DNA from: Bosea sp. RAC05
Lineage (GTDB): Bacteria; Pseudomonadota; Alphaproteobacteria; Rhizobiales; Beijerinckiaceae
Length of the DNA: 64,000 nucleotides
Direction: 5' to 3'
NCBI RefSeq assembly: GCF_001713455.1
Contig: NZ_CP016464.1
Span: 433,501-497,500 of the forward strand
Shown here piece by piece: positions 1 to 64,000 of the stretch. A program made the translations under genes and the position numbers. Position 1 is the stretch's first letter. Every line of letters starts with the position of its first letter. The notes beneath the pieces were generated by a model. The model made no database searches and was not told the origin of the DNA. It was given only the letters and a program-made list of their open reading frames with translations.

Positions 1-142
1 ATTTCGTCGGCTGATACAATACAGATGTGTGAACATGGCGGCCGGATGAACCGGCTGTTCCCTGCGAGACATCGCTGGTGGCTTCTGTGTAGTTTACTCC
101 ACGGACCGCGACACAGATATCGGCGGTGATGGGGGGCGGACA

Positions 143-1144
143 ATGAGCTTGAACGTCAATGGCCAGATCATGGCCGACGACATCTTTGCCGTGAAGAAGC
201 TCGATACGCACCGCCCGGTCTATCTCCTGGTCGGCGCGATCGAGAAGATCGTGGTCAAGCGTGACAACACCCCCCAACCCAATGATCCGCGCAACATGGT
301 CCATGCGCTGCGCAACATGCGGGCCGTCGACCGGACGATGGCGACGCGGCCCCTGACGCCGAACGAACTCAGGGAGATCGCCCGCTTCGTCGCAGGCGAG
401 AAGGGCGACGAGAACCCCTTTGGCGGGGGGGATTACACCGCTCTCGACGACCTCGAGAGGGATCTGCAGCCTGCGGGCGGGGTGAGCTGGGTCAAGACGA
501 ACTTCTTCGAAGGCCTGATCAATCTGGAAGGCGCGGCCGCCGAGGCGCGTGACAAAGCCAACAAGAGCGGCGTCCGTGCGATCGCGGCGGCGCTGACGGC
601 GCCGGGCGGGCTCGAAAAGCTCGGCGCGATCCTCGCCATCGATGCCTTCAACGGCAATGACGATCGCTTCGACTTCAGCAATCAACCGGTGGTCAACCCG
701 GGGCTGCGCCGCCTGACCAATCCCGGCAATGTGGGGTTGTGTCTGCAGCACAACGTCATGCGGCCCGTCGGCATGGACGCCTATGCCGGCGCGGCCGAAT
801 TCCGTTCCCTCGACAAGGCCGGCCAGCCCGACCGCGGATGGTCGGGATACCGTCTCAAGGACGACCAGCGCGGTTGGCGGCAGCGCTTCTGTGAGGAGGT
901 CGCCGCCGACATCGAGACCATGCTGGGGCCGCGCAACCGCAAGATCCTCTTCGCCGCGACCAACCGCCTGCCCAAGAACGCAGGCCAGCGTCTCGCGACC
1001 GGCATGGATCAGGGCATCGCGAAGCTCAAGGCGACGCTTCGGACCATCGGCGACCCGCGCCGGGCCCCGCCCGGCCTGATCGGCCGCATGGTCGCACTCG
1101 GCTGGGCCAACCCCGCTCCGCCGCCCGGGCTGCCGCGCCGCTAG
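143..1144 (+). CDS. Orphan protein with PI3/4-kinase- or actin-fragmin-kinase-like motifs
   Basis: A 333-residue protein of unknown function with no signal peptide or membrane segment. The ATG is preceded by a purine-rich GGGGGGCGG ribosome site. Seen: a hydrophobic strand ending in VVKRD (Lys39), which resembles the ATP-binding lysine strand of kinases, and [10 protein letters not shown] (residues 166-175) followed by FDFSN. The latter fits the D-x4-N-x-D-R...N catalytic loop of PI3/PI4 kinases, actin-fragmin kinase and HipA-like proteins. A clear metal-binding DFG-type Asp after the loop is not obvious; the following strand reads GLCLQHN, and MDAY (Asp212) is another candidate. It is monocistronic, with the crotonase gene 118 bp downstream. 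The gene is convincing from its codon use. The kinase reading is inference only and could be coincidental. Confidence 0.7.
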
Positions 1145-1262
1145 GCCGCCCGCCCTGCTGGCGCGGCGCGTTCCGTCGACCGCGCCGTGCGATCCTGCGC
1201 ATGGACCCTGCCTGCGCGCCCGGCTAAACCTCTTGCCCGCAGAGCAGATCCGGGAGGGCGCC

Positions 1263-2036
1263 ATGGCTTACGAGACCATTCTCGTCGAAACGAAGGGCAA
1301 GGTCGGGCTCGTCACGCTTAACCGCCCCCAGGCGCTGAACGCGCTGAACGGCCAGCTCATCGCCGAGATCAATTCGGCGCTCGACGGCTTCGAGCGCGAC
1401 CCCGGCATCGGTTGCATCGTCCTGACCGGCTCGGAGAAGGCCTTCGCCGCCGGCGCCGACATCAAGGAGATGCAGGATCGCACCTATCCGGAGACCTATC
1501 TCGACGACAAATTCGCCGACTGGGACCGGATCGGCCAGCGCCGCAAGCCGATCATCGCCGCGGTCGCGGGCTTCGCGCTGGGGGGCGGCTGCGAACTCGC
1601 CATGATGTGCGACTTCATCATCGCGGCCGACAATGCGAAATTCGGCCAGCCGGAGATCAATCTCGGCGTCATCCCGGGTGCCGGCGGCACGCAGCGGCTG
1701 ACCCGCGCGGTCGGCAAGGCCAAGGCGATGGATCTCTGCCTCACCGGCCGGATGATGGACGCCACCGAGGCCGAGCGCGCCGGGCTCGTCGCCCGCATCG
1801 TGCCGCTCGCCGATCTGATGACGGAGGTCATGAAGGCCGCCGACTCGATTGCCGCCAAGTCGCTGGCTTCCGTGCTGATGGCCAAGGAGACGGTCAATCG
1901 CGCCTTCGAGGTGACGCTGGCCGAAGGCGTGCGCTTCGAGCGCCGGCTCTTCTCCTCGCTCTTCGCCACCCACGACCAGAAGGAAGGCATGGCCGCCTTC
2001 GCCGAGAAGCGCAAACCCGCCTTCAAGAACAGCTGA
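1263..2036 (+). CDS. Enoyl-CoA hydratase (crotonase family)
   Basis: Predicted to hydrate trans-2-enoyl-CoA to 3-hydroxyacyl-CoA in fatty-acid or aromatic-acid beta-oxidation, in the cytoplasm. The 257-residue length is typical. The oxyanion-hole region [11 protein letters not shown] (60-70) and [12 protein letters not shown] (103-114) are intact. Glu111 and Glu131 (in GQPEINLG) are spaced 20 residues apart, as in the catalytic Glu pair of true hydratases. The start is ATG 1263, preceded by GGGAGGGCGCC; an upstream TTG at 1233 would add a non-conserved tail. The stop lies 7 bp before the dehydratase gene, so the two are probably co-transcribed. Which acyl-CoA is used cannot be told from sequence; FadB1/PaaF-type enzymes are close alternatives. 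Confidence 0.92.
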
Positions 2037-2043
2037 GACCGAC

Positions 2044-3039
2044 ATGACCCTCACGATCAAGAGCCCGGACGGTCTCGTCCTGCCGGGATATGCCGATGTC
2101 GAGGCCGCCGCCGCGCGGCTCAAGGGCGTCGCCCATCACACGCCCGCGCTGACTTCGCGCACCGCCAATGAGCGCACCGGCGCCAATCTCGTCTTCAAGC
2201 CCGAGAACCTGCAGCGCATGGGCGCCTTCAAGTTCCGCGGCGGCTACAACGCCATCGCCGCGCTGTCGCCGGAGCAGAAGAAGGCCGGCGTCGTCGCCTT
2301 CTCCTCGGGCAACCACGCCCAGGCCATCGCCTATGCCGGCCGGCTGCTCGGCGTGCCCACGACGATCATCATGCCGCTCGATGCGCCCGTGGCGAAGGTC
2401 GCCGCCACCCGCGGCTATGGCGCCGAGGTCGTGACCTATGACCGCTACACCCAGGACCGGCTCGCCATCGGCCGCGAGCTGGCGCAGGCGCGCGGCCTCT
2501 CGCTGATCCCGCCTTATGACCATCCCGACGTCATTGCCGGGCAGGGCACGGCCGCCAAGGAGCTGATCGAGGATGCGGGCCCGCTCGACATGCTGCTGGT
2601 CTGCCTCGGCGGGGGCGGGCTGCTCGCCGGCTGCGCGCTCGCGGCCAAGGCGCTGAACCCGACCTGCCGCATCTTCGGCGTCGAGCCGGAGGCCGGCAAT
2701 GACGGCCAGCAATCGCTGCGCTCGGGCAAGATCGTCCGCATCGACGTGCCCAAGACCATCGCCGACGGCGCCCAGACGCCGTTCCTGGGGGACTACACCT
2801 TCCCGATCATCCAGGCGCTGGTCGAGGACATCGTCACCGTCAGCGACGCGGCGCTGGTCGATGCGATGCGCTTCTTCGCCGAGCGGATGAAGCTCGTCGT
2901 CGAGCCCACCGGTTGCCTCGCCGCCGCCGCGGCCTTCACCGGTGCCGTGCCGGTCGCGGGCCAGCGCGTCGGCGTCATCATCAGCGGCGGCAATGTCGAT
3001 CTCGGCAGCTATGCGCGCTTCCTCGCGCCCGCCGGCTGA
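2044..3039 (+). CDS. Threonine/serine dehydratase, PLP-dependent (fold type II)
   Basis: Predicted to deaminate L-threonine (or serine) to the 2-oxoacid using pyridoxal phosphate. Lys63 in AFKFRGGYN is the Schiff-base lysine, SSGNHAQ binds the substrate carboxylate, and the glycine-rich GGGGLLAG loop near residue 190 binds the cofactor phosphate. At 331 residues it lacks the C-terminal ACT-like regulatory domain of biosynthetic IlvA, so it resembles the catabolic TdcB or serine racemase class. It begins 7 bp after the enoyl-CoA hydratase stop, which suggests one transcript. Serine racemase activity is a possible alternative. Confidence 0.9.
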   Translation: MTLTIKSPDGLVLPGYADVEAAAARLKGVAHHTPALTSRTANERTGANLVFKPENLQRMGAFKFRGGYNAIAALSPEQKKAGVVAFSSGNHAQAIAYAGRLLGVPTTIIMPLDAPVAKVAATRGYGAEVVTYDRYTQDRLAIGRELAQARGLSLIPPYDHPDVIAGQGTAAKELIEDAGPLDMLLVCLGGGGLLAGCALAAKALNPTCRIFGVEPEAGNDGQQSLRSGKIVRIDVPKTIADGAQTPFLGDYTFPIIQALVEDIVTVSDAALVDAMRFFAERMKLVVEPTGCLAAAAAFTGAVPVAGQRVGVIISGGNVDLGSYARFLAPAG

Positions 3040-3066
3040 AATCGCCGGCTCCCCAGCAAATGCGCG

Positions 3067-3095
3067 TTGACGTCGCGCCAGCTTGCGACTATACG
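3067..3095 (+). promoter_or_regulatory. Sigma-70-type promoter for rpsT
   Basis: TTGACG (3067-3072), a 17-bp spacer and TATACG (3090-3095). This is a near-consensus housekeeping promoter for Alphaproteobacteria, about 130 bp upstream of the rpsT start. Confidence 0.75.
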
Positions 3096-3222
3096 CCTCC
3101 CACTCGCGACGGCCTGCGCAAGCACTGGCCATCGCTCGCGGATTTCCATCACGGTAGCGATCGTGTTCCGCCGGCATCATGCCAGGCGCCCGGTCGCGAT
3201 GCAGAAGACGAGGACGTATCCG

Positions 3223-3489
3223 ATGGCCAATACGACGTCGGCCAAGAAGGCGACGCGCAAGATCGAGCGCCGCACCGAGGTCAACAAGGCGCGCCGCTCG
3301 CGGATGCGCACCTTCCTGCGCAAGGTCGAGGAGGCGATCGCCTCCGGCGACAAGGGCGCCGCTGCCGAAGCTCTGAAGGCCGCTCAGCCGGAGATCATGC
3401 GGGCCGCCCAGAAGGGCATCGTCCACAAGAACACCGCCTCGCGGAAGGTCTCGCGCCTGGCTCATCGGATCGGCGCTCTCGCCTCCTGA
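3223..3489 (+). CDS. rpsT: 30S ribosomal protein S20
   Basis: S20 binds 16S rRNA in the body of the small subunit. The 88-residue protein opens [20 protein letters not shown], is rich in Lys and Arg, and has the helical [26 protein letters not shown] and RIGAL segments of the family. ATG 3223 gives the standard length; an upstream in-frame ATG would add 52 unrelated residues. It has its own sigma-70-like promoter and a strong terminator 34 bp after the stop, so it is a single-gene unit. Its place directly upstream of dnaA is common in Hyphomicrobiales. Confidence 0.97.
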
Positions 3490-3522
3490 TCTCGCTCGCG
3501 CGAGCGTTCGAATTCGACCCTG

Positions 3523-3550
3523 AAAAGCCCGGCCTCGTGCCGGGCTTTTT
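3523..3550 (+). terminator. Rho-independent terminator of rpsT
   Basis: The stem AAAAGCCCGGC pairs with GCCGGGCTTTT around a CTCGT loop and ends in a T run at 3545-3550. Confidence 0.9.
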
Positions 3551-4188
3551 CGTTGGATCGATGCCGGCTTGTTGCGCTTCTGCCACATCGGAACGATCGT
3601 CGAAAACGCCCCCGCGGCAAGGCGATTCCGCAACGTTTCCGACCCTTTACGGGCTTGACTCTATCTACCCTTTGAGGGCGCGGAATTGGCCTTGCGGCCC
3701 CCTGGAGCCGCGCAGGGAAAGCGCTGATTTCTCAAGCTGTTAGCGGGCAAAGCATCGCGCCTTCGGGAATCGCGGCGACTCCGGGGCACTCGATCCGGCA
3801 TGCGAAAAAAAAAGAATCGCGGGCCCGACTGCCCCGTCCGAATGAAGAAAATCTTAAGTTCCCCAACCAATTGCGAGCCGGCTGCCGGTTGGTCAGTAGG
3901 GCCCGTCCGGGGGGTGACTCTCGGGCATCGCGAAGAGGACGTATTGCCCCCCTTCGAGAGCGCCCTGTAAGGTCTTTTTCAACGCCGGACGGACAGCGAT
4001 GGCCACCCGGTGTTTCCACAAGATGAACGCTCTTTGGCTCGCGACCCGGAGGTTGGAGGATGCGGCTCTTTGTCTTCTGAGATTGAGATGAAGTGCGGTT
4101 TCGTCCTGCGACGAGCCTTGAAAGCGTAATCGATCAGATTGGATCGGGGGAAGCCCGCGGACGGTCACGTTTGCGGGAACCCTGAGCC
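3551..4188. other. Long intergenic region upstream of dnaA
   Basis: About 640 bp with no convincing gene; short minus-strand reading frames here lack ribosome sites and recognisable features. It holds an A-tract near 3804-3813, a relatively A/T-rich patch around 3841-3860 (GAAGAAAATCTTAAG), and one weak DnaA-box-like word GTTTCCACA at 4012-4020 (7 of 9 against TTATCCACA). That is too little to call a replication origin. It probably contains the dnaA promoter and leader; a TTGACT at 3655 has no good partner -10. Confidence 0.5.
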
Positions 4189-5808
4189 ATGACCGGAAAG
4201 AACAGCTCCGGTCCGGTTCGCCTCGCGGCGGACGGATCAGGCGCGGGCATGACTGAAGAAATGGGGCAGACGATGTTCGAGCGGCGGCGGATGGACGAAA
4301 CGGTGGAGGTTGTGTCGGCGTTGAGCGTGGTGGTTGCGGTGGAGCAGGCCCGGCCGGTGGAGCGGGAGGCGGTCGCGTTGCAGGCGAGTTCGGCCGAGGC
4401 CTGGGACCGGGTGCGGCGGCGCCTGCGGGCCGAGCTCGGCGAGGATGTGTTCTCGAGCTGGTTTGCGCGCGTCGAGCTCGGCAACATCGTCGACGGCGTG
4501 GCCTATCTCACTGTCCCGACACGCTTCCTCAAGAGCTGGCTGGAGGCGCATTATGCCGAGCGGCTGCGGGTCAACTGCATGGCCGAACTGCCGGGCCTCA
4601 ACGGCATCATTCTGTCGGTGCGCCCGGTCTCCCGCGAGCTGATGCAGCAGCCGGCCGAGATCGTGCCGCTGCGCGGTCGCCAGCCGGCGCCGGCCCCCGC
4701 CGCCGAGCCCAAGCCCGTTCAGCCCGGCGCGGCCCCGGCCGAGGCCGGCGAGCGCGATCTCGTCGACGCCTGTGGCACAAGCCTCGACCGGCGCATGAAC
4801 TTCCAGGCGTTCATCGTCGGCAAGTCCAACCAGCTCGCCTTCGCCGCCGCCGAGCGCATCGCGGCGGCCCCGGCCGGCAGCAGCCCCTACAATCCGCTCT
4901 ACATCCATGCCGGTGTCGGCCTCGGCAAGACGCATCTCCTGCAGGCGATCGCCCAGGAGGCGCGCAGCCAGGGCAAGCGCGTCGCTTATTTCACCGCCGA
5001 CCGCTTCATGTACGGCTTCGTCGCCGCGCTGAAGTCGCAGACCGCGCTCGCCTTCAAGGAGAAGCTGCGGGGCATCGACCTCCTCGTCGTGGACGATGTC
5101 CAGTTCATCCAGGGCAAGTCGATCCAGCAGGAGTTCGGTCACACGATCAACGCGCTGATCGATGCCGGCAAGCAGATCGTCGTCGCCGGCGACCGCATGG
5201 CGAATGATCTGGAGGCGCTGGACGAACGCATCCGCTCGCGGCTCGGCGGCGGCCTCGTGGTCGAGGTCGGCGATCTCGACGAGGCGCTGCGTGCGAAGAT
5301 TCTCGGGAACCGGCTGGAGACCCTGCAGGCGGCCCATCCGAACTTTCAGGTCCATCCGGACGTGATCGCCTATGTCGCGCGCGTCGTCGCCACCAATGGC
5401 CGCGATCTCGATGGCGCCGCCAACCGTCTGCTCGCCCATGCGACGCTGTCGGGCCAGCCGGTCTCGCTCGAGACGGCGGAGGCTGCGATCCGCGATCTGG
5501 TGCGCACCCGCGAGCCGCGCCGCGTCAAGATCGAGGACATCCAGAAGCTCGTCGCGACCCGCTACAATGTCAGCCGGGCCGACATCCTCTCCGAGCGCCG
5601 TACGGCCGCCGTGGTCAAGCCGCGCCAGATCGCGATGTATCTGGCCAAGGCGCTGACGCCGCGCTCCCTGCCGGAGATCGGGCGTCGCTTCGGCGGGCGC
5701 GATCACACCACGGTGCTGCATGCGGTCCGCAAGATCGAGAAGGCGATCGCTGAGGATCGCTCGCTGCATGACGAGGTCGATCTCCTCAAGCGCATGCTGC
5801 AGGAGTAA
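4189..5808 (+). CDS. dnaA: Chromosomal replication initiator DnaA
   Basis: This AAA+ ATPase binds DnaA boxes and opens the origin. Seen in order: an N-terminal domain I segment with VFSSWFARVEL (about residues 87-97), a proline- and alanine-rich linker, Walker A GVGLGKTH near 242-249, Walker B LLVVDDVQF near 298-306, and the C-terminal DNA-binding domain with the signature GGRDHTTVLHAVRKIEK near 503-519. The first ATG gives 539 residues, slightly long. ATG 4249 and ATG 4273 (preceded by GGGG) are plausible alternative starts, because the first 60 residues are not conserved domain. The gene is followed 150 bp later by dnaN. Confidence 0.96.
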   Translation: MTGKNSSGPVRLAADGSGAGMTEEMGQTMFERRRMDETVEVVSALSVVVAVEQARPVEREAVALQASSAEAWDRVRRRLRAELGEDVFSSWFARVELGNIVDGVAYLTVPTRFLKSWLEAHYAERLRVNCMAELPGLNGIILSVRPVSRELMQQPAEIVPLRGRQPAPAPAAEPKPVQPGAAPAEAGERDLVDACGTSLDRRMNFQAFIVGKSNQLAFAAAERIAAAPAGSSPYNPLYIHAGVGLGKTHLLQAIAQEARSQGKRVAYFTADRFMYGFVAALKSQTALAFKEKLRGIDLLVVDDVQFIQGKSIQQEFGHTINALIDAGKQIVVAGDRMANDLEALDERIRSRLGGGLVVEVGDLDEALRAKILGNRLETLQAAHPNFQVHPDVIAYVARVVATNGRDLDGAANRLLAHATLSGQPVSLETAEAAIRDLVRTREPRRVKIEDIQKLVATRYNVSRADILSERRTAAVVKPRQIAMYLAKALTPRSLPEIGRRFGGRDHTTVLHAVRKIEKAIAEDRSLHDEVDLLKRMLQE

Positions 5809-5958
5809 GGCGCCCGCTACCGGCTTTCGCAGCGCGTCATTTTGGCTGTGGTTGCCGGCGCGGTGCCCTTGCGCCCTGCGCTGGCCTCCGGCAATGTCGC
5901 GGGCCATTCATGAGGCTCGCGCATTCGCTGCGGGCGCAGAGACGCCAGAAGACTGAAA

Positions 5959-7074
5959 ATGAAGGTCACTGTCGAACGCTCCACCCTGCTGAAGTCGCTT
6001 GGCCATGTGCATCGCGTCGTGGAGCGCCGGAACACGATCCCGATCCTGTCGAACCTGCTGCTGAGCGGGACGGAGGCGGGGCTGAAGCTGAAGGCGACCG
6101 ATCTCGACATCGAGGTGGTCGAGACGGTCGCGGCCGACGTGCCCGAGCCGGGCGCCACCACGGTTCCCGCTCACACCCTCTACGACATCGTCCGCAAGCT
6201 CCCCGACGGGGCCCAGGTCTCGCTCGAGACCACCGGCGACACCGGGCTCGTCCTGCGCTCGGGCCGCTCGCGCTTCCAGCTCCAGACCCTGCCCGAGAGC
6301 GATTTCCCCGACATTACCGCCGGCGAGATGGCGCACAGCTTCAGGCTGCCGGCCGGCGAGTTCAAGCGCCTGATCGACAAGACCCAGTTCGCGATCTCGA
6401 CCGAGGAGACGCGCTACTATCTCAACGGCATCTATCTCCACACCATCGATGTCGACGGCCGCCCGATGCTGCGTGCGGTGGCGACCGACGGCCACCGCCT
6501 CGCCCGCGTCGACACCGCCGCGCCGCAGGGCTCGGTCGGCATGCCCGGCGTGATCGTGCCGCGCAAGGCTGTCGCCGAGATCCAGAAGCTGCTGGAGGAC
6601 GGCGAGAGCGAGGTCACGATCGAGCTCTCCGCCACCAAGATCCGGGTCGCCACCGCCGCGGTGGTGCTGACCTCGAAGCTGATCGACGGCACCTTCCCCG
6701 ATTATCAGCGCGTCATCCCGAGCGGCAACGACAAGCGTCTGACCGTCGACAAGGGCGATTTCGCCGCCTCCGTCGATCGCGTCTCGACGATCTCGTCGGA
6801 GCGTGGTCGCGCCGTGAAGCTTTCCATGGCCGATGGCCGGATGACGCTCTCGGTCACCAACCCCGATTCCGGCTCGGCGACCGAGGAGATCGAGGTCGAC
6901 TATGATTCGAGCCCGCTCGATATCGGCTTCAACGCGCGCTACCTGATGGACATCGCCGCCCAGCTCGACGGCGACACCGCCCTGCTCAAGCTGGCCGATC
7001 CGGGCTCGCCGACGGTCATCCAGGATCGCGAGGGGGCTTCCGCGCTCTATGTGCTGATGCCGATGCGCGTCTAG
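5959..7074 (+). CDS. dnaN: DNA polymerase III sliding clamp (beta subunit)
   Basis: DnaN forms the dimeric ring that tethers Pol III and other partners to DNA. The 371-residue length is typical, with three repeats of the clamp fold. It begins MKVTVERSTLLKSLGHV, contains RRNTIPILSNLLL and ATDGHRLARV, and ends in the characteristic YVLMPMRV, whose C-terminal residues line the partner-binding pocket. recF starts 14 bp after the stop, so dnaN and recF are likely one operon, the standard bacterial arrangement. Confidence 0.97.
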   Translation: MKVTVERSTLLKSLGHVHRVVERRNTIPILSNLLLSGTEAGLKLKATDLDIEVVETVAADVPEPGATTVPAHTLYDIVRKLPDGAQVSLETTGDTGLVLRSGRSRFQLQTLPESDFPDITAGEMAHSFRLPAGEFKRLIDKTQFAISTEETRYYLNGIYLHTIDVDGRPMLRAVATDGHRLARVDTAAPQGSVGMPGVIVPRKAVAEIQKLLEDGESEVTIELSATKIRVATAAVVLTSKLIDGTFPDYQRVIPSGNDKRLTVDKGDFAASVDRVSTISSERGRAVKLSMADGRMTLSVTNPDSGSATEEIEVDYDSSPLDIGFNARYLMDIAAQLDGDTALLKLADPGSPTVIQDREGASALYVLMPMRV

Positions 7075-7087
7075 GCGTTCTCCCGCC

Positions 7088-8215
7088 GTGGCCGCCGTCG
7101 CGCGCCTGATCCTGCAGGATTTCCGCTCCTACGAGGCCCTCGATCTCACGGTCGGGGGCCAAATCGTTGCGCTCGTCGGAGAGAACGGCGCAGGCAAGAC
7201 CAACATCCTCGAGGCCCTCTCGCTCTTCACGCCGGGCCGCGGCCTGCGCCGGGCCGACCTCGCGGAGATGGCCCGCCAGGAGGGTGAGGGCGCTTTCGCC
7301 GTCTCGGTGGCATTGGCGCAGGACGGGGCCCGGCTCGGGGTTGGGCTGGGTCCGGCCGACATGGAGGGCAAGCGCGCGCGCCTCGCCCGCATCGACGGCG
7401 TGTCCGCGGGCTCGGCGCTCGCCTTCAGCGAGCACCTGCGCGTCGTCTGGCTGACGCCGGATCTCGACGGGCTGTTCCGCGGAGCCGCCGGCGACCGCCG
7501 CCGCTTCCTCGACCGGCTGGTGCTGGCGGTCGACCCCGCCCATGCGACCCGCTCGAACGCGCTCGAACGCGCACTGCGCTCGCGCAACCGCATCCTCGAG
7601 GAGAGCCCGCACCAGACGCAGTGGCTCGATGCGGTCGAGCGCGAGATCGCCGAACTCGGCGTCGCGGTGGCCGCCGCCCGCGCCGAGACGGTGGCGAGGC
7701 TTTCGGCCATCATCGCCGAGAGCCGCGACGAGGCCTCGCCCTTCCCCCATGCCGGAATCGCGCTCTCGGGCGAGATCGACCTCCTGGTCGCGCGCCACGC
7801 CGCTCTCGACGCGGAGGATGGCTATCGCGACCTGCTGCGCCAGGGCCGGGCCCGCGACCGCGCCGCCGGGCGCACGCTCGCCGGCCCGCAGACCTCCGAT
7901 CTCGAGGTCCGCCACGGTCCCAAGAACATCCCCGCCGGCCAGGGCTCGACCGGCGAGCAGAAGGCGCTGCTGATCGGCCTCGTCCTGGCCCATGCGCGGC
8001 TGGTCGCGGCGATGAGCGGGCTTAAACCCCTCGTCCTGCTCGACGAGATCGCCGCCCATCTCGATCCGCGCCGCCGGGCGGCGCTCTATGAGGGCCTGAT
8101 GGCGCTCGGTTGCCAGGTCTGGATGACAGGCGCCGACCCGACGTTGTTTACCGATCTGCCGGCGGGGTCGCAGCGGCTCGCCGTCACCGCCGGCCGGATC
8201 GAGGATCTCGCCTGA
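7088..8215 (+). CDS. recF: DNA replication and repair protein RecF
   Basis: An SMC-like ATPase that helps load RecA at gaps with RecO and RecR (recR lies at 41.9 kb). Walker A GENGAGKT is at residues 31-38. The ABC-type signature STGEQKALLIGL and Walker B LVLLDEIAAHLDPRRR lie in the last third. 375 residues is normal. The start is a GTG at 7088, 14 bp after dnaN, and gives the conserved opening ARLILQDFRSYEALDL. It is probably co-transcribed with dnaN. Confidence 0.95.
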   Translation: MAAVARLILQDFRSYEALDLTVGGQIVALVGENGAGKTNILEALSLFTPGRGLRRADLAEMARQEGEGAFAVSVALAQDGARLGVGLGPADMEGKRARLARIDGVSAGSALAFSEHLRVVWLTPDLDGLFRGAAGDRRRFLDRLVLAVDPAHATRSNALERALRSRNRILEESPHQTQWLDAVEREIAELGVAVAAARAETVARLSAIIAESRDEASPFPHAGIALSGEIDLLVARHAALDAEDGYRDLLRQGRARDRAAGRTLAGPQTSDLEVRHGPKNIPAGQGSTGEQKALLIGLVLAHARLVAAMSGLKPLVLLDEIAAHLDPRRRAALYEGLMALGCQVWMTGADPTLFTDLPAGSQRLAVTAGRIEDLA

Positions 8216-8259
8216 AGCGTGCAAGTCCCGGCGGACGCGGCGTCATGGTTGATCGGCGG

Positions 8260-8267
8260 TTAACCAT
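8260..8267 (+). promoter_or_regulatory. Possible CtrA-type site (TTAACCAT)
   Basis: The word TTAACCAT, a known half-site form for the alphaproteobacterial cell-cycle regulator CtrA, sits 3 bp before the chemoreceptor start. CtrA control of motility genes is common in this class. With a single half-site the call is tentative. Confidence 0.3.
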
Positions 8268-8270
8268 TTT

Positions 8271-9614
8271 ATGCCAGTGATCGCGGCCATGCAGCCTTCA
8301 CGGACGATGTTTTCGGCGTCGGAGAAGGAGATCGCGAGCCGCTTGCTGGCCGTGCTCTCCCCGCATTTCGGCGCGTCGATCGACCAGCTCCAGGGCATCC
8401 AGACAGGGCTCGACAAGCGCGAGAGGGATCCCGAACTCCGGCAGGACGAGCTGACCAAGTACAGGCTGCTGTTCGGGCTGGAATTCGGCGAGGCATACAT
8501 CGCCGCCAAGCAGCGCATCGTGGCCCGGGCCAACCGCAACGGCATCGAGCTGTCGGACTATCCGCTGTTCTTCCTGGCCGATTTCTCGCACTTCCTGCCC
8601 GTCATCGTCGCGAAGTGGAAACGCCGCTGGGGCAAGGTCGACACGGCCTTGCAGGTCTTCGCCAAGCTGATGCTGACCGACATGAGCTATTCGATCGCGC
8701 AGTTCGACGGGGCGATCGAGGCCCGCACCGCGGATCGGCTCCGGCAGGTCGAGCAGGCCTTTCGCAACGGCATCGCCGAGCGGATCTCCGCCATCGAGCT
8801 CAGCCTGGGCGATGTCTCGGGCTTTTCGACGCAGATGTCGGCCAAGGCCGGCCAGACCCTGCGCGCCGTGGCCGAAACCCAGCGGCGGCCCGAGCAGGTG
8901 GCCGCATCAGTGATGGAGATTGTCGCCGCCACCCGCTCCTTCGGCGCCTCCTGCGCGGACATCTCGGTCGAAACCGCGCAGTCGAGCCGGGCCGCCGACC
9001 AGGCAGAGGCCGGTTGCGAGGGGATCGCCGGCAATGTCGCCATGCTGCGCCAGGCGAACAGCCGCATCGGCCATGTCGTCGAGCTGATCCGCAGCCTCGC
9101 GGCGCAGACCAATCTGCTTGCCCTCAACGCGACCATCGAGGCGGCCCGGGCCGGAGAGGCGGGCCGCGGCTTCGCCGTGGTCGCCGCCGAGGTCAAGTCG
9201 CTCGCGACCGCGACCAATCAGGCGACCGAGACCATCCGGCAGGGCATCGAGGAGGTCGTTACGGCGAGCCAGGCGATCGACGAGGCCGTCGGCCAGCTGG
9301 CCCAGACCGTCCTGGCCATGCAGACGAGCGCTCGCCTCGTCGCGGCGTCGACGGCCGATCAGCATGGCCGCATCGAACTGGTCGCGGCACAGGCCGAGAC
9401 GTCGTCGCTCGGCGTCGATGCGATCGCCCGCCATGCGGCGCTCGTCGAGGGTCTGGCCGGCGAGGCCGCCACGCTGGCGACGCAGACCGATGATCGGGTC
9501 CAGGCCGCTCTGGGCCGCGCTCAGGAACTGGAACGCTCGATCGCCGGGTTCCTCGGCGAGATCGCCCAGGTTCGCGCCGAGCGCAACGGGCCGGTCATCC
9601 GCGACGCGGGCTGA
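8271..9614 (+). CDS. Soluble chemoreceptor with globin-like sensor domain
   Basis: A methyl-accepting chemotaxis protein of 447 residues with no membrane segment, so cytoplasmic. The N-terminal region (about 15-170) resembles the globin-coupled sensor fold, with YIAAKQRI...[17 protein letters not shown]. The C-terminal half is an MCP signalling hairpin whose tip reads [37 protein letters not shown] in the sequence (positions 9094-9201). Aligned on the usual RI-x3-H-x-R-I-G-L proximal helix, the heme-binding His falls on Ala87 ([11 protein letters not shown]), so heme binding is doubtful. The ATG at 8271 is used; ATGs at 8289 and 8307 are alternatives. It would signal through CheW/CheA, and no che genes are in the window. 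Confidence 0.88.
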
Positions 9615-9663
9615 GCGGCCGGCGGGACTGGCCATCGGGGCGCGCCTCGGGCAAACCCTCTCC

Positions 9664-11502
9664 ATGCCGCAGCCCTTCGAATCAGACGCCCGCGCGATCC
9701 TCAAATCCGTCTTCGGCTATGATGATTTCCGCCCGGGCCAATGGGAGGTGATCGAGGCCGCGCTCGCGGGCCGCGATGTCTTCGCTGTGATGCCGACGGG
9801 CTCGGGCAAGTCGATGTGCTACCAGCTCCCCGCGCTGGTCGCGGGCGGTCTGACGCTCGTGGTTTCGCCCCTGATTGCATTGATGCGCGACCAGGTCGGG
9901 CAGTTGACGCGGGCGGGCGTCGCGGCCGCCTCGCTGAACTCGATGAACAGCGAAAGCGAGGCGGCCGAGGCCTGGGACAAGCTCAATTCAGGCGAGTTGC
10001 GCCTGCTCTTCGTCTCGCCCGAGCGGCTGGCGGGGGAAGGGCTGGTCGGCCGGCTGCGTCGTCTCGGCGTGACGCGGCTGGCCATCGACGAAGCCCATTG
10101 CGTCTCGCAATGGGGTCATGATTTCCGGCCCGAATACCGGCTGCTCGCCAAGACGCGCGAGGCGCTGGGCGGCGTGCCGGTGACGGCGCTGACCGCGACA
10201 GCCGACCGGCAGACGCGCGAGGACATCGCCCAGCAGCTCTTTCCGCGGCCGCCGCATCTGGTGGTGCATTCCTTCGACCGGCCGAACCTCAAGCTCGCCT
10301 TCGCACCCAAGGACCAGCCGCGCCGCCAGATCGACGAGTTCCTGCGCAGCCACCGCGGCGGCTCGGGCATCGTCTACTGCTCGTCGCGCGGCCGCACCGA
10401 AAAGCTTGCCGAAGGCTTGCGCGAGAAGGGCTGGAATGCGCTGGCCTATCATGCCGGCATGGAGCAGGGGCTGCGCAACCGCAACCAGGACATCTTCCTG
10501 CAGGAGGATGGCGTCGTGGTCTGCGCCACCATCGCTTTCGGCATGGGCATCAACAAGCCCGATGTCCGCTTCGTCGTCCATGCCGACATGCCGGGTTCGA
10601 TCGAGAGCTACTACCAGGAGATCGGCCGGGCCGGGCGCGACGGGCTGCCGGCCGACACGCTGACGCTCTATGGCATCGACGACATGGCGCTGCGCCGCCG
10701 CCAGATCGACGAGAAGGCGATCGACGACGAGCGCCGCCGCATCGAGCACAAGCGCCTCAACGCCATGATCGAGCTGTGCGAATCCGCGCTCTGCCGCCGC
10801 AGCGCGCTGCTCTCTTATTTCGGCGAGGAGACGCAAAGCTGCCGGCATGGCAAGGCGCCGATCCGCTGCGATCTCTGCGGGGCGGATGCGCCCGAACTGA
10901 CGGATGCCACGCTCGATGCGCGCAAGCTGCTCTCGGCCGTCGCCCGCTCGGGCCAGCGCTTCGGTGCCGCCCATCTCGCCGACATCCTGACGGGCACCGC
11001 GACCGACGCCATCCGCCGCCAGAACCATGATGGGCTGAAGACCTTCGGCGTCGGCCAGGACAAGCCCAAGAGCGCCTGGACGGCGCTGACCCGCAAGCTC
11101 TTCGCCGCGGGCGCGCTCGCCGAAGCCAGCGTCGAGCATGGCGGCTTCTGCCTGACGGGGAAGGGCGAGGACATCCTGTTCGGGCGCGAGGCGATCGCGC
11201 TGCGGGCCGACCCCTTCGCCGACCGTCGCAGCCGCCGCTCCGGGCGCGAGCAGGCCCGTGCCGACGGCCTCGACGAGGGCACTGCCGGGCTGTTCGAGCA
11301 TCTGCGGCAGCTGCGCCTCTCCCTGGCGAGGGAAGAGGGCGTGGCCGCCTACATCATCTTCACCGATCGCACGCTGATCGCGATGGCGAGAGCCCGGCCG
11401 GTGGGGCTGGAGGAGATGCGCGCCATCGAGGGCGTCGGCGAGCGCAAGCTGGCCCAGTATGGCGAGGCCTTTCTGGAGGCGATCGCCGCCTTCCACCCTT
11501 GA
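9664..11502 (+). CDS. recQ: ATP-dependent DNA helicase RecQ
   Basis: A 3'-5' superfamily 2 helicase for recombination and fork repair. The 612-residue protein has motif I TGSGKS (45-50), DEAH (142-145) within IDEAHCVSQWGHDFRPEYR, motif V/VI FGMGINKPDVRFV and QEIGRAGRDG, a four-Cys zinc site (CESALC...C...CDLC, about 372-402), an RQC winged helix and a C-terminal HRDC domain with GVGERKLAQYG. ATG 9664 fits the conserved start; the longer in-frame opening upstream reads through the chemoreceptor in another frame. Its place between recF and gyrB is not part of the classical block. Confidence 0.95.
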   Translation: MPQPFESDARAILKSVFGYDDFRPGQWEVIEAALAGRDVFAVMPTGSGKSMCYQLPALVAGGLTLVVSPLIALMRDQVGQLTRAGVAAASLNSMNSESEAAEAWDKLNSGELRLLFVSPERLAGEGLVGRLRRLGVTRLAIDEAHCVSQWGHDFRPEYRLLAKTREALGGVPVTALTATADRQTREDIAQQLFPRPPHLVVHSFDRPNLKLAFAPKDQPRRQIDEFLRSHRGGSGIVYCSSRGRTEKLAEGLREKGWNALAYHAGMEQGLRNRNQDIFLQEDGVVVCATIAFGMGINKPDVRFVVHADMPGSIESYYQEIGRAGRDGLPADTLTLYGIDDMALRRRQIDEKAIDDERRRIEHKRLNAMIELCESALCRRSALLSYFGEETQSCRHGKAPIRCDLCGADAPELTDATLDARKLLSAVARSGQRFGAAHLADILTGTATDAIRRQNHDGLKTFGVGQDKPKSAWTALTRKLFAAGALAEASVEHGGFCLTGKGEDILFGREAIALRADPFADRRSRRSGREQARADGLDEGTAGLFEHLRQLRLSLAREEGVAAYIIFTDRTLIAMARARPVGLEEMRAIEGVGERKLAQYGEAFLEAIAAFHP

Positions 11503-11514
11503 TCCGGGCCGCCC

Positions 11515-11540
11515 CACGCGTGTACGCGCGCACACGCGTG
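11515..11540. repeat. Perfect inverted repeat in the gyrB leader region
   Basis: CACGCGTGT (11515-11523) and ACACGCGTG (11532-11540) form a perfect 9-bp inverted repeat around ACGCGCGC. It is followed by AAAAA rather than T residues, so it is not a classical terminator for recQ. It could be an operator, a supercoiling-sensitive element or a stem in the recQ 3' end. Confidence 0.6.
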
Positions 11541-11560
11541 AAAAAGCCGCACTCGGGCGC

Positions 11561-14061
<2,501 letters not shown>

Positions 14062-14244
14062 GGGCGGATCCTGTCCGGGCGTGACAGGGTCGCTCTGCCG
14101 CTTCGGTCGGGAGACGGGCAGTCGGCATCCGTGCCCAACCGGAAGGTGATGCGACCGGACAACATCGGGTCCGGCGCGACGGGGCGCGGAAGCGACATGA
14201 ACGGAGCCGATCGAGCGGGATGAAGACCTGGCTCGCCTTGGGCG

Positions 14245-15285
14245 TCAGCCCGGCGACGGTTCGCTCCGGCCCGGCATCCCGTTGAGCGTCCGGCGAAAAT
14301 CCTGAGGCGATCCGCCCTCCCAGCGCCGGAAGGCCCGGTTGAAATGGGCCGCGTCGGAGTAGCCCAGTTCCATGGCGACGGCGGTCACGCTGGCACGGGG
14401 CCGCGCGAGAAGCACCCGCGCCTTCGCCCTCCGGCAGTCGTCGACCAGGGTTTCGTAGTCGGTGCCGTCATCGGCCAGGCGCCTCTGGACCGTGCGTGCC
14501 GACTGGCCGAGGATCTCGGCCGCCTGCCGGAGTGTCGCGGGCCCGTCCGGCAGGCTGGACCGGATGATGCGGTCCACGGCGGTCCGGGTCTCACTCGCCC
14601 CGAGCCGGACGGTTCCGACCTTGGCTGCAGCGTTCGATGGACCTGGGATGTCGCCAGCGAAGTGGGCCGCTCGGAGCGGGCTGGCGAGAGCCGCGCGCTG
14701 CATGTGGATCCGGACCTGCGAGCCGCTGCCGAACGCGACGGGAGCCTGGAACCAGTCCTCATAGGCCGTGCGACGGCCCTTGCAGGCATGGGGAAAGACC
14801 ACTCTGTCAGGCACCCAGTCGGCGCCGAGGAGATGGCGCAGCATGAAGACATGGAAGGCAGCCGCGCCCTCGTAGAGCAGCCAGGCCGTCTCGTCGTCGC
14901 CGATCAGCCCGTGGATCATGACGGCGTCCGGGCCCTGCTTGAGAAACTGCAGCGTGACATGCGACTGCAAGGTCGGCATCGCGGCGATGTGGGCCTGCAG
15001 GCAGGCCTCGGCGGAATGGCCGGCGGCCAGGGCATGCCCGATCGGGCCGAGCTTTGCTGCGTCCGCGCTGCCACCGAGCGCGAGCCCGAGTTCGGCGACA
15101 CCCAGATGCCGTGCGGCCAGTGCGAGGGCGTGATGGATCTGGGCGCGTGGCACGATCCGCCCGGTTTCGACATCCTCGACACTGAGGCCGGCCCGGTTCA
15201 GGACCCGTTCCGGGGCCTCCCCAACGGCCGCGAGATGCCCCGGGAGCATGTGCAGAAGGGTCGCCCGGGCGGCCGCGCGTGACAT
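14245..15285 (-). CDS. AraC family transcriptional regulator
   Basis: A 346-residue DNA-binding regulator. The N-terminal two-thirds resembles the 'arabinose-binding domain of AraC-type regulators' family (PF12625 type), with PRAQIHHALALAARHLG and GHALAAGHSAEACLQ. The C-terminal double helix-turn-helix includes LRQAAEILGQSARTVQRRL and SVTAVAMELGYSDAAHFNRAFRRWEG. ATG 15285 is chosen because GGAGA sits 6 bases before it; the reading frame extends 22 codons upstream without support. Upstream lies the minus-strand sulfatase operon, from which it is separated by a terminator, so it probably has its own promoter. The effector and targets are unknown; the sulfatase operon is a candidate. Confidence 0.88.
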   Translation of the reverse strand: MSRAAARATLLHMLPGHLAAVGEAPERVLNRAGLSVEDVETGRIVPRAQIHHALALAARHLGVAELGLALGGSADAAKLGPIGHALAAGHSAEACLQAHIAAMPTLQSHVTLQFLKQGPDAVMIHGLIGDDETAWLLYEGAAAFHVFMLRHLLGADWVPDRVVFPHACKGRRTAYEDWFQAPVAFGSGSQVRIHMQRAALASPLRAAHFAGDIPGPSNAAAKVGTVRLGASETRTAVDRIIRSSLPDGPATLRQAAEILGQSARTVQRRLADDGTDYETLVDDCRRAKARVLLARPRASVTAVAMELGYSDAAHFNRAFRRWEGGSPQDFRRTLNGMPGRSEPSPG

Positions 15286-15315
15286 GATGCTCTCCGACGA
15301 CCGTCGACGAACAGA

Positions 15316-15344
15316 AAACCCGCTCCTTCCGTCGGGAAGGAGCG
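15316..15344 (-). terminator. Rho-independent terminator of the sulfatase operon
   Basis: A perfect 10-bp stem, CGCTCCTTCC (15321-15330) with GGAAGGAGCG (15335-15344), closes a 4-base loop. On the minus strand it is followed by GGTTTTCTG. It separates the sulfatase gene from the AraC-type gene. Confidence 0.75.
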
Positions 15345-15422
15345 AGTCCACATCATGCCGATGCTGCGTGGCGTCGCAATTCGAAACTTGTGACCCGTTC
15401 GATCCACGCTGGCGCAGCAGCG

Positions 15423-16844
15423 TCAGTCGCCCTGGGTGAAGAAGGCATCGTCATTGGGGAAGACGGGGCCGGGCGCATGCCGCCCGAGATAGGATCTGAA
15501 GGTCTCCTGGAAGAACAGGGAGGGCTTCATCTCCTTGGAGAGGTCGTCGATCCGCTTCTGCAGCGCTGCAACCAGCGGCGCGTTCTCCGCAGCCAGATTG
15601 GTCGTCTCGCCGGGGTCTTTCGCGATGTTGTAGAGCTCGACCTTCGTCGGCAGGGTCGCGCGCAGGTTCAGCTTCCAGTCGCCCTGACGCAGGGCAGCCC
15701 TGAACATCTCGACATTGTAGACGATCTCCGTCCGCGGCGAGGGCGCGCCCTGGCTGAGCGTCTGCCAGACATCGACGCCGTCGAGCGGCTTTGTACCCGA
15801 CAGCGACGCACCGGCGCGTCCTGCCAGGGTGGGCAGCATGTCGACGACATGCATCGGCTGATCGACCTTGCCGGGCTTGATCCGGCCGGGCCAGTTCGCG
15901 AGCGCGACCGCGCGCGTGCCGCCTTCGTCCAGCGAGCCCTTGCCGTTGCGGAGCGGCGTGTTGCGGGCCGGCAGCTGGCCCTTCGTCTCGATCTGACCTG
16001 CGAAGGTCGCCGAGGTGACGCCGCCATTGTCGCTGTGGAAGATCACCAGCGTGTCCTCCCGCATGCCCTTGCGCGAGAGTTCGGCCAGCACGGCGCCGAT
16101 CTGCTCGTCCATGGCATTGATCATCGCCGCATAGGTCCGGCGGTTCGGATCGGCAATCGACGCAAACCGGTCGACATACGCCTTGGGCGCCTGGAAGGGC
16201 GTGTGGGGCGCCGTGAAGGCGAGATACATGAACAGCGGCTTGGCCGGATCATGCTGCCGGATATGGCGGACCGCATCCTTCCCGAGCAGGGTGGTCACAT
16301 AGCCGGGCTCGTCGAGCTTGCGGTTGTTGCGATACCAGTCGGTGACGCCGTGCACCTTGTGGGTGTTGTAGTCGATCTCGCCGATCAGCGCGCCATACTG
16401 GTAGTCGAACCCGCGCTGCTTCGGCCAGAGCTTGCGGTCGGCGTGGCCGAGATGCCATTTGCCGATGATCGCGGTGCTGTAGCCCGCTTCCTTCAGGATC
16501 TGCGGCAGCAGCTTCTCGTCGAGCGGAATGCCATAGCTCTGCTCGGGCAGGATGACGAAGCTCTGCAGCCCGTAGCGCATCGGGTAGCGCCCGGTCATGA
16601 GAGCCGCCCGCGTCGGCGTGCACATCGGCTGGACGTAGAACTGCTGCAGCTCGGCGCCCTCGCGGGCCAACTGGTCGATCGTCGGTGTCGCGATCTCCGG
16701 GCTGCGGAAGCCGACATCGGCAAAGCCGAGATCGTCCGCGATGATGTAGAGGATATGGGGCTTCCTGGCGGTCTGCGCGTGCGCGGCGATGGGCGCCAGC
16801 AGGGCCAGGGCCAGACAGGCGAGGCGAAGCGGAGAACAGATCAT
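15423..16844 (-). CDS. Periplasmic arylsulfatase (type I, formylglycine)
   Basis: Hydrolyses sulfate esters, releasing sulfate for nutrition or modifying a sulfated substrate. 473 residues, beginning with a clear signal peptide (hydrophobic residues 6-22, cut after AHA). The metal-binding Asp pair is ADDLG (37-38). The sulfatase signature C75-T-P-T-R79 followed by AALMTGRYP carries the Cys that must be converted to formylglycine. YIADDLG and GKWHLGH are also family hallmarks. It is the last gene of a minus-strand operon after an outer-membrane protein. A formylglycine-generating enzyme must be encoded outside the window. The substrate is unknown. Confidence 0.93.
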   Translation of the reverse strand: MICSPLRLACLALALLAPIAAHAQTARKPHILYIIADDLGFADVGFRSPEIATPTIDQLAREGAELQQFYVQPMCTPTRAALMTGRYPMRYGLQSFVILPEQSYGIPLDEKLLPQILKEAGYSTAIIGKWHLGHADRKLWPKQRGFDYQYGALIGEIDYNTHKVHGVTDWYRNNRKLDEPGYVTTLLGKDAVRHIRQHDPAKPLFMYLAFTAPHTPFQAPKAYVDRFASIADPNRRTYAAMINAMDEQIGAVLAELSRKGMREDTLVIFHSDNGGVTSATFAGQIETKGQLPARNTPLRNGKGSLDEGGTRAVALANWPGRIKPGKVDQPMHVVDMLPTLAGRAGASLSGTKPLDGVDVWQTLSQGAPSPRTEIVYNVEMFRAALRQGDWKLNLRATLPTKVELYNIAKDPGETTNLAAENAPLVAALQKRIDDLSKEMKPSLFFQETFRSYLGRHAPGPVFPNDDAFFTQGD

Positions 16845-16871
16845 GGCGGTGTCCTTGACGGTGCGGCAGCG

Positions 16872-17672
16872 TCAGAAGCGCGAGGTCAGTCCGAGGACCG
16901 GGCCCTGCTGGAGCGCGTCGAAGATGAAGTTCCCGTTGCGGTAATCGACCTTCATCGCGCGATAACCGGCGAAGGCGGACCAGCGCTCGTCGATGACGTA
17001 TCCGACGCCCCCGAACACGTCCCATTCGTAGCGGGAGGCTCCCTTCCCGACGAAGCCGATGGTCGTCAGATACCAGGAGGGCGTCAGATTGAGCCGGAAC
17101 CGGGCGCCGATGACGGCGTCCGCCCATTGCTCGCTCTCGCTCAGCTTGAGGGTGCCGGGCAGCAGCTGGACACGCAGCGTGTTCCGGGTGGAGAAGCCGC
17201 GCACGCCGGCGAAGCCGTCGAGGCTGTAGCGGTCGGTGTCCACGAACCGGTAGCCGACGGCCGCCAGACCGATGAAAGAGGCGCTGTCGACCTTGACGCC
17301 GGCCGGGACGCCCGCCGGGTACACGGTCTTGTTCGGCGAGATCTTCGACGCGATGATATCCAAGAACAGCAGATAGCGCCCGTAGCCGATTTCGCCGGCG
17401 CCCATGATGCCGCCGTCGAAATTCTTCATGACCTGATCGAAGCCGATATCGACCTTGACCGTCGGCAGCGGCGGCAGGGTCCGCATCCGGCCCTCGAGGC
17501 CGGTGGCCCAGAGATAGGCCGCGCCCTTGAACGTCAGCGCCGGCGCGAGCGGCACGGCAGCCACCGGTTCCTGACGGGGCGAGGGGATATCGGCTGCGCG
17601 GGCCGCGAGGGTGGTCCCGACCAGAACGGCGGCGGCGAGCGCGCCGCGCAGGAGGGCGTTGAAGCTTGTCAT
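16872..17672 (-). CDS. Outer-membrane beta-barrel protein
   Basis: A 266-residue protein with a signal peptide cut near ARAA-DIPS. Alternating hydrophobic strands follow, and it ends in Phe (LTSRF), as barrel proteins recognised by the BAM machinery do. It resembles Omp25/OmpW-size barrels but I do not recognise a specific family. Its ATG overlaps the stop of the upstream small gene (ATGA), and the sulfatase gene starts 27 bp after its stop, so the three are translated from one message. It may admit or hold the substrate of the sulfatase, by inference from context. Confidence 0.8.
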   Translation of the reverse strand: MTSFNALLRGALAAAVLVGTTLAARAADIPSPRQEPVAAVPLAPALTFKGAAYLWATGLEGRMRTLPPLPTVKVDIGFDQVMKNFDGGIMGAGEIGYGRYLLFLDIIASKISPNKTVYPAGVPAGVKVDSASFIGLAAVGYRFVDTDRYSLDGFAGVRGFSTRNTLRVQLLPGTLKLSESEQWADAVIGARFRLNLTPSWYLTTIGFVGKGASRYEWDVFGGVGYVIDERWSAFAGYRAMKVDYRNGNFIFDALQQGPVLGLTSRF

Positions 17673-18055
17673 GGCTGCCTCGGCGCGACGCAGTAATTCC
17701 AGTAGCCGCGGGTCTTGCTGGAATCGCTCCAGAACCAGCAGAGTTCGGGTGACGGCGCCTTGGGCACCGCATTGACGGCGGCGACCGTCACGATCGCGCC
17801 GATGGTCACCCCGGCGACGACGCTGCCCCAGTACCAGGGCCGTACGGCCGGAACCGGCCTGACCGGAGCCACGACGACCGTGCGCCGGACGGTGCGCACC
17901 GGCGGTCGCCGGACGGCTGCGCCGGGAGGCGTCCGGATGACAGCCGTCGCGGCCTCGGCCTCGAGCAGCGGGGCGAGGGGCTCCAGAGGTCCGCAGACCG
18001 CGAGGGCGGCGAGGAGTGTGACGGCGGAGCGGCGAAAGAAGCGATCGGGGCCCAT
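17669..18055 (-). CDS. Small exported protein of unknown function
   Basis: 128 residues from the ATG at 18055, which gives a natural signal sequence (RFFRRSAVTLLAALAVCG). A longer frame begins at 18127 but adds a non-signal-like 24 residues. After an Arg/Pro/Val-rich stretch (PPVRTVRRTVVVAPVRPVPAV) comes a glycine-containing hydrophobic segment (WGSVVAGVTIGAIVTVAAV). The C-terminal part CWFWSDSSKTRGYWNYC has paired Cys and aromatics, typical of small envelope proteins in Hyphomicrobiales. Its stop overlaps the next start, which suggests translational coupling to the barrel gene. No function is assigned. Confidence 0.65.
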   Translation of the reverse strand: MGPDRFFRRSAVTLLAALAVCGPLEPLAPLLEAEAATAVIRTPPGAAVRRPPVRTVRRTVVVAPVRPVPAVRPWYWGSVVAGVTIGAIVTVAAVNAVPKAPSPELCWFWSDSSKTRGYWNYCVAPRQP

Positions 18056-18356
18056 CGGCAGGCGTGGTTCCGGGTGGCAGTCAGGGGTGTTGACGCTACC
18101 CGCTGATGCCCCCTTCGCGATTGCCATTTCGCGCCAGTCTGACGCTGAGGCAGCCGCTCTCCCGCCCCGGCTGATCCGTCAGCGGGATGAGAGGCAGTCC
18201 GCCCTGTTCAAGGATCTGTCTCGCGCTGGGTGCCAGTGGCGCTGTCTCGCCCCATGGCTCGCCCCGGTCCTGTCCGCCTTCAACCTGTCCGCGATCCGCC
18301 TTCACGGAGATCGCGCCAGCGCCGTGCGATTCCCGTGAAGGTGGGCCGGCTCGCCC
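18056..18356. other. Intergenic region between the sulfatase operon and the first membrane chemoreceptor
   Basis: About 300 bp with no convincing gene. It should hold the promoter of the minus-strand sulfatase operon, though I see no clear -35/-10 pair. A 9-bp inverted repeat, CCTTCACGG (18299-18307) with CCGTGAAGG (18333-18341), lies just downstream of the chemoreceptor stop and might help end its transcript. Confidence 0.4.
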
Positions 18357-20729
18357 TCAGGCGGCGCGCCTTGCGCCGCCATGCTGCGGGTAGCCGCGCG
18401 ACAGGCCGGTGTCCGGCCCGGTCTTGAAGGCGGCGACGAGGTCGTTGAGCTGGGCGATCTTGCCCGAGAGCGAGCCGGCCGAGGCCGCGCTCTGTTCCGA
18501 CAGCGCCGCGTTCTGCTGGGTCATCTCGTCGAGATGCGCGACGGCCTGGCTCATCTCGTCGATGCCGCTGGCCTGTTCGCCGGAAGCCGCCGAGATTTCC
18601 GCGATGGTGGCCGCGACCTTCTCGGAGGCTGCCAGAATCTGGCTGAGCTGTTCGCCGGCCTGACGGACGAGCTTGACGCCCTCGCCGACCTCGCTGTTCG
18701 ACGAGGAGATCAGCGCCGAGATGTCCTTGGCGGCCTCGCTCGAACGCTGCGCCAGGGTCCGGACCTCCGAGGCGACGACCGCGAAGCCCTTGCCGGCATC
18801 GCCGGCCCGCGCCGCTTCCACCGCCGCGTTCAGCGCCAGCAGATTGGTCTGGAAGGCGATGTCGTCGATGACGCGGATGATGTCCGAGATCTTGGTCGAG
18901 GCGCTCTCGATGCGGGCCATGGCGTCGACCGCCTGGCCGGCGATGGCGCCGCCGGTCTGCGCCGCCTGCATCGCATCATTGGCGACGTTGGCCGCCTGGC
19001 GCGACGCGTGCGCGGTCGCCTTGACCGAAGCCGCGAGCTGCTCGGTCGTCGCCGCCGTCTCCTCCAGGCTCGATGCCTGCTCCTCGGTGCGCTTCGACAG
19101 ATCGTCCGCGCCCATGTTGATCTCGCGGGCGGCCAGTCCGACATCGGCTGAGGTGACCTGGATCGTCTTGACCGTCGAGGACAGCCGGTCGACCGTGTCG
19201 TTGATCGCGCCCTTGAGATCGGCGAAGCGGCCGCGATAGGCGGTGTCGACCCGATGGGTCAGGTCGCCCGCCGCGATCGCCTGCAGCGCGTCGGAGAACT
19301 CGCTGGTGGCGCCGTCGACCACGGCGTTGATCTCGTTGATGCCGGCGACGAGCTTCTGCATCTGCTCGTCGGCATGGTCGATCTGCAGCCGCGCCGAGAA
19401 GTCGCCCGCGGCGGCCGCTGCCACGACCTCGCCGACATCCGACACTACCGCTTCCATCGACTGCGCCCGGGCCAGGCGCGCCGCTGCCGCTGCGCGCTCC
19501 TGCTCTTCCAGATCGCGCATCTTCACCAGATTGTCGCGGAACACCGCCAGCGCGGACGCCATGGCGCCGATCTCGTCCCGGCGCGTGATCGACGGCAGCG
19601 CCGTCGAGAGATCGCCCTCGGCCAGCCGCGTCATCGACGTCGTCATCTGGGCGAGCGGGTTGGTGACGCGGGAGCGCACGACGATGTAGCCGGCCACGGC
19701 GATCGCGAGGCTGGCGACCAGGACGGCGACGTATTTGGCGATCGCCAGGAATGCGTCCTGTGCGGCTGCGTTGGCGCGCTCGACGGCCTGGTCGAGGGCG
19801 GTGCTGGCCACGGCCGCGATCGTTTCCAGAGCAGGCACGATCTGACCGCGCCACTGATCGACGGTCATGTCGGGCTTCCCGCCCGAGGTCGTCAGCGCCG
19901 TCACCCTCTCACGCATCTGGTGGATCGGGCCGGTGAAATAGGCCGCATGGGCACGGGCGACGGCGGTCTTGATCGCCGGATCGGTATGGGCGGTGTCCGT
20001 CATATCGCGCAGCGCCCGCCAGGTCGCCAGCGCGCTCGCATCGTTGCTCAGGACAAGCGGCGTCTCCTTGGCCTCGAAGGTGCGCTGTTGGGCAGCGATC
20101 GTGTTGATCATCACGGCTGAGGTGCCGCCATAGGTCCGCGTCGTCCAGGCGAGGGCGCGGGCCATCACCAGTTCTGTCAGGGCCGGATTAAGGGCGCGGA
20201 TCTCGCTGTCGACCGCGAGGGAGGCCTTGTTGAGGACCTGCAGGAACGTCTCGCCGACGCTCATGACCCGGTCCGGCAGCTTCTTGTCACGGTTCTCGAG
20301 CGGCAGCTTGAGATCCTTCTCGACATCGGCCCGGACCGCCCGGTTGTCGTTGTAGATCGCCGCGAGTTCGCTCTGCACCGCAGCCAGTGTCGGCCGCCCC
20401 GCGGCGGCGAAGGTCGCCATGGCCGACGTCATCGCCTCATCGACGACTTTCCGACGCTGCAGGAAGCTGTCGATCGAGGACTGGTTTTTGTCATTGGTCA
20501 GGATGACGGCACTCTGCATCGAGGCGCGTTCGAGCCGCCAGGCCCCGAGCGCGTCGAACAGATTCTTGTTCAGGCCCGCCAGGCCGACCACCTGTTGGGC
20601 GACGCCATACTGGGTCACCGCGGACCAGATGCCCTGCAGTGCGAGCCCGCTGCTCACCAAGGCCATCGCGCAGACCAGCCCGATCAGGACCGTCCTGATC
20701 GACGCTTTGCCAGGAACTTTCGTCATCAC
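18357..20729 (-). CDS. Membrane methyl-accepting chemotaxis protein (first of tandem pair)
   Basis: 790 residues. Membrane segment 1 (about 12-33) and segment 2 (YVAVLVASLAIAVAGYIVV, about 335-355) flank a roughly 300-residue periplasmic helical domain. HAMP follows (TNPLAQMTTSMTRLAEGDL), then a long signalling hairpin with [24 protein letters not shown] at its tip and an alanine-rich C-terminus ending GGARRAA. No CheR-binding pentapeptide is seen. It senses an unknown periplasmic signal and reports to CheA/CheW. From residue ~470 to the end it is nearly identical to the next chemoreceptor. Confidence 0.93.
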   Translation of the reverse strand: MMTKVPGKASIRTVLIGLVCAMALVSSGLALQGIWSAVTQYGVAQQVVGLAGLNKNLFDALGAWRLERASMQSAVILTNDKNQSSIDSFLQRRKVVDEAMTSAMATFAAAGRPTLAAVQSELAAIYNDNRAVRADVEKDLKLPLENRDKKLPDRVMSVGETFLQVLNKASLAVDSEIRALNPALTELVMARALAWTTRTYGGTSAVMINTIAAQQRTFEAKETPLVLSNDASALATWRALRDMTDTAHTDPAIKTAVARAHAAYFTGPIHQMRERVTALTTSGGKPDMTVDQWRGQIVPALETIAAVASTALDQAVERANAAAQDAFLAIAKYVAVLVASLAIAVAGYIVVRSRVTNPLAQMTTSMTRLAEGDLSTALPSITRRDEIGAMASALAVFRDNLVKMRDLEEQERAAAAARLARAQSMEAVVSDVGEVVAAAAAGDFSARLQIDHADEQMQKLVAGINEINAVVDGATSEFSDALQAIAAGDLTHRVDTAYRGRFADLKGAINDTVDRLSSTVKTIQVTSADVGLAAREINMGADDLSKRTEEQASSLEETAATTEQLAASVKATAHASRQAANVANDAMQAAQTGGAIAGQAVDAMARIESASTKISDIIRVIDDIAFQTNLLALNAAVEAARAGDAGKGFAVVASEVRTLAQRSSEAAKDISALISSSNSEVGEGVKLVRQAGEQLSQILAASEKVAATIAEISAASGEQASGIDEMSQAVAHLDEMTQQNAALSEQSAASAGSLSGKIAQLNDLVAAFKTGPDTGLSRGYPQHGGARRAA

Positions 20730-20815
20730 TTCCCCCGAAGCGGTGGCCGCGTAGAGCAGGGCGGCGTTAACCTAAGGTAATTGTTGAATCTTGATGGAAA
20801 CTTTCCCGGCCGAAA

Positions 20816-20839
20816 CCGCCCCACCTCACCGGGGGGCGG
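20816..20839 (-). terminator. Possible terminator after the second membrane chemoreceptor
   Basis: A 7-bp stem, CCGCCCC (20816-20822) with GGGGCGG (20833-20839), and on the minus strand only a short TTTC follows. It lies just past the chemoreceptor stop. Weak. Confidence 0.4.
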
Positions 20840-20846
20840 CTCGCCC

Positions 20847-23201
20847 TCAGGCGGCGCGCCTTGCGCCGCCATGCTGCGGGTAGGCGCGCGACACGCCCGC
20901 GTCCGGCCCGGTCTTGAAGGCGGCGACGAGGTCGTTGAGCTGGGCGATCTTGCCCGAGAGCGAGCCGGCCGAAGCCGCGCTCTGTTCCGACAGAGCCGCG
21001 TTCTGCTGGGTCATCTCGTCGAGATGGGCCACCGCCTGGCTCATCTCGTCGATGCCGCTCGCCTGCTCGCCCGAGGCGGCGGAGATCTCCGCGATCGTCG
21101 AGGCCACCTTCCTTGACGCGCTGAGGATCTGCTCCAGCGCCTCGCCGGCCTGGCGGACGAGCTTCACGCCCTCGCCGACCTCGCTGTTGGAGGACGAGAT
21201 CAGCGCCGAGATGTCCTTGGCCGCCGAGCTCGACCGCTGGGCGAGCGTGCGGACCTCGGAGGCGACGACCGCGAAGCCCTTGCCGGCGTCGCCGGCCCGG
21301 GCGGCCTCGACGGCTGCGTTGAGGGCCAGCAGATTGGTCTGGAAGGCGATGTCGTCGATGACGCGGATGATGTCGGCGATCTTGGTCGAGGCGGTCTCGA
21401 TGCGGGCCATGGCGTCGACGGCCTGGCCGGCGATGGCGCCGCCGTTCTGGGCGGCTTCCATCGCTTCCGTCGCGATCGCGGCGGCCTGGCGCGAGGCCTG
21501 GGCGGTGGCCTTGACCGAGGCCGCGAGCTCTTCGGTCGTCGCCGCGGTTTCCTCGAGGCTCGAGGCCTGATCCTCGGTGCGCTTGGAGAGGTCGTCAGCG
21601 CCCATGTTGATTTCGCGCGCCGCCAGCCCGACATCGGCCGAGGTCAGCTGGATGGTCTTGACCGTCGAGGACAGCCGGTCGACCGTGTCGTTGATCGCGC
21701 CCTTCAGATCGGCGAAGCGGCCGCGATAGGCGGTGTCGACCCGGTGGGTCAGGTCGCCGGCCGCGATCGCCTGCAGCACCTCGGAAAACTCGCTGGTGGC
21801 GCCGTTGACGACGGCATTGATCTCGTTGATTCCCGACACCAGATCGCCGAGCGGACCGCCGACGTCGCCCACGCTCGCGCGCCCGGAGAAGTCGCCGTTC
21901 TGGGCGGCACTGACGATCACCGACACCTCGCCGAGCAGCCTCTGGACATTCGCGGCCTGCTGGCTGTCGGCCAGCATGGCGAGTTCGCGGTCGCGCCGGC
22001 TGGCCTCCAGCGACAGGGCGTTTTCGCGATAGGCTTCCAGCGCGCCGCTGAGCGCACCGATCTCGTCAGGCGAGGCCGGGGCGGGGATGGGCTGCGAGAA
22101 GTCGCCGGCCTGCATCACGTCGAGGGCCGATTTCAGCGCCACGACGGGCTTGGCGATACGGTTCTGGACCCCGCGCCAGCTCACCACGCAGAGGGCGAGA
22201 AGCAGGCCGAGCAGCACGCCGATCACCGCCAGCCGCGTCCAGGCCTGGTCGAGCTTCGCCTGTGTCGCGGTGGCCATGTCGTCGAGCGACTGCGTGATCG
22301 CCGACAGCATCGAGGTGAAGGGGCCGTTGCAGAGCCTCGTCCAGTCTTCCGCCGAGATCAGCGGCGCCGTGCCCTGGCCGAGCTTGGCCGAAAGCGAGTC
22401 CATCGTCTTGTTGGCCGCGTCCATCTCGCTGCCCATGACGCCGATCTTGCGCACGAGTTCGGCGCTGACGCCGCTGCGCTCGCCCATCTGCCGCAATTGC
22501 TGCATGCTGGCCTCGGAGACGCCGCGCAGCTCGCCCAGCCTGCGGATCTGGGCCGGTTCGAGGGCCTTGCCCGAGGCCATGTGCGGCCGCAGCACCGAGC
22601 ACTGGATGCCGTAGAAGGACCGGGTGCGCCAGCCGGTCGACTTGAAGTTCTGCAGGTCGGCCATGACGGGGTCTGACATGCGCACGGCCAGCGAGGTGGC
22701 GTCCGCCGCCTTCACCAGCGCACTCTCGATGTCGCCGACGCCGTTGTACCAGGGCATCGTCGCCTGCAGGCTGCGCTGCGCCTTCGGCTTGGCCGCCTCG
22801 GCGCGGAGATCCGCGAACTTGGCGTCGGTCGCCCTCTGCTGCTGCGCCACGGCATCGGCCAGGGCGGCGCGGTCGGCCAGCGAGGTGGCGTTCAGCCGCG
22901 CGACGGCCTCGTCGAGGTCTTTCCGGTTCGCCTGTTCGACCTTGGCGATGATCGGCGCGGGATCATCCGCCGCCTGGATCGCGGTCTGGGCCTGTCCGCG
23001 ATTGGCACGGATGCTGTTGCCGGCGATGAGGAGCGCCTTGTCGGCCTCCACCAAAGTCGCCAGACGCATGTTCTCCCGGACTTCGTCGAAGGACTGGCTC
23101 GCCATGTAGCCCAGCGCGCCGACGCCTGGAATGCACAGGCAGGCCATCGTGGCGACGAGGTAGTTCTTGATCGAGGCGGGGAACAGCTGCACGGGCACCA
23201 T
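20847..23201 (-). CDS. Membrane methyl-accepting chemotaxis protein (second of tandem pair)
   Basis: 784 residues from ATG 23201 ([14 protein letters not shown]). The frame is open 25 codons further upstream, but that stretch lacks any signal-like or conserved feature. Membrane segment 1 is [21 protein letters not shown] long periplasmic domain differs entirely from that of its neighbour. Segment 2 is [23 protein letters not shown], a second HAMP-like linker and the MCP hairpin follow, with the same [24 protein letters not shown] tip. The shared C-terminal ~320 residues and different sensor halves point to duplication followed by sensor replacement or divergence. Confidence 0.9.
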
Positions 23202-23343
23202 CCTGGTCGCTGCGGCAGGGCACAGGTTTCCCACCACCCTTTCGCCGAAAATCCTGGCCCGGAGCTTGCGTCGCAATCATTAAAATTGTCTTGGACCGGC
23301 AAAGGTTTTGATAACCTTACGGAATTCGGCGGCTCCCGCGCCG

Positions 23344-24276
23344 TCAGCCGGCGCCGAAGACCGACCAGCCGGTGGCGTCGGCGAGGCGTTCCAGGGCCAG
23401 CGTTCCCAGCTGCGAATTGCCGTTGGCGTTGAGCCCCGGCGACCAGACGGCGATCGAGGCCCGCCCCGGCGCGACGGCGAGGATGCCGCCTCCCACGCCT
23501 GACTTGCCCGGCAGCCCGACCCGGAAGGCGAAGTCGCCGGAGGCGTCGTAATGGCCGCAGGTCAGCATCAGCGCGTTGATGCGCCTGGCGCGGCGGGCCG
23601 GCACCACGCGCATCCCGCCGCGCTCGAGCAGGCCGCCATGCATCAGATAGCGTCCGGCCATGGCGAGCTGCAGGCAGCTCATCGCGATGGCGCATTGGTG
23701 GAAATAGACGCCGAGCGTCAGTTCCGGGGCGTGGCGGATATTGCCGAAGGCCTTCATGTAGCTGGCGAGCGCGATGTTGCGGAAGCCGGTGGCCTGTTCG
23801 GCGCGGGCGACGGCCTCGTCGATCGCGATGGTCTCGTCGTCGGCGAGATGGCGGACGAACCGCAGCAATTCCCCGATGGCGATCCGGGGCGCATGGCCGG
23901 CCAGGTTCACGTCGGCGACGACGAGGGCGCCCGCATTGATGAACGGGTTGCGCGGGATGCCCTGCTCGCGTTCGAGCTGGACGATCGAGTTGAACGACGT
24001 GCCCGAAGGCTCCCGCCCGACCCGCTGCCAGAGGGCCTCGCCGATCTTGCCGAGCGCGAGCGTCAGCGCGAAGACCTTCGAGATGCTCTGGATCGAGAAC
24101 GGCTCGAGCGCATCGCCGGCCATGTGGACGGCGCCATCGGCGGTCACGACGCAGAGGCCGAAGCGCTTGGGATCGATGGCGGCGAGCGGCGCGATATAGG
24201 TCGCGACCTCGCCCCGTTCGGTCAGGGTCGCCATCTCGTCGGCGATGTCGACGACGAGCCGCGCCAGATCCATCAC
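23344..24276 (-). CDS. glsA: Glutaminase
   Basis: Hydrolyses L-glutamine to glutamate and ammonia. 310 residues, the usual size of the serine-dependent bacterial glutaminase family. The catalytic Ser-x-x-Lys is S64-I-S-K67 in [29 protein letters not shown] and the C-terminal [13 protein letters not shown] motifs are conserved. The start is the GTG at 24276, with GGAGAA about 8 bases upstream; ATG 24273 is equally possible. It is a single gene, divergent from a small exported protein gene. Confidence 0.94.
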
Positions 24277-24407
24277 GCTGTTGGTTCTCCGCCCGCGGGC
24301 GCAGCAAGCCCGAGCGGCTGGCTTCGGTCAAGCTCATGGAGGGCGTTGCGCGCCGGCGCGCTTGCGCCGATCATCCTCTGGGTGATCCGAAACGCGGGGA
24401 GAGGGCC

Positions 24408-24938
24408 ATGCAGGCGAGGCTCGGCGTCATGGTCTGTCTGGCCGCCCAGGGCTGGTGCCTCGCTTCGGCCGGCGCGCGCCCGCTCGCAGAGGAACTGCCG
24501 CCCACGCGTGCCGCCTGCTGGGAGCGCCGCTATGACGAGGCGCACCTCGCCGCCCACCCGCAGCAGAAGGTCGCCCGGATTCGTCTGGTCCACCTGCCCG
24601 ACACCTGGCGGGCCGAGCCTTCGCGCGGCATCTACGTGGCGCTCTATATCAATCTTCGACGCCGGGTGAACGCCGGGGCGGGGTACGATTATCAGCTCGG
24701 AGGCTTCTGCCGGCCGCGCGGGCAGGGGTTGCGCTGCGTCCCGGAATGGGAGGCGGGGAGCTGGCGGCTGGTGCAGGGCCCGCGGGGCACGCTCGACATT
24801 CGCAATGGCGACATCGTCGCCAACCCCAATCCCTATGACGCGGAGGAGATCGCCGATGGCGCGGTCGCGATCCCCGCGCGGCCCGACGACCGCGTCTGGC
24901 GGCTTGCGCCCGCGACCGGGGAATGCCGGATCGAGTGA
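24408..24938 (+). CDS. Exported protein of unknown function
   Basis: 176 residues beginning with a signal peptide (MQARLGVMVCLAAQGWCLASAGA). The ATG at 24408 is preceded by GGGGAGAGGG, which decides it against an upstream in-frame ATG at 24336. The mature part has conserved-looking Cys residues (RAACWERRY, GGFCRPRG, GLRCVPEW, TGECRIE) and many aromatics, typical of a small disulfide-stabilised periplasmic protein. I do not recognise a family. Confidence 0.7.
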   Translation: MQARLGVMVCLAAQGWCLASAGARPLAEELPPTRAACWERRYDEAHLAAHPQQKVARIRLVHLPDTWRAEPSRGIYVALYINLRRRVNAGAGYDYQLGGFCRPRGQGLRCVPEWEAGSWRLVQGPRGTLDIRNGDIVANPNPYDAEEIADGAVAIPARPDDRVWRLAPATGECRIE

Positions 24939-24966
24939 AGCTGGAACGGCAGGCCCGAGTGCGCCC

Positions 24967-26166
24967 TCAGGCGACGGTTGACAGCGGTGCCGCCTGAGGG
25001 AGCAGGCGGCTGGCGGCTTCGCGCGGCAGCGGCGCGATCACGCAGCGCGACTTGCCGTCGGACTTGGCCTGGTAGAGCGCCGAGTCGGCCGCGCTCATCA
25101 GGCTTTCGAGATCGAGCCCGTGATCGGGCGCGCGGGCAATGCCGATCGAAGCCCCGACCGTGACCCGGACCTGGTCGTCCAGAGAATAGGGTTGCGAGAG
25201 CTCGCGCACGAGCCGGTCTCCCAGCCGCTTCAGGGGGCCGCCGCCGACCTGCTCCGACAGCACGATGAATTCGTCGCCACCGATGCGGGCGACGAGGTCG
25301 CCGGCGCGCACCAGCCGGCGCAGGCGGTCGGAGACGAGCTGGAGAAGCCGGTCTCCCGCCTTGTGACCATGGGTATCGTTGATGGTCTTGAAGCCGTCGA
25401 GATCGAGATAGACCACCGCCAGCGGCCTCGTGCCGTCATAGCGCGCCAGGCTGGCCTTGAGCGCCTGGTTGAGCCCGACGCGGTTCGGCAGGCCGGTGAG
25501 CAGGTCGTGCTTGGCCTGGAAGGCGTGTTCGCGTTCCGCCTGCATGGTCGCGACCAGCATGCTGTTGAGGCCGAAGGCCGCCCGGGACATGCTGTAGATG
25601 AAGAAGGGCAGCTGCACGAAGCCGATCAGCAGGATCGGCTCGCCCAGGAACGGCGTCGCGAAGGTGCAGGGGCCCAATGTCAGGGCGATCATCACCCCGG
25701 CCATGCGGGGGGCGCCGAAATTGCGGAAGCACACGCCGCCGACCATCGCCGTCGCGCTGAGGCAGACCAGGGTCGCCGAGACCCAGTCGCCGCTGGTCAG
25801 GCTGATGAAGGCCCCGAAGCCGATGCCGGCGGCCCAGGCGACGCCGAGCAGGATGTAGAGGTCGGTCGGCGTCGGCTCGTGCCGTGCGGCCCGACGCCGG
25901 GCGATCAGAAGGACCACGAGCCGGGCCGAGCAGCAGAGGATATCGAAGACGCACCACAGGATGAACGGCCAGGTGGGGATCCGGATCGCGACTAGCAGCG
26001 ACACCGCGACGGTGTTGAAGAGGCCGGCGATGAAGATCGGCATCGTCCCGAACAGGCCGGCGACGAGCGCGTACCGGATCTCCATCGGCACGTCGGGGCC
26101 CGTATCGGCCAGCCAGCGGGTCAGGCGCCAGCGTGGCAGGCTGAACCGCGGTGTCTCGCCAGTCAT
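24967..26166 (-). CDS. Membrane diguanylate cyclase (GGDEF)
   Basis: Makes cyclic di-GMP from two GTP. 399 residues. The N-terminal half has five to six membrane segments (between about 31 and 205) and the C-terminal GGDEF domain spans about 218-385. The active-site GGDEF is at 296-300 in RIGGDEFIVL. The product-inhibition I-site RxxD is present at 287-290 (RAGD), exactly 5 residues before GGDEF. No EAL domain. It probably couples a membrane signal to motility or surface behaviour, in keeping with the chemoreceptors upstream. It is transcribed alone. Confidence 0.94.
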   Translation of the reverse strand: MTGETPRFSLPRWRLTRWLADTGPDVPMEIRYALVAGLFGTMPIFIAGLFNTVAVSLLVAIRIPTWPFILWCVFDILCCSARLVVLLIARRRAARHEPTPTDLYILLGVAWAAGIGFGAFISLTSGDWVSATLVCLSATAMVGGVCFRNFGAPRMAGVMIALTLGPCTFATPFLGEPILLIGFVQLPFFIYSMSRAAFGLNSMLVATMQAEREHAFQAKHDLLTGLPNRVGLNQALKASLARYDGTRPLAVVYLDLDGFKTINDTHGHKAGDRLLQLVSDRLRRLVRAGDLVARIGGDEFIVLSEQVGGGPLKRLGDRLVRELSQPYSLDDQVRVTVGASIGIARAPDHGLDLESLMSAADSALYQAKSDGKSRCVIAPLPREAASRLLPQAAPLSTVA

Positions 26167-26303
26167 GTGCCAGGCCCTTCGCGACGGCCCGGATGGCCGA
26201 CGCCTCGCCCGCCCGCTGTTAGCAGGGAAGCGTTACCAACGGGTGTGTGTTTGGCGGCGGCCCGGCTGCGGCGGTGCCGAACCGGCGTCGTGACGGGCTG
26301 CCG

Positions 26304-27098
26304 TCAACCCGGCTGGCGGTAGACCCAGACGCGAGCCGGCGGGATGTTCCGCAGAACCCAGTCGGAGACGAAGGCCTTAAGCCCCGAGCCCTTGCGCGGC
26401 ACCGGCGAGACCACCGAATAGGTAAACTGGATGAAGGGCGCGCCGTCGATCAGCAGCGTGAAGGCCTCTTTCGCCAGGGCGCTGCGCATGGCCGGCGGCT
26501 GGTTGAACAGGGGCAGGCTGGAGACGACGGCGATCGCCTTGTCGTTCAGATGGCCCGCCAGCGTCTTCGACAGGGCATAGGCGTCCCCCTCGATCACGGT
26601 GGCGCGCGGGAAGCGTTTCCGCAGCAGGGCGCAGAAATCGGGGCTGTACTCGACCAGGATCAGCCGCTCCTCGGCGATGCCGCGCTCGATCAGGGCCTCG
26701 GTGACAGGACCCGTTCCGGGGCCGATCTCGATCACCGGTCCCGGCAGAGCGGGATCGACGAAGGACGCCATGCGCCGCGCCAGGGCGGGGCTCGAGGGCG
26801 TGACGGAACCCGTCCGCGACGGGTTGTCGATCCAGGACTTGATGAAGCGCGCTTCGTCGCCGAGCTTGGCGCGCGCCTCGCTCACCCGCGAGCGCAGCTT
26901 TTCGGTGTGGCTGCGGACCTCGTCCTCGACCTTGTAACGAACGGTGGCGACCTTCAGCCGGGCCTGGGCCACGCTGTCCACCAGATCGGCGGCCGTCACG
27001 CGCATTTCATCCTCGATTCGCGCGGCGACGCGGGACTGCCCGATCCGGGCTGCCAGCGAAGGCCCCTGCAGGGGGCGGCGTGACGAGGGGAGCGACAT
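26304..27098 (-). CDS. SAM-dependent phospholipid N-methyltransferase (PmtA-like) with coiled-coil N-terminus
   Basis: Predicted to methylate phosphatidylethanolamine toward phosphatidylcholine at the inner membrane. 264 residues. The SAM-binding motif I is VIEIGPGTGPVTEAL (122-136), preceded by FIKSWIDNPSRTGSVTPSS, a stretch typical of rhizobial PmtA and related methyltransferases. VSSLPLFNQP and the C-terminal PPARVWVYRQ also fit. Unusually, residues 1-80 add a charged, probably helical or coiled-coil extension (IEDEMRVTAADLVDSVAQ...EKLRSRVSEARAKLG) that the ~200-residue rhizobial enzymes lack. An rRNA dimethylase-like substrate cannot be ruled out. Confidence 0.8.
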   Translation of the reverse strand: MSLPSSRRPLQGPSLAARIGQSRVAARIEDEMRVTAADLVDSVAQARLKVATVRYKVEDEVRSHTEKLRSRVSEARAKLGDEARFIKSWIDNPSRTGSVTPSSPALARRMASFVDPALPGPVIEIGPGTGPVTEALIERGIAEERLILVEYSPDFCALLRKRFPRATVIEGDAYALSKTLAGHLNDKAIAVVSSLPLFNQPPAMRSALAKEAFTLLIDGAPFIQFTYSVVSPVPRKGSGLKAFVSDWVLRNIPPARVWVYRQPG

Positions 27099-27282
27099 GA
27101 AACCTCTGACGCCGGACCGAAGGCCAGACCATGGGGGGAATGAGACGTTACCTGCGCGACATATGGGGTCAAGTGCATGTGTGCGCCAAGAACTTTCGCA
27201 GACGCACCCGCCGCCCCGCCCGCGGGCGTGTTGCCGAGGTGCCTGCGCCCTGGATCGGGAGGCGCGATGCGGCCCCCGCGTT

Positions 27283-28041
27283 TCAGATCAGCGGCCGCGG
27301 CGCCACCTCGCGCTCGTAGAGCAGCGCCATGCGTGAGGTCAGGCGCGGGTTCAAGAGCGTCAGGCGCCCTTCACGGGTGGAAAAGAGGCCGGCCTTGCGC
27401 AGCCGCGACCAGGTCTTGCTGGTATGGACCAGCGACAGCCCCAGCGCGTCGGCGAGCTGCTGCTGGGAGAGCGGAAACCGGAAGCTGCCGTCGCTGACGA
27501 GACCCAGCGTCTCGGCCCGCCGGTACAGCGAGATCACCAGCGCCGCGATGCGTTCGCCGGCGTTGCGCTGGCCGACCGAGGTCAGGTTCTGGTCGATCAG
27601 GCTTTCCTCGCGCGAGCCGAGCCAGGCGACTTCATAGGCCATCGCCGGCATGTGCACGAACAGGTCCCAGACGCGCTTGCGCGGGAAGACGCAGAGCTCG
27701 ACCTCCGTCAGCGCCTCGATGCCGTGCTGGGCGGCGCTGAGCAGCGACGCCTGCAGGCCCACGAGATCGCCCGGCAGGAGGAAATTCAGGATCTGGCGCC
27801 GCCCGTCGGGCAGGAGCTGGTAACGGAAGGCCCAGCCTGAGAACAGCGTGTAGAGTTCGGCATCCTCCTGGCCTGGATGGATGATGTCGGCGCCGGCCGG
27901 CAGATGGCGATGCTCGATCTTCATCGACTGGATGAAGCGGATTTCATCGTCCGACTTGTCCTTGAACGCAGGCTTCGCCCGCAGCGGACAGGCCATGCAG
28001 GGCACGCTGTTGCGGCCGTTCGAGGGGGCGCTCTCCGTCAT
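27283..28041 (-). CDS. Crp/Fnr family transcriptional regulator
   Basis: 252 residues from ATG 28041 (an upstream in-frame start at 28101 lacks support). An N-terminal cyclic-nucleotide-binding-like beta-roll contains PDGRRQILNFLLPGDLVGLQ, followed by a C-terminal winged helix with LSQQQLADALGLSLVHTSKTWSRLRKAG as recognition helix. The N-terminus carries CMAC (Cys15, Cys18) and there is a later Cys in ELCVFPR. This is reminiscent of FNR-type iron-sulfur proteins, but the four-Cys set is not complete, so oxygen sensing is uncertain. It is divergent from the ABC transporter gene. Confidence 0.9.
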   Translation of the reverse strand: MTESAPSNGRNSVPCMACPLRAKPAFKDKSDDEIRFIQSMKIEHRHLPAGADIIHPGQEDAELYTLFSGWAFRYQLLPDGRRQILNFLLPGDLVGLQASLLSAAQHGIEALTEVELCVFPRKRVWDLFVHMPAMAYEVAWLGSREESLIDQNLTSVGQRNAGERIAALVISLYRRAETLGLVSDGSFRFPLSQQQLADALGLSLVHTSKTWSRLRKAGLFSTREGRLTLLNPRLTSRMALLYEREVAPRPLI

Positions 28042-28137
28042 GGTCCCGTCGGTTCTCCTGCTTCGGAGCGGGTGCCGGGGCGGCACCATCGCTTTCTCCA
28101 TAGCAAGCCGTTCGCTTTTGTCATGAGCGGATGATGC

Positions 28138-28162
28138 GGAACCCTCGCCGCTCCCGAACGTT
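28138..28162 (+). promoter_or_regulatory. EcfG (general stress) promoter, ABC transporter gene
   Basis: GGAAC (28138-28142), N17, GTT (28160-28162). This is an exact match to the alphaproteobacterial EcfG form, with the ABC transporter start about 85 bp downstream. Confidence 0.75.
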
Positions 28163-28248
28163 AGCGAAGACCGCCTTGCGCCGGGCGCGGTGCGGGCGGG
28201 CCACGGCGTCGCCGCAGCCTTTACGCCCGTTTCCGAGAGATCGATCCC

Positions 28249-30057
28249 ATGTCAGACCAGCCGCGCCTTCCCAGGCGGTCGCGCATGCGCCGCTTCTTTG
28301 CCGCGGCGCTGCCGTTCTGGAGCGGCGAAACGAAGCTCCGCGCCTGGGTGCTGACGATCCTGGTCCTGTCCTTCGTCGCCGCCCAGATCGGCACGGCGGT
28401 GGCGGTGAACACCTGGAGCCGCATCTTCTTCGATGCGCTCGAGCGGCGCGACAGCGCCGCCGCCTGGCACATCGCGACCTGGCTGCCGCTGCTCGTGGCG
28501 GTGTCGGCACTGACCCTGTCGGCGCTGGTGATCAGCCGCATGCTGCTGCAGATGCGCTGGCGCGAATACCTGACCCGGCGCCTGGCGGGCTGGTGGATCG
28601 CCGACCAGCGCTATTACCGCCTGCAGTTCGTGGCCAAGGAACAGGCGGCGCCGGAATACCGCATCGCGGAGGATGTCAGGCTCGCCATCGAGCCGCTGGT
28701 CGAGTTTGCGATCGGGCTGATCAGTGCCGCCGTCACGGCGGCGACCTTCGCTGCGATCCTGTGGCATGTCGCGGGCTCGGCACGGTTCACCCTGGCCGGG
28801 ACGGAGATCGTCATTCCCAGCTATATGGCCCTGGCCGCGATCGGCTACGCCACCGTCGCCTCGCTGGCGGCCTATGTCGCGGGGCGGCCGCTGGTGGCCA
28901 GGATCGCCGCCAAGAACGAGGCGGAAGCTCAGTTTCGTGCCGAGATGACCCGTCTGCGCGAGAATGCCGAGAGCATCGCGCTGATCCGCGGCGACTCCGA
29001 CGAGCGCGACTCGGTCGGCGAGAATTACGGCCGAGTCGTCGCCGCCTGGCTGCGGGTGATCCGGCAGCAGGGGGTGATCGCGATCGTCCTGAACACCAAT
29101 GGCGCGCTGTTCCCGATCGTTCCGCTGCTGCTGATCGCGCCGAAATATCTGTCGGGAGACGTCTCCCTGGGGGCGGTGATGCAGGTGGTGGCCGCCTTCA
29201 GTGCGGTCCAGGCCGCGCTGATCTGGTTCGTCGACAACTTCGTGCGCCTCGCCGAATGGTTCGCCTCCGTCACCCGCGTCGACGAGCTCCAGGAAGCGCT
29301 GGAGGGTCTCGACATCGCCACCGTGATGGAGGACGAGACCCGCATCACCCTGAAGGAGAGCGAGGACGGCGCGATCCACCTCGAGCGGCTCTCGATCGCC
29401 CACAGCAACGGCCGGGCGGTGATCACCGACGCCTCCATCGTGATCGGGCTGGGCGAGAAGGTGCTGATCGTCGGAGAGAGCGGCACCGGCAAGAGCACGC
29501 TGATCCGCGCGCTCGCCGGCCTCTGGCCCTGGGGCTCGGGCTCCATCGCGGTGCCGCGCGGCAAGTCGATCGCCTTCGTGCCGCAGAAGCCCTATCTCCC
29601 GATGGGCGATCTGCGCACGATCCTGCTCTATCCCGAGGCCGACAAGCCGGTTCCCGACGAGATCGTCGTCGCGGCGCTGCGGCGCTGCGGGCTGGGCTAT
29701 CTCGCCCGCCGCCTCGACGACGAGGACAAATGGGACCGCACCCTCTCCGGCGGCGAGCGCCAGCGGGTCGCCTTCGCGCGGCTCGTCATCCGCAGGCCCG
29801 ACATCATCATCATGGACGAGGCGACGTCGGCCCTCGATGAGGACAGCCAGAACCATCTTCTCGGCCTGTTCGACGCGGAACTGGCGCAGGCGACGTTGAT
29901 CAGCGTCGGACATCGGCCGGGGCTGGAGGACTATCACGACCGCAAGATCACGCTCGAAAAGCGGCTGGCCGGCGCGCATCTCACCTCGCGCCGTCTCGGC
30001 AAGTCGCTGTGGCGGCTGTTCCGCAACCGCAACGCGGCCAATGACGCCACGGTCTGA
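28249..30057 (+). CDS. ABC transporter, fused permease-ATPase (SbmA/BacA-like membrane domain)
   Basis: 602 residues. The N-terminal membrane domain (ABC_membrane_2 type) has about six helices between residues 30 and 310 and the family segment WWIADQRYYRLQF. The ATPase has Walker A GESGTGKST near 409-417, signature LSGGERQR near 499-506 and Walker B DIIIMDEATSALDE near 516-529. It resembles the YddA/BacA-related exporters linked to very-long-chain lipid or peptide transport; the substrate is unknown. An exact EcfG promoter lies 85 bp upstream, so stress induction is expected. It is divergent from the Crp/Fnr gene. Confidence 0.92.
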   Translation: MSDQPRLPRRSRMRRFFAAALPFWSGETKLRAWVLTILVLSFVAAQIGTAVAVNTWSRIFFDALERRDSAAAWHIATWLPLLVAVSALTLSALVISRMLLQMRWREYLTRRLAGWWIADQRYYRLQFVAKEQAAPEYRIAEDVRLAIEPLVEFAIGLISAAVTAATFAAILWHVAGSARFTLAGTEIVIPSYMALAAIGYATVASLAAYVAGRPLVARIAAKNEAEAQFRAEMTRLRENAESIALIRGDSDERDSVGENYGRVVAAWLRVIRQQGVIAIVLNTNGALFPIVPLLLIAPKYLSGDVSLGAVMQVVAAFSAVQAALIWFVDNFVRLAEWFASVTRVDELQEALEGLDIATVMEDETRITLKESEDGAIHLERLSIAHSNGRAVITDASIVIGLGEKVLIVGESGTGKSTLIRALAGLWPWGSGSIAVPRGKSIAFVPQKPYLPMGDLRTILLYPEADKPVPDEIVVAALRRCGLGYLARRLDDEDKWDRTLSGGERQRVAFARLVIRRPDIIIMDEATSALDEDSQNHLLGLFDAELAQATLISVGHRPGLEDYHDRKITLEKRLAGAHLTSRRLGKSLWRLFRNRNAANDATV

Positions 30058-30112
30058 TCGCCGTCGCTCGCGCCGATGTGATGACGAAGTATCCGCCGCC
30101 GGGTGCCGAAAT

Positions 30113-30137
30113 GGAACCGGCCCGACCTCGCCGCGTT
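30113..30137 (+). promoter_or_regulatory. EcfG promoter, small membrane protein gene
   Basis: GGAAC (30113-30117), N17, GTT (30135-30137). It is about 50 bp upstream of the small gene at 30190. Confidence 0.75.
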
Positions 30138-30189
30138 AACAATCAGGAAGCCGGATGTTGTTGTCCGGTCGAGGCGTCGGGAGAGACAG

Positions 30190-30468
30190 ATGTTGAACAA
30201 CAGCTTTGCCCCCATCAAGCGCGCCGGCCTTTTCTTCGGATTCATGGGGGCCGCGGTCCTCGCCCTCACGCTCGGCTCCGGCTTTCAGGAGACCAACGTC
30301 AACAGTTTTGCGGCGATCGCGCAGGCCAGGCTCGACCGCCAGATGCCGTCCGGTGTTCGCCTCGCGGCGGCCGATCCCGCCCAGCGGACGGTCGGTGTGA
30401 CGAAGCGGGCCATCGGCGGCGCCCAGCAGGCGCTGGCGCCATCGGCCGATCGCACGGTTCTGCGCTGA
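30190..30468 (+). CDS. Small single-pass membrane or exported protein, stress-regulated
   Basis: 92 residues. ATG 30190 has GGGAGAG directly upstream; an earlier in-frame ATG at 30103 would place the start before the EcfG promoter, so it is rejected. Residues 13-34 (GLFFGFMGAAVLALTLGSGF) form one membrane segment or an uncleaved signal. The tail is Ala- and Gln-rich without known motifs. An exact EcfG promoter precedes it and a strong terminator follows 80 bp after the stop, which marks it as a single-gene stress transcript. Function unknown. Confidence 0.7.
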   Translation: MLNNSFAPIKRAGLFFGFMGAAVLALTLGSGFQETNVNSFAAIAQARLDRQMPSGVRLAAADPAQRTVGVTKRAIGGAQQALAPSADRTVLR

Positions 30469-30492
30469 CGTAAGGAAATCAGGGCTGCTGCG

Positions 30493-30517
30493 GGAACTCG
30501 CGCCGCCCTGCCGCGTT
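30493..30517 (+). promoter_or_regulatory. EcfG promoter-like match before a terminator
   Basis: GGAAC (30493-30497), N17, GTT (30515-30517). A transcript from here would meet the terminator at 30552-30577 within about 50 nt. It is either a chance match, a short RNA promoter, or a promoter for the transglutaminase gene with an attenuator. Confidence 0.45.
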
Positions 30518-30551
30518 TGATCACCGGCACTTCCCTCGTGTCTCACTCAAG

Positions 30552-30577
30552 AGCCGCCTTCGGGCGGCTTGTTTTTT
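30552..30577 (+). terminator. Rho-independent terminator
   Basis: The stem AGCCGCC (30552-30558) pairs with GGCGGCT (30563-30569) around a TTCG tetraloop, followed by TGTTTTTT. It ends the 92-aa gene transcript and lies 50 bp before the transglutaminase gene. Confidence 0.9.
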
Positions 30578-30627
30578 GGATCGGCAGACCGCTCCTGCAC
30601 GGGCGCAGGGCGCAGCAGGACGCGACG

Positions 30628-31506
30628 ATGTATCTCCGCATTCGACATTCGACGACCTACCGCTATGGCGGGCCGGTGGCGTTCGGGCCGCATCGCCTGA
30701 TGCTGCGACCGCGCGACAGCTTCGACCTGCGGGTCGTCGACACCGCCCTGACCATCTCGCCACGGGCCCGTCTGCGCTGGATGCACGACGCCTATGGCAA
30801 CTCCGTCGCCATCGCCAACTTCGACGCGCCCGCCAACAAGCTCGACATCGTCAGCGAGCTGGTCGTGCAGCGCTTCGGCTCTGCGTTGCCGCGAACCGAG
30901 CTCGAGGCGGCGGCCGCGATGACGGGGGTCGTCTACACCGATGGCGAGCGCGCCGTCCTGCAGCCTTATCTCGACCTCGCGGCGGCTGATCCCGACCATG
31001 TGCTCGACCAGTGGCTGGCGGATTTTCGCAACCGCATCGGGCAGGGCTCCGGCCACCTCCTGCGCGATCTCGCCCACGCCATCCATGCCGGGTTGAGCTA
31101 CGCCCTGCGCTATGACGAGGGAACCCAGCACCCTGCCGACACGCTGCGCCTCCAGGCGGGATCCTGCCGCGACTACGCCTGGCTGTTCATCGAGCTGGCC
31201 CGCCGCATGGGCTTCGCCGCGCGCTTCGTCACCGGCTACATCCACGACCGCACGCCCAACGCGGCCGGGCTGGTCTCCACCGTGGGCCTGACCCATGCCT
31301 GGGCCGATGTCTTCATCCCGGGCGATGGCTGGGTCGAATTCGATCCCACCAACGACCTCGTCGCGGACCGGCAGCTGCTGCGGGTGGCGGTGGCCCGCGT
31401 GCCGGAGGACGCCTCGCCCGTTGCGGGCAGTTTCACCGGCCTGACAGGGTCTTTCCTGGGCCTGGGCGTCGGCGTGACCATCGAGGCCATCGACGCCCCG
31501 GCCTGA
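30628..31506 (+). CDS. Transglutaminase-like cysteine peptidase family protein
   Basis: 292 residues, cytoplasmic (no signal). The N-terminal beta domain opens MYLRIRHSTTYRYGGPV, as in the bacterial transglutaminase N-terminal family. The catalytic triad is visible: Cys180 in GSCRDYAWL, His223 in THAWADVF and Asp239 in WVEFDPTN. ATG 30628 follows AGGA by 7 bases; a longer frame to 30517 crosses the terminator and is rejected. Such proteins are predicted peptidases or transglutaminases, sometimes linked to alpha-E/circularly permuted ATP-grasp genes, which are not present here. It is convergent with the kinase gene of the stress locus. Confidence 0.9.
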   Translation: MYLRIRHSTTYRYGGPVAFGPHRLMLRPRDSFDLRVVDTALTISPRARLRWMHDAYGNSVAIANFDAPANKLDIVSELVVQRFGSALPRTELEAAAAMTGVVYTDGERAVLQPYLDLAAADPDHVLDQWLADFRNRIGQGSGHLLRDLAHAIHAGLSYALRYDEGTQHPADTLRLQAGSCRDYAWLFIELARRMGFAARFVTGYIHDRTPNAAGLVSTVGLTHAWADVFIPGDGWVEFDPTNDLVADRQLLRVAVARVPEDASPVAGSFTGLTGSFLGLGVGVTIEAIDAPA

Positions 31507-31532
31507 ATTTCCGCAGGACGGTCGCCTTTCCC

Positions 31533-33185
31533 CTACGACACGTGCCGGATGCGCCAGCTCCCCAGCCGGCGGCCCTCGGGCTGAGCGGACTGGACCGCCT
31601 CGATCTGGGCCACCAGTCCGGCGAACATCTTCGGCGGCGCGCTCGGCGCGATGTCGCGGTCGGCTTCCAGCGCGACCTCGAGCGTCGTTTCGTCGATGTC
31701 GCGCACGATGATCGTCAGGCTGACCCCCGGCGTGCTCCTGAGGACCCGCGAGGCGACGTCGACCACGAGGAAGCCGAGCGGGATGATCCGATCGACGGAG
31801 AGGGTGGCATCGGTGTCGAGGCGGCTCGCGACCCATTGGTCGCGCGTCCGGATGAGGTTGGTGATCATCGTCACCACGTCCTCGACGAACAGGTCGACTC
31901 GGACCGGCTGCATCTCGCCGTCGGCGAGCGTGAAACGATAGGCCGCCGACAGCACATGGACCCGCGTTTCGGCGTCGGCCAGGGCGAGCCTGGCCTCGTC
32001 GCGGTAGTCCCGCTTGGTCAGCCCGATATAGCTCTGGACCACCTGGAGGCTGTTCTTCACGCGGTGGTGGAGCTCGCGCACCAGGAAGCGGTTGTCGTCG
32101 AGCGCCGTCTGCAGCCGCCGCTGGCGAACCTCCTGCTCGTCGATCATCGTGTTGAAGGCTTCGGCGACGCTGCGGATGTCGCTGGGCATGTCCGGTGCGA
32201 TGACGGCCCGCGCATGGGGCTCGGTCGAGCGGGCGCGCGCCGTGGCTTCGATGCCGCGCAGCCAGTGCACGCAATGGCGGTCGATCGCCCGCAGATAGAC
32301 GAGGCAGAGCAGGATCAGCGTCAGGATCGGCGCGATCAGCAGGGCGAGAAACTGCATCCGCGCGGCCCGTTCGGGGGCATTGCCGAAGCTCGCGACGACA
32401 TAGAGATCGGGCGCCGTCACCAGCCGCGCGGCGTAGGCGCGCATCTGGCCCCCGCGGCTGCGCGCCTCCCAGCGCCCGTCCTCGACCGGAAAGCGGTCGG
32501 CTTCCGGCAGCCAGGACAGATCGTCGGGATTGGGCTCGCGGCGATGCATGATCACGGCCTCGCCCCGCGAGACCAGTGCGACGTTGACGCCGTCGCTTGT
32601 GCCGCCGAGTTCGAAGACCTGGTCGAGCAGGTCTGGGTCGGCCAGGAGCATCGCCTCCCGCAGGGCCGCGTCGGTCTCCATGCGGACCTGGGTGACGAGC
32701 CGCTCGGCTCCGCCGATGTTGACCTGGTCGAAACGGGCCGGAGGAAGCTGGATCCGGGTGCGGGTGGGCGAGCGCGGCAGCGATGCCTGCTGGGCGGCCA
32801 GCGCGGCCACCGAAGCCTCTGTCAGCGCGGGATCGACCGAGGCGAAGCAGGTCCGGCCGTCGGCGAGGACAATCCGAACCGCCTGGTAGCCGGGAATGCG
32901 CAGCAGCGTCTCCGCAACCGCCGCTCCGCACTCCGCGCCGGCGATGCCGTCTTTGGCGATCAGCGACCCCGAGGCGACGAGCGCGCGCAGCGCCCCGCGG
33001 TGCCAGACCCGCGTCCGCACCGCGAAATCGTCAGCGGTGCGCGACTGCGAGAGTTCGATCGCCGCAACCACGGTCCGGTAGGTGGTCACGGCCGCCAGCG
33101 CCGTGAGGCAGGCAATCGGCAGCGCGATCGCCACGAGCAGGGCGAGCAGCCGTCCCCGGACCGTGGGGAAGCGCGCGAGACGCAT
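31533..33185 (-). CDS. Membrane HRxxN-type sensor histidine kinase of the PhyR/EcfG locus, degenerate ATPase domain
   Basis: 550 residues. Membrane segment 1 at 12-33, a periplasmic sensor (about 40-275), segment 2 at 279-298, a HAMP-like linker, then the dimerisation helix with RELHHRVKNSLQ (370-381). His374 of the HRxxN motif is the likely phospho-acceptor. The ATP-binding domain is eroded: the N-box Asn falls on Arg480 (IPLGFLVVDVASRV), the usual terminal His is Ser484, and no D-x-G-x-G is found. It is the last gene of nepR-ecfG-kinase, with an ATGA overlap with ecfG. Related locus proteins control PhyR phosphorylation; Sphingomonas PhyP is a negative regulator. A phosphatase role is therefore inferred. 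Confidence 0.88.
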   Translation of the reverse strand: MRLARFPTVRGRLLALLVAIALPIACLTALAAVTTYRTVVAAIELSQSRTADDFAVRTRVWHRGALRALVASGSLIAKDGIAGAECGAAVAETLLRIPGYQAVRIVLADGRTCFASVDPALTEASVAALAAQQASLPRSPTRTRIQLPPARFDQVNIGGAERLVTQVRMETDAALREAMLLADPDLLDQVFELGGTSDGVNVALVSRGEAVIMHRREPNPDDLSWLPEADRFPVEDGRWEARSRGGQMRAYAARLVTAPDLYVVASFGNAPERAARMQFLALLIAPILTLILLCLVYLRAIDRHCVHWLRGIEATARARSTEPHARAVIAPDMPSDIRSVAEAFNTMIDEQEVRQRRLQTALDDNRFLVRELHHRVKNSLQVVQSYIGLTKRDYRDEARLALADAETRVHVLSAAYRFTLADGEMQPVRVDLFVEDVVTMITNLIRTRDQWVASRLDTDATLSVDRIIPLGFLVVDVASRVLRSTPGVSLTIIVRDIDETTLEVALEADRDIAPSAPPKMFAGLVAQIEAVQSAQPEGRRLGSWRIRHVS

Positions 33186-33745
33186 CAGCTTCCGACGATT
33201 TCGCTACTGACCCTTTGGATCGCGGCCGCGCTTCGGCGGTCCGGCCCGAGATCGTCGAGGCTGCCGATCGACAGCAGTTCGGCGAGCTTCGTCCGCGCGC
33301 GGTTCACCCGGCTCTTGATCGTGCCGATGGCGACGCCGCAGATCTCGGCAGTCTCCTCATAGGATAGGCCGGTCGCACCGACCATGATGAGCACCTCGCG
33401 CTGCTCCTCCGGCAGCTTGGCCAGCGCCTTGCGGAAGTCGGCCAGGTCGAGATGGCTCTCCTGATTGCCATGCGTCGCCATGCGCTCGGCATAGGTGCCC
33501 TCGCTGTCCTGCACCTCGCGGCCGCGCTTGCGATAGAGCGAGTAGTAGGTGTTGCGCAGGATGGTGAAGAGCCAGGCGCGCAGGCTGGTTCCGGGCTCGA
33601 ACTTGTCGGAATTGCCCCAGGCCTTCAGCAGCGTGTCCTGGACGAGATCGTCGGCCAGCTGGATCGACCCCGACAGCGAGGCCGCAAAGGCGCGCAGATT
33701 GGGAATTTCCTTGATGAGGCCGTCCTTGAATTCAGTTGAGCTCAT
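33185..33745 (-). CDS. ecfG: General stress response sigma factor EcfG
   Basis: An ECF sigma factor (186 residues) that directs RNA polymerase to GGAAC-N16/17-GTT promoters during general stress. Region 2 is seen in ADDLVQDTLLKAWGNSDKFEPGTSLRAWLFTILRNTYYS, written across about residues 31-69. Region 4 is seen in LPEEQREVLIMVGATGLSYEETAEICGVAIGTIKSRVNRAR near 111-151. It overlaps nepR by 14 bp upstream and the kinase by 4 bp downstream, so the three are tightly coupled. It is held inactive by NepR until phosphorylated PhyR titrates NepR. Nine matching promoters lie within 13 kb. Confidence 0.95.
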   Translation of the reverse strand: MSSTEFKDGLIKEIPNLRAFAASLSGSIQLADDLVQDTLLKAWGNSDKFEPGTSLRAWLFTILRNTYYSLYRKRGREVQDSEGTYAERMATHGNQESHLDLADFRKALAKLPEEQREVLIMVGATGLSYEETAEICGVAIGTIKSRVNRARTKLAELLSIGSLDDLGPDRRSAAAIQRVSSEIVGS

Positions 33746-33956
33746 CGGTTGATGCTCCGGCAGCGCGACGTTCGGTTGCCTCGAGCTGAGCGAGCAGCAC
33801 CAGAAACTTGTCGGGTACGGGGGCGTTCACGATGTCGTCGTAATGCGCTTTGAGGGAGCGGCCGATCGATTCCTGCACGCGCGGATCGAGCATGACCTCG
33901 GCATCGGCGTCCGCGCCGTCCTCCGGCGCGGCCATGGCTGAATCGACATTGCTCAT
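33732..33956 (-). CDS. nepR: Anti-sigma factor NepR
   Basis: 74 residues. The conserved core LDPRVQESIGRSLKAHYDDIVNAPVPDKFLVLLAQLE matches the two-helix NepR fold that binds EcfG, or phosphorylated PhyR in exchange. The N-terminal 20 residues are acidic and disordered-looking. It is the first gene of the nepR-ecfG-kinase operon behind an exact EcfG promoter, so the system is autoregulated. The small size and position opposite phyR are diagnostic. Confidence 0.95.
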   Translation of the reverse strand: MSNVDSAMAAPEDGADADAEVMLDPRVQESIGRSLKAHYDDIVNAPVPDKFLVLLAQLEATERRAAGASTDELN

Positions 33957-34066
33957 CTCGGCCCTCGTGCGATGCGCGCGCCTGCTTTTCCAGCAAGTCG
34001 CGCCTATACGTCAACACCTCCGGCGGATGCCCCCAGATGGCGATTCCGACACGGATAGTCCCCTTA

Positions 34067-34091
34067 AACAGGCGATCTCACGAAAGGTTCC
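34067..34091 (-). promoter_or_regulatory. EcfG promoter of the nepR-ecfG-kinase operon
   Basis: On the minus strand, GGAAC (34091-34087), N17, GTT (34069-34067), followed by TAAG. The predicted start is about 100 nt before nepR. I see no matching site for phyR on the plus strand in the same intergenic region. Confidence 0.8.
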
Positions 34092-34170
34092 GCCGTTTTT
34101 CAAAAATAAATCGCTTGTCATCGCGACGGCGGCGGTGCTCATTTCCGGCACATTTACAGAGGACATCTCT

Positions 34171-34971
34171 ATGTCGATTGCCAAGGAAATTGCGCCGCAT
34201 CTGCCCTATCTGCGCCGATTCGCCCGCGCCTTGACCGGGACCCAGGCCAGCGGCGACGCCTATGTCGTCGCCATGCTCGAAGCGCTCGTGCTCGACCCGT
34301 CTGCTTTCCCGCGTGACCTCAATCCCCGCATCGGCCTCTACCGCACCTTCCTGACGCTGTGGTCGTCGGTCGGGCTCAATACGGCGGACCCGTCTGCGCC
34401 CGTCACCCTCGGCCGCACCGCCGTCGAGCGCAATCTCGAAGCGCTGACGCCGCGGCCGCGCCAGGCCTTCCTGCTGCGCACGGTCGAAGGCTTCTCGATC
34501 GAGGAGGTCGGGGCCATCATGGGCGTGGCCGCCGCCGAGGCGGCCGTCCTCGTCCAGACGGCGGGTCAGGAGATCGCGGAGCAGGTCGCGACCGACGTGC
34601 TGATCATCGAGGACGAGCCGATCATCGCGCTCGACATCGAGACCATGGTCGAGGAGCTCGGCCACACCGTCACCGGCGTCGCCCGAACGCAGCGCGAGGC
34701 GATCGCGCTCGTCGCCAAGAAGCGCCCCGGTCTCGTCCTGGCGGACATCCAGCTCGCCGACGGCAGCTCGGGACTCGACGCGGTCAACGAGATCCTCGCC
34801 ACCATCGACGTGCCGGTGATCTTCATTACCGCCTATCCGGAGCGCCTGCTCACCGGCGACCGGCCCGAGCCCGCCTTCCTGATCACCAAGCCCTTCCAGC
34901 CGGAAGCGGTGAAGGCCGCCATCAGCCAGGCCCTGTTCTTCGACCGTCGCGCCGGCCGCAAGGCGGCCTGA
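34171..34971 (+). CDS. phyR: General stress response anti-anti-sigma regulator PhyR
   Basis: 266 residues. The N-terminal sigma-like output domain (1-135) mimics EcfG regions 2 and 4 (LPYLRRFARALTGTQASGDAYV; PRPRQAFLLRTVEGFSIEEVGAIMGV). The C-terminal receiver (142-266) has IIEDEP, phospho-acceptor Asp192 in LVLADIQLADG, and the Lys of ITKPFQP. When phosphorylated, PhyR binds NepR and frees EcfG. ATG 34171 follows AGAGGA by 8 bases; longer frames run back through nepR and are rejected. It is divergent from the nepR operon. No EcfG promoter is seen in front of it, unlike many relatives. Confidence 0.96.
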   Translation: MSIAKEIAPHLPYLRRFARALTGTQASGDAYVVAMLEALVLDPSAFPRDLNPRIGLYRTFLTLWSSVGLNTADPSAPVTLGRTAVERNLEALTPRPRQAFLLRTVEGFSIEEVGAIMGVAAAEAAVLVQTAGQEIAEQVATDVLIIEDEPIIALDIETMVEELGHTVTGVARTQREAIALVAKKRPGLVLADIQLADGSSGLDAVNEILATIDVPVIFITAYPERLLTGDRPEPAFLITKPFQPEAVKAAISQALFFDRRAGRKAA

Positions 34972-35097
34972 CCACCCTCTCCGCCCCGTCTTCCAGCCCG
35001 CGGTGCCCCGGTGCCGCGGGCTTTTCCATGCCGAAGGCCCGCGCGACGCGCAGGCTGACGAGTGGCCCGTGGCCCCCGCCCCATCCGTCCATCGCGC

Positions 35098-35122
35098 GGA
35101 ACATCCCGTCCGGACCGGCGTT
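35098..35122 (+). promoter_or_regulatory. EcfG promoter, 54-aa protein and extensin-like gene
   Basis: GGAAC (35098-35102), N17, GTT (35120-35122). It is about 55 bp upstream of the small gene at 35178. Confidence 0.75.
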
Positions 35123-35177
35123 GCCCGCCCAGCGGACACCGGTCGGCCCGGTCGTCCACGAGACGGGAGGATGAGGC

Positions 35178-35342
35178 ATGGTGATGACCTGTATCGCCGC
35201 GATCATCGGCGCATCGTCGCTTAGCGTCGCGCTGTTCGGCGGCATCGTTCCCCTCGGCGCGACGGTCGAGGAGGTCCTGTCGCTCGCGCTCGCGGGAACG
35301 ACCGCGCTCGCCGTCGCGAGCGCCGCTGCGTTGGACATCTGA
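35178..35342 (+). CDS. 54-residue hydrophobic small protein, stress-regulated
   Basis: ATG 35178 is preceded by a strong GGGAGGATGAGGC site. The product begins MVMTCIAAIIGASSLSVALF and ends AVASAAALDI. It has two hydrophobic stretches (about 5-28 and 32-51) separated by TVEEV, so it is probably a membrane hairpin or helical bundle. An exact EcfG promoter precedes it. The stop codon touches the first possible codons of the extensin-like gene (TGATCATT), which suggests coupled translation. I do not recognise a family; coding status rests on ribosome site, promoter and context. Confidence 0.6.
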   Translation: MVMTCIAAIIGASSLSVALFGGIVPLGATVEEVLSLALAGTTALAVASAAALDI

Positions 35343-35344
35343 TC

Positions 35345-36103
35345 ATTTTTGCCGGTCGCAGCAGCAGCCTGCGCCGCCGCGCGGGGTTCGCGGTCCTCGG
35401 GCTGGCCATGAGCCTGGCTGCGGCCCAGGCACAGCAGCCGCGCCCCGTCCTGCCGCCGCCGCGACCATCCGACGTGGCGCCCGGTGCCGCGCCCGCCGAC
35501 AGCCGCCCGCCGGTGCCCGACCCTGCCGGTCCGCCCTCCTCCTGCGTCGCGGCGCTGACGGCTCGGCACGGTGCCGACCTGCGTGTGACGCCTCGTCCGG
35601 CGAGTCCCGACGGTGCCTGTCTCGTGGTCGACCCCGTCGAGATCGCGGCGCTCTCGGTGGGGGAAGGCCCCGGCCGCCGCCGCATCGAACTCCAGCCGCC
35701 GGCGATCCTCAGCTGCGAGATGGCGGGTGTGGTCGCGCAATGGCTGGAAACCACCGTCCAGCCCCTCGCCAAAGGCCATTTCGGCCGCGATCTGGTGGCT
35801 CTGCGGGTCGGCGGCGGGTATGAGTGCCGCCATCGCAACCGGGGCGCCGGGGGCCCCCTCAGCGAGCACGCCACGGGCCGAGCGCTCGACATCTTCGGCT
35901 TCGAGATCGGCGAGGCTCCGGCCCGGCTTTCGGTCTCCGTCACGCCTTCAGGGGATCATCAGGCTTTTCTGGCGGCGATCCGGCAATCCGCCTGCGGGGC
36001 TTTCGCCACGGCGCTGGGCCCGGGGTCCGACGCCGCGCATGCCGACCATCTCCATGTCGACATCAAGCCCCGTGGCTCGCCCGCCGGTCGCTTCTGTCAG
36101 TAG
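35345..36103 (+). CDS. Extensin-like C-terminal domain protein, exported
   Basis: The recognised part has the extensin-like fold found in many Hyphomicrobiales: CEMAGVVAQWLETTVQPLA, GGGYECRHRNRG, HATGRALDIFGFEI and HADHLHVDI, with a His/Asp pattern like D,D-peptidases, so a cell-wall role is inferred. The first ATG is at 35408, but the codons before it (LRRRAGFAVLGLA, then MSLAAAQA-QQ) complete a textbook signal peptide that the ATG would cut in half. No ATG, GTG or TTG exists between the in-frame TAG and 35408, so a rare start (ATT 35345, ATC 35342 or CTG 35339) coupled to the 54-aa gene is proposed. If not, the start is 35408. Confidence 0.75.
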   Translation: MFAGRSSSLRRRAGFAVLGLAMSLAAAQAQQPRPVLPPPRPSDVAPGAAPADSRPPVPDPAGPPSSCVAALTARHGADLRVTPRPASPDGACLVVDPVEIAALSVGEGPGRRRIELQPPAILSCEMAGVVAQWLETTVQPLAKGHFGRDLVALRVGGGYECRHRNRGAGGPLSEHATGRALDIFGFEIGEAPARLSVSVTPSGDHQAFLAAIRQSACGAFATALGPGSDAAHADHLHVDIKPRGSPAGRFCQ

Positions 36104-36378
36104 GCCTCCGCAACCGCGGCGGCGAGGTCCCTGGACTTTGTTGCGGCGAGCGCGCCGGGCGCCTGCGCCGGGCCGGGCCATGCGCCCGGGCGCGCCCGAC
36201 GGGCTGCGCCGGAACGCCGCGCCGCCAGGATGTCGAGTGCCAGCTCGCGCTCGAAGCCTTGCAAAATCAGGGATTCCAGCTCCCAGAACGGGGCCGCTGG
36301 CAAGGCTTCGCCGCCGAGGGAGACGACAAACGGCGGTGCCTGATCCTGACTCACGACTGACGGCCCTTCATGATTCAT
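36097..36378 (-). CDS. 93-residue protein of unknown function, stress-regulated
   Basis: A minus-strand frame with the conserved-looking core PPFVVSLGGEALPAAPFWELESLILQGFERELALDIL followed by an Arg/Ala/Pro-rich tail. No membrane segment. An exact EcfG promoter on the same strand ends at 36388, so the transcript would begin at about 36381-36379 and the ATG at 36378 would be essentially leaderless. A GTG at 36354 with GAAGGG upstream is the alternative start. The stop overlaps the end of the extensin-like gene tail to tail. No family recognised. Confidence 0.6.
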   Translation of the reverse strand: MNHEGPSVVSQDQAPPFVVSLGGEALPAAPFWELESLILQGFERELALDILAARRSGAARRARPGAWPGPAQAPGALAATKSRDLAAAVAEAY

Positions 36379-36387
36379 GGCAGATAC

Positions 36388-36412
36388 AACGCAGCAGAGA
36401 TTGACCCGTTCC
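36388..36412 (-). promoter_or_regulatory. EcfG promoter (minus strand) of the 93-aa gene
   Basis: On the minus strand, GGAAC (36412-36408), N17, GTT (36390-36388). It stands back to back with the plus-strand EcfG promoter, the two GGAAC elements being 9 bp apart. Confidence 0.75.
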
Positions 36413-36421
36413 AGCTTGCGC

Positions 36422-36446
36422 GGAACTGTGCCCTCGGTGGGGCGTT
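36422..36446 (+). promoter_or_regulatory. EcfG promoter of the DUF992 gene
   Basis: GGAAC (36422-36426), N17, GTT (36444-36446). The predicted start lies about 25 nt before the DUF992 ATG. Confidence 0.78.
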
Positions 36447-36477
36447 TGGTGGACACCTTCATGTCAGGAGCTTCCCG

Positions 36478-36981
36478 ATGATCACGCGGCCTTCGAAGCC
36501 GATCCTTGCTGCTATTGTCGCGGCAGCCGGCCTTCTGGTTTCCGGCTTGGCCGCATCCGCCCAGTCCGGATCGCCGGCGGGGCGCCTGAGGTGCAACGTC
36601 GGGGCCGGTCTTGGCCAAGTCGTCACCTCGCAGCGGCCGATGAACTGTACCTTCACGCCGCGCCGCGGGCCGGCGCAGCGCTATGTCGGCATCGTCCGCA
36701 ATTTCGGCATCGATCTCGGGAAGAACCGCGCCACCACGATGTCGTGGCGCGTCTACGGGCCCTATGCACGCGCTCCCCTGGGGGCGCTGTCGGGTCGCTA
36801 TGTCGGCGCGACGGCCGGAGCCTCTGTCGGGGTCGGCGGCAGCGCCAACCTGCTGGTCGGCGGCAACAACAACGAGGTCACCCTTCAGCCGCTGTCGCTT
36901 CAGGGTTCGCGCGGGATCAACGCGGCGCTCGGCGTGACCGGGTTCGAATTGTCGCTGGTCGAGCCGGGCCGGGGCCGTTGA
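36478..36981 (+). CDS. DUF992 family exported protein
   Basis: 167 residues from ATG 36478, which has AGGAG 7-8 bases upstream and gives a clean signal peptide (PILAAIVAAAGLLVSGLAASAQS). The frame opens earlier at 36370 but that would start before the EcfG promoter. The DUF992 pattern is clear: RLRCNVGAGLGQVVTSQRPMNC, YVGIVRNFGIDLG, SGRYVGATAGASVGVGGSANLLVGG and a final strand with FELSLV. The two Cys may form a disulfide. The family is confined mostly to Alphaproteobacteria and has no known function; here it sits under EcfG control. Confidence 0.88.
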   Translation: MITRPSKPILAAIVAAAGLLVSGLAASAQSGSPAGRLRCNVGAGLGQVVTSQRPMNCTFTPRRGPAQRYVGIVRNFGIDLGKNRATTMSWRVYGPYARAPLGALSGRYVGATAGASVGVGGSANLLVGGNNNEVTLQPLSLQGSRGINAALGVTGFELSLVEPGRGR

Positions 36982-37043
36982 CCCCGGGGCGACCATCCCG
37001 GGGAACCCGGCTCACCGCAGGGTGACGGTTTGCTAACCGTATC

Positions 37044-37069
37044 CGTTCAAATTGACGCGGATTTGAACG
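37044..37069. repeat. Perfect inverted repeat upstream of the response regulator
   Basis: CGTTCAAAT (37044-37052) and ATTTGAACG (37061-37069) form a perfect 9-bp inverted repeat around TGACGCGG. It lies 60 bp after the DUF992 stop and about 30 bp before the next EcfG promoter, with no T run. It could be an operator or an RNA hairpin. Confidence 0.6.
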
Positions 37070-37097
37070 ACGTCATGGGTGCCGGGGGCCGAAGTCC

Positions 37098-37122
37098 GGA
37101 ACATGGACAAGGCTCTGCCGTT
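37098..37122 (+). promoter_or_regulatory. EcfG promoter of the single-domain response regulator
   Basis: GGAAC (37098-37102), N17, GTT (37120-37122). It is 50 bp before the response-regulator ATG. Confidence 0.78.
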
Positions 37123-37171
37123 GTCCTCCCATGATCGTCAGTGTTCACAGAGTAAAGGAGGCGCGGGAGTC

Positions 37172-37543
37172 ATGACCGATATCCGCATCCTGATCGTCGA
37201 GGATGATCCGTTCATCGCGATGGACATCGAATCCGCCGTGGCCGAGCAGTTCGGCCCCGCCGCCGAATTGATCGTCGTCGACTCGGTTTCGCAGGCCCAG
37301 CGCGCGGCGACCGCGGCCGAACTGTCCTGCGCCCTGCTCGACATCGACGTCGTCGGCGGCAAGACCTTCGAGGTCGCCGCCAACCTGCTGCAGAGGGGTA
37401 CACCCTTCGCCTTCGTCTCGGGCTCGACGCCCGGCGACGTGCCGGAGCCGCTCCGCAACGTGCGCTTCCTGCGCAAGCCCTTCTCGACCCGCGACATCAC
37501 CAGCTTCGTCTCCGCCGCGGTGGCCCAGCCCGCCAAGGGCTGA
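37172..37543 (+). CDS. Single-domain response regulator, stress-regulated
   Basis: 123 residues, a receiver domain only. Acidic pocket VEDDP (Glu10-Asp12), phospho-acceptor Asp57 in CALLDIDVVGG, and the conserved Lys in FLRKPF. The segment TPFAFVSGSTPGDVPEPL resembles the PFxFATGY region of FATGUY-type receivers (SdrG, MrrA), which feed phosphate into the PhyR pathway of other Alphaproteobacteria. ATG 37172 has AAGGAGG and GGAG upstream; a longer frame from 37079 would include the EcfG promoter. It is a single gene with its own promoter and terminator. A role in the stress phosphorelay is inferred. Confidence 0.88.
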   Translation: MTDIRILIVEDDPFIAMDIESAVAEQFGPAAELIVVDSVSQAQRAATAAELSCALLDIDVVGGKTFEVAANLLQRGTPFAFVSGSTPGDVPEPLRNVRFLRKPFSTRDITSFVSAAVAQPAKG

Positions 37544-37572
37544 CGCACCGCGTCGACGAAGGGATGTTATCG

Positions 37573-37598
37573 AGCCGCCGGTTTCCGGCGGCTTTTTT
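37573..37598 (+). terminator. Rho-independent terminator of the response regulator
   Basis: The 9-bp stem AGCCGCCGG with CCGGCGGCT around TTT is followed by a T run (37593-37598). Confidence 0.93.
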
Positions 37599-37602
37599 CG
37601 TG

Positions 37603-38472
37603 TCAGCCCTGCCCGGGCACCAGCGCCAGCCGGTTGCCCCAGGGGTCGTCGATGGCGGCGCCCGTCGTGGTCTCGCGGCCCCCGGCCTCGAGCATGCGGC
37701 GGCGCATCATGGCCAGGTCGGTGGCGTCACGGGCGACGATTTCGAAGGCGGCGAGCCCCGCCTCGCCCGGCTGCCGCGGCCCGGCGCCACGGCTGCTCCA
37801 GACATTGCCGGCGATGTGATGGTGATAGCCGCCGCTCGCCAGGAAGCTGGCGCCGGGATAACGGACCATCAGCTCGAAGCCGAGCGCACCCGCATAGAAG
37901 GCCTCGGCCGCGGCGGTATCGCCGACACGCAGATGGATGTGCCCCATCCGGGTCCCCGCTGGCATGCCGGCATAGCGGCCGCCGCGCGCTTCGGCGAGGA
38001 GGGCCTGCAGATCGAGCCGCTCCGTCGCCATCCGGATCGCGCCGTCGCGCCGTGGCCAGTCGGCGCGCGGCCGGTCGCGATAGATCTCGATGCCGTTGCC
38101 TTCCGGGTCCGCCAGATAGAGCGCCTCGCTGACCAGGTGGTCGGAGGCGCCCTCGAGCGGCAGCCGGATCGCGGCGGCATGGGCGAGCCAGTCGGCGAGA
38201 TCGGCCCGCGCGGGCAGCAGGATGGCGAGATGGAACAGGCCGGCCGCCGAGGCCGGCCGGGTCGCGCCACGTTCGAGCCGCACGAGAACCTCGCCGTCGA
38301 TGCCGAGGTCCGATGCATCCGCGGTCTCGGCGATGACGCCAAGCCCGATGCTGTCGCGGTAGAACGCCGTGAGCCCAGGCAGGTCGGTCACGCGCAGCGT
38401 CACCGTGCCGATGTGGAAGGGGGCCTGTAACGCCTCCAGGGCGGGCCTCGACAGATCAGCGACCGCGGCCAT
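37603..38472 (-). CDS. Two-domain VOC family protein (glyoxalase / extradiol dioxygenase type)
   Basis: 289 residues from ATG 38472, preceded by GAGGAGA. Two vicinal-oxygen-chelate modules: FHIGTVTLRVTDLPGLTAFYRDSIGLG (N-terminal) and MGHIHLRVGDTAAAEAFYAGALGFEL (C-terminal). GGYHHHIAGNVW is typical of CatE-like 2,3-dioxygenase relatives. Likely a metal enzyme acting on a catechol-like or reactive small molecule; the substrate cannot be inferred. It is convergent with the response regulator, and lies 122 bp downstream of the FAD oxidoreductase gene on the same strand. No EcfG site is seen before it. Confidence 0.88.
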   Translation of the reverse strand: MAAVADLSRPALEALQAPFHIGTVTLRVTDLPGLTAFYRDSIGLGVIAETADASDLGIDGEVLVRLERGATRPASAAGLFHLAILLPARADLADWLAHAAAIRLPLEGASDHLVSEALYLADPEGNGIEIYRDRPRADWPRRDGAIRMATERLDLQALLAEARGGRYAGMPAGTRMGHIHLRVGDTAAAEAFYAGALGFELMVRYPGASFLASGGYHHHIAGNVWSSRGAGPRQPGEAGLAAFEIVARDATDLAMMRRRMLEAGGRETTTGAAIDDPWGNRLALVPGQG

Positions 38473-38594
38473 GGCCGTCTCCTCTTCGCTTTGCGGCCGG
38501 GATGCGCCGCCGGTGCAGAGATGGCGCTTGCGCCGCCGCTTGTCTCCAGTGCGGGCTGCAAGCATCGGATTGCAGCCCCGCAACCTGCCCCTTC

Positions 38595-39836
38595 TCAGCC
38601 GCGGGCCGGGTCGGCCCGGTCGATCGCGAAATGGCTGAACCAGGGGGCCTCGACCCCGCCGATCAGCGCCCCCATCAGACGCGAGGCGAGATAGCTGAAG
38701 GTGATGCCGTTGCCGCCATAGCCATAGGCCGCCACCAGCCGGGGATGGCCGGGAACGCGCCCGATCAGCGGCAGCCCGTCCTGTGTCTGGCCGAAGGCAC
38801 CCGACCAGGCATGCCCGAGGGTCGGCGCCGCTCCGGGCACCAGGGCCTGCAGCCTGGCGAGGAGCGCCGCCGTCTTCTGCGGCCCGGCCGCCTCGCGGTG
38901 GTCCGGATCGTCGTCATCCTCGTCCTCGCCGCCGATGATGATGCGCCCGTCGACCGTGGTGCGGCAGTAGACGTAATCCTCCGAGGCCTCCCAGACGAGG
39001 GCGGGGCCGGGCCAGAGCACCTCGCTCGCCTGCGGCAGCGTCGCGATCGCCCAGCTCGACGCGACCCGGTGCAGCTCGCTGTGCACGCAGTCGGGCATGA
39101 CATAGCCCGTCGCCAGCACCACATGGCTCGCCTCGATGGTGCGGCCGCAGCCGAGCGTCACCGCGGCGCTGCCGGCGGTGGAGTCGAACGCGACCGCCTC
39201 GCCGCGGATCAGCTTGGCGCCGCGCGTTGCCGCGACCTGCAAAAGGGCATGGCAGAGGCTGAGCGGGTCGCCCTCGGCGGAACCGGGTGAAACGATCGCG
39301 GCGGCCCGGTCGAAGCCGTAATGGCCGAGCAGCGTCGCATGGTCGAGCAGCTGTCCCGGCAGGCCGGCCCTGCTGCGCAGGGCGCATTCCTCTTGCAGCT
39401 CGCGCGGGCCGATGTCGCCGGCGGCGAGATAGACGGTGTCGCGCGGGTGGAAGGCGCTGCCGAGCCCGAGCGTGGCGACGCTCTCGATCAGCCCCTCCAC
39501 CGCCTTGAAGCTGCGCCGGTAGACATCGGCCGCCTTGTCGAAGCCGTAGAGCTCCGCGAGTCGGCGCAGCGGCAGGTCGATCTCCCATTGCAGCATCGCG
39601 GTGCTGGCGGCCGTGCTGCCGAAGCCCTCGCGCTCCCGGTCGACGATGATCACGTCATGGCCGAGGCCGGTCAGGTGTTCGGCCGCGAGCGCGCCGGTGA
39701 TGCCGCCGCCGATGATCGCGACGTCGCAGCGCGTGTCCGAATCGAGGCCGATGCTGGCCGGCCGGGGCGGCCCGGACAGCCAGGGGCTGGCCCCGCTGCG
39801 CAGGTCTTCGTGGCGTGTGCTGGCGGGGTCGAGCAT
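38595..39836 (-). CDS. FAD-dependent oxidoreductase (DAO / glycine-oxidase family)
   Basis: 413 residues. The dinucleotide-binding motif VAIIGGGITGALAAEHL (about 39-55) is followed by the acidic end of strand 2 (IIVDRE). Substrate-domain segments include STAMLQWEIDLPL and GRIIIGGEDEDDDD. The C-terminal FAD contact region is AYGYGGNGITFSYLAS. It oxidises an amine or amino acid with oxygen or a quinone as acceptor; similarity is to PuuB/DadA-like enzymes. It is upstream of the VOC gene on the same strand. Substrate unknown. Confidence 0.9.
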   Translation of the reverse strand: MLDPASTRHEDLRSGASPWLSGPPRPASIGLDSDTRCDVAIIGGGITGALAAEHLTGLGHDVIIVDREREGFGSTAASTAMLQWEIDLPLRRLAELYGFDKAADVYRRSFKAVEGLIESVATLGLGSAFHPRDTVYLAAGDIGPRELQEECALRSRAGLPGQLLDHATLLGHYGFDRAAAIVSPGSAEGDPLSLCHALLQVAATRGAKLIRGEAVAFDSTAGSAAVTLGCGRTIEASHVVLATGYVMPDCVHSELHRVASSWAIATLPQASEVLWPGPALVWEASEDYVYCRTTVDGRIIIGGEDEDDDDPDHREAAGPQKTAALLARLQALVPGAAPTLGHAWSGAFGQTQDGLPLIGRVPGHPRLVAAYGYGGNGITFSYLASRLMGALIGGVEAPWFSHFAIDRADPARG

Positions 39837-39907
39837 GGCGGGGTTCCGGTTCCGGAAGCGGCGCCGTGGCGACCGACCGTTGGGGCGGGGTGAAAGGGAG
39901 AGTCTGA

Positions 39908-40957
39908 CTAGCCGGCGGCGGGCGGCCCGATCCGGTCCGCCATCGTGGCGCCGCGATGTCCCAGCGGCTTGGGCCGGCCGGTCGTCGTGTCATGGGCCGT
40001 CTGGTGCTCGAGCTCCGCGTTGAACTCCGCGCCGGCGAGCACGATCATGGCCGAGAGCCAGAGCCAGGTCATGAACACCACCACCGTGGCGAGCGAGCCA
40101 TAGGTCGCCGTGTAGTTGCCGAGCGTGCCGACATACCAGGAGAAGGCCCAGGAGGCGCCGGCCCAGAGCAGAGCAGCGGCGACGGCGCCGGGCATGACCC
40201 AGACGAAGCGCGCCCGTTCCCGGCTCGGGCCGAGCCAATACAGCGCTGCGATGGCGAGCGTCGCCATCAGGAAGAAGGCGGGCCAGCGCACCAGCCGGAT
40301 CAACCGCTCCAGCTCGAAGGCGAAGGGAAACAGCGCCGTCACCACGGGCAGGCTGGCGATGGCGGTGAGCGCCGCCACCAGCAGCACGACGCCGCTGATC
40401 GTCGTCCCCAGCGAGATCAGGTTGAGCTTGATGAAGCTGCGCTTCTCCTGCTCGCGATAGATGATGTTGAGCGCATCGAAGACGGCCTTCACCGCCGCAT
40501 TGGCCGACCAGGCCGCGACCGCGAAGGAGATCAGGAAGGTCATCGACAGGACCTGCACGTCCTGCCCGGCGAGCCGCATCGCCTGTTCGTGGATGAGTTC
40601 GCGGGCCGCCTGCGGGAACACCGTCGTCACCACGTCGAGCTGCTCGGCGATCGTCGCGGGGTCGGTGAGGTAGCGGTAGATCGTCACCAGCAGCGAGAGC
40701 GCCGGCACCATCGACAGCAGCGTGAAGAAGGCCACCGCACCGGCGAGCGAACTGATCCGGTTGTCGGCGACATTGGCCGCGAAGCGCAGCATCACGTCCT
40801 TCCAGCCGAGCCAGGTCATCTGCCAGGGGGTCTGGGCCATGCGCCCGCGCGCGGCTTCGCGGCTGCGGCGCGACAGCCGGCGGGTCACCGCTTCGGCGAC
40901 ATAGCCGAGCGCGACGCCCGCACCGGCGGCACCCGTGATCCGTTTCAGAAGGGACAT
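39908..40957 (-). CDS. YihY/BrkB family inner-membrane protein, stress-regulated
   Basis: 349 residues from ATG 40957 (a longer frame to 40996 would start at the promoter). Six membrane helices between about 85 and 320, including SSLAGAVAFFTLLSMVPALSLLV, FLISFAVAAWSANAAVKAVFDALNIIY and TYGSLATVVVFMTWLWLSAMIVLAGAEFNAEL, all family hallmarks. The name of the family comes from a putative ribonuclease BN assignment that was later withdrawn; function is unknown, possibly transport. An exact EcfG promoter ends about 48 bp upstream, consistent with stress induction. Confidence 0.92.
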   Translation of the reverse strand: MSLLKRITGAAGAGVALGYVAEAVTRRLSRRSREAARGRMAQTPWQMTWLGWKDVMLRFAANVADNRISSLAGAVAFFTLLSMVPALSLLVTIYRYLTDPATIAEQLDVVTTVFPQAARELIHEQAMRLAGQDVQVLSMTFLISFAVAAWSANAAVKAVFDALNIIYREQEKRSFIKLNLISLGTTISGVVLLVAALTAIASLPVVTALFPFAFELERLIRLVRWPAFFLMATLAIAALYWLGPSRERARFVWVMPGAVAAALLWAGASWAFSWYVGTLGNYTATYGSLATVVVFMTWLWLSAMIVLAGAEFNAELEHQTAHDTTTGRPKPLGHRGATMADRIGPPAAG

Positions 40958-41004
40958 GCAGGACGCTCCACTGCCGCATCGTCGCAGCGGCAGCACCGCC
41001 TAGC

Positions 41005-41029
41005 AACGGCGCGCCCGCGCGAAGGTTCC
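41005..41029 (-). promoter_or_regulatory. EcfG promoter of the YihY/BrkB gene
   Basis: On the minus strand, GGAAC (41029-41025), N17, GTT (41007-41005). It is about 48 bp before the ATG at 40957. Confidence 0.78.
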
Positions 41030-41146
41030 GGGCCCATCCGCGTGCGGCGCGGAGTTAGCCGCTCGTTAACCTTAATGCTTTCTGATCATCCCGACAGCCG
41101 CTCGCCCCGCGGCCGGTCCCCGTTTCGTAAAAGCGTTGAGGCTGCG

Positions 41147-41872
41147 ATGACGATGCACAAGAAAGCGGCTCTCGCCGGCCTGGCGGCCCTCTGCGGCGCC
41201 TGGCTGTCGCTCGCGCCCGTGCTGGCGGCCGACATGCCTTCCTCCCGCAAGCTGCCGCCGGCCCCGGCCCTGCCGGCCTTCTACTCCTGGACGGGCGTCT
41301 ATCTCGGCGTGCAGGCCGGGGTTGCCTGGGGCCAGGAGAAGACGAGGCTGTCCGACACGCTCGGCCGGGCCTTCAACGGGGCGGCCTTCCGCCAGAGCTC
41401 GGATTCGGCGCTCGGCGGCGGCCATGCCGGCTTCAACTATCAGGCGGGCAGCCTGGTCTTCGGCATCGAGGGCGATGTCGAGGCGCTGGATGGTGGCGAG
41501 ACGCTGGTCGCGCCCGGCATCTCGGCAAGGGTGACGCGCGACTGGCAGGCCTCGCTGCGCGGGCGCGCCGGCTTCGCGCTCGACCGCTTCATGATCTACG
41601 CCACCGGCGGTGCCGCCTTCACCGAGTTCAACTATCACCTCGTTGGCGCCGCTGCAGCCGCGCCCGAGACGATCGACCGGTCGCGGACCGGCTGGACGGC
41701 CGGCGCGGGCGTGGCCTTCGCCTATACCGACAACCTGATCCTCGGCGCGGAATACCGCTACACGGATTTCGGCAAGGTCGGCCAGACCGCCCGCGGCCCG
41801 CTGCTGGGGCTGACGGTCCGGCAGGAGCCGACCTTCCACACGCTGCGCGCCAGCGTCGCCTACAAGTTCTGA
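41147..41872 (+). CDS. Omp25/Omp31-like outer-membrane porin family protein
   Basis: 241 residues. The signal peptide is cleaved near LAA-DMPSS, followed by a Pro-rich spacer, then FYSWTGVYLGVQAGVAWGQ. That opening is typical of the Omp25/Omp31 surface antigens of Hyphomicrobiales. An eight-stranded barrel follows with GGGHAGFNYQ, GIEGDVEAL, SLRGRAGFALDRFMIYATGG and AEYRYTDFG, and the C-terminus ends in YKF with terminal Phe. ATG 41147 has TTGAGG upstream; ATG 41153 is also possible. A TTAACCTTAA motif lies about 80 bp upstream. Confidence 0.92.
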   Translation: MTMHKKAALAGLAALCGAWLSLAPVLAADMPSSRKLPPAPALPAFYSWTGVYLGVQAGVAWGQEKTRLSDTLGRAFNGAAFRQSSDSALGGGHAGFNYQAGSLVFGIEGDVEALDGGETLVAPGISARVTRDWQASLRGRAGFALDRFMIYATGGAAFTEFNYHLVGAAAAAPETIDRSRTGWTAGAGVAFAYTDNLILGAEYRYTDFGKVGQTARGPLLGLTVRQEPTFHTLRASVAYKF

Positions 41873-41885
41873 CCGGAACCCGTCG

Positions 41886-42491
41886 TCAGAAGCCGGTGCG
41901 CTGGCGGATCGCGGCGGCCAACGTGCCGTCGTCGAGATAGTCGAGCTCGCCGCCCACGGGCACGCCATGGGCAAGCCTCGTCACCTTGAGCGGCAGATGC
42001 GCCAAGAGATCGGTGATGAAATGCGCCGTGGTCTGGCCATCGACCGTGGCGCTCAGCGCCAGGATGATTTCCTTCACCGCCGGGTCGGAGGCGCGCGCCA
42101 CCAGCGCATCGAGCGACAGATGCTCGGGCCGCACCCCGTCCAGCGCCGAGAGCACGCCGCCGAGAACATGATAGCGCCCGGGCACCGCGCCGGAGCGCTC
42201 CAGCGCCCAGAGATCGGAGATGTCGGCGACGACGACGATCAGCCCGTCGTCGCGGCGCGGGTCGCGGCAGAGCCCGCAGGGGTCGCTGGTGTCGACATTG
42301 CCGCAGGTCGAGCAGACCACGATCTTCTCCCGCGCCACGGCCATCGCCTCGGCGAGCGGGCCGAGCAGCGCCTCGCGCTTCTTGACCAGATGCAGCGCCG
42401 CGCGGCGGGCCGAGCGGGGCCCTAGGCCCGGCAGCTTGGCCAAGAGCTGGATCAGCCGCTCGATCTCGGGGCCGGCGATGGCGCGGGACAT
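41886..42491 (-). CDS. recR: Recombination protein RecR
   Basis: Works with RecO and RecF to load RecA at single-strand gaps. 201 residues from ATG 42491. Helix-hairpin-helix [19 protein letters not shown], the zinc finger [16 protein letters not shown], and a TOPRIM domain with [16 protein letters not shown]. The ybaB-recR neighbourhood after dnaX is the standard bacterial order (dnaX, ybaB, recR), here on the minus strand, with a palindromic repeat between ybaB and recR. Confidence 0.96.
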
Positions 42492-42529
42492 GGGATCAGT
42501 CTCTCGCGATCGCTCAATCAAACCCGCTC

Positions 42530-42630
42530 CGTCATCCCGGGCAAGCGCAGCGCAGACCCGGGATCCATCCTAGAGCGCTTCCGCCCTTCGATGGATCCCG
42601 GAGCTCCGCTTCGCTCCATCCGGGATGACG
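42530..42630. repeat. Palindromic intergenic repeat element (A)
   Basis: About 100 bp between recR and ybaB, bounded by CGTCATCCCGG and CCGGGATGACG as inverted ends. An internal CGGGATCCATC pairs with GATGGATCCCG. It has the form of the extragenic palindromes common in Hyphomicrobiales genomes. It would fold into a long hairpin in RNA. Confidence 0.7.
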
Positions 42631-42648
42631 GGGAGGATGATGGCACCG

Positions 42649-42969
42649 TCAAAACAGCTTCATCCCCGGCGGAATCGGCAGGCCCTTGGTGATCTCGGCC
42701 ATGCGCTCCTGCATCACGCGCTCGGCGCGGGTGCGGGCGTCGGCGCAAGCGGCCACGACCAGATCCTCGAGGATCTCGCGCTCCTCGGCCACCATCAGGG
42801 ACGGGTCGATCTTCACCGCCTTGAGCGCGCCCTTGGCCGTCATCGTCACCGTGACCATGCCGCCGCCGGCCGCGCCCTCGACCTCGATGGTGTCGAGCTC
42901 GGCCTGCACATTGGCCATCTTCTGCTGCATCTCCTGCGCCTGCTTCATCAGGCCCATGATGTCGCGCAT
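42649..42969 (-). CDS. YbaB/EbfC family nucleoid-associated protein
   Basis: 106 residues that form a small dimeric DNA-binding protein of the nucleoid. MRDIMGLMKQAQEMQQKM, then VEGAAGGGMVTVTMTAKG and PPGMKLF at the C-terminus, match the family. ATG 42969 has AGGGAGA about 8 bases upstream; a longer frame overlapping dnaX is rejected. It lies 22 bp after dnaX and is likely co-transcribed with it. Confidence 0.95.
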   Translation of the reverse strand: MRDIMGLMKQAQEMQQKMANVQAELDTIEVEGAAGGGMVTVTMTAKGALKAVKIDPSLMVAEEREILEDLVVAACADARTRAERVMQERMAEITKGLPIPPGMKLF

Positions 42970-42991
42970 CGGGTCGTCTCCCTGTAATCGG

Positions 42992-44845
42992 TCAGAAATC
43001 AACGCCGTCGAAGTCGGGCTCCGCATCGTCGAAGAGCGGCTCCCCGTCGGGCAGGTACTCATCGGCCGGAGGCGTCGCCTCCGCGCGATCGGACTCGGCC
43101 GCGCGGGGGTCGCGCACGTCGACGATGCGCGCACCGGGAAAACGCTCCAGCACCGCTTTGACAGCCGGGTGCGAGGCGGCGTCGCTTTCGCGCTGGCCCT
43201 TGGCGGCCTCGGCCTGCTCGCGCAGGGTCGCGCCGCCTTCGCCGTTGACCACCGCGACCATCCAGGTCTGGCCGGTCCATTCCTTCAGCCGGCGCGAGAG
43301 ATCGGTCGCGATCGTGCGCGAACTGCCGCTGGCGAGCGAAAACTCGATCCGCCCCTGCTCGAAGCGCACAGGGCGGACATCGCGCTCCAGCGCGAGCTTC
43401 AGCGTGATGTCGCGGTTCTGCGAGGCCAGCGCCACGACATCCTCGAGCGAGGCCACCGTCACGGCCGGCAGGGCCTGGGCGCGCGGGGCCGGCGCCATCA
43501 TGGGGGCGGGGTTGGCGCTCGCCAGCACGGGACGCGCCGCCAGCGCCGTGTTGCCGCCGCCCGATGGCGGCCGCGGCGCGGAGGAGGTCGCCTGGCCTCC
43601 GACCGCGCCCGAGCCGTCACGCAGCATCCGCAGCGCCTCGTCGGGGGTCGGCAGGTCGGCCGCGTGCGCCAGGCGCACCAGCACCATCTCGGCGGCCATG
43701 ATCGGCCGGTCGGCCTGCTTCACCTCACTGAGGCCCTTCAGCAGCATCTGCCAGGTGCGGGCGAGAATGCGGATCGACAGGCGCTGGGCGAAATCGCCGC
43801 CGCGCACGCGCTCCGCCTGGGACAGCCCATTATCCTTGACCGCGTCGGGCACGAGCTTCAGCCGCGTCACCAGATGGGTGAATTCGGCGAGGTCGGAGAG
43901 GACGACGGTCGGGTCGGCGCCGGCATCGTACTGGCCGCGCAGTTCGCCCAGCGCCGTGGCGATGTCGCCCTTCATCACCGCCTCGAACAGGTCGATGACG
44001 CGGGCCCGGTCGGCGAGACCGAGCATCGAGCGGACATCCTCGAGCGTGATCGTGCCGGCCGCATGGGCGATGGCCTGGTCGAGGATCGAGAGCGAGTCGC
44101 GCACCGAGCCCTCGGCGGCGCGCGCGATCGCGGCCAGCGCCTCGTCCTCGGCCGCGACATTCTCGGTCCGGCAGATACCGGCGAGGTGCGTCACCAGGAG
44201 GCTCGCATCGACGCGGCGCAGGTCGAAGCGCTGGCAGCGCGACAGCACGGTCACCGGGACCTTGCGGATCTCCGTCGTCGCGAAGATGAAGCGCGCATGC
44301 GGCGGCGGCTCTTCCAGCGTCTTCAGGAAGGCGTTGAAGGCCCCCGTCGAGAGCATGTGCACCTCGTCGACGATGTAGACCTTGTAGCGCGCCGAGACGG
44401 GGGCGTAGCGCACCGCGTCGTTGATCTGGCGGATGTTGTCGACGCCGTTGTTGGAGGCGGCGTCGATCTCCTGCACGTCGATGTGCCGGCCCTCGATGAT
44501 CTCCCGGCAATGGACGCCGAACTCGCGCAGGTCGGTCGTCGGAGCGCCGCCGCCATCGGCCGTCTGGTAGTTCAATGCCCGGGCGAGGATGCGGGCGGTC
44601 GTGGTCTTGCCGACGCCGCGCACGCCCGTCAGCATCCAGGCCTGAGGAATGCGCCCGGCGGCGAAGGCGTTGGTGAGCGTGCGCACCATCGCGTCCTGGC
44701 CGATCAGGTCGCCGAAATGCGCCGGGCGGTATTTGCGGGCGAGCACGCGATAGGGCGTCGCCACCGTCGGCGGTGCCGGCGCGGGATCGAAGCCGGCGAA
44801 GCCCGGCTCGTCGGCCGGGGGCGCTGCGTTGCTGTCGTCGCTCAT
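42992..44845 (-). CDS. dnaX: DNA polymerase III subunits gamma/tau
   Basis: The clamp-loader ATPase. 617 residues: Walker A TGVRGVGKTTTAR (73-85 approx.), VQEIDAASNNGVDNIR, Walker B KVYIVDEVHMLS and sensor 1 FIFATTEIRKVP. A Pro/Ala-rich region and a tau-type C-terminal domain follow. Three of the four zinc-ligand Cys of the E. coli protein are absent (only GVHC remains in TTDLREFGVHCREI), a variation I associate with Alphaproteobacteria. I see no obvious frameshift site that would produce gamma. Confidence 0.95.
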   Translation of the reverse strand: MSDDSNAAPPADEPGFAGFDPAPAPPTVATPYRVLARKYRPAHFGDLIGQDAMVRTLTNAFAAGRIPQAWMLTGVRGVGKTTTARILARALNYQTADGGGAPTTDLREFGVHCREIIEGRHIDVQEIDAASNNGVDNIRQINDAVRYAPVSARYKVYIVDEVHMLSTGAFNAFLKTLEEPPPHARFIFATTEIRKVPVTVLSRCQRFDLRRVDASLLVTHLAGICRTENVAAEDEALAAIARAAEGSVRDSLSILDQAIAHAAGTITLEDVRSMLGLADRARVIDLFEAVMKGDIATALGELRGQYDAGADPTVVLSDLAEFTHLVTRLKLVPDAVKDNGLSQAERVRGGDFAQRLSIRILARTWQMLLKGLSEVKQADRPIMAAEMVLVRLAHAADLPTPDEALRMLRDGSGAVGGQATSSAPRPPSGGGNTALAARPVLASANPAPMMAPAPRAQALPAVTVASLEDVVALASQNRDITLKLALERDVRPVRFEQGRIEFSLASGSSRTIATDLSRRLKEWTGQTWMVAVVNGEGGATLREQAEAAKGQRESDAASHPAVKAVLERFPGARIVDVRDPRAAESDRAEATPPADEYLPDGEPLFDDAEPDFDGVDF

Positions 44846-44940
44846 CGGTCTGGTTTGGCGGTTCGCCGCGCGAGGGTCAACGCCCGTTTCGATGCGGCGT
44901 CCGCACCCTGAGGCAGTGACCTCGCGGGGCCTGTCGCGAC

Positions 44941-45040
44941 GGTGGGAGGCTGGACGAAGACCCGTTCGGTCTCGTTAGGGCTGCTTCCTTCCGGACCTGA
45001 CCCGGTTGGCGAGTGAGACGTCCCTCGCCAACCTCCCGCC
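44941..45040 (-). ncRNA. ffs: Signal recognition particle RNA (4.5S type)
   Basis: On the minus strand the conserved helix 8 core GGTCAGGTCCGGAAGGAAGC is complete, including the GGAA tetraloop and asymmetric loop. The ends pair: GGGAGG-T-TGG near the 5' end with CCA-G-CCTCCC at the 3' end, giving the single long hairpin of about 100 nt typical of Alphaproteobacteria. It assembles with Ffh to target membrane proteins, including substrates of the nearby YidC. Exact ends are uncertain by a few bases. Confidence 0.95.
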
Positions 45041-45043
45041 CGC

Positions 45044-45072
45044 TATATCGGGGATAAGCCCGGCGAGTGCAA
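45044..45072 (-). promoter_or_regulatory. Promoter of the SRP RNA gene
   Basis: On the minus strand TTGCAC (45072-45067), 17-bp spacer, GATATA (45049-45044), a few bases before the RNA 5' end. It is divergent from the rpmH promoter 15 bp away. Confidence 0.65.
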
Positions 45073-45086
45073 GCGCGCCTTCGGCA

Positions 45087-45114
45087 TTGACTTGGACCGG
45101 GCCATCCGTCATAA
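45087..45114 (+). promoter_or_regulatory. Promoter of rpmH-rnpA
   Basis: TTGACT (45087-45092), 16-bp spacer, TCATAA (45109-45114), about 117 bp before rpmH. Confidence 0.6.
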
Positions 45115-45230
45115 GCCCGCCACTTGCGCAACCCTCGGGGCGGCGCGGAACCATTCGCATGCAGGCTCGGTCGGCCACGCTTTCTCAGGAAAGCTGCGGC
45201 CACTGTGCCGACGAGCCCCGGAGACGGACG

Positions 45231-45365
45231 ATGAAGAGAACCTATCAACCCAGCAAGCTGGTCCGCAAGCGCCGCCACGGCTACCGCGCCCGCATGGCGA
45301 CGGCCGGCGGCCGCAAGGTCATCGCCGCTCGTCGCGCTCATGGCCGCAAGAAGCTCTCGGCCTGA
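45231..45365 (+). CDS. rpmH: 50S ribosomal protein L34
   Basis: 44 residues, opening [20 protein letters not shown] and ending KKLSA, the standard L34 sequence and length. ATG 45231 follows GGAGACGGACG. It begins the rpmH-rnpA-yidC block, and rnpA follows 67 bp later. In-frame upstream codons in a longer reading frame are rejected on length. Confidence 0.97.
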
Positions 45366-45432
45366 GTGACCGGCGCGTGACAGCCGCGCGCCGCATCCGC
45401 GAGCGTTTTTTCCGGAAGACTGGCCAATCGCC

Positions 45433-45885
45433 ATGCGCCTCGCCCGTCTGACGCAACGCAAGCAATTCCTGGCGGCGGCCGATCGAGGCCGCCGTTTTCG
45501 TTCGTCCGCCTTCACCGTCCAGGTTCTCGACGGGCCGCAGCGCGCGGCCGGCGAGCAGCCTGAGCCGGATGGCCTGCGTCTCGGCCTCACCGCCTCGCGC
45601 AAGGTCGGCAACGCCGTCATCCGCAACCGCATCCGGCGGCGTCTGCGCGCGGCGGCCGAAAAGGCGTTCGAGGCACAGTCCGGCCGGCCCTGCGACATCG
45701 TGGTCGTGGCGCGGCCGGAGACGCTGACCGCCGATTTCGACATGCTGGTGAACGAGCTTGCGGTCGCGGTCGAGCGGGCGCGCCCGCAGGGCCAGGGGCG
45801 CAGGCCGCGCCCGGCCCCGGGTCCCGCGGCCGGCAAGACGCGGGGCAAGGGCGGCGATCGCCCGCCCGGCCCCCAGAACGACTGA
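45433..45885 (+). CDS. rnpA: Ribonuclease P protein component
   Basis: Supports the RNase P RNA in maturing tRNA 5' ends. 150 residues. [19 protein letters not shown], the RNA-binding box [11 protein letters not shown] and DIVVVARPE are conserved. A basic Pro/Gly/Arg-rich tail of about 35 residues extends beyond the usual ~115-120 and is probably disordered. It is downstream of rpmH and 44 bp before yidC. Confidence 0.95.
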
Positions 45886-45929
45886 ATCCCCCGAGCCCGA
45901 CGCGGCGTCAGCGAGATCTGTTTCCGATC

Positions 45930-47813
45930 ATGATGAAAGAAGACAACCGCAACCTGCTTCTGGCGATCACGCTCTCCGTGGTCGTGCTGTTCGGCTGGCA
46001 GTACTTCTACGGCGTGCCGCAGATGGAAAAGCAGAAGCAGCTCGCGCAGCAGAACCAGCAGGCGCAGAGCCAGACGGCACCGGTGCCCGCACCGGGCAGC
46101 GCGCCGGCTCCGGCCGCCGTGCCCGGCCAGACCGTGGCGCCCGCCGTCGCCCCCGCGACCGGGGTGGCCCTGACCCGCGACCAGGCCCTGGCGCAGAGCC
46201 CGCGCGTGCGCATCGAGACGCCGAAGATCGCGGGCTCGATCGCCCTGACCGGCGCGCGCCTCGACGACGTCTCGCTCAAGGCCTACCGCGAGACGGTCGA
46301 TCCCAACAGCCCGATCATCGTCCTGCTTTCGCCGCTCGGCGGGCCCAACGGCTACTATTCCGATTTCGGCTGGGTCGCGGGCCCCGGCGCCGCGGTTTCG
46401 CTGCCGAACGCCAGCACCGTCTGGACCGCCGACGCCCAGGTCCTGACGCCGGCCAAGCCGCTGACCCTGACCTGGGACAATGGCCAGGGCCTGCTCTTCC
46501 GGCGCATCGTCACCATCGACGACAACGCGATGTTCCAGGTCAAGGACGAGGTCGAGAACAAGGGTGCCGCCGCCGTCACGCTGTTCCCCTATGCCCAGGT
46601 CGTCCGCCATGGCCGGCCGCCGACGCTCGGCTACTATGTTCTGCATGAAGGCCTGATCGGCGTCCTCGGTGAGCAGGGCCTGCAGGAGTTCACCTACGAC
46701 CATGTCGACAAGGAGCCGCTGCTCGCGCCGGGCACCAATGGCCGCGTCTGGAAGGACGTCACCGGCGGCTTCGTCGGCATCACCGACAAATACTGGGCGG
46801 CGACCGTCGTTCCCGACCAGTCGCGCAAATATGACGGCCGCTTCTCCTCGGTGCAGACCGGCGCGGCACGCACCTACCAAGCCGATTTCCTCGCCGAGGC
46901 CGTGACGCTGGCGCCCGGCGCCAGCGCGACGAGCACGGCCAAGCTTTTCGCCGGCGCCAAGGAAGTCGCCGCCATCAACGGCTATGAGCAGAATCTCGGC
47001 ATCAAGCGCTTCGACCTGCTGATCGACTGGGGCTGGTTCTACTTCATCACCAAGCCGATGTTCTTCCTGCTCGACTGGATCTACAAGCATGTCGGCAATT
47101 TCGGCATCGCCATCCTGATCGTCACGATGATCCTGAAGGGCGTCTTCTTCCCGCTCGCGAGCAAGTCCTACGCCTCGATGGCCAAGATGAAGGCGCTGCA
47201 GCCGGAAATGCTGGCGCTGCGCGAGCGCTATGCCGACGACAAGATGAAGCAGCAGCAGGCGCTGATGGAGCTGTACAAGACCCAGAAGATCAACCCGCTG
47301 GCCGGCTGCTGGCCGGTGCTGGTGCAGATCCCGGTGTTCTTCGCGCTCTACAAGATCCTGTTCATCACCATCGAGATGCGGCATGCGCCGTTCTTCGGCT
47401 GGATCCGCGACCTCGCGGCGCCGGACCCGACCTCGATCTTCAACCTGTTCGGCCTGCTGCCTTTCGCCGTGCCGGCCTTCCTGCTGATCGGCGCCTGGCC
47501 GATCCTGATGGGCATCACGATGTTCATCCAGATGAAGATGAACCCGGAGCCGCCGGACCCGATCCAGAAGATGATGTTCACCTGGATGCCGGTGTTCTTC
47601 ACCTTCCTGCTCGGCTCGTTCCCGGCCGGCCTGGTGATCTACTGGACCTGGAACAACCTGCTCTCGGTGCTGCAGCAGGGCTACATCATGCGGAAGTTCG
47701 GGGTGAAGATCGAGCTCTTCGACAACATCAAGGCGATGTTCGGCAAGAAGCCCGATCCCGCCGCGGCCGCCGCGCCCACCCCGGGCAAGCCTGCCAACAG
47801 CAACAAGAAGTGA
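45930..47813 (+). CDS. yidC: Membrane protein insertase YidC
   Basis: Inserts and folds inner-membrane proteins with or without SecYEG. 627 residues: an N-terminal membrane anchor ([19 protein letters not shown]), a Gln/Pro/Ala-rich linker, and a periplasmic beta-sandwich domain (about 85-360). Five C-terminal helices include [36 protein letters not shown] and [22 protein letters not shown] basic-ended tail finishes the protein. ATG 45930 and 45933 are adjacent alternatives. It follows rnpA in the usual order and ends with a hairpin terminator. Confidence 0.96.
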
Positions 47814-47820
47814 CGGGCGA

Positions 47821-47843
47821 GGGCGGGGATTTCCCCGCCCTTT
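47821..47843 (+). terminator. Hairpin after yidC
   Basis: GGGCGGGG (47821-47828) pairs with CCCCGCCC (47833-47840) around ATTT, followed by only TTT. Probably a partial terminator, since the next gene starts 13 bp later. Confidence 0.55.
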
Positions 47844-47856
47844 GCCTTTGGTGCCG

Positions 47857-48483
47857 ATGCCGCTTCCCGATCCCCTCACGCGCCATCCCGTCCCCGGCTG
47901 GAAGGGCACCGCCTTCCTGAAGGCGATCGTCGATCACCCGCTGATCGAGGTCGGCGACTACAGCTACTATGACGACTCGCGCGGCCCCGAGCATTTCGTC
48001 GCCCGCTGCGTGCGCTACCATTTCGAGGATGTCGGGGACCGGCTGGTGATCGGCCGCTTCGTCGCGATCGCCCAGGGCGCGCAGTTCGTGATGAACGGGG
48101 CCAACCATCCCACTGGCGGCTTCTCGACCTATCCCTTCGCCCTCTTCGACGTCGAAGGCGCTCCGCCGCGTGCGCAGTGGCCGGGGCGCGGCGACATGGT
48201 CATCGGCCACGACGTCTGGATCGGCCGGGAGGCCGTGATCATGCCCGGCGTCACCATCGGTGACGGGGCGATCATCGGCACACGCGCGCAGGTGGTGAAG
48301 GACGTTCCGCCCTATGCGGTGGTCGCCGGCAATCCCGGCCGCGTCATGCGCATGCGCTTTCCCGCCGACGTCATCACCGAGCTGCTTGCGATCCGCTGGT
48401 GGGACTGGGACGCAGGGAAGATCGCCCGCAATATCGCCGCGATCGCGGGCGCCGACATCGACGCGCTGCGTCGGGCCGTGTAG
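47857..48483 (+). CDS. CatB/Vat-type hexapeptide O-acetyltransferase
   Basis: 208 residues from ATG 47857 (TTG 47842 and GTG 47851 are also in frame). The left-handed beta-helix repeats are visible: VIGRFVAIAQGAQFVMNGANH, MVIGHDVWIGREAVIMPGVTIGDGAIIGT and AVVAGNPGRVMRMRF, ending with IRWWDWD. These are the hallmarks of the xenobiotic acetyltransferase family, which moves acetyl from acetyl-CoA to a hydroxyl. Many members acetylate envelope or unknown substrates rather than antibiotics, so resistance should not be assumed. It is inserted between yidC and engB. Confidence 0.88.
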   Translation: MPLPDPLTRHPVPGWKGTAFLKAIVDHPLIEVGDYSYYDDSRGPEHFVARCVRYHFEDVGDRLVIGRFVAIAQGAQFVMNGANHPTGGFSTYPFALFDVEGAPPRAQWPGRGDMVIGHDVWIGREAVIMPGVTIGDGAIIGTRAQVVKDVPPYAVVAGNPGRVMRMRFPADVITELLAIRWWDWDAGKIARNIAAIAGADIDALRRAV

Positions 48484-48493
48484 GCGTAACGCC

Positions 48494-49159
48494 ATGACGA
48501 CCAGCGCCACCACCCCCTTCACCGACGACGAGATCGAATCCGCCCGCAAGCTCTTCGAGGGCCCCTGGGATTTCGTCTGGGCCTCGACCCATATCGACGA
48601 CCTGCCGCCCATGGTCGGCCAGGAGATCGCCTTTGCCGGCCGCTCCAATGTCGGCAAGTCGAGCCTGATCAACGCGGTGACCCGCCGCAACGCGCTGGCG
48701 CGGACCTCGCACACGCCGGGCCGCACGCAGCAGCTCAATTTCTTCCGCCAGGTCGGCGCGGACGAGCGGCTGACGATCGTCGACATGCCCGGCTACGGCT
48801 ATGCCGCCGTCGGCCGGGCCAAGGTCGCCGCCTGGACCAACCTGATCCACAACTACCTGCGCGGGCGGCCCAATCTGATGCGGGTCTATCTGCTGATCGA
48901 TGCCCGCCATGGTCTCAAGGACGTCGACAACGCCGTCCTCGAGACGCTCGACAAGGCGGCGATGTCCTACCAGGTCGTGCTGACAAAGGGCGATGCGCTC
49001 AAGAAGAGCGACCAGCAGTTCATGTGCGAGGCGACTTATGACGAGATCAAGCGCCGCCCGGCCGCCTTCCCCGAAGTGCTCCTGACCTCGAGCGAGACCG
49101 GCCTGGGCATCCCGGAACTGCGCGCCGCCGTCGGGCGTGTGCTGGCGGAGAGGGGCTGA
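48494..49159 (+). CDS. yihA: Ribosome biogenesis GTP-binding protein EngB (YihA/YsxC)
   Basis: Assists maturation of the 50S subunit. 221 residues from ATG 48494, 11 bp after the acetyltransferase stop. G1 GRSNVGKSSLINAV, G2 region TPGRTQQLNFF, G3 DMPGYGYA, G4 TKGD and G5-like SSETG are all present. A longer frame overlapping the acetyltransferase is rejected. Its location near yidC and argB is usual in Hyphomicrobiales. Confidence 0.95.
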   Translation: MTTSATTPFTDDEIESARKLFEGPWDFVWASTHIDDLPPMVGQEIAFAGRSNVGKSSLINAVTRRNALARTSHTPGRTQQLNFFRQVGADERLTIVDMPGYGYAAVGRAKVAAWTNLIHNYLRGRPNLMRVYLLIDARHGLKDVDNAVLETLDKAAMSYQVVLTKGDALKKSDQQFMCEATYDEIKRRPAAFPEVLLTSSETGLGIPELRAAVGRVLAERG

Positions 49160-49276
49160 GCCTCTGCCCGAAGGCGAAGGCCACCAAATCTTTACATCGG
49201 CCATGCAGGATGCCCGGCGTGCCGCGGCGACGGCCGGGGCATGACGACCCGGTGCCCCGGCTGGCTGGGGGCCTTC

Positions 49277-50509
49277 ATGACGATCCTGAACCGCATCCGT
49301 TCGTTGGCCGTGCTGCTGGCGACGACCTTGGTCGTTGCGGGGCCGGCCTCGGCCCAGCAGGCCTCTCCGGCCCCGGGTCAGACCGCGCCGGTCAGGGTGG
49401 CGTCGGGCGTCCAGTACGAGCTGATCGCGCGCTGGGATGTCGCCCGGCTCAACCAGATCCTGACCACCGACACGCCGAAATTCGCCGGGATCACCGTCAG
49501 CTACACCCCGGCGCGCAACGCCGTGAAGCTCTACCGCGTCACCTATCCGTCGGTGGTGCCCGAGCAGGGCAACCGGCCGATCTCGGCCACCGGGCTCCTC
49601 GCGGTGCCCGACACGGCGGAGACCGTCTTCCCGATGGTCTCCTACCAGCACGGCACGGTCTACGGAAAGGAACAGGTCCCCTCCTTCCCCGAGCAATCAC
49701 CCGAGACGCAGCTGATGATCGCCCAGTTCGCGGGCCAGGGCTATCTCGTCACCGGCGCCGACTATTTCGGCATGGGCGCCTCGAAGGAGCCGGAGGGCTA
49801 CCTCGTCAAGGGCAGCCACCAGCAGGCGACCTACGACATGGTCCTGGCCAGCCGCGCCGTGCTCGCCGATCTCAAGCTGTCGGACAGCAAGCTCTTCCTT
49901 AGCGGCTGGTCGCAGGGCGGCTTCGTCACGCTCGCCATGCTGGAGAAACTCGAGGCCGTCGGCATGCCGGTCAAGGCCGCGACCACCGCCAGCGCCCCGG
50001 CCGACGCCTTCGCCGCCTTCAACGGCTTCCTGAACTTCCCGCGCAAGATCGACGCGAGCTGGATCACGACGATCTTCATGCTGAACGTGTTCTCCTTCGA
50101 GAACTATCACAACATCCCCGGCCTCGCCCGTTCGCTCCTGACCGACGAGACCTACGAGATTTCGCGCAAGGCCTATTATCGCGAACCCTTCGATCCGGCC
50201 GCCGTGCCGACCGATCTGCGCAAGCTGATCCGGCCGGAGTATTTCGAAGCCCAGTTCTTCGCCAACTCGGCCTATGGCCGGCTCGTGGCTGAGACCAGCG
50301 CCTATCGCTGGGTGATCAAGACCCCGGTGCGGACCTATTACGGGCTGACCGACGAGGCGATCCGCATCGAGATCGGCCAGTTGCCGATGACCTATCAAAA
50401 GGCGATCGGCAACGACAAGGTCGAGGCCGTCCCGACCGGCGACACCAGCCATCGCGGCACCTTCGCCACGGCCGTGCCGCAGTGGAAGGCCTGGTTCGAC
50501 GCGCAGTGA
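49277..50509 (+). CDS. Secreted alpha/beta hydrolase (lipase/esterase-like)
   Basis: 410 residues with a signal peptide (IRSLAVLLATTLVVAGPASA-QQ) from ATG 49277, preceded by GGGGG; ATG 49241 would add 12 residues before it. The nucleophile elbow is LSGWSQGGFV (G-x-S-x-G). GLLAVPDTAETVFPMVSYQHGTV and a C-terminal GDTSHRGTF region supply the likely His. It resembles secretory lipase-type hydrolases. Substrate unknown; extracytoplasmic. It is a single gene between engB and the ATPase gene. Confidence 0.85.
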   Translation: MTILNRIRSLAVLLATTLVVAGPASAQQASPAPGQTAPVRVASGVQYELIARWDVARLNQILTTDTPKFAGITVSYTPARNAVKLYRVTYPSVVPEQGNRPISATGLLAVPDTAETVFPMVSYQHGTVYGKEQVPSFPEQSPETQLMIAQFAGQGYLVTGADYFGMGASKEPEGYLVKGSHQQATYDMVLASRAVLADLKLSDSKLFLSGWSQGGFVTLAMLEKLEAVGMPVKAATTASAPADAFAAFNGFLNFPRKIDASWITTIFMLNVFSFENYHNIPGLARSLLTDETYEISRKAYYREPFDPAAVPTDLRKLIRPEYFEAQFFANSAYGRLVAETSAYRWVIKTPVRTYYGLTDEAIRIEIGQLPMTYQKAIGNDKVEAVPTGDTSHRGTFATAVPQWKAWFDAQ

Positions 50510-50527
50510 GGCGACGAGACGGGTTCC

Positions 50528-51295
50528 ATGAGAGGATCGCGACCCACCCGTCTGCCGGCCCCTTTCCTCAAGCGCGTCTGGCTCGATGACGCGCACGCGT
50601 ACGACCGGGCCGCCTATCCCTTCTGCCTGCCGCTGTTTGCCAAGGGCTTCGAACTGAGCTTCGACCGCGCGATCACGATTATCGTCGGCGAGAACGGCAC
50701 GGGTAAATCCACGTTGCTGGAAGGCATCGCCGCGCTCGCCGGCTACGACGAGGCGGGCGGCGGCAAGGGCTACCGCCCGGTTGATCACAGCCGCGCCGTC
50801 GAGGCGATGGGCGGCTCGCTCGGTGGCGCTCTGCGCGCGAGCTGGCTGCCCAAGATCACCAGCGGCTGGTTCTTCCGGGCCGAGAGCTTTTTCTCGGTGG
50901 CGCGCTATCTCGACGAGGCGGCGTTGGACGATCCCATGAGGCCGCCGCCCCCGGACTTTCTGTCCCATTCCCACGGCGAGGGTTTTCTGCGCTTCTTCGA
51001 GGAGCGCTGCAGGCGGCAGGGCTTCTTCATCTTCGACGAGCCGGAATCGGCACTGTCGCCGGCCCGTCAGATGACGTTCCTCAGGCTGTTGCAGCAGATC
51101 GAGCGGGCGGGGCACACACAGGTGATCATGGCGACCCATTCTCCGATGCTGATGGCGTTTCCCGGAGCGCGCCTGCTCGGCCTGTCGAAGTACGGGCTGG
51201 ATCCCATCGCGCTGGAGGACACCGCCCATTTCCGCATCATGCGTGAGTTTTGTGCCGATCCCGCCGGGTTCGTCGAACTCGCGATCGAGGATTGA
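50528..51295 (+). CDS. ABC-type AAA ATPase (stand-alone)
   Basis: 255 residues with no membrane segment. Walker A GENGTGKST (54-62), an ABC-like signature SHSHGEGFLRFF near 146-157, Walker B FFIFDEPESALSP and a His switch MATHSPML. It belongs to the predicted ATPase family (AAA_21/AAA_23 type) rather than a transporter. It overlaps nothing, but the following DUF423 gene starts 1 bp after its stop, so they are co-transcribed. Function unknown. Confidence 0.85.
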   Translation: MRGSRPTRLPAPFLKRVWLDDAHAYDRAAYPFCLPLFAKGFELSFDRAITIIVGENGTGKSTLLEGIAALAGYDEAGGGKGYRPVDHSRAVEAMGGSLGGALRASWLPKITSGWFFRAESFFSVARYLDEAALDDPMRPPPPDFLSHSHGEGFLRFFEERCRRQGFFIFDEPESALSPARQMTFLRLLQQIERAGHTQVIMATHSPMLMAFPGARLLGLSKYGLDPIALEDTAHFRIMREFCADPAGFVELAIED

Positions 51296-51296
51296 G

Positions 51297-51665
51297 ATGA
51301 CCGCCGCCAGGATCCATCTCGTTCTCGCCGCCCTGATGGGGCTGGCCGGCGTCGCGCTGCTCGCCGCCGCCGCCCATGTCACGGGCACGACCAACGTCCA
51401 GACCGCCGGCCAGATGCTGCTGTTCCATGCCTCGCTGGTCTTCGGCGCCACCGCCGCTCGCAAGGCCGGCTTCCTCTCCGATCTCATGGCGCGCATCGCG
51501 CTTTCGCTGATCGTCGCGGGCGTGGCGCTCTTCGCGGCCGATCTGTCGCGACGCGGGTTTGCCGGCGAGGCGCTGTTCCCGCGCGCCGCGCCGATCGGCG
51601 GCTTCGGGATGCTGGGCGGCTGGCTGCTGCTGGCGCTGTCGGCGCTGTTCGCGAAGCGGAGCTGA
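51297..51665 (+). CDS. DUF423 family small membrane protein
   Basis: 122 residues with four membrane helices: [55 protein letters not shown] and [18 protein letters not shown]. This matches DUF423/YgdD-type membrane proteins. ATG 51297 directly follows the ATPase stop (TGAG-ATG), with GAGGATTGAG as ribosome site inside the previous gene. Function unknown. Confidence 0.85.
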
Positions 51666-51744
51666 CGCTTCCTCCCCACCCGATTGTCCGCTAGAAGCCG
51701 CACCCGGCGCGGAAGCCTGGCGCGCCGTCGCGGAGCCTCGACCG

Positions 51745-52644
51745 ATGATCAATCCCGCCGCCCATCTGACGCCGTCGCAATCGGCCGACCTGCTGGTCCA
51801 GGCGCTGCCGCACATGCAGCGCTACGACCAGGAGATCATCGTGATCAAATATGGCGGCAACGCCATGGGCGATGCTGCGACCGCCGAGGACTTCGCCGAG
51901 GACATCGTCCTGCTCGAGCAGTCCGGCCTGAAGCCGGTCGTCTGCCATGGCGGCGGCCCGCAGATCGCGGCGATGCTGAAGAAGCTCGGCATCCAGTCGG
52001 AGTTCAAGCAGGGCCTGCGCGTCACCGACGCGGCGACCGTCGACGTCGTCGAGATGGTCCTGGCCGGTTCGGTCAACAAGGAGATCGTCGGCTACATTTC
52101 GCGCGAGGGCGGCAAGGCGATAGGCCTGTGCGGCAAGGACGGCAACATGGTCACCGCCCGCAAGGTGACCCGCACCATCGTCGATCCCGATTCCAAGATC
52201 GAGGAGGTGCTCGATCTCGGCTTCGTCGGCGAGCCGGAGAAGGTCGATACCTCGGTGCTCGATTCGGTGCTCAAGGCCGAGTTGATTCCGGTTCTCGCCC
52301 CGGTCTGCGCGGCGGCCGACGGCCAGACCTACAATGTCAACGCCGACACCTTCGCGGGCGCCATCGCGGGCGCGCTGAACGCCAAGCGTCTGCTGCTCTT
52401 GACCGACGTGCCCGGCGTCCTGACCAAGGACAAGGTGCTGATCCCCGAACTGACGGTCGAGGAATGCCGCCGCCTGATCGCCGACGGCACCATCTCCGGC
52501 GGCATGATCCCGAAGATCGAGACCTGCATCTACGCGCTCGAAAAGGGCGTCGAGGCGGTGGTCATCCTCGACGGCAAGGTGCCGCATGCGGTGCTGATCG
52601 AGCTCTTCACCGACACCGGCTCGGGCACGATCATCCGGCGTTAA
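51745..52644 (+). CDS. argB: Acetylglutamate kinase
   Basis: Phosphorylates N-acetyl-L-glutamate in arginine synthesis. 299 residues. [11 protein letters not shown] near the N-terminus, the substrate motif [14 protein letters not shown], and [11 protein letters not shown] with [10 protein letters not shown] at the C-terminal ATP site are conserved. The N-terminal ~25-residue helix ([17 protein letters not shown]) is characteristic of arginine-sensitive hexameric enzymes, so feedback inhibition is likely. ATG 51745; longer frames overlap DUF423. It is followed by a palindromic repeat. Confidence 0.96.
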
Positions 52645-52653
52645 GGCCTTTCT

Positions 52654-52747
52654 CGTCATGGTCGGGCTTGTCCCGACCATCCACGTCTTCCATGTGTCGA
52701 GCGCTACGACCAAGACGTGGATGCTCGCCACAAGGGCGAGCATGACG
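52654..52747. repeat. Palindromic intergenic repeat element (B)
   Basis: 94 bp between argB and the nucleotidase gene. Hairpin GGTCGGG-CTTGT-CCCGACC, long-range pairing CCACGTCTT with AAGACGTGG, hairpin CTCGCC-ACAAG-GGCGAG, all enclosed by CGTCAT and ATGACG. It is a compound palindrome probably present in many copies in the genome, and may also end argB transcription. Confidence 0.7.
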
Positions 52748-52828
52748 CGTGCGTCCGAACGGCGCCCCGCGTTAACCGCTAGCAGAACTCTTGCATGTCA
52801 GGCTCGGCTCGCCACATGAGTCCGTCCT

Positions 52829-53554
52829 ATGAACACGCACGCTGCCATTCCCGTTGCGACCCCTCCGCTTCAGCGGGAGGCCTTCGCGCATGTCGACCAC
52901 TGGGTGTTCGACCTCGACAACACGCTCTACTCGCATGAGTGCCAGGTCTGGCCGCAGGTCAATCAGCGGATCACCCTGTTCCTGCAGGAGCTGTTCGGCC
53001 TCGATGGCCTCTCCTCGCATGCCCTGCGGAACTACTATTACCATCGCTATGGCACGACCCTGAACGGCCTGATGGTCGAGCATGGCGTCGAGCCCGACGA
53101 TTTCCTCGACTTCGCCCATGACGTCGACCTCAGCCTGCTCGAGCCCGATCCGGCCCTGGGCGCGGCGATCGCGGCCCTGCCCGGCCGGAAGCTGATCCTG
53201 ACCAACGGGTCGGTCGCCCATGCCCGCAACGTCGCCGGCAAGCTCGGCATCATCGAGCATTTCGAGGATGTCTTCGACATCGTCGCGGCGGGCTTCACGC
53301 CCAAGCCGGAACGCTCGACCTATGAACTGTTCCTCGCCAAGCATGCCGTCGATCCCGGCCGCGCCGCGATGTTCGAGGACATCGAGAAGAACCTGCTGGT
53401 CCCCAGCGCCATGGGCATGAAGACGGTCCTGATCATCCCGCAGACGCCCGATCCGTTTCGCGAAGCCTGGGAGCAGGCGGCGGTCGAGGCCGGCCATGTC
53501 CACCATGTGACATCAGATCTGACGGGCTTCCTGACGCCACTGGCCCGCGGATAG
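52829..53554 (+). CDS. HAD-family pyrimidine 5'-nucleotidase
   Basis: 241 residues. HAD motif I FDLDNTLYS (Asp28, Asp30), motif II LTNGS, the Lys of FTPKPERSTYE, and motif III FEDIEKNLLVP. The SDT1/pyrimidine 5'-nucleotidase subgroup signature is the DNTLY motif with a helical cap. It dephosphorylates UMP/CMP-type nucleotides or modified ones. It is transcribed alone after the repeat element. The exact substrate is inferred from family only. Confidence 0.9.
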   Translation: MNTHAAIPVATPPLQREAFAHVDHWVFDLDNTLYSHECQVWPQVNQRITLFLQELFGLDGLSSHALRNYYYHRYGTTLNGLMVEHGVEPDDFLDFAHDVDLSLLEPDPALGAAIAALPGRKLILTNGSVAHARNVAGKLGIIEHFEDVFDIVAAGFTPKPERSTYELFLAKHAVDPGRAAMFEDIEKNLLVPSAMGMKTVLIIPQTPDPFREAWEQAAVEAGHVHHVTSDLTGFLTPLARG

Positions 53555-53633
53555 TCCGCGCTCGCCAGCCCCCGCCGGTTGTACGAGAGATTCCTTCTCC
53601 TTTACGGGCCGGCCACAGGATGATACGCCGATG

Positions 53634-53649
53634 GTTCGTTAAAACGAAC
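53634..53649. promoter_or_regulatory. Perfect hairpin/inverted repeat in the metZ leader
   Basis: GTTCGT (53634-53639) and ACGAAC (53644-53649) around TAAA, 18 bp before the metZ ATG. It could be a repressor operator or a leader hairpin. The SAM-II riboswitch core is not recognisable here. Confidence 0.45.
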
Positions 53650-53666
53650 GCTTCGGAGTTTCTATC

Positions 53667-54863
53667 ATGTCGGCAAACCCGGGCGACGTCGCCGGCCTTC
53701 ATCCCGAGACGCGTCTCGTCCATGCCGGCACGCTGCGCTCGCAGTTCGGCGAGACCTCCGAGGCGCTCTTCCTGACCCAGGGCCATGTCTATGACAGCGC
53801 CGAGCAGGCCGAGGCACGCTTCCTGAACAAGGATCCGGGCTTCCAGTACGCCCGCTTCTCGAACCCCACCGTCGCCATGCTGGAGGCCCGCATGGCCGCC
53901 TTCGAGGGGGCGGAAGCCTGCCGCGCGACCGCGACCGGCATGGCCGCCGTCACCGCCGCGATCATGGGGCAGGTGCGCCAGGGCGACCATGTCGTGGCGG
54001 CCCGGGCCCTGTTCGGCTCCTGCCGCTATGTCGTCGAGGAGCATCTGCCGCGCTATGGCGTGACCTCGACGCTGGTCGACGGCACCGACCTCGTGGCCTG
54101 GCGCGAGGCCGTGACGCCGCAGACCAAGGTGTTCTTCCTCGAGAGCCCGTCCAACCCGACGCTCGAGGTCATCGACATCGCGGCCGTTGCCGCGCTGGCC
54201 AAGGAGGTCGGTGCGACGCTCGTCGTCGACAACGTCTTCGCCACGCCGCTCTACCAGCGCCCGCTGCAACTCGGCGCCGATTGCGTGGTCTACTCGGCGA
54301 CCAAGCACATCGACGGGCAGGGCCGCTGTCTGGGCGGGCTGATCCTCGCCTCGCAGGCCTTCATCGAGACCCATGTCCAGACCTTCCTGCGCCAGACCGG
54401 CCCGGCGATCTCGCCCTTCAACGCCTGGGTGATGCTGAAGGCGCTGGAGACCCTGCCGCTGCGCGTGCGCCAGCAGGCGCACAATGCCGCGATCGTGGCG
54501 GAATGGCTCGCCGGCCGCCCCGGCCTGTCGCGCGTCATCTTTCCGGGCGCGAAGAACCATCCGCAGGCCGAGATCATCGCCCGCCAGATGACCGGCCCGT
54601 CGACGCTGGTCGCCTTCGAGGTGGACGGCGGCAAGGAGGCCGCCTTCCGCTTTCTGAATGGGCTGAAGCTGATCCGCATCTCCAACAATCTCGGCGACGC
54701 CAAGAGCCTGATCGTTCACCCCGCGACGACGACGCATCAGCGCTTCAGCCCCGAGATCCGGGCGAGCATGGGCATCTCGGACGGGCTGATCCGCCTCTCC
54801 GTCGGCCTGGAGCATGCCGACGATCTCGTCGCCGATCTGGAGCGGGCGCTCGCGGGGGTGTGA
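53667..54863 (+). CDS. metZ: O-succinylhomoserine sulfhydrylase
   Basis: Makes homocysteine from O-succinylhomoserine and sulfide in methionine synthesis, using PLP. 398 residues. The PLP lysine is about residue 213 in YSATKHIDGQGR. QYARFSNPT and FLESPSNPTLEV are cofactor and substrate motifs of the Cys/Met-metabolism family. The HIDGQGR-type sequence is characteristic of MetZ rather than cystathionine beta-lyase or gamma-synthase. ATG 53667 is preceded by GGAG 9 bases away. Confidence 0.93.
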   Translation: MSANPGDVAGLHPETRLVHAGTLRSQFGETSEALFLTQGHVYDSAEQAEARFLNKDPGFQYARFSNPTVAMLEARMAAFEGAEACRATATGMAAVTAAIMGQVRQGDHVVAARALFGSCRYVVEEHLPRYGVTSTLVDGTDLVAWREAVTPQTKVFFLESPSNPTLEVIDIAAVAALAKEVGATLVVDNVFATPLYQRPLQLGADCVVYSATKHIDGQGRCLGGLILASQAFIETHVQTFLRQTGPAISPFNAWVMLKALETLPLRVRQQAHNAAIVAEWLAGRPGLSRVIFPGAKNHPQAEIIARQMTGPSTLVAFEVDGGKEAAFRFLNGLKLIRISNNLGDAKSLIVHPATTTHQRFSPEIRASMGISDGLIRLSVGLEHADDLVADLERALAGV

Positions 54864-54878
54864 GCACCAAGTGCAAAG

Positions 54879-54910
54879 CGTCATTCTCGGGTCTGCGCCC
54901 GAGCATGACG
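54879..54910. repeat. Short palindromic repeat element (C)
   Basis: CGTCAT-t-CTCGGG-tctgcg-CCCGAG-c-ATGACG, a near-perfect 32-bp palindrome between metZ and hisB. It shares the CGTCAT/ATGACG ends of elements A and B. Confidence 0.65.
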
Positions 54911-54985
54911 AGCCTGGCCTCGGCCATGGCCTTCCCGCCGGCCTCCTGCTAAAGCCTCGCGCATTGTCCGATCAACGAGGCCGTC

Positions 54986-55573
54986 ATGCGTTCTGGCGAA
55001 GTGAAGCGCCGCACCAACGAAACCGACATCGCCGTCTCGCTCGTGCTCGATGGCACGGGCAAGGCCGAGATCTCGTCCGGCGTCGGCTTCTTCGACCATA
55101 TGCTCGACCTCTTCGCCCGCCATTCGCTGATCGACCTGAAGGTCGCGGTGACCGGCGACACCCATATCGACGACCATCACTCGGTCGAGGACACCGGTAT
55201 CGCGCTGGGCGAGGCCCTGCGGCAGGCGCTCGGCGACAAGAAGGGCATCCGCCGCTATGCCGACATCCATCTGCCGATGGACGAGACGCTGACGCGCGTC
55301 GCCGTCGATGTCTCGGGCCGGCCCTTCCTGGTCTTCCGGACGCGCTTCGAGGCGCAGAAGATCGGCACCTTCGACACGGAACTGGTGCGAGAGTTCTTCC
55401 AGGCCTTCGCAATGAACGCCGGCATCACCCTGCATGTCGAAACGCTCTATGGCGACAACGCCCACCACATCGCCGAGAGCTGCTTCAAGGGGCTGGCGCG
55501 CGCGCTGCGCCACGCTCTCGAGGTCGATCCGCGCGAGGGCGGTCGCGTGCCCTCCACCAAGGGCGCGCTCTGA
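54986..55573 (+). CDS. hisB: Imidazoleglycerol-phosphate dehydratase
   Basis: Step 7 of histidine synthesis. 195 residues, the mono-functional form without a phosphatase domain. Metal-binding motifs [31 protein letters not shown] and [19 protein letters not shown] are intact. ATG 54986. It is the first gene of hisB-DUF2628-hisH-hisA; the DUF2628 gene begins 12 bp after its stop. Confidence 0.96.
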
Positions 55574-55585
55574 AAGGCTCGCATC

Positions 55586-56071
55586 ATGGCATTCTACACG
55601 GTGATGATTCCGCCGCCGGGCTCGGGCGGCGCGCGTGACGAGATCGAACGGGCGCGGCTTTTGCCCGAGACCTTCACTTGGCCGGCCTTCATCTTCGGCG
55701 GGCTCTGGCTCCTGGGCCAGCGGCTCTGGCTCGCGACGCTGATCTATGCGCTGGTCTGGGCGGCGCTGCTCTATGCCGGCAGCCGACTCGGGCTGGTGAC
55801 CGGCGCGGTGATGATCTCGCACTGGACGATCGCGCTCTTCCTCGGGCTGGAAGGCCAGAACCTCATCGCGCGCAAGCTGGCGCGCCAGGGCTGGCGTCTC
55901 TCCGACGTCGTCGAGGCCCGCGACCTCCTCGAGGCCGAGCGTCGCTATTTCGAGCGGGCGCTCGCGGAGGCTCCCGCGCAGGCGCGCCTCGCCGCCTCAT
56001 CGCCCGCCCGCCAGCCGCCGGCGGGGCCGGTGCCGGTCATCGGCCTCTTCCCCGAGGCGCAGGGCCGATGA
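55586..56071 (+). CDS. DUF2628 family membrane protein
   Basis: 161 residues. Two to three hydrophobic segments ([36 protein letters not shown] and [20 protein letters not shown]), then a cytoplasmic tail with [19 protein letters not shown]. The family is regularly embedded in his operons of Hyphomicrobiales, but its role is unknown. Its TGA overlaps the hisH ATG (ATGA), so it is translated in concert with hisH. Confidence 0.85.
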
Positions 56072-56724
56072 GCCAGTCCGTCGTCATCGTCGATTACGGT
56101 TCGGGCAACCTGCACTCCGCCGCCAAGGCCTTCGAGCGCGCGGCCGCCGAATCGGGGATCGCCTCGACCATTTCCGTCAGCAGCGATCCCACCGTGGTCC
56201 GCGCCGCCGACCGGATCGTGCTGCCCGGCGTCGGCGCCTTCGCCGATTGCCGCCGCGGGCTCGATGCGGTGCCGGGCATGGTCGCGGCGCTGGAGGAGGC
56301 GGTTCAGGGCAAGGGCCGGCCCTTCCTCGGCATCTGCGTCGGCATGCAGCTTCTGGCCTCGCGTGGCCTGGAATACACCGTGACCGAAGGGCTCGGCTGG
56401 ATCGCCGGCGACGTCACGCTGATCGTGCCGCAGGGCGAAGGCCTCAAGATCCCACATATGGGCTGGAACACGCTGGAGACCCGCCGCGCGCATCCGCTGC
56501 TGGCCGGCATCGAGACCGGTCCTTCCGGTCTGCACGCCTATTTCGTCCATTCCTATGCGCTGGCCGCCACTCATCCCGGGCAGGTGATCGCCGTCACCGA
56601 CCATGGCGGGCCCGTCACGGCCATGGTCGGGCGCGACAACATCGCCGGCACCCAGTTCCACCCGGAGAAGAGCCAGACGCTCGGGCTCCGGCTGCTCGCC
56701 AATTTTCTGAGATGGAAGCCGTGA
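56068..56724 (+). CDS. hisH: Imidazole glycerol phosphate synthase, glutaminase subunit
   Basis: Supplies ammonia from glutamine to HisF. 218 residues. Oxyanion strand PGVGAFADC, nucleophile Cys in [10 protein letters not shown], and the His-Glu of TQFHPEKSQ complete the triad. ATG 56068 overlaps the previous stop by 4 bp. The stop overlaps the hisA GTG start (GTGA). Its obligate partner HisF is not encoded after hisA, which is unusual. Confidence 0.96.
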
Positions 56725-57452
56725 TCCTCTTCCCCGCCATCGATCTCAAGCACGGCCAGTGCGTGCGCCTGAAGCAGGGCGACATGGACCAAGCGACGGT
56801 CTTCAACGACGATCCCGCTGCACAGGGCGCCGCCTTCGAGGCGCAGGGCTTCCAGTGGCTCCATGTCGTCGATCTCGACGGCGCCTTCGCCGGCAAGCCG
56901 ATGAATGCGGCCGCGGTCGAGGCCATCTTGGCGCGGGTCGCTTTCCCCGTGCAGCTCGGTGGCGGCATCCGCGACATGAAGACGGTCGAGGGCTGGCTCG
57001 CCAAGGGCATCCGCCGCGTCATCATCGGCACCGCCGCGGTGCGCGATCCCGGCTTCGTCCGCGAGGCGGCGAAGGCCTTTCCGGGACAGGTCGCGGTCGG
57101 CATCGATGCGCGCGACGGCTTCGTCGCCGTCGAAGGCTGGGCCGAGACCTCGACGCTGGCGGCCGCCGATCTCGGGCGGCGCTTCGAGGATGCCGGCGTG
57201 GCGGCGATCGTCTACACCGACATCGCCCGCGACGGCATGCTTCAGGGCATCAACTGGGAGGGCACGATCGGCCTCGCCCAGGCGCTGACCATCCCCGTCA
57301 TCGCCTCGGGAGGCCTGGCCTCGATGACCGATATCGAGCGGTTGATGGCGCCCGACGCCGCGATCCTCGAAGGCGCCATCACCGGCCGCGCGCTCTATGA
57401 CGGCCGCATCGACCCGACCGCCGCGCTGGAGCGGCTGGCGCGCGCCGCCTGA
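56721..57452 (+). CDS. hisA: ProFAR isomerase (phosphoribosylformimino-AICAR-P isomerase)
   Basis: Step 4 of histidine synthesis, a (beta/alpha)8 barrel of 243 residues. The catalytic Asp near the N-terminus is in [40 protein letters not shown] (second catalytic Asp) and IASGGLASM phosphate-binding motifs are intact. The GTG at 56721 gives the family-standard MILFPAID; ATG 56712 (three more residues) is the alternative. It is translationally coupled to hisH. Convergent with the aldo/keto reductase gene. Confidence 0.95.
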
Positions 57453-57464
57453 GCGCAGCCGCCA

Positions 57465-58310
57465 TCAGAGCATCGGCAGCGAGGACGGCTTACGCCCCAG
57501 CGGAAAGGCCGCACCGATCCGTGCCAGCTCGTCCTCCGTCAGCGTGAGCCGCAGCGCGCCGGCATTGTCCTCGACATGGCCCTGCGTCCCGGCCTTGGGG
57601 ATCGCGAAGACACTGGCACGGCGGGTCAGGAAGGCGAGCGCGACCTGCCGCGGGCTGGCGCCATGGGCCGTGGCGACCTCCGCCAGAAGCTTGCCGCCCG
57701 GGCTGCCCGCCGCCGGGAAACCGTCATGCCCGAACGGGCTGTAGGCGGTCACCGCGACGCCGTGGCGCTCGCACCACGGGATCACCGCATGCTCGATCGC
57801 GCGTTCGCGGAGGTGATAGAGCACCTGGTTGCAGGCGATCTTGCCCGGCCCCGCCACCTCGAGCGCCTCGGCCAGATCGTCCTCGTCGAAATTGCTGACG
57901 CCCCAGGAGAGGATCTTGCCCTCGCTTTTAAGCGCCTCGAAGGCGGCGAAGGTCTCCGCCAGCGGATGCGGCCCGCGCCAGTGCAGCAGGTAGCAATCCA
58001 GCCGGTCGGTCTTGAGATGGCGCAGCGAGCGCTCGCAGGCGGCGCGCACGCCGGCCTTCGAGGCATGGTGCGGCAGCACCTTCGAGACGAGGAAGACCTC
58101 CTCGCGCCGGCCGGTGATCGCCTCGCCGATGATCGCCTCCGAACGCCCGTCGCCATACATCTCGGCGGTGTCGAGATGGGTCAGGCCGAGATCGAGCCCG
58201 CGCCGCAGCGCCACGACGGCCTCATTGCGATCACCGCGCTCGATATACCAGCTGCCCTGGCCGATGGCGGGCACATCGCGGCCGGTGGGTCCGAAGGGAC
58301 GAGTCGCCAT
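57465..58310 (-). CDS. Aldo/keto reductase
   Basis: 281 residues, an NADPH-dependent carbonyl reductase barrel. Catalytic tetrad: Asp and Tyr in HLDTAEMYGDG, Lys in FLVSKVLPHH, His in DCYLLHWRGP. IPKAGTQGHVEDNAGALRL supplies the nucleotide-phosphate contact. The substrate cannot be told from sequence. It stands between hisA (convergent) and folC on the same strand, 19 bp after the folC stop, so it may be read with folC. Confidence 0.92.
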   Translation of the reverse strand: MATRPFGPTGRDVPAIGQGSWYIERGDRNEAVVALRRGLDLGLTHLDTAEMYGDGRSEAIIGEAITGRREEVFLVSKVLPHHASKAGVRAACERSLRHLKTDRLDCYLLHWRGPHPLAETFAAFEALKSEGKILSWGVSNFDEDDLAEALEVAGPGKIACNQVLYHLRERAIEHAVIPWCERHGVAVTAYSPFGHDGFPAAGSPGGKLLAEVATAHGASPRQVALAFLTRRASVFAIPKAGTQGHVEDNAGALRLTLTEDELARIGAAFPLGRKPSSLPML

Positions 58311-58328
58311 GGCAGTCTCCCTGAGGCC

Positions 58329-59651
58329 TCAAACCGGCAGCGTTCCGTTCGCCGAAAGCACCTCACCCGCGAGATAGAGCGAACCGCAGATCAGGATGCG
58401 CGGCGGGGCCGACCAGTCGCGCGCCGCGATCTCGCGCAGCGCCTGCTCGACGGAGCCCGCGACCTCGGCGGTGAGACCGGCCGAGCGGGCGAGTCCCGCC
58501 ACCTCCTCGGCCGGACGGGCGGCGAGATTGTTCTGCAGCGGGACGGCAAACAGCATCTGCGCCAGTCCCTTGAAATGGCGCAGCGTCGCGCCCGCATCCT
58601 TGGTCGAGAGCAGGCCGGCGATCATCACCAGCGGGGCGGGGTTGCGGTCGGCGAGATCGGCCATCGCCTGAGCGAGCACGCGGCCGCCATCGGGGTTGTG
58701 GCCGCCATCGAGCCAGAGTTCGGCCCGGCCGGGCACCAGTTCGACGAGCTTGCCGCGCGCGATGCGCTGCAGCCGCGCCGGCCAGTCGGCATTCAGCATG
58801 CCCTGTTCGAAGGCGGAACTCGGCAGGCCGCCATATCCGGCCGCGCGCAGGGCTGCGATCGCGGTGCCGGCATTGACGTGCTGGTGGCGGCCCGCGAGCT
58901 TCGGCAATGGCAGATCGAGGAGCCCGTCGCCATCCTCGTAGACCAGCCGGCCGCCGGCCTCGTGGACCGAGAAATCCTGCGCTCCGATCAGAATCTTCGC
59001 GGCGCCGACCCGCTCGGCCACCGCTTCGAGCACGGCCGTCGGCTCGGGCTCCTGCGGGGCGATGACGGCCGGTGCACCGCGCTTGAAGATGCCGGCCTTC
59101 TCGCCCGCGATCTTGGTGACGGTGTCGCCGAGATATTCGGCATGATCGAGCGAGACCGGCGTCACCACCGTGCAGGCCGGGTTGGCGATGACATTGGTGG
59201 CGTCGAAGCGCCCGCCGAGGCCGACCTCGAGCAGCACGACATCGGCCTGGTGCTCGGCGAAGAGCAGGAAGGCGACGGTGGTGGTGATCTCGAAAAAGGT
59301 GATCGCGTCGCCGGCATTGGCGCGCTCGCAGCGCTCCAGCGCCTCGACCAGCACCGCCTCATCGACGAAGCGGCCGCCGCCGGGAGCCCCCAGCCGGATG
59401 CGCTCATGGAAGCGCACGAGGTGCGGCGAGGTGTAGACATGGACGGACAGGCCCGCCGCTTCCAGGATCGCCCGCATGAAGGCGATGGTCGAGCCCTTGC
59501 CGTTGGTGCCGGCGACATGGATCACCGGCGGCAGGCGCTTCTGCGGATCGCCGAGCCGCTCGAGTAGCGTCAGGATGCGCCCGAGCGAGAGGTCGATCAG
59601 CTTGGGATGCAGCGCCAGCAGCCGCGCGAGAACCGTATCGGACGACCCCAT
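58329..59651 (-). CDS. folC: Folylpolyglutamate synthase / dihydrofolate synthase
   Basis: Adds glutamate to dihydropteroate and to folates. 440 residues. P-loop HVAGTNGKGSTIAFM near the N-terminus, Mur-ligase-like SPHLVRFHERIR, LEVGLGGRFDATN, SLDHAEYLGDTVTKIAGEKAGIFKRG, and C-terminal DGGHNPDGGRVL. It follows accD by 16 bp in the frequent accD-folC pairing, and is probably one operon with trpA and accD. Confidence 0.95.
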   Translation of the reverse strand: MGSSDTVLARLLALHPKLIDLSLGRILTLLERLGDPQKRLPPVIHVAGTNGKGSTIAFMRAILEAAGLSVHVYTSPHLVRFHERIRLGAPGGGRFVDEAVLVEALERCERANAGDAITFFEITTTVAFLLFAEHQADVVLLEVGLGGRFDATNVIANPACTVVTPVSLDHAEYLGDTVTKIAGEKAGIFKRGAPAVIAPQEPEPTAVLEAVAERVGAAKILIGAQDFSVHEAGGRLVYEDGDGLLDLPLPKLAGRHQHVNAGTAIAALRAAGYGGLPSSAFEQGMLNADWPARLQRIARGKLVELVPGRAELWLDGGHNPDGGRVLAQAMADLADRNPAPLVMIAGLLSTKDAGATLRHFKGLAQMLFAVPLQNNLAARPAEEVAGLARSAGLTAEVAGSVEQALREIAARDWSAPPRILICGSLYLAGEVLSANGTLPV

Positions 59652-59667
59652 GATCCCGACCGCCGCC

Positions 59668-60573
59668 TCAGACGGCTTCGGCGACCGGTGCGGCGGGCAC
59701 CGCAGGCTTGACGTCCTGGCCCGCGGCCGGCTGCTTCGTCAGCAGGCGGCCGAGGCGGGCGAGCGTCTCCGGCAGGTCGTGGCGGTGCACCACCATGTCG
59801 ACCATGCCGTGATCCTTGAGATATTCCGCGCGCTGGAAGCCCTCGGGCAGCTTCTCGCGGATCGTCTGTTCGATCACGCGCGGCCCGGCGAAGCCGATCA
59901 GCGCGCCGGGCTCAGCGATGTGGATGTCGCCGAGCATCGCGTAGGAGGCGGTGACGCCGCCCGTGGTCGGGTTGGTCAGCACGACGATATAGGGCAGGCC
60001 GGCCTTGCGCAGCATGCGGATGGCGACCGTGGTGCGCGGCAGCTGCATCAGGGACAGGATCCCCTCCTGCATGCGTGCCCCGCCCGAGGCGGCGAAGACG
60101 ACATAGGGCGTCTTCTTCTCGATCGCGGTCTGCGCGCCCTTGATGAAGGCTTCCCCGGCGGCCATACCGAGAGAACCGCCCATGAAGTGGAAATCCTGCA
60201 CCGCGATGGTCAGGGCGAAACCCTTGACCCGGCCATAGCCGACTTTGAAGGCGTCCGCCGCGCCGGTCTTGGCGCGGGCGTCCTTCAGCCGGTCGATATA
60301 GCGCTTCTCGTCGCGAAACTTCAGCGGATCGGTCGCGACCTCGGGCAGCGGCACGTCGAGCCACTTGCCCTCGTCGAAGGTCAGCTTCAGCCGGTCCTGC
60401 GCGGTGACGCGCAGATGGTGGTCGGAGCCGGGGATGACGAAGCCGTTGGCCTCGACATCCTTGTGGAAGACCATCTGCCCGGAATCGGGGCACTTGATCC
60501 AGAGATTCTCCGGGCTCTCGCGCTTGAACAGCGTCTTGATGCGCGGCCGGACGACTTCGGAAATCCAGTTCAT
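59668..60573 (-). CDS. accD: Acetyl-CoA carboxylase carboxyltransferase subunit beta
   Basis: With AccA transfers carboxyl from biotin to acetyl-CoA, making malonyl-CoA. 301 residues with the crotonase-like [21 protein letters not shown] and [17 protein letters not shown] motifs. The N-terminal four-Cys zinc ribbon of E. coli AccD is eroded: only the first Cys remains (WIKCPDSGQ and FVIPGSDHH). Similar replacements occur in other Hyphomicrobiales AccD as far as I know. It lies 50 bp after trpA and 16 bp before folC. Confidence 0.95.
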
Positions 60574-60623
60574 GGATCAGTCCCTGACGGTTGGGGCGCG
60601 GACAACGGGCGAGGCCGGTGGCC

Positions 60624-61484
60624 TCAGGCCGCCGCCTTCGCGGCCGAGCGGATGCCCGCCGCCAATTCCGACACCAGCGAGGTGACAGCCGAAACGGTCT
60701 TTTCCGTGGCCTTGCCATCGGCATCGAGCGAGAGGCGCACGCGCTCGACCAGTGCCGACCCGACGACGACGCCGTCGGCGCCCCGCGCGATGGTCTCGGC
60801 ATCCTGCGCCGTCTTCACGCCGAAGCCGACCGCGACCGGCAGGTCGGTGTGCCGCTTGATCCGCGCCACGGCATCGCCGACCGCGTCGTAATTGGTGATC
60901 GCGCCGCCGGTCACGCCGGTCATCGAGACGTAGTAGACGAAGCCCGAGGTGTTCTGCAGCACCTTCGGCAGGCGCCGGTCGTCGGTCGTCGGCGTCGCCA
61001 GGCGGATGAAGCTGACGCCCGCCGCCAGCGCCGGCAGGCAGAGCTCGGTGTCTTCCTCCGGCGGCAGATCGACGACGATGAGACCGTCGACGCCCGCAGC
61101 GCGCGCATCCTGCAGGAAGCGCTCGACGCCATAGACATAGATCGGATTGTAGTAGCCCATCAGCACGATCGGGGTGTCGTGCCCGGCGCCCCGGAATTCC
61201 GCGACCATCGCCAGCGTCTTCTTCAGCGTCTGGCCGGCCTTCAGCGCGCGCTGCCCGGCGAGCTGGACGGGGATGCCGTCGGCCATCGGGTCGGTGAAGG
61301 GCACGCCGAGCTCGATGATGTCGGCGCCGGCCGCGGGCAGGGCGGTCAGGATTGCGGCCGAGGTGGCGAGGTCGGGGTCGCCCGCGGTGACGAAGGTCAC
61401 GAGGGCGGCGCGGCCCTCGGACGCGCAGGCCTGGAAACGAGCCTGGATGCGAGCCTGGCCGGTGGCGGTCTGGGTATCGGTCAT
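60624..61484 (-). CDS. trpA: Tryptophan synthase alpha subunit
   Basis: Cleaves indole-3-glycerol phosphate to indole. 286 residues. Catalytic Glu and Asp are in [31 protein letters not shown] and [14 protein letters not shown] phosphate motifs are conserved. ATG 61484 is chosen; the frame extends 27 codons upstream into the gap before hrpB without conserved content. The usual partner trpB is not upstream: the divergent hrpB gene lies there. Co-transcribed with accD and folC by spacing. Confidence 0.95.
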
Positions 61485-61570
61485 GGGCTGAGCGGTTAGC
61501 ATGACGCGCGCGGGCTGGCGAGAGGGTTGCGCTTGCGCGCGATGGCGGGCTGCGTCACATCCCACCGGTC

Positions 61571-64000
61571 ATGCGCGCCTTCGACACGCCCCTCCCGATC
61601 GACGCCGTCCTCGGCGATCTCGCGGCCGCCCTGCGCAACCGGCCTAACGCCGTGCTCGTCGCGCCGCCCGGCGCCGGCAAGACCACGCGCGTGCCGCTCG
61701 CCCTGCTCGACGAACCCTGGGCGAAGGGCGGCAAGCTGATCGTGCTGGAGCCGCGCCGGCTGGCGGCGCGCGGCGCGGCCTCCCGCATGGCGCAGACGCT
61801 GGGCGAGCGCGTCGGCGAGACCGTCGGCCTGCGCGTCCGGCTGGGCTCGAAGATCGGTCCGAAGACGCGCATCGAAGTGGTCACCGAGGGGGTCTTCGCC
61901 CGCATGATCCTCGACGATCCGGCGCTGGAGGGCATCGCCGCCGTGCTGTTCGACGAGTTCCACGAGCGCTCGCTCGACGCCGATTTCGGGCTGGCGCTGG
62001 CGCTCGATGCGCAAGGAGGCCTGCGCGAGGATCTGCGGATCCTGGTGATGTCGGCGACGCTGGACGGGGCGCGCGTCGCCAGATTGCTCGGCGAGGCGCC
62101 GGTGATCGAGAGCCAGGGCCGCGCCTTCCCGGTCGAGACGCGCTATCTCGGCCGCGAGCCGCTGAAGCGCATCGAGGACCAGGTCGCCGACGCCGTGCTG
62201 CGAGCGCTCGCCGAACAGCCGGGCTCGCAGCTCGTCTTCCTGCCCGGACAGGGCGAGATCAGGCGGGTCGAGGAACGCCTGCGCGAGCGCATCCGCGACA
62301 GGGATGTCGAGATCGCGCCGCTTTATGGTGCACTCGACCAGGCCGAGCAGGATCGCGCCGTGCTGCCGGCGCCGGCCGGGCGCCGCAAGGTCGTGCTGGC
62401 CACCGCCATCGCCGAGACCTCGCTGACGATCGAGGGCGTCAGGATGGTGATCGATTCAGGGCTCGCCCGCGTTCCCCTCTACGAGCCCGATCTCGGCGTG
62501 ACCCGGCTGGAGACGCGCCGTGCAAGCCGCGCGGCCTGCGACCAGCGTCGCGGCCGCGCCGGCCGCACCGAACCCGGCATCTGCTACCGGCTCTGGGAGG
62601 AAGCCGGCAACGGCGCGCTGGAGGCCTTCGCCCGCCCCGAAATCCTTTCCGCCGATCTCGCCCCGCTGCTGCTCGACTGCGCCGCCTGGGGCGTGTCGGA
62701 CCCCACCAGCCTCTCCTTCCTCGACCCGCCCCCAGTGCCGGCCCTGAAGGAGGCGCGCAGCCTTCTGAGCAGCATTGGCGCGCTGGATGGCGACGGCCGG
62801 ATCACGCCGGAAGGCCGCACCCTTCAGACCCTGCCGCTGCCGCCGCGCCTCGCGCGCATGGTCGTGGTGGCGGCGCGCTTCGGACAGGCCGCCGCGGCTG
62901 CCCAGATCGCGGCCCTTCTGGTCGAGCGCGGCCTGGGCGGCGATGCGATCGACCTGTCGGAGCGGCTCGACCGGCTGGAGCGTGAGAGAGGCGGCCGCGC
63001 CGCCGATATGCGCCGCCTCGCCGAGGGCTGGGCCCGTGCCGCCGAGCGGGCCGCAGGTCCATCCGGCCCCCGCGAAGCCCTCTCCGTCGGGCTCCTCCTC
63101 GCCTTCGCCTATCCCGAGCGGGTCGCCAGGGCACGCAGCGCCGGTTCGGGGCAGTATCTCCTCGCCAATGGCCGCGGCGCGACGCTGGAGGCGGCCCAGC
63201 GCCTCGCCCGCGAGACGCATCTCGTGATCGCGGAGATGACCGGCGCGGCCCAGCAGGCGCGCATCCTCTCGGCCGCGCCCTTCACGGAAGCCGACATCGC
63301 CTGGCTCGTCGCCGAGGGACTCTCGCCCTTCGCGATCGAGGACCGCAGCGAGACGACCTTCGACCGGACCGCCCGTGCGCTGCGCGTGCGGGCGGTGAGG
63401 CGCTACGGCGCCCTCAGCCTCGCCGAGAGGCCGCTGCCGGCCGAGCCGACGCTGGCGAATGCGACCGTCCTGGCGGACGGCATCGCCGCGCTCGGCATCG
63501 GCCTGCTGCCCTGGACGAGGGCGCAGCGGCAGTTACGCGAGCGCGTCGGGTTTCTGCGACGGGCCGCGGCGGAGGCCGGCGCGACGGATGCCTGGCCCGA
63601 TCTCTCGGATGAGGGGCTGGCCTCCGATGCCGCCCTCTGGCTCGCGCCTCACCTGATCGGGCGGGCTTCGCTGGCGGCGATCGATCCGGGCGATCTCGAC
63701 GGAGCGCTGGCGGAGCTCTTGCCCTGGGAGCTGAAGCGCAGACTCGAGGCCGAGGCACCGACCCATTTCACCGCGCCGACCGGCTCCAGCCTCGCCGTCG
63801 ACTACGGCGCGGAGGCCGGCCCGACCATTTCGGTCCGCGTGCAGGAACTCTTCGGGCTGTCGAAGCATCCGGCGCTCGCCGGCGGGCGGGTGCCGCTGGT
63901 GCTGGAACTGCTCTCGCCCGGCCATAAGCCGGTGCAGATCACGCGCGACCTGCCGGGCTTCTGGCGCGGCTCCTGGGCGGCGGTCAAATCGGAGATGAAA
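61571..64000 (+). CDS. hrpB: ATP-dependent helicase HrpB (3' end beyond the window)
   Basis: A DEAH-type RNA helicase-like protein of poorly known role. ATG 61571 gives MRAFDTPLPIDAVLGDL; 810 codons are open to the window end without a stop. Motif I APPGAGKTTRVPL, motif II FDEFHERSLDADFG, motif III VMSATLDG, motif VI QRRGRAGRTEPGICYRLW (from DQRRGRAGR). The C-terminal HrpB domain reaches PGFWRGSWAAVKSEMK, close to the normal end of the family (about 820-840 residues), so only a few codons are missing. It is divergent from trpA across 86 bp. Confidence 0.95.
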   Translation, partial: MRAFDTPLPIDAVLGDLAAALRNRPNAVLVAPPGAGKTTRVPLALLDEPWAKGGKLIVLEPRRLAARGAASRMAQTLGERVGETVGLRVRLGSKIGPKTRIEVVTEGVFARMILDDPALEGIAAVLFDEFHERSLDADFGLALALDAQGGLREDLRILVMSATLDGARVARLLGEAPVIESQGRAFPVETRYLGREPLKRIEDQVADAVLRALAEQPGSQLVFLPGQGEIRRVEERLRERIRDRDVEIAPLYGALDQAEQDRAVLPAPAGRRKVVLATAIAETSLTIEGVRMVIDSGLARVPLYEPDLGVTRLETRRASRAACDQRRGRAGRTEPGICYRLWEEAGNGALEAFARPEILSADLAPLLLDCAAWGVSDPTSLSFLDPPPVPALKEARSLLSSIGALDGDGRITPEGRTLQTLPLPPRLARMVVVAARFGQAAAAAQIAALLVERGLGGDAIDLSERLDRLERERGGRAADMRRLAEGWARAAERAAGPSGPREALSVGLLLAFAYPERVARARSAGSGQYLLANGRGATLEAAQRLARETHLVIAEMTGAAQQARILSAAPFTEADIAWLVAEGLSPFAIEDRSETTFDRTARALRVRAVRRYGALSLAERPLPAEPTLANATVLADGIAALGIGLLPWTRAQRQLRERVGFLRRAAAEAGATDAWPDLSDEGLASDAALWLAPHLIGRASLAAIDPGDLDGALAELLPWELKRRLEAEAPTHFTAPTGSSLAVDYGAEAGPTISVRVQELFGLSKHPALAGGRVPLVLELLSPGHKPVQITRDLPGFWRGSWAAVKSEMK

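Follow-up and report, generated by a model that had tools for sequence, protein, structure and literature searches.

In the alphaproteobacterial general stress response (GSR), stress yields phosphorylated PhyR, which binds NepR and thereby frees the sigma factor EcfG to transcribe from promoters of the form GGAAC-N17-GTT. A 64-kb stretch of the genome of Bosea sp. RAC05 (hereafter the window) raises the question of why nine such motifs crowd into 13 kb around the genes for these three proteins, and what each of them serves. A literature search found no GSR study for the genus Bosea. Genome-wide density, promoter-by-promoter conservation in 41 sequences and in-locus negative controls support a physically linked EcfG regulon, and the 13-kb segment is probably the core GSR locus of Bosea doubling as an EcfG regulon island that includes a predicted 54-nt small RNA. 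The core comprises the following features (promoters here and below are exact motifs):

31533-33185, minus strand: HisKA_2/HWE histidine kinase (Pfam PF07568, PF07536)
33185-33745, minus strand: ecfG sigma factor (Pfam Sigma70_r2/r4 and PhyR_sigma2)
33732-33956, minus strand: nepR anti-sigma factor (Pfam PF18557 NepR, 6e-14)
34067-34091, minus strand: EcfG-type promoter of nepR-ecfG, probably extending to the kinase
34171-34971, plus strand: phyR (Pfam PF22029, PF22233, PF00072), without an EcfG site of its own

Pfam matches place this locus among GSR core loci, with a PhyR that has sigma-like and receiver domains and with NepR and a sigma factor adjacent. phyR is the only gene in the genome with a PhyR sigma-like match, and the sigma gene at 33185-33745 is named EcfG because it adjoins nepR and phyR. 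The locus shares with the alphaproteobacterial phyR-nepR-ecfG locus its gene set and divergent arrangement, the HWE/HisKA_2 kinase beside ecfG and the EcfG promoter before nepR-ecfG. It differs in that eight further EcfG-type promoters lie within 7 kb of phyR, and in that phyR of the Bosea clade lacks an EcfG site: no exact site was found 5′ of phyR in any of 41 Bosea-clade sequences, whereas 30 of 40 sequences outside the clade have one starting 62-105 bp 5′ of the gene. This absence corrects the regulon picture.

All nine exact sites fall where the initial annotation had placed them, on the same strands, and the window contains no other. Shuffling the 64 kb 100 times gave a mean of 0.53 motif matches and a largest count of 2; none of the 100 shuffles reached nine. 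Across the whole genome (5.62 Mb) there are 112 exact matches versus 84 for a reversed-pattern control, so about one third of this noisy excess falls in the 13-kb segment. The initial annotation had taken equal density throughout the genome as the sign that would tell against a regulon; instead, 0.26 sites are predicted and nine are found (Poisson tail 1e-11 for nine sites in a 13-kb stretch, given 112 per 5.62 Mb). The segment is also the densest cluster of CGTT-form sites in the genome, with 8 of the total of 49, and other stretches of equal length hold at most 2. A spacing of 16 is at background level, without enrichment (19 matches versus 32 for the control); within the window, spacings of 15-19 were compared. 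A GGAAC -35 element and a GTT -10 element about 17 bp apart, in nine exact and conserved N17 copies, are what is expected of EcfG-type promoters. Elsewhere in the genome there are 41 CGTT sites, and by eye we counted nine of them that have, no more than 160 bp away, an ATG with a Shine-Dalgarno-like word and a frame that looks coding; the script's 'in coding' flag for these 41 sites is unreliable because it is built on stop-to-stop frames.

Around the core, the segment contains the following genes and promoters:

28138-28162, plus strand: EcfG-type promoter of the ABC transporter gene
28249-30057, plus strand: SbmA/ABC_membrane_2-type ABC transporter (Pfam PF06472, PF00005, PF05992)
30113-30137, plus strand: EcfG-type promoter of sp92
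30190-30468, plus strand: sp92, a 92-aa small protein with tblastn homologues in Bosea loci
30628-31506, plus strand: transglutaminase-like protein (Pfam PF08379, PF01841)
35098-35122, plus strand: EcfG-type promoter of sp54 and probably also of the extensin-like gene
35178-35342, plus strand: sp54, a 54-aa hydrophobic small protein
35408-36103, plus strand: extensin-like C-terminal domain protein (PF06904), whose start may lie upstream, without an EcfG site of its own
36097-36354, minus strand: spM, a small gene (85 aa)
36388-36412, minus strand: EcfG-type promoter of spM, back to back with the site at 36422
36422-36446, plus strand: EcfG-type promoter of the DUF992 gene
36478-36981, plus strand: DUF992 protein (PF06186, 2e-44, matched in a longer frame that overlaps it, 36370-36981)
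37098-37122, plus strand: EcfG-type promoter of the receiver gene
37172-37543, plus strand: single-domain response regulator (best solved relative SdrG, PDB 5ieb, 7.6e-10)
39908-40957, minus strand: YihY/BrkB family membrane protein (PF03631, TIGR00765)
41005-41029, minus strand: EcfG-type promoter of yihY

The sp92, sp54 and spM proteins have no match in NCBIfam or Pfam. The receiver at 37172 is like SdrG-type GSR regulators in lying near phyR behind an EcfG-type promoter and in having SdrG as its best solved relative; its similarity to SdrG is modest (42 bits). Eight of the sites had been described as lying 10-105 bp before gene starts, a range that is nearly but not fully right. Measured between the end of GTT and the likeliest start codon, the distances in bp are 86 for the ABC transporter, 52 for sp92, 110 for nepR, 55 for sp54, 33 for spM (9 with an upstream ATG), 31 for DUF992, 49 for the receiver and 47 for YihY (8 with an upstream GTG). 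The ninth site, at 30493, lies 110 bp 5′ of the transglutaminase-like gene, with a terminator between the two.

Conservation was scored promoter by promoter in the 41 Bosea-clade sequences, with the sequences that have the gene concerned as denominators. Exact sites stand 5′ of nepR in 40 of 41 sequences, sp54 in 21 of 22, spM in 28 of 32 and yihY in 5 of the 6 in which that gene was found. The DUF992 gene has one in 32 of 40, with seven more at one mismatch, and the 30493-type site is exact in 16 of the 32 sequences with the downstream gene, with 12 more at one mismatch. Retention is lower for sp92 (28/40, missing in 12), the ABC transporter gene (19/33, missing in 14) and the receiver gene (25/41, missing in 16). 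The back-to-back pair at 36388 and 36422 recurs in 25 of 41 sequences. Permuted motifs, used as a control for these counts, gave 0-1.2%, and within the locus no exact site precedes ecfG (0/41), the extensin-like gene (0/37) or a GGDEF gene (0/23), with single occurrences at a methyltransferase gene (1/40) and at the kinase gene (1/41). Sites also cluster around phyR in a wider set: in 80 phyR loci together with the window, 457 sites were found versus 58 reversed-pattern matches.

These results bear unequally on other explanations of the cluster. Chance or base composition is a practically negligible explanation of the nine sites: the genomic background of reversed-pattern matches is high, but neither the shuffles nor the conservation in the Bosea clade accords with an artefact. 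A GGAAC-like -35 element is common to ECF sigma factors, and a gene that by eye resembles another ECF sigma factor (L140) has a CGTT-form site upstream. It is nonetheless very improbable that such a factor, and not EcfG, reads the nine sites, as the cluster accompanies phyR across the 80 loci and the window, and its motif and spacing agree with GGAAC-N17-20-GTT, the EcfG motif published for Sphingomonas (PMC6599016). A weightier rival, which we consider somewhat unlikely, is that the promoters are real and their clustering a passive relic of gene order without regulatory meaning. Gene order is kept in many Bosea-clade loci, and much of the promoter pattern that they have in common can thus be put down to inheritance alone; against this, in 11 other phyR loci that we inspected, different genes carry the sites (by eye, CsbD-like, PRC-barrel-like and small membrane proteins), and EcfG targets may thus gather around phyR repeatedly. 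We retain the linked regulon proposed by the initial annotation, with two amendments: phyR itself lacks an EcfG site in the Bosea clade, and site 30493 most likely serves a small RNA and not a protein gene. The predicted features at this site are as follows.

30493-30517, plus strand: EcfG-type promoter of the predicted small RNA
30524-30577, plus strand: predicted 54-nt small RNA (from a deduced start site), a hairpin with a UUCCCUC loop followed by an intrinsic terminator
30551-30577, plus strand: intrinsic terminator of the predicted small RNA, 8 pairs and then GTTTTTT

The terminator lies 33-34 nt after the GTT of the promoter, and the predicted RNA folds at -20.6 kcal/mol (z -3.1). Nineteen of 20 aligned copies fold singly as hairpin plus terminator. 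In helix 1, four of five pairs have changed on both sides and 95% of cells are paired versus 34-59% when the helix is slid; two of the shuffle controls are weak (both-side change was matched by 35 of 500 shuffles, pair types by 213 of 500). Identity is 0.58 in the body and 0.25-0.27 in the flanks, and CCTC is present in 28 of 29 copies. At E 1e-5, a model of the RNA (R1) matched 33 of 67 genus genomes and had no match in the other 34; the source genome holds one strong copy. The model excludes the promoter, yet of the 30 best genus copies 29 have an EcfG-type promoter (GTT or ATT) at a constant distance. An Rfam search with the predicted RNA returned no family, and in target prediction no target beat shuffles: the duplex with the leader of katG, the gene that GsrN of Caulobacter activates, was equalled by 18% of shuffles, and among the leaders of 14 genes of the locus the best value was 3.5%, uncorrected.

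The same promoter could instead belong to the transglutaminase-like gene, whose leader would then contain the hairpin and terminator as an attenuator or as a terminator that leaks. We regard this as unlikely, although several observations are leader-like: the 23 matches in Bosea-clade loci that reach 31 bits are without exception directly 5′ of the transglutaminase-like gene, and in the 21 measured the gene begins 15-57 nt after the T run; seven loci without the gene have no model match; and nine loci have lost the C-rich hairpin but retain a terminator with a GTA -10. However, with 8 pairs and six T the terminator is a strong one, and in 19 of the 20 copies folded singly helix 1 forms without competing with it, so that no switch is visible. 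The DNA 3′ of the terminator is unconserved (0.25 versus 0.58 in the hairpin body), one locus (L045) keeps the gene without any such element, and another (L042) lacks the gene but still has a degenerate unit. A separate small RNA thus remains our preferred reading, and its relationships can be asked. It seems improbable that it is a shortened EcfG-controlled relative of alphaproteobacterial BjrC1505 and not a counterpart of GsrN. The second-best R1 match in the genome (31.9 bits) is a BjrC1505 copy (RF02356, 83.5 bits) with a C-rich stretch and a terminator of the same type, and the 3′ part of the 30493 RNA resembles BjrC1505; both RNAs have a C-rich stretch and then a terminator of the GAGCCGCC...GGCGGC kind. 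Yet the 30493 RNA scores 11.9 bits for the BjrC1505 model against a cut-off of 50, that model is 140 nt long versus 54, the GC-rich terminator in common could by itself yield the match, and no EcfG-type site was seen at the BjrC1505 copy in the stretch read. R1 was rejected as a family-wide detector: the one lower match inspected (L112, 31.9 bits) is the known RNA BjrC1505, and the R1 tally of 69 of 149 for the family is therefore not used as a count of the 30493 RNA.

GsrN of Caulobacter is an intergenic RNA with an EcfG/SigT-type promoter, located in most predicted cases near GSR core genes, and has a 5′ C-rich loop, an intrinsic terminator and a stable 5′ isoform of 51-54 nt (PMC5869019). 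The predicted 30493 RNA is alike in promoter, place, loop and terminator: its upstream EcfG site is exact where near-consensus is expected, it lies 3.7 kb from phyR and in a similar place in other Bosea loci, and predicted folds and covariation indicate an exposed C-rich 5′ loop and a 3′ intrinsic terminator. The differences are a UUCCCUC loop versus six C in a row in GsrN, and a predicted full length of about 54 nt versus about 100. Sequence homology to GsrN is not detectable, as RF01529 (CC3552), probably the same RNA as GsrN, is absent among matches up to E 5. The promoter-plus-terminator scan also recovers the Rfam Caulobacter RNA CC3552 in a Brevundimonas locus, which scores 103 bits for RF01529.

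In the model that we favour, EcfG would read some nine promoters in the 13 kb that surround the gene encoding it. The promoter of nepR-ecfG, which probably serves the kinase too, would create a positive feedback loop that carries its own brake; seven would drive the ABC transporter, the YihY-type membrane protein, DUF992, the small proteins and the SdrG-like receiver; and the promoter at 30493 would drive a terminated 54-nt RNA whose 5′ hairpin presents the UUCCCUC loop, probably for base-pairing with G-rich mRNA stretches, as in Caulobacter GsrN. phyR would stay outside EcfG feedback in the Bosea clade.

Tentatively, in Bosea and its kin the core GSR locus may be a self-contained stress island in which the sigma factor controls largely its own neighbours, among them a minimal 54-nt RNA that would be a stand-alone equivalent of the functional 51-54-nt GsrN 5′ isoform, arisen separately by a terminator directly behind the seed hairpin. 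The motif observation becomes a testable list of nine candidate EcfG targets in Bosea, and roughly half of the genus genomes searched add a candidate for a very small GsrN-like RNA whose promoter, structure and terminator are defined. Should it prove real, it would help in asking if the alphaproteobacterial stress response generally has a C-rich small RNA as one of its arms, and what makes the targets of EcfG cluster round the gene of their own sigma factor.

All nine GGAAC-N17-GTT sites that the initial annotation had placed at 28138..41029 were recovered, and the 64 kb contains no others (100 shuffled versions averaged 0.53 sites, with a maximum of 2). Across the genome (5,620,120 bases in two contigs; the window is C2:433501-497500), the exact motif of this EcfG-type promoter occurs 112 times versus 84 for the reversed control pattern, a noisy excess of about 28. 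Eight of the nine sites carry a C before GTT, and this CGTT form gives 49 matches genome-wide versus 30 control matches. Of these 49, eight lie within the 13 kb, and any other stretch of equal length in the whole genome holds at most two; the proposal that the motif is equally dense elsewhere, named at the outset as grounds for rejecting a cluster, therefore fails. A spacing of 16 yields 19 genome-wide matches versus 32 for the control. Positions 53308-53333 hold a palindromic GGAAC-N16-GTTCC, an overlapping match on both strands that is probably inside coding DNA.

The nearest named records to the PhyR of the window are from Bosea, with 98% identity at best. We compared the locus with 80 other phyR loci, taken with flanks of at most 10 kb in either direction (the best 80 of 427 confirmed stretches). 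Together with the window, these sequences (1.52 Mb) contain 457 exact sites versus 58 matches to the reversed pattern. In the Bosea clade, defined as 41 sequences including the window with ecfG at least 87% identical, site density peaks between 0.8 and 2.8 kb downstream of the phyR start (13.2 versus 0.6 per 10 kb) and declines to background beyond about 8 kb; one bin, -8 to -6 kb, has a high control count as well (15 versus 21 sites). Among the other 40 sequences, density peaks within 2 kb before phyR, falls to roughly the control level between 2.8 and 4.8 kb downstream and exceeds the control as far as -10 kb.

Within the window, nepR, ecfG and a HisKA_2/HWE kinase gene form a leftward row downstream of site 34067, and phyR, which starts at 34171 and points rightward, has no EcfG site. 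Site 35098 precedes sp54 and an extensin-like gene. Sites 36388 and 36422 form a back-to-back pair, found again in 25 of the 41 Bosea-clade sequences; loci L070, L072, L074 and L084-L086 also have a divergent pair after phyR, with wider spacing and different genes served, the minus-side gene in the first three encoding a 55-aa membrane protein. The receiver protein behind site 37098 has SdrG as its best solved relative. For three small proteins encoded downstream of conserved EcfG-type promoters, neither Pfam nor NCBIfam gave a family:

30190-30468: sp92, small protein gene
35178-35342: sp54, small protein gene
36097-36354, minus strand: spM, small protein gene

Conservation was scored promoter by promoter, counting exact sites from 260 bp upstream to 60 bp inside each gene in those sequences in which tblastn found the gene with enough flank.

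Exact sites by gene in the Bosea clade; controls are genes without an assigned site
nepR: 40/41
sp54: 21/22
spM: 28/32
DUF992: 32/40
sp92: 28/40
receiver: 25/41
ABC: 19/33
transglutaminase-like: 16/32, with 12 more at one mismatch
yihY: 5/6
control GGDEF: 0/23
control methyltransferase: 1/40
control CRP-like: 3/37
control kinase: 1/41
control ecfG: 0/41
control phyR: 0/41
control extensin-like: 0/37
control VOC: 0/7
control DAO: 0/5
control OMP: 0/6

Permuted motifs (n = 60) gave 0-1.2%. The view that the genes around phyR-nepR-ecfG constitute a physically linked EcfG regulon, advanced in the initial annotation, is thus well supported by comparative sequence evidence. A site 62-105 bp upstream of phyR occurs in 30 of the 81 sequences, all of them among the 40 outside the Bosea clade, and from sequence Bosea phyR seems to lie outside EcfG feedback. 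The interval 34092-34170, upstream of phyR in the window, lacks an EcfG-type site (Bosea clade, 0/41).

Site 30493, the only one without a protein gene directly behind it, is predicted to drive a 54-nt GsrN-like RNA. A terminator (30551-30577) lies 33 nt downstream of the site, and the transglutaminase-like gene starts beyond it, at 30628; the order of promoter, C-rich-loop hairpin, short spacer and terminator recurs in a large part of Bosea. For the predicted RNA (30524-30577) the folding energy is -20.6 kcal/mol (z -3.1), with z of -3.6 to -5.8 for four relatives, and single-sequence folds recover hairpin and terminator in 19 of 20 aligned copies, the exception (L032) having a broken terminator pair. 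Covariation was assessed on 23 copies aligned by a covariance model, R1, whose training set supplies 20 of them, an alignment biased towards structure. In these copies both sides of helix 1 have changed in 4 of 5 pairs, and 95.3% of cells pair, compared with 34-59% once the helix is slid. None of 500 shuffles attains the covariation score; both-side pair changes are matched by 35/500 and pair types by 213/500.

R1 was run on 64 of the 80 loci (L095-L110 omitted) and on the window, and 23 Bosea-clade sequences scored 31 bits or more, 20 of them the training set. The genus search covered 67 genomes, including this one, and gave matches at E <=1e-5 in 33, many copies being from the same species as training loci. 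GGAAC-N17-GTT or -ATT lies 32-38 nt upstream of the terminator stem in 29 of the best 30 genus copies (exception, L180), and new sequences with the promoter number seven among the 28 parsed copies that have a terminator, whether or not a promoter precedes it (L152, L153, L159, L162, L172, L174 and L179). Identity across 29 distinct units is 0.58 in the RNA body, 0.35 in the promoter spacer, 0.27 in upstream DNA and 0.25 in downstream DNA; having both a promoter and a terminator was the criterion for including a unit, so the conservation of these two parts, unlike that of the body, follows from the selection. CCTC is present in 28 of the 29 bodies. Three Phreatobacter loci (L065, L066 and L069) carry a similar but longer unit in the equivalent place. 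A Bosea subgroup of nine loci (L042, L047, L052, L057-L059, L063, L064 and L082) has lost the C-rich hairpin, keeping the terminator and a GTA -10 element. Kiloniellaceae-type loci L080 and L081 have at offset 2104 (minus strand) an EcfG site and then a stretch of about 105 nt containing CCCCC as well as a terminator, followed in L080 by a CsbD-like gene (named by eye), again in the order promoter, RNA, terminator, gene.

GsrN is described as a small RNA whose transcription depends on SigT; it is about 100 nt long, has a 5′ isoform of 51-54 nt that is stable, and base-pairs with the leader of katG through a loop of six C (PMC5869019). The relatives of GsrN predicted there come from Rhizobium, Sinorhizobium, Brucella, Agrobacterium, Rhodopseudomonas and Bradyrhizobium and were picked mostly by proximity to the general stress response locus and an EcfG site, some with expression data; Bosea is absent from the main text of that article (PMC5869019). 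Among the 16 loci from Brevundimonas and its kin (L095-L110), a promoter-plus-terminator scan picked up an RNA containing seven consecutive C in six, and in L101, the one of these scanned against Rfam, it is CC3552 (RF01529, 103 bits), which we infer to be GsrN from its 106-nt length and promoter. The RNA at 30493 matched no family in the Rfam search and is therefore not classed as a GsrN homologue. In this genome, the R1 match ranking second (31.9 bits) corresponds to a copy of BjrC1505, an alphaproteobacterial RNA:

L112 1500-1636 (C2 near 4,360,000), minus strand: BjrC1505 copy, RF02356, 83.5 bits

This copy has a C-rich stretch and the same type of terminator as the RNA at 30493, which its 3′ part resembles. 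Duplex energies of the predicted RNA with katG and 14 locus leaders produced no outstanding candidate, the best being the receiver leader (3.5% of shuffles, uncorrected). Among the matches listed in the literature searched, which covered few subscription journals, we found no study of the Bosea general stress response locus or of this RNA. In Bosea, the RNA at 30493 may work like GsrN.
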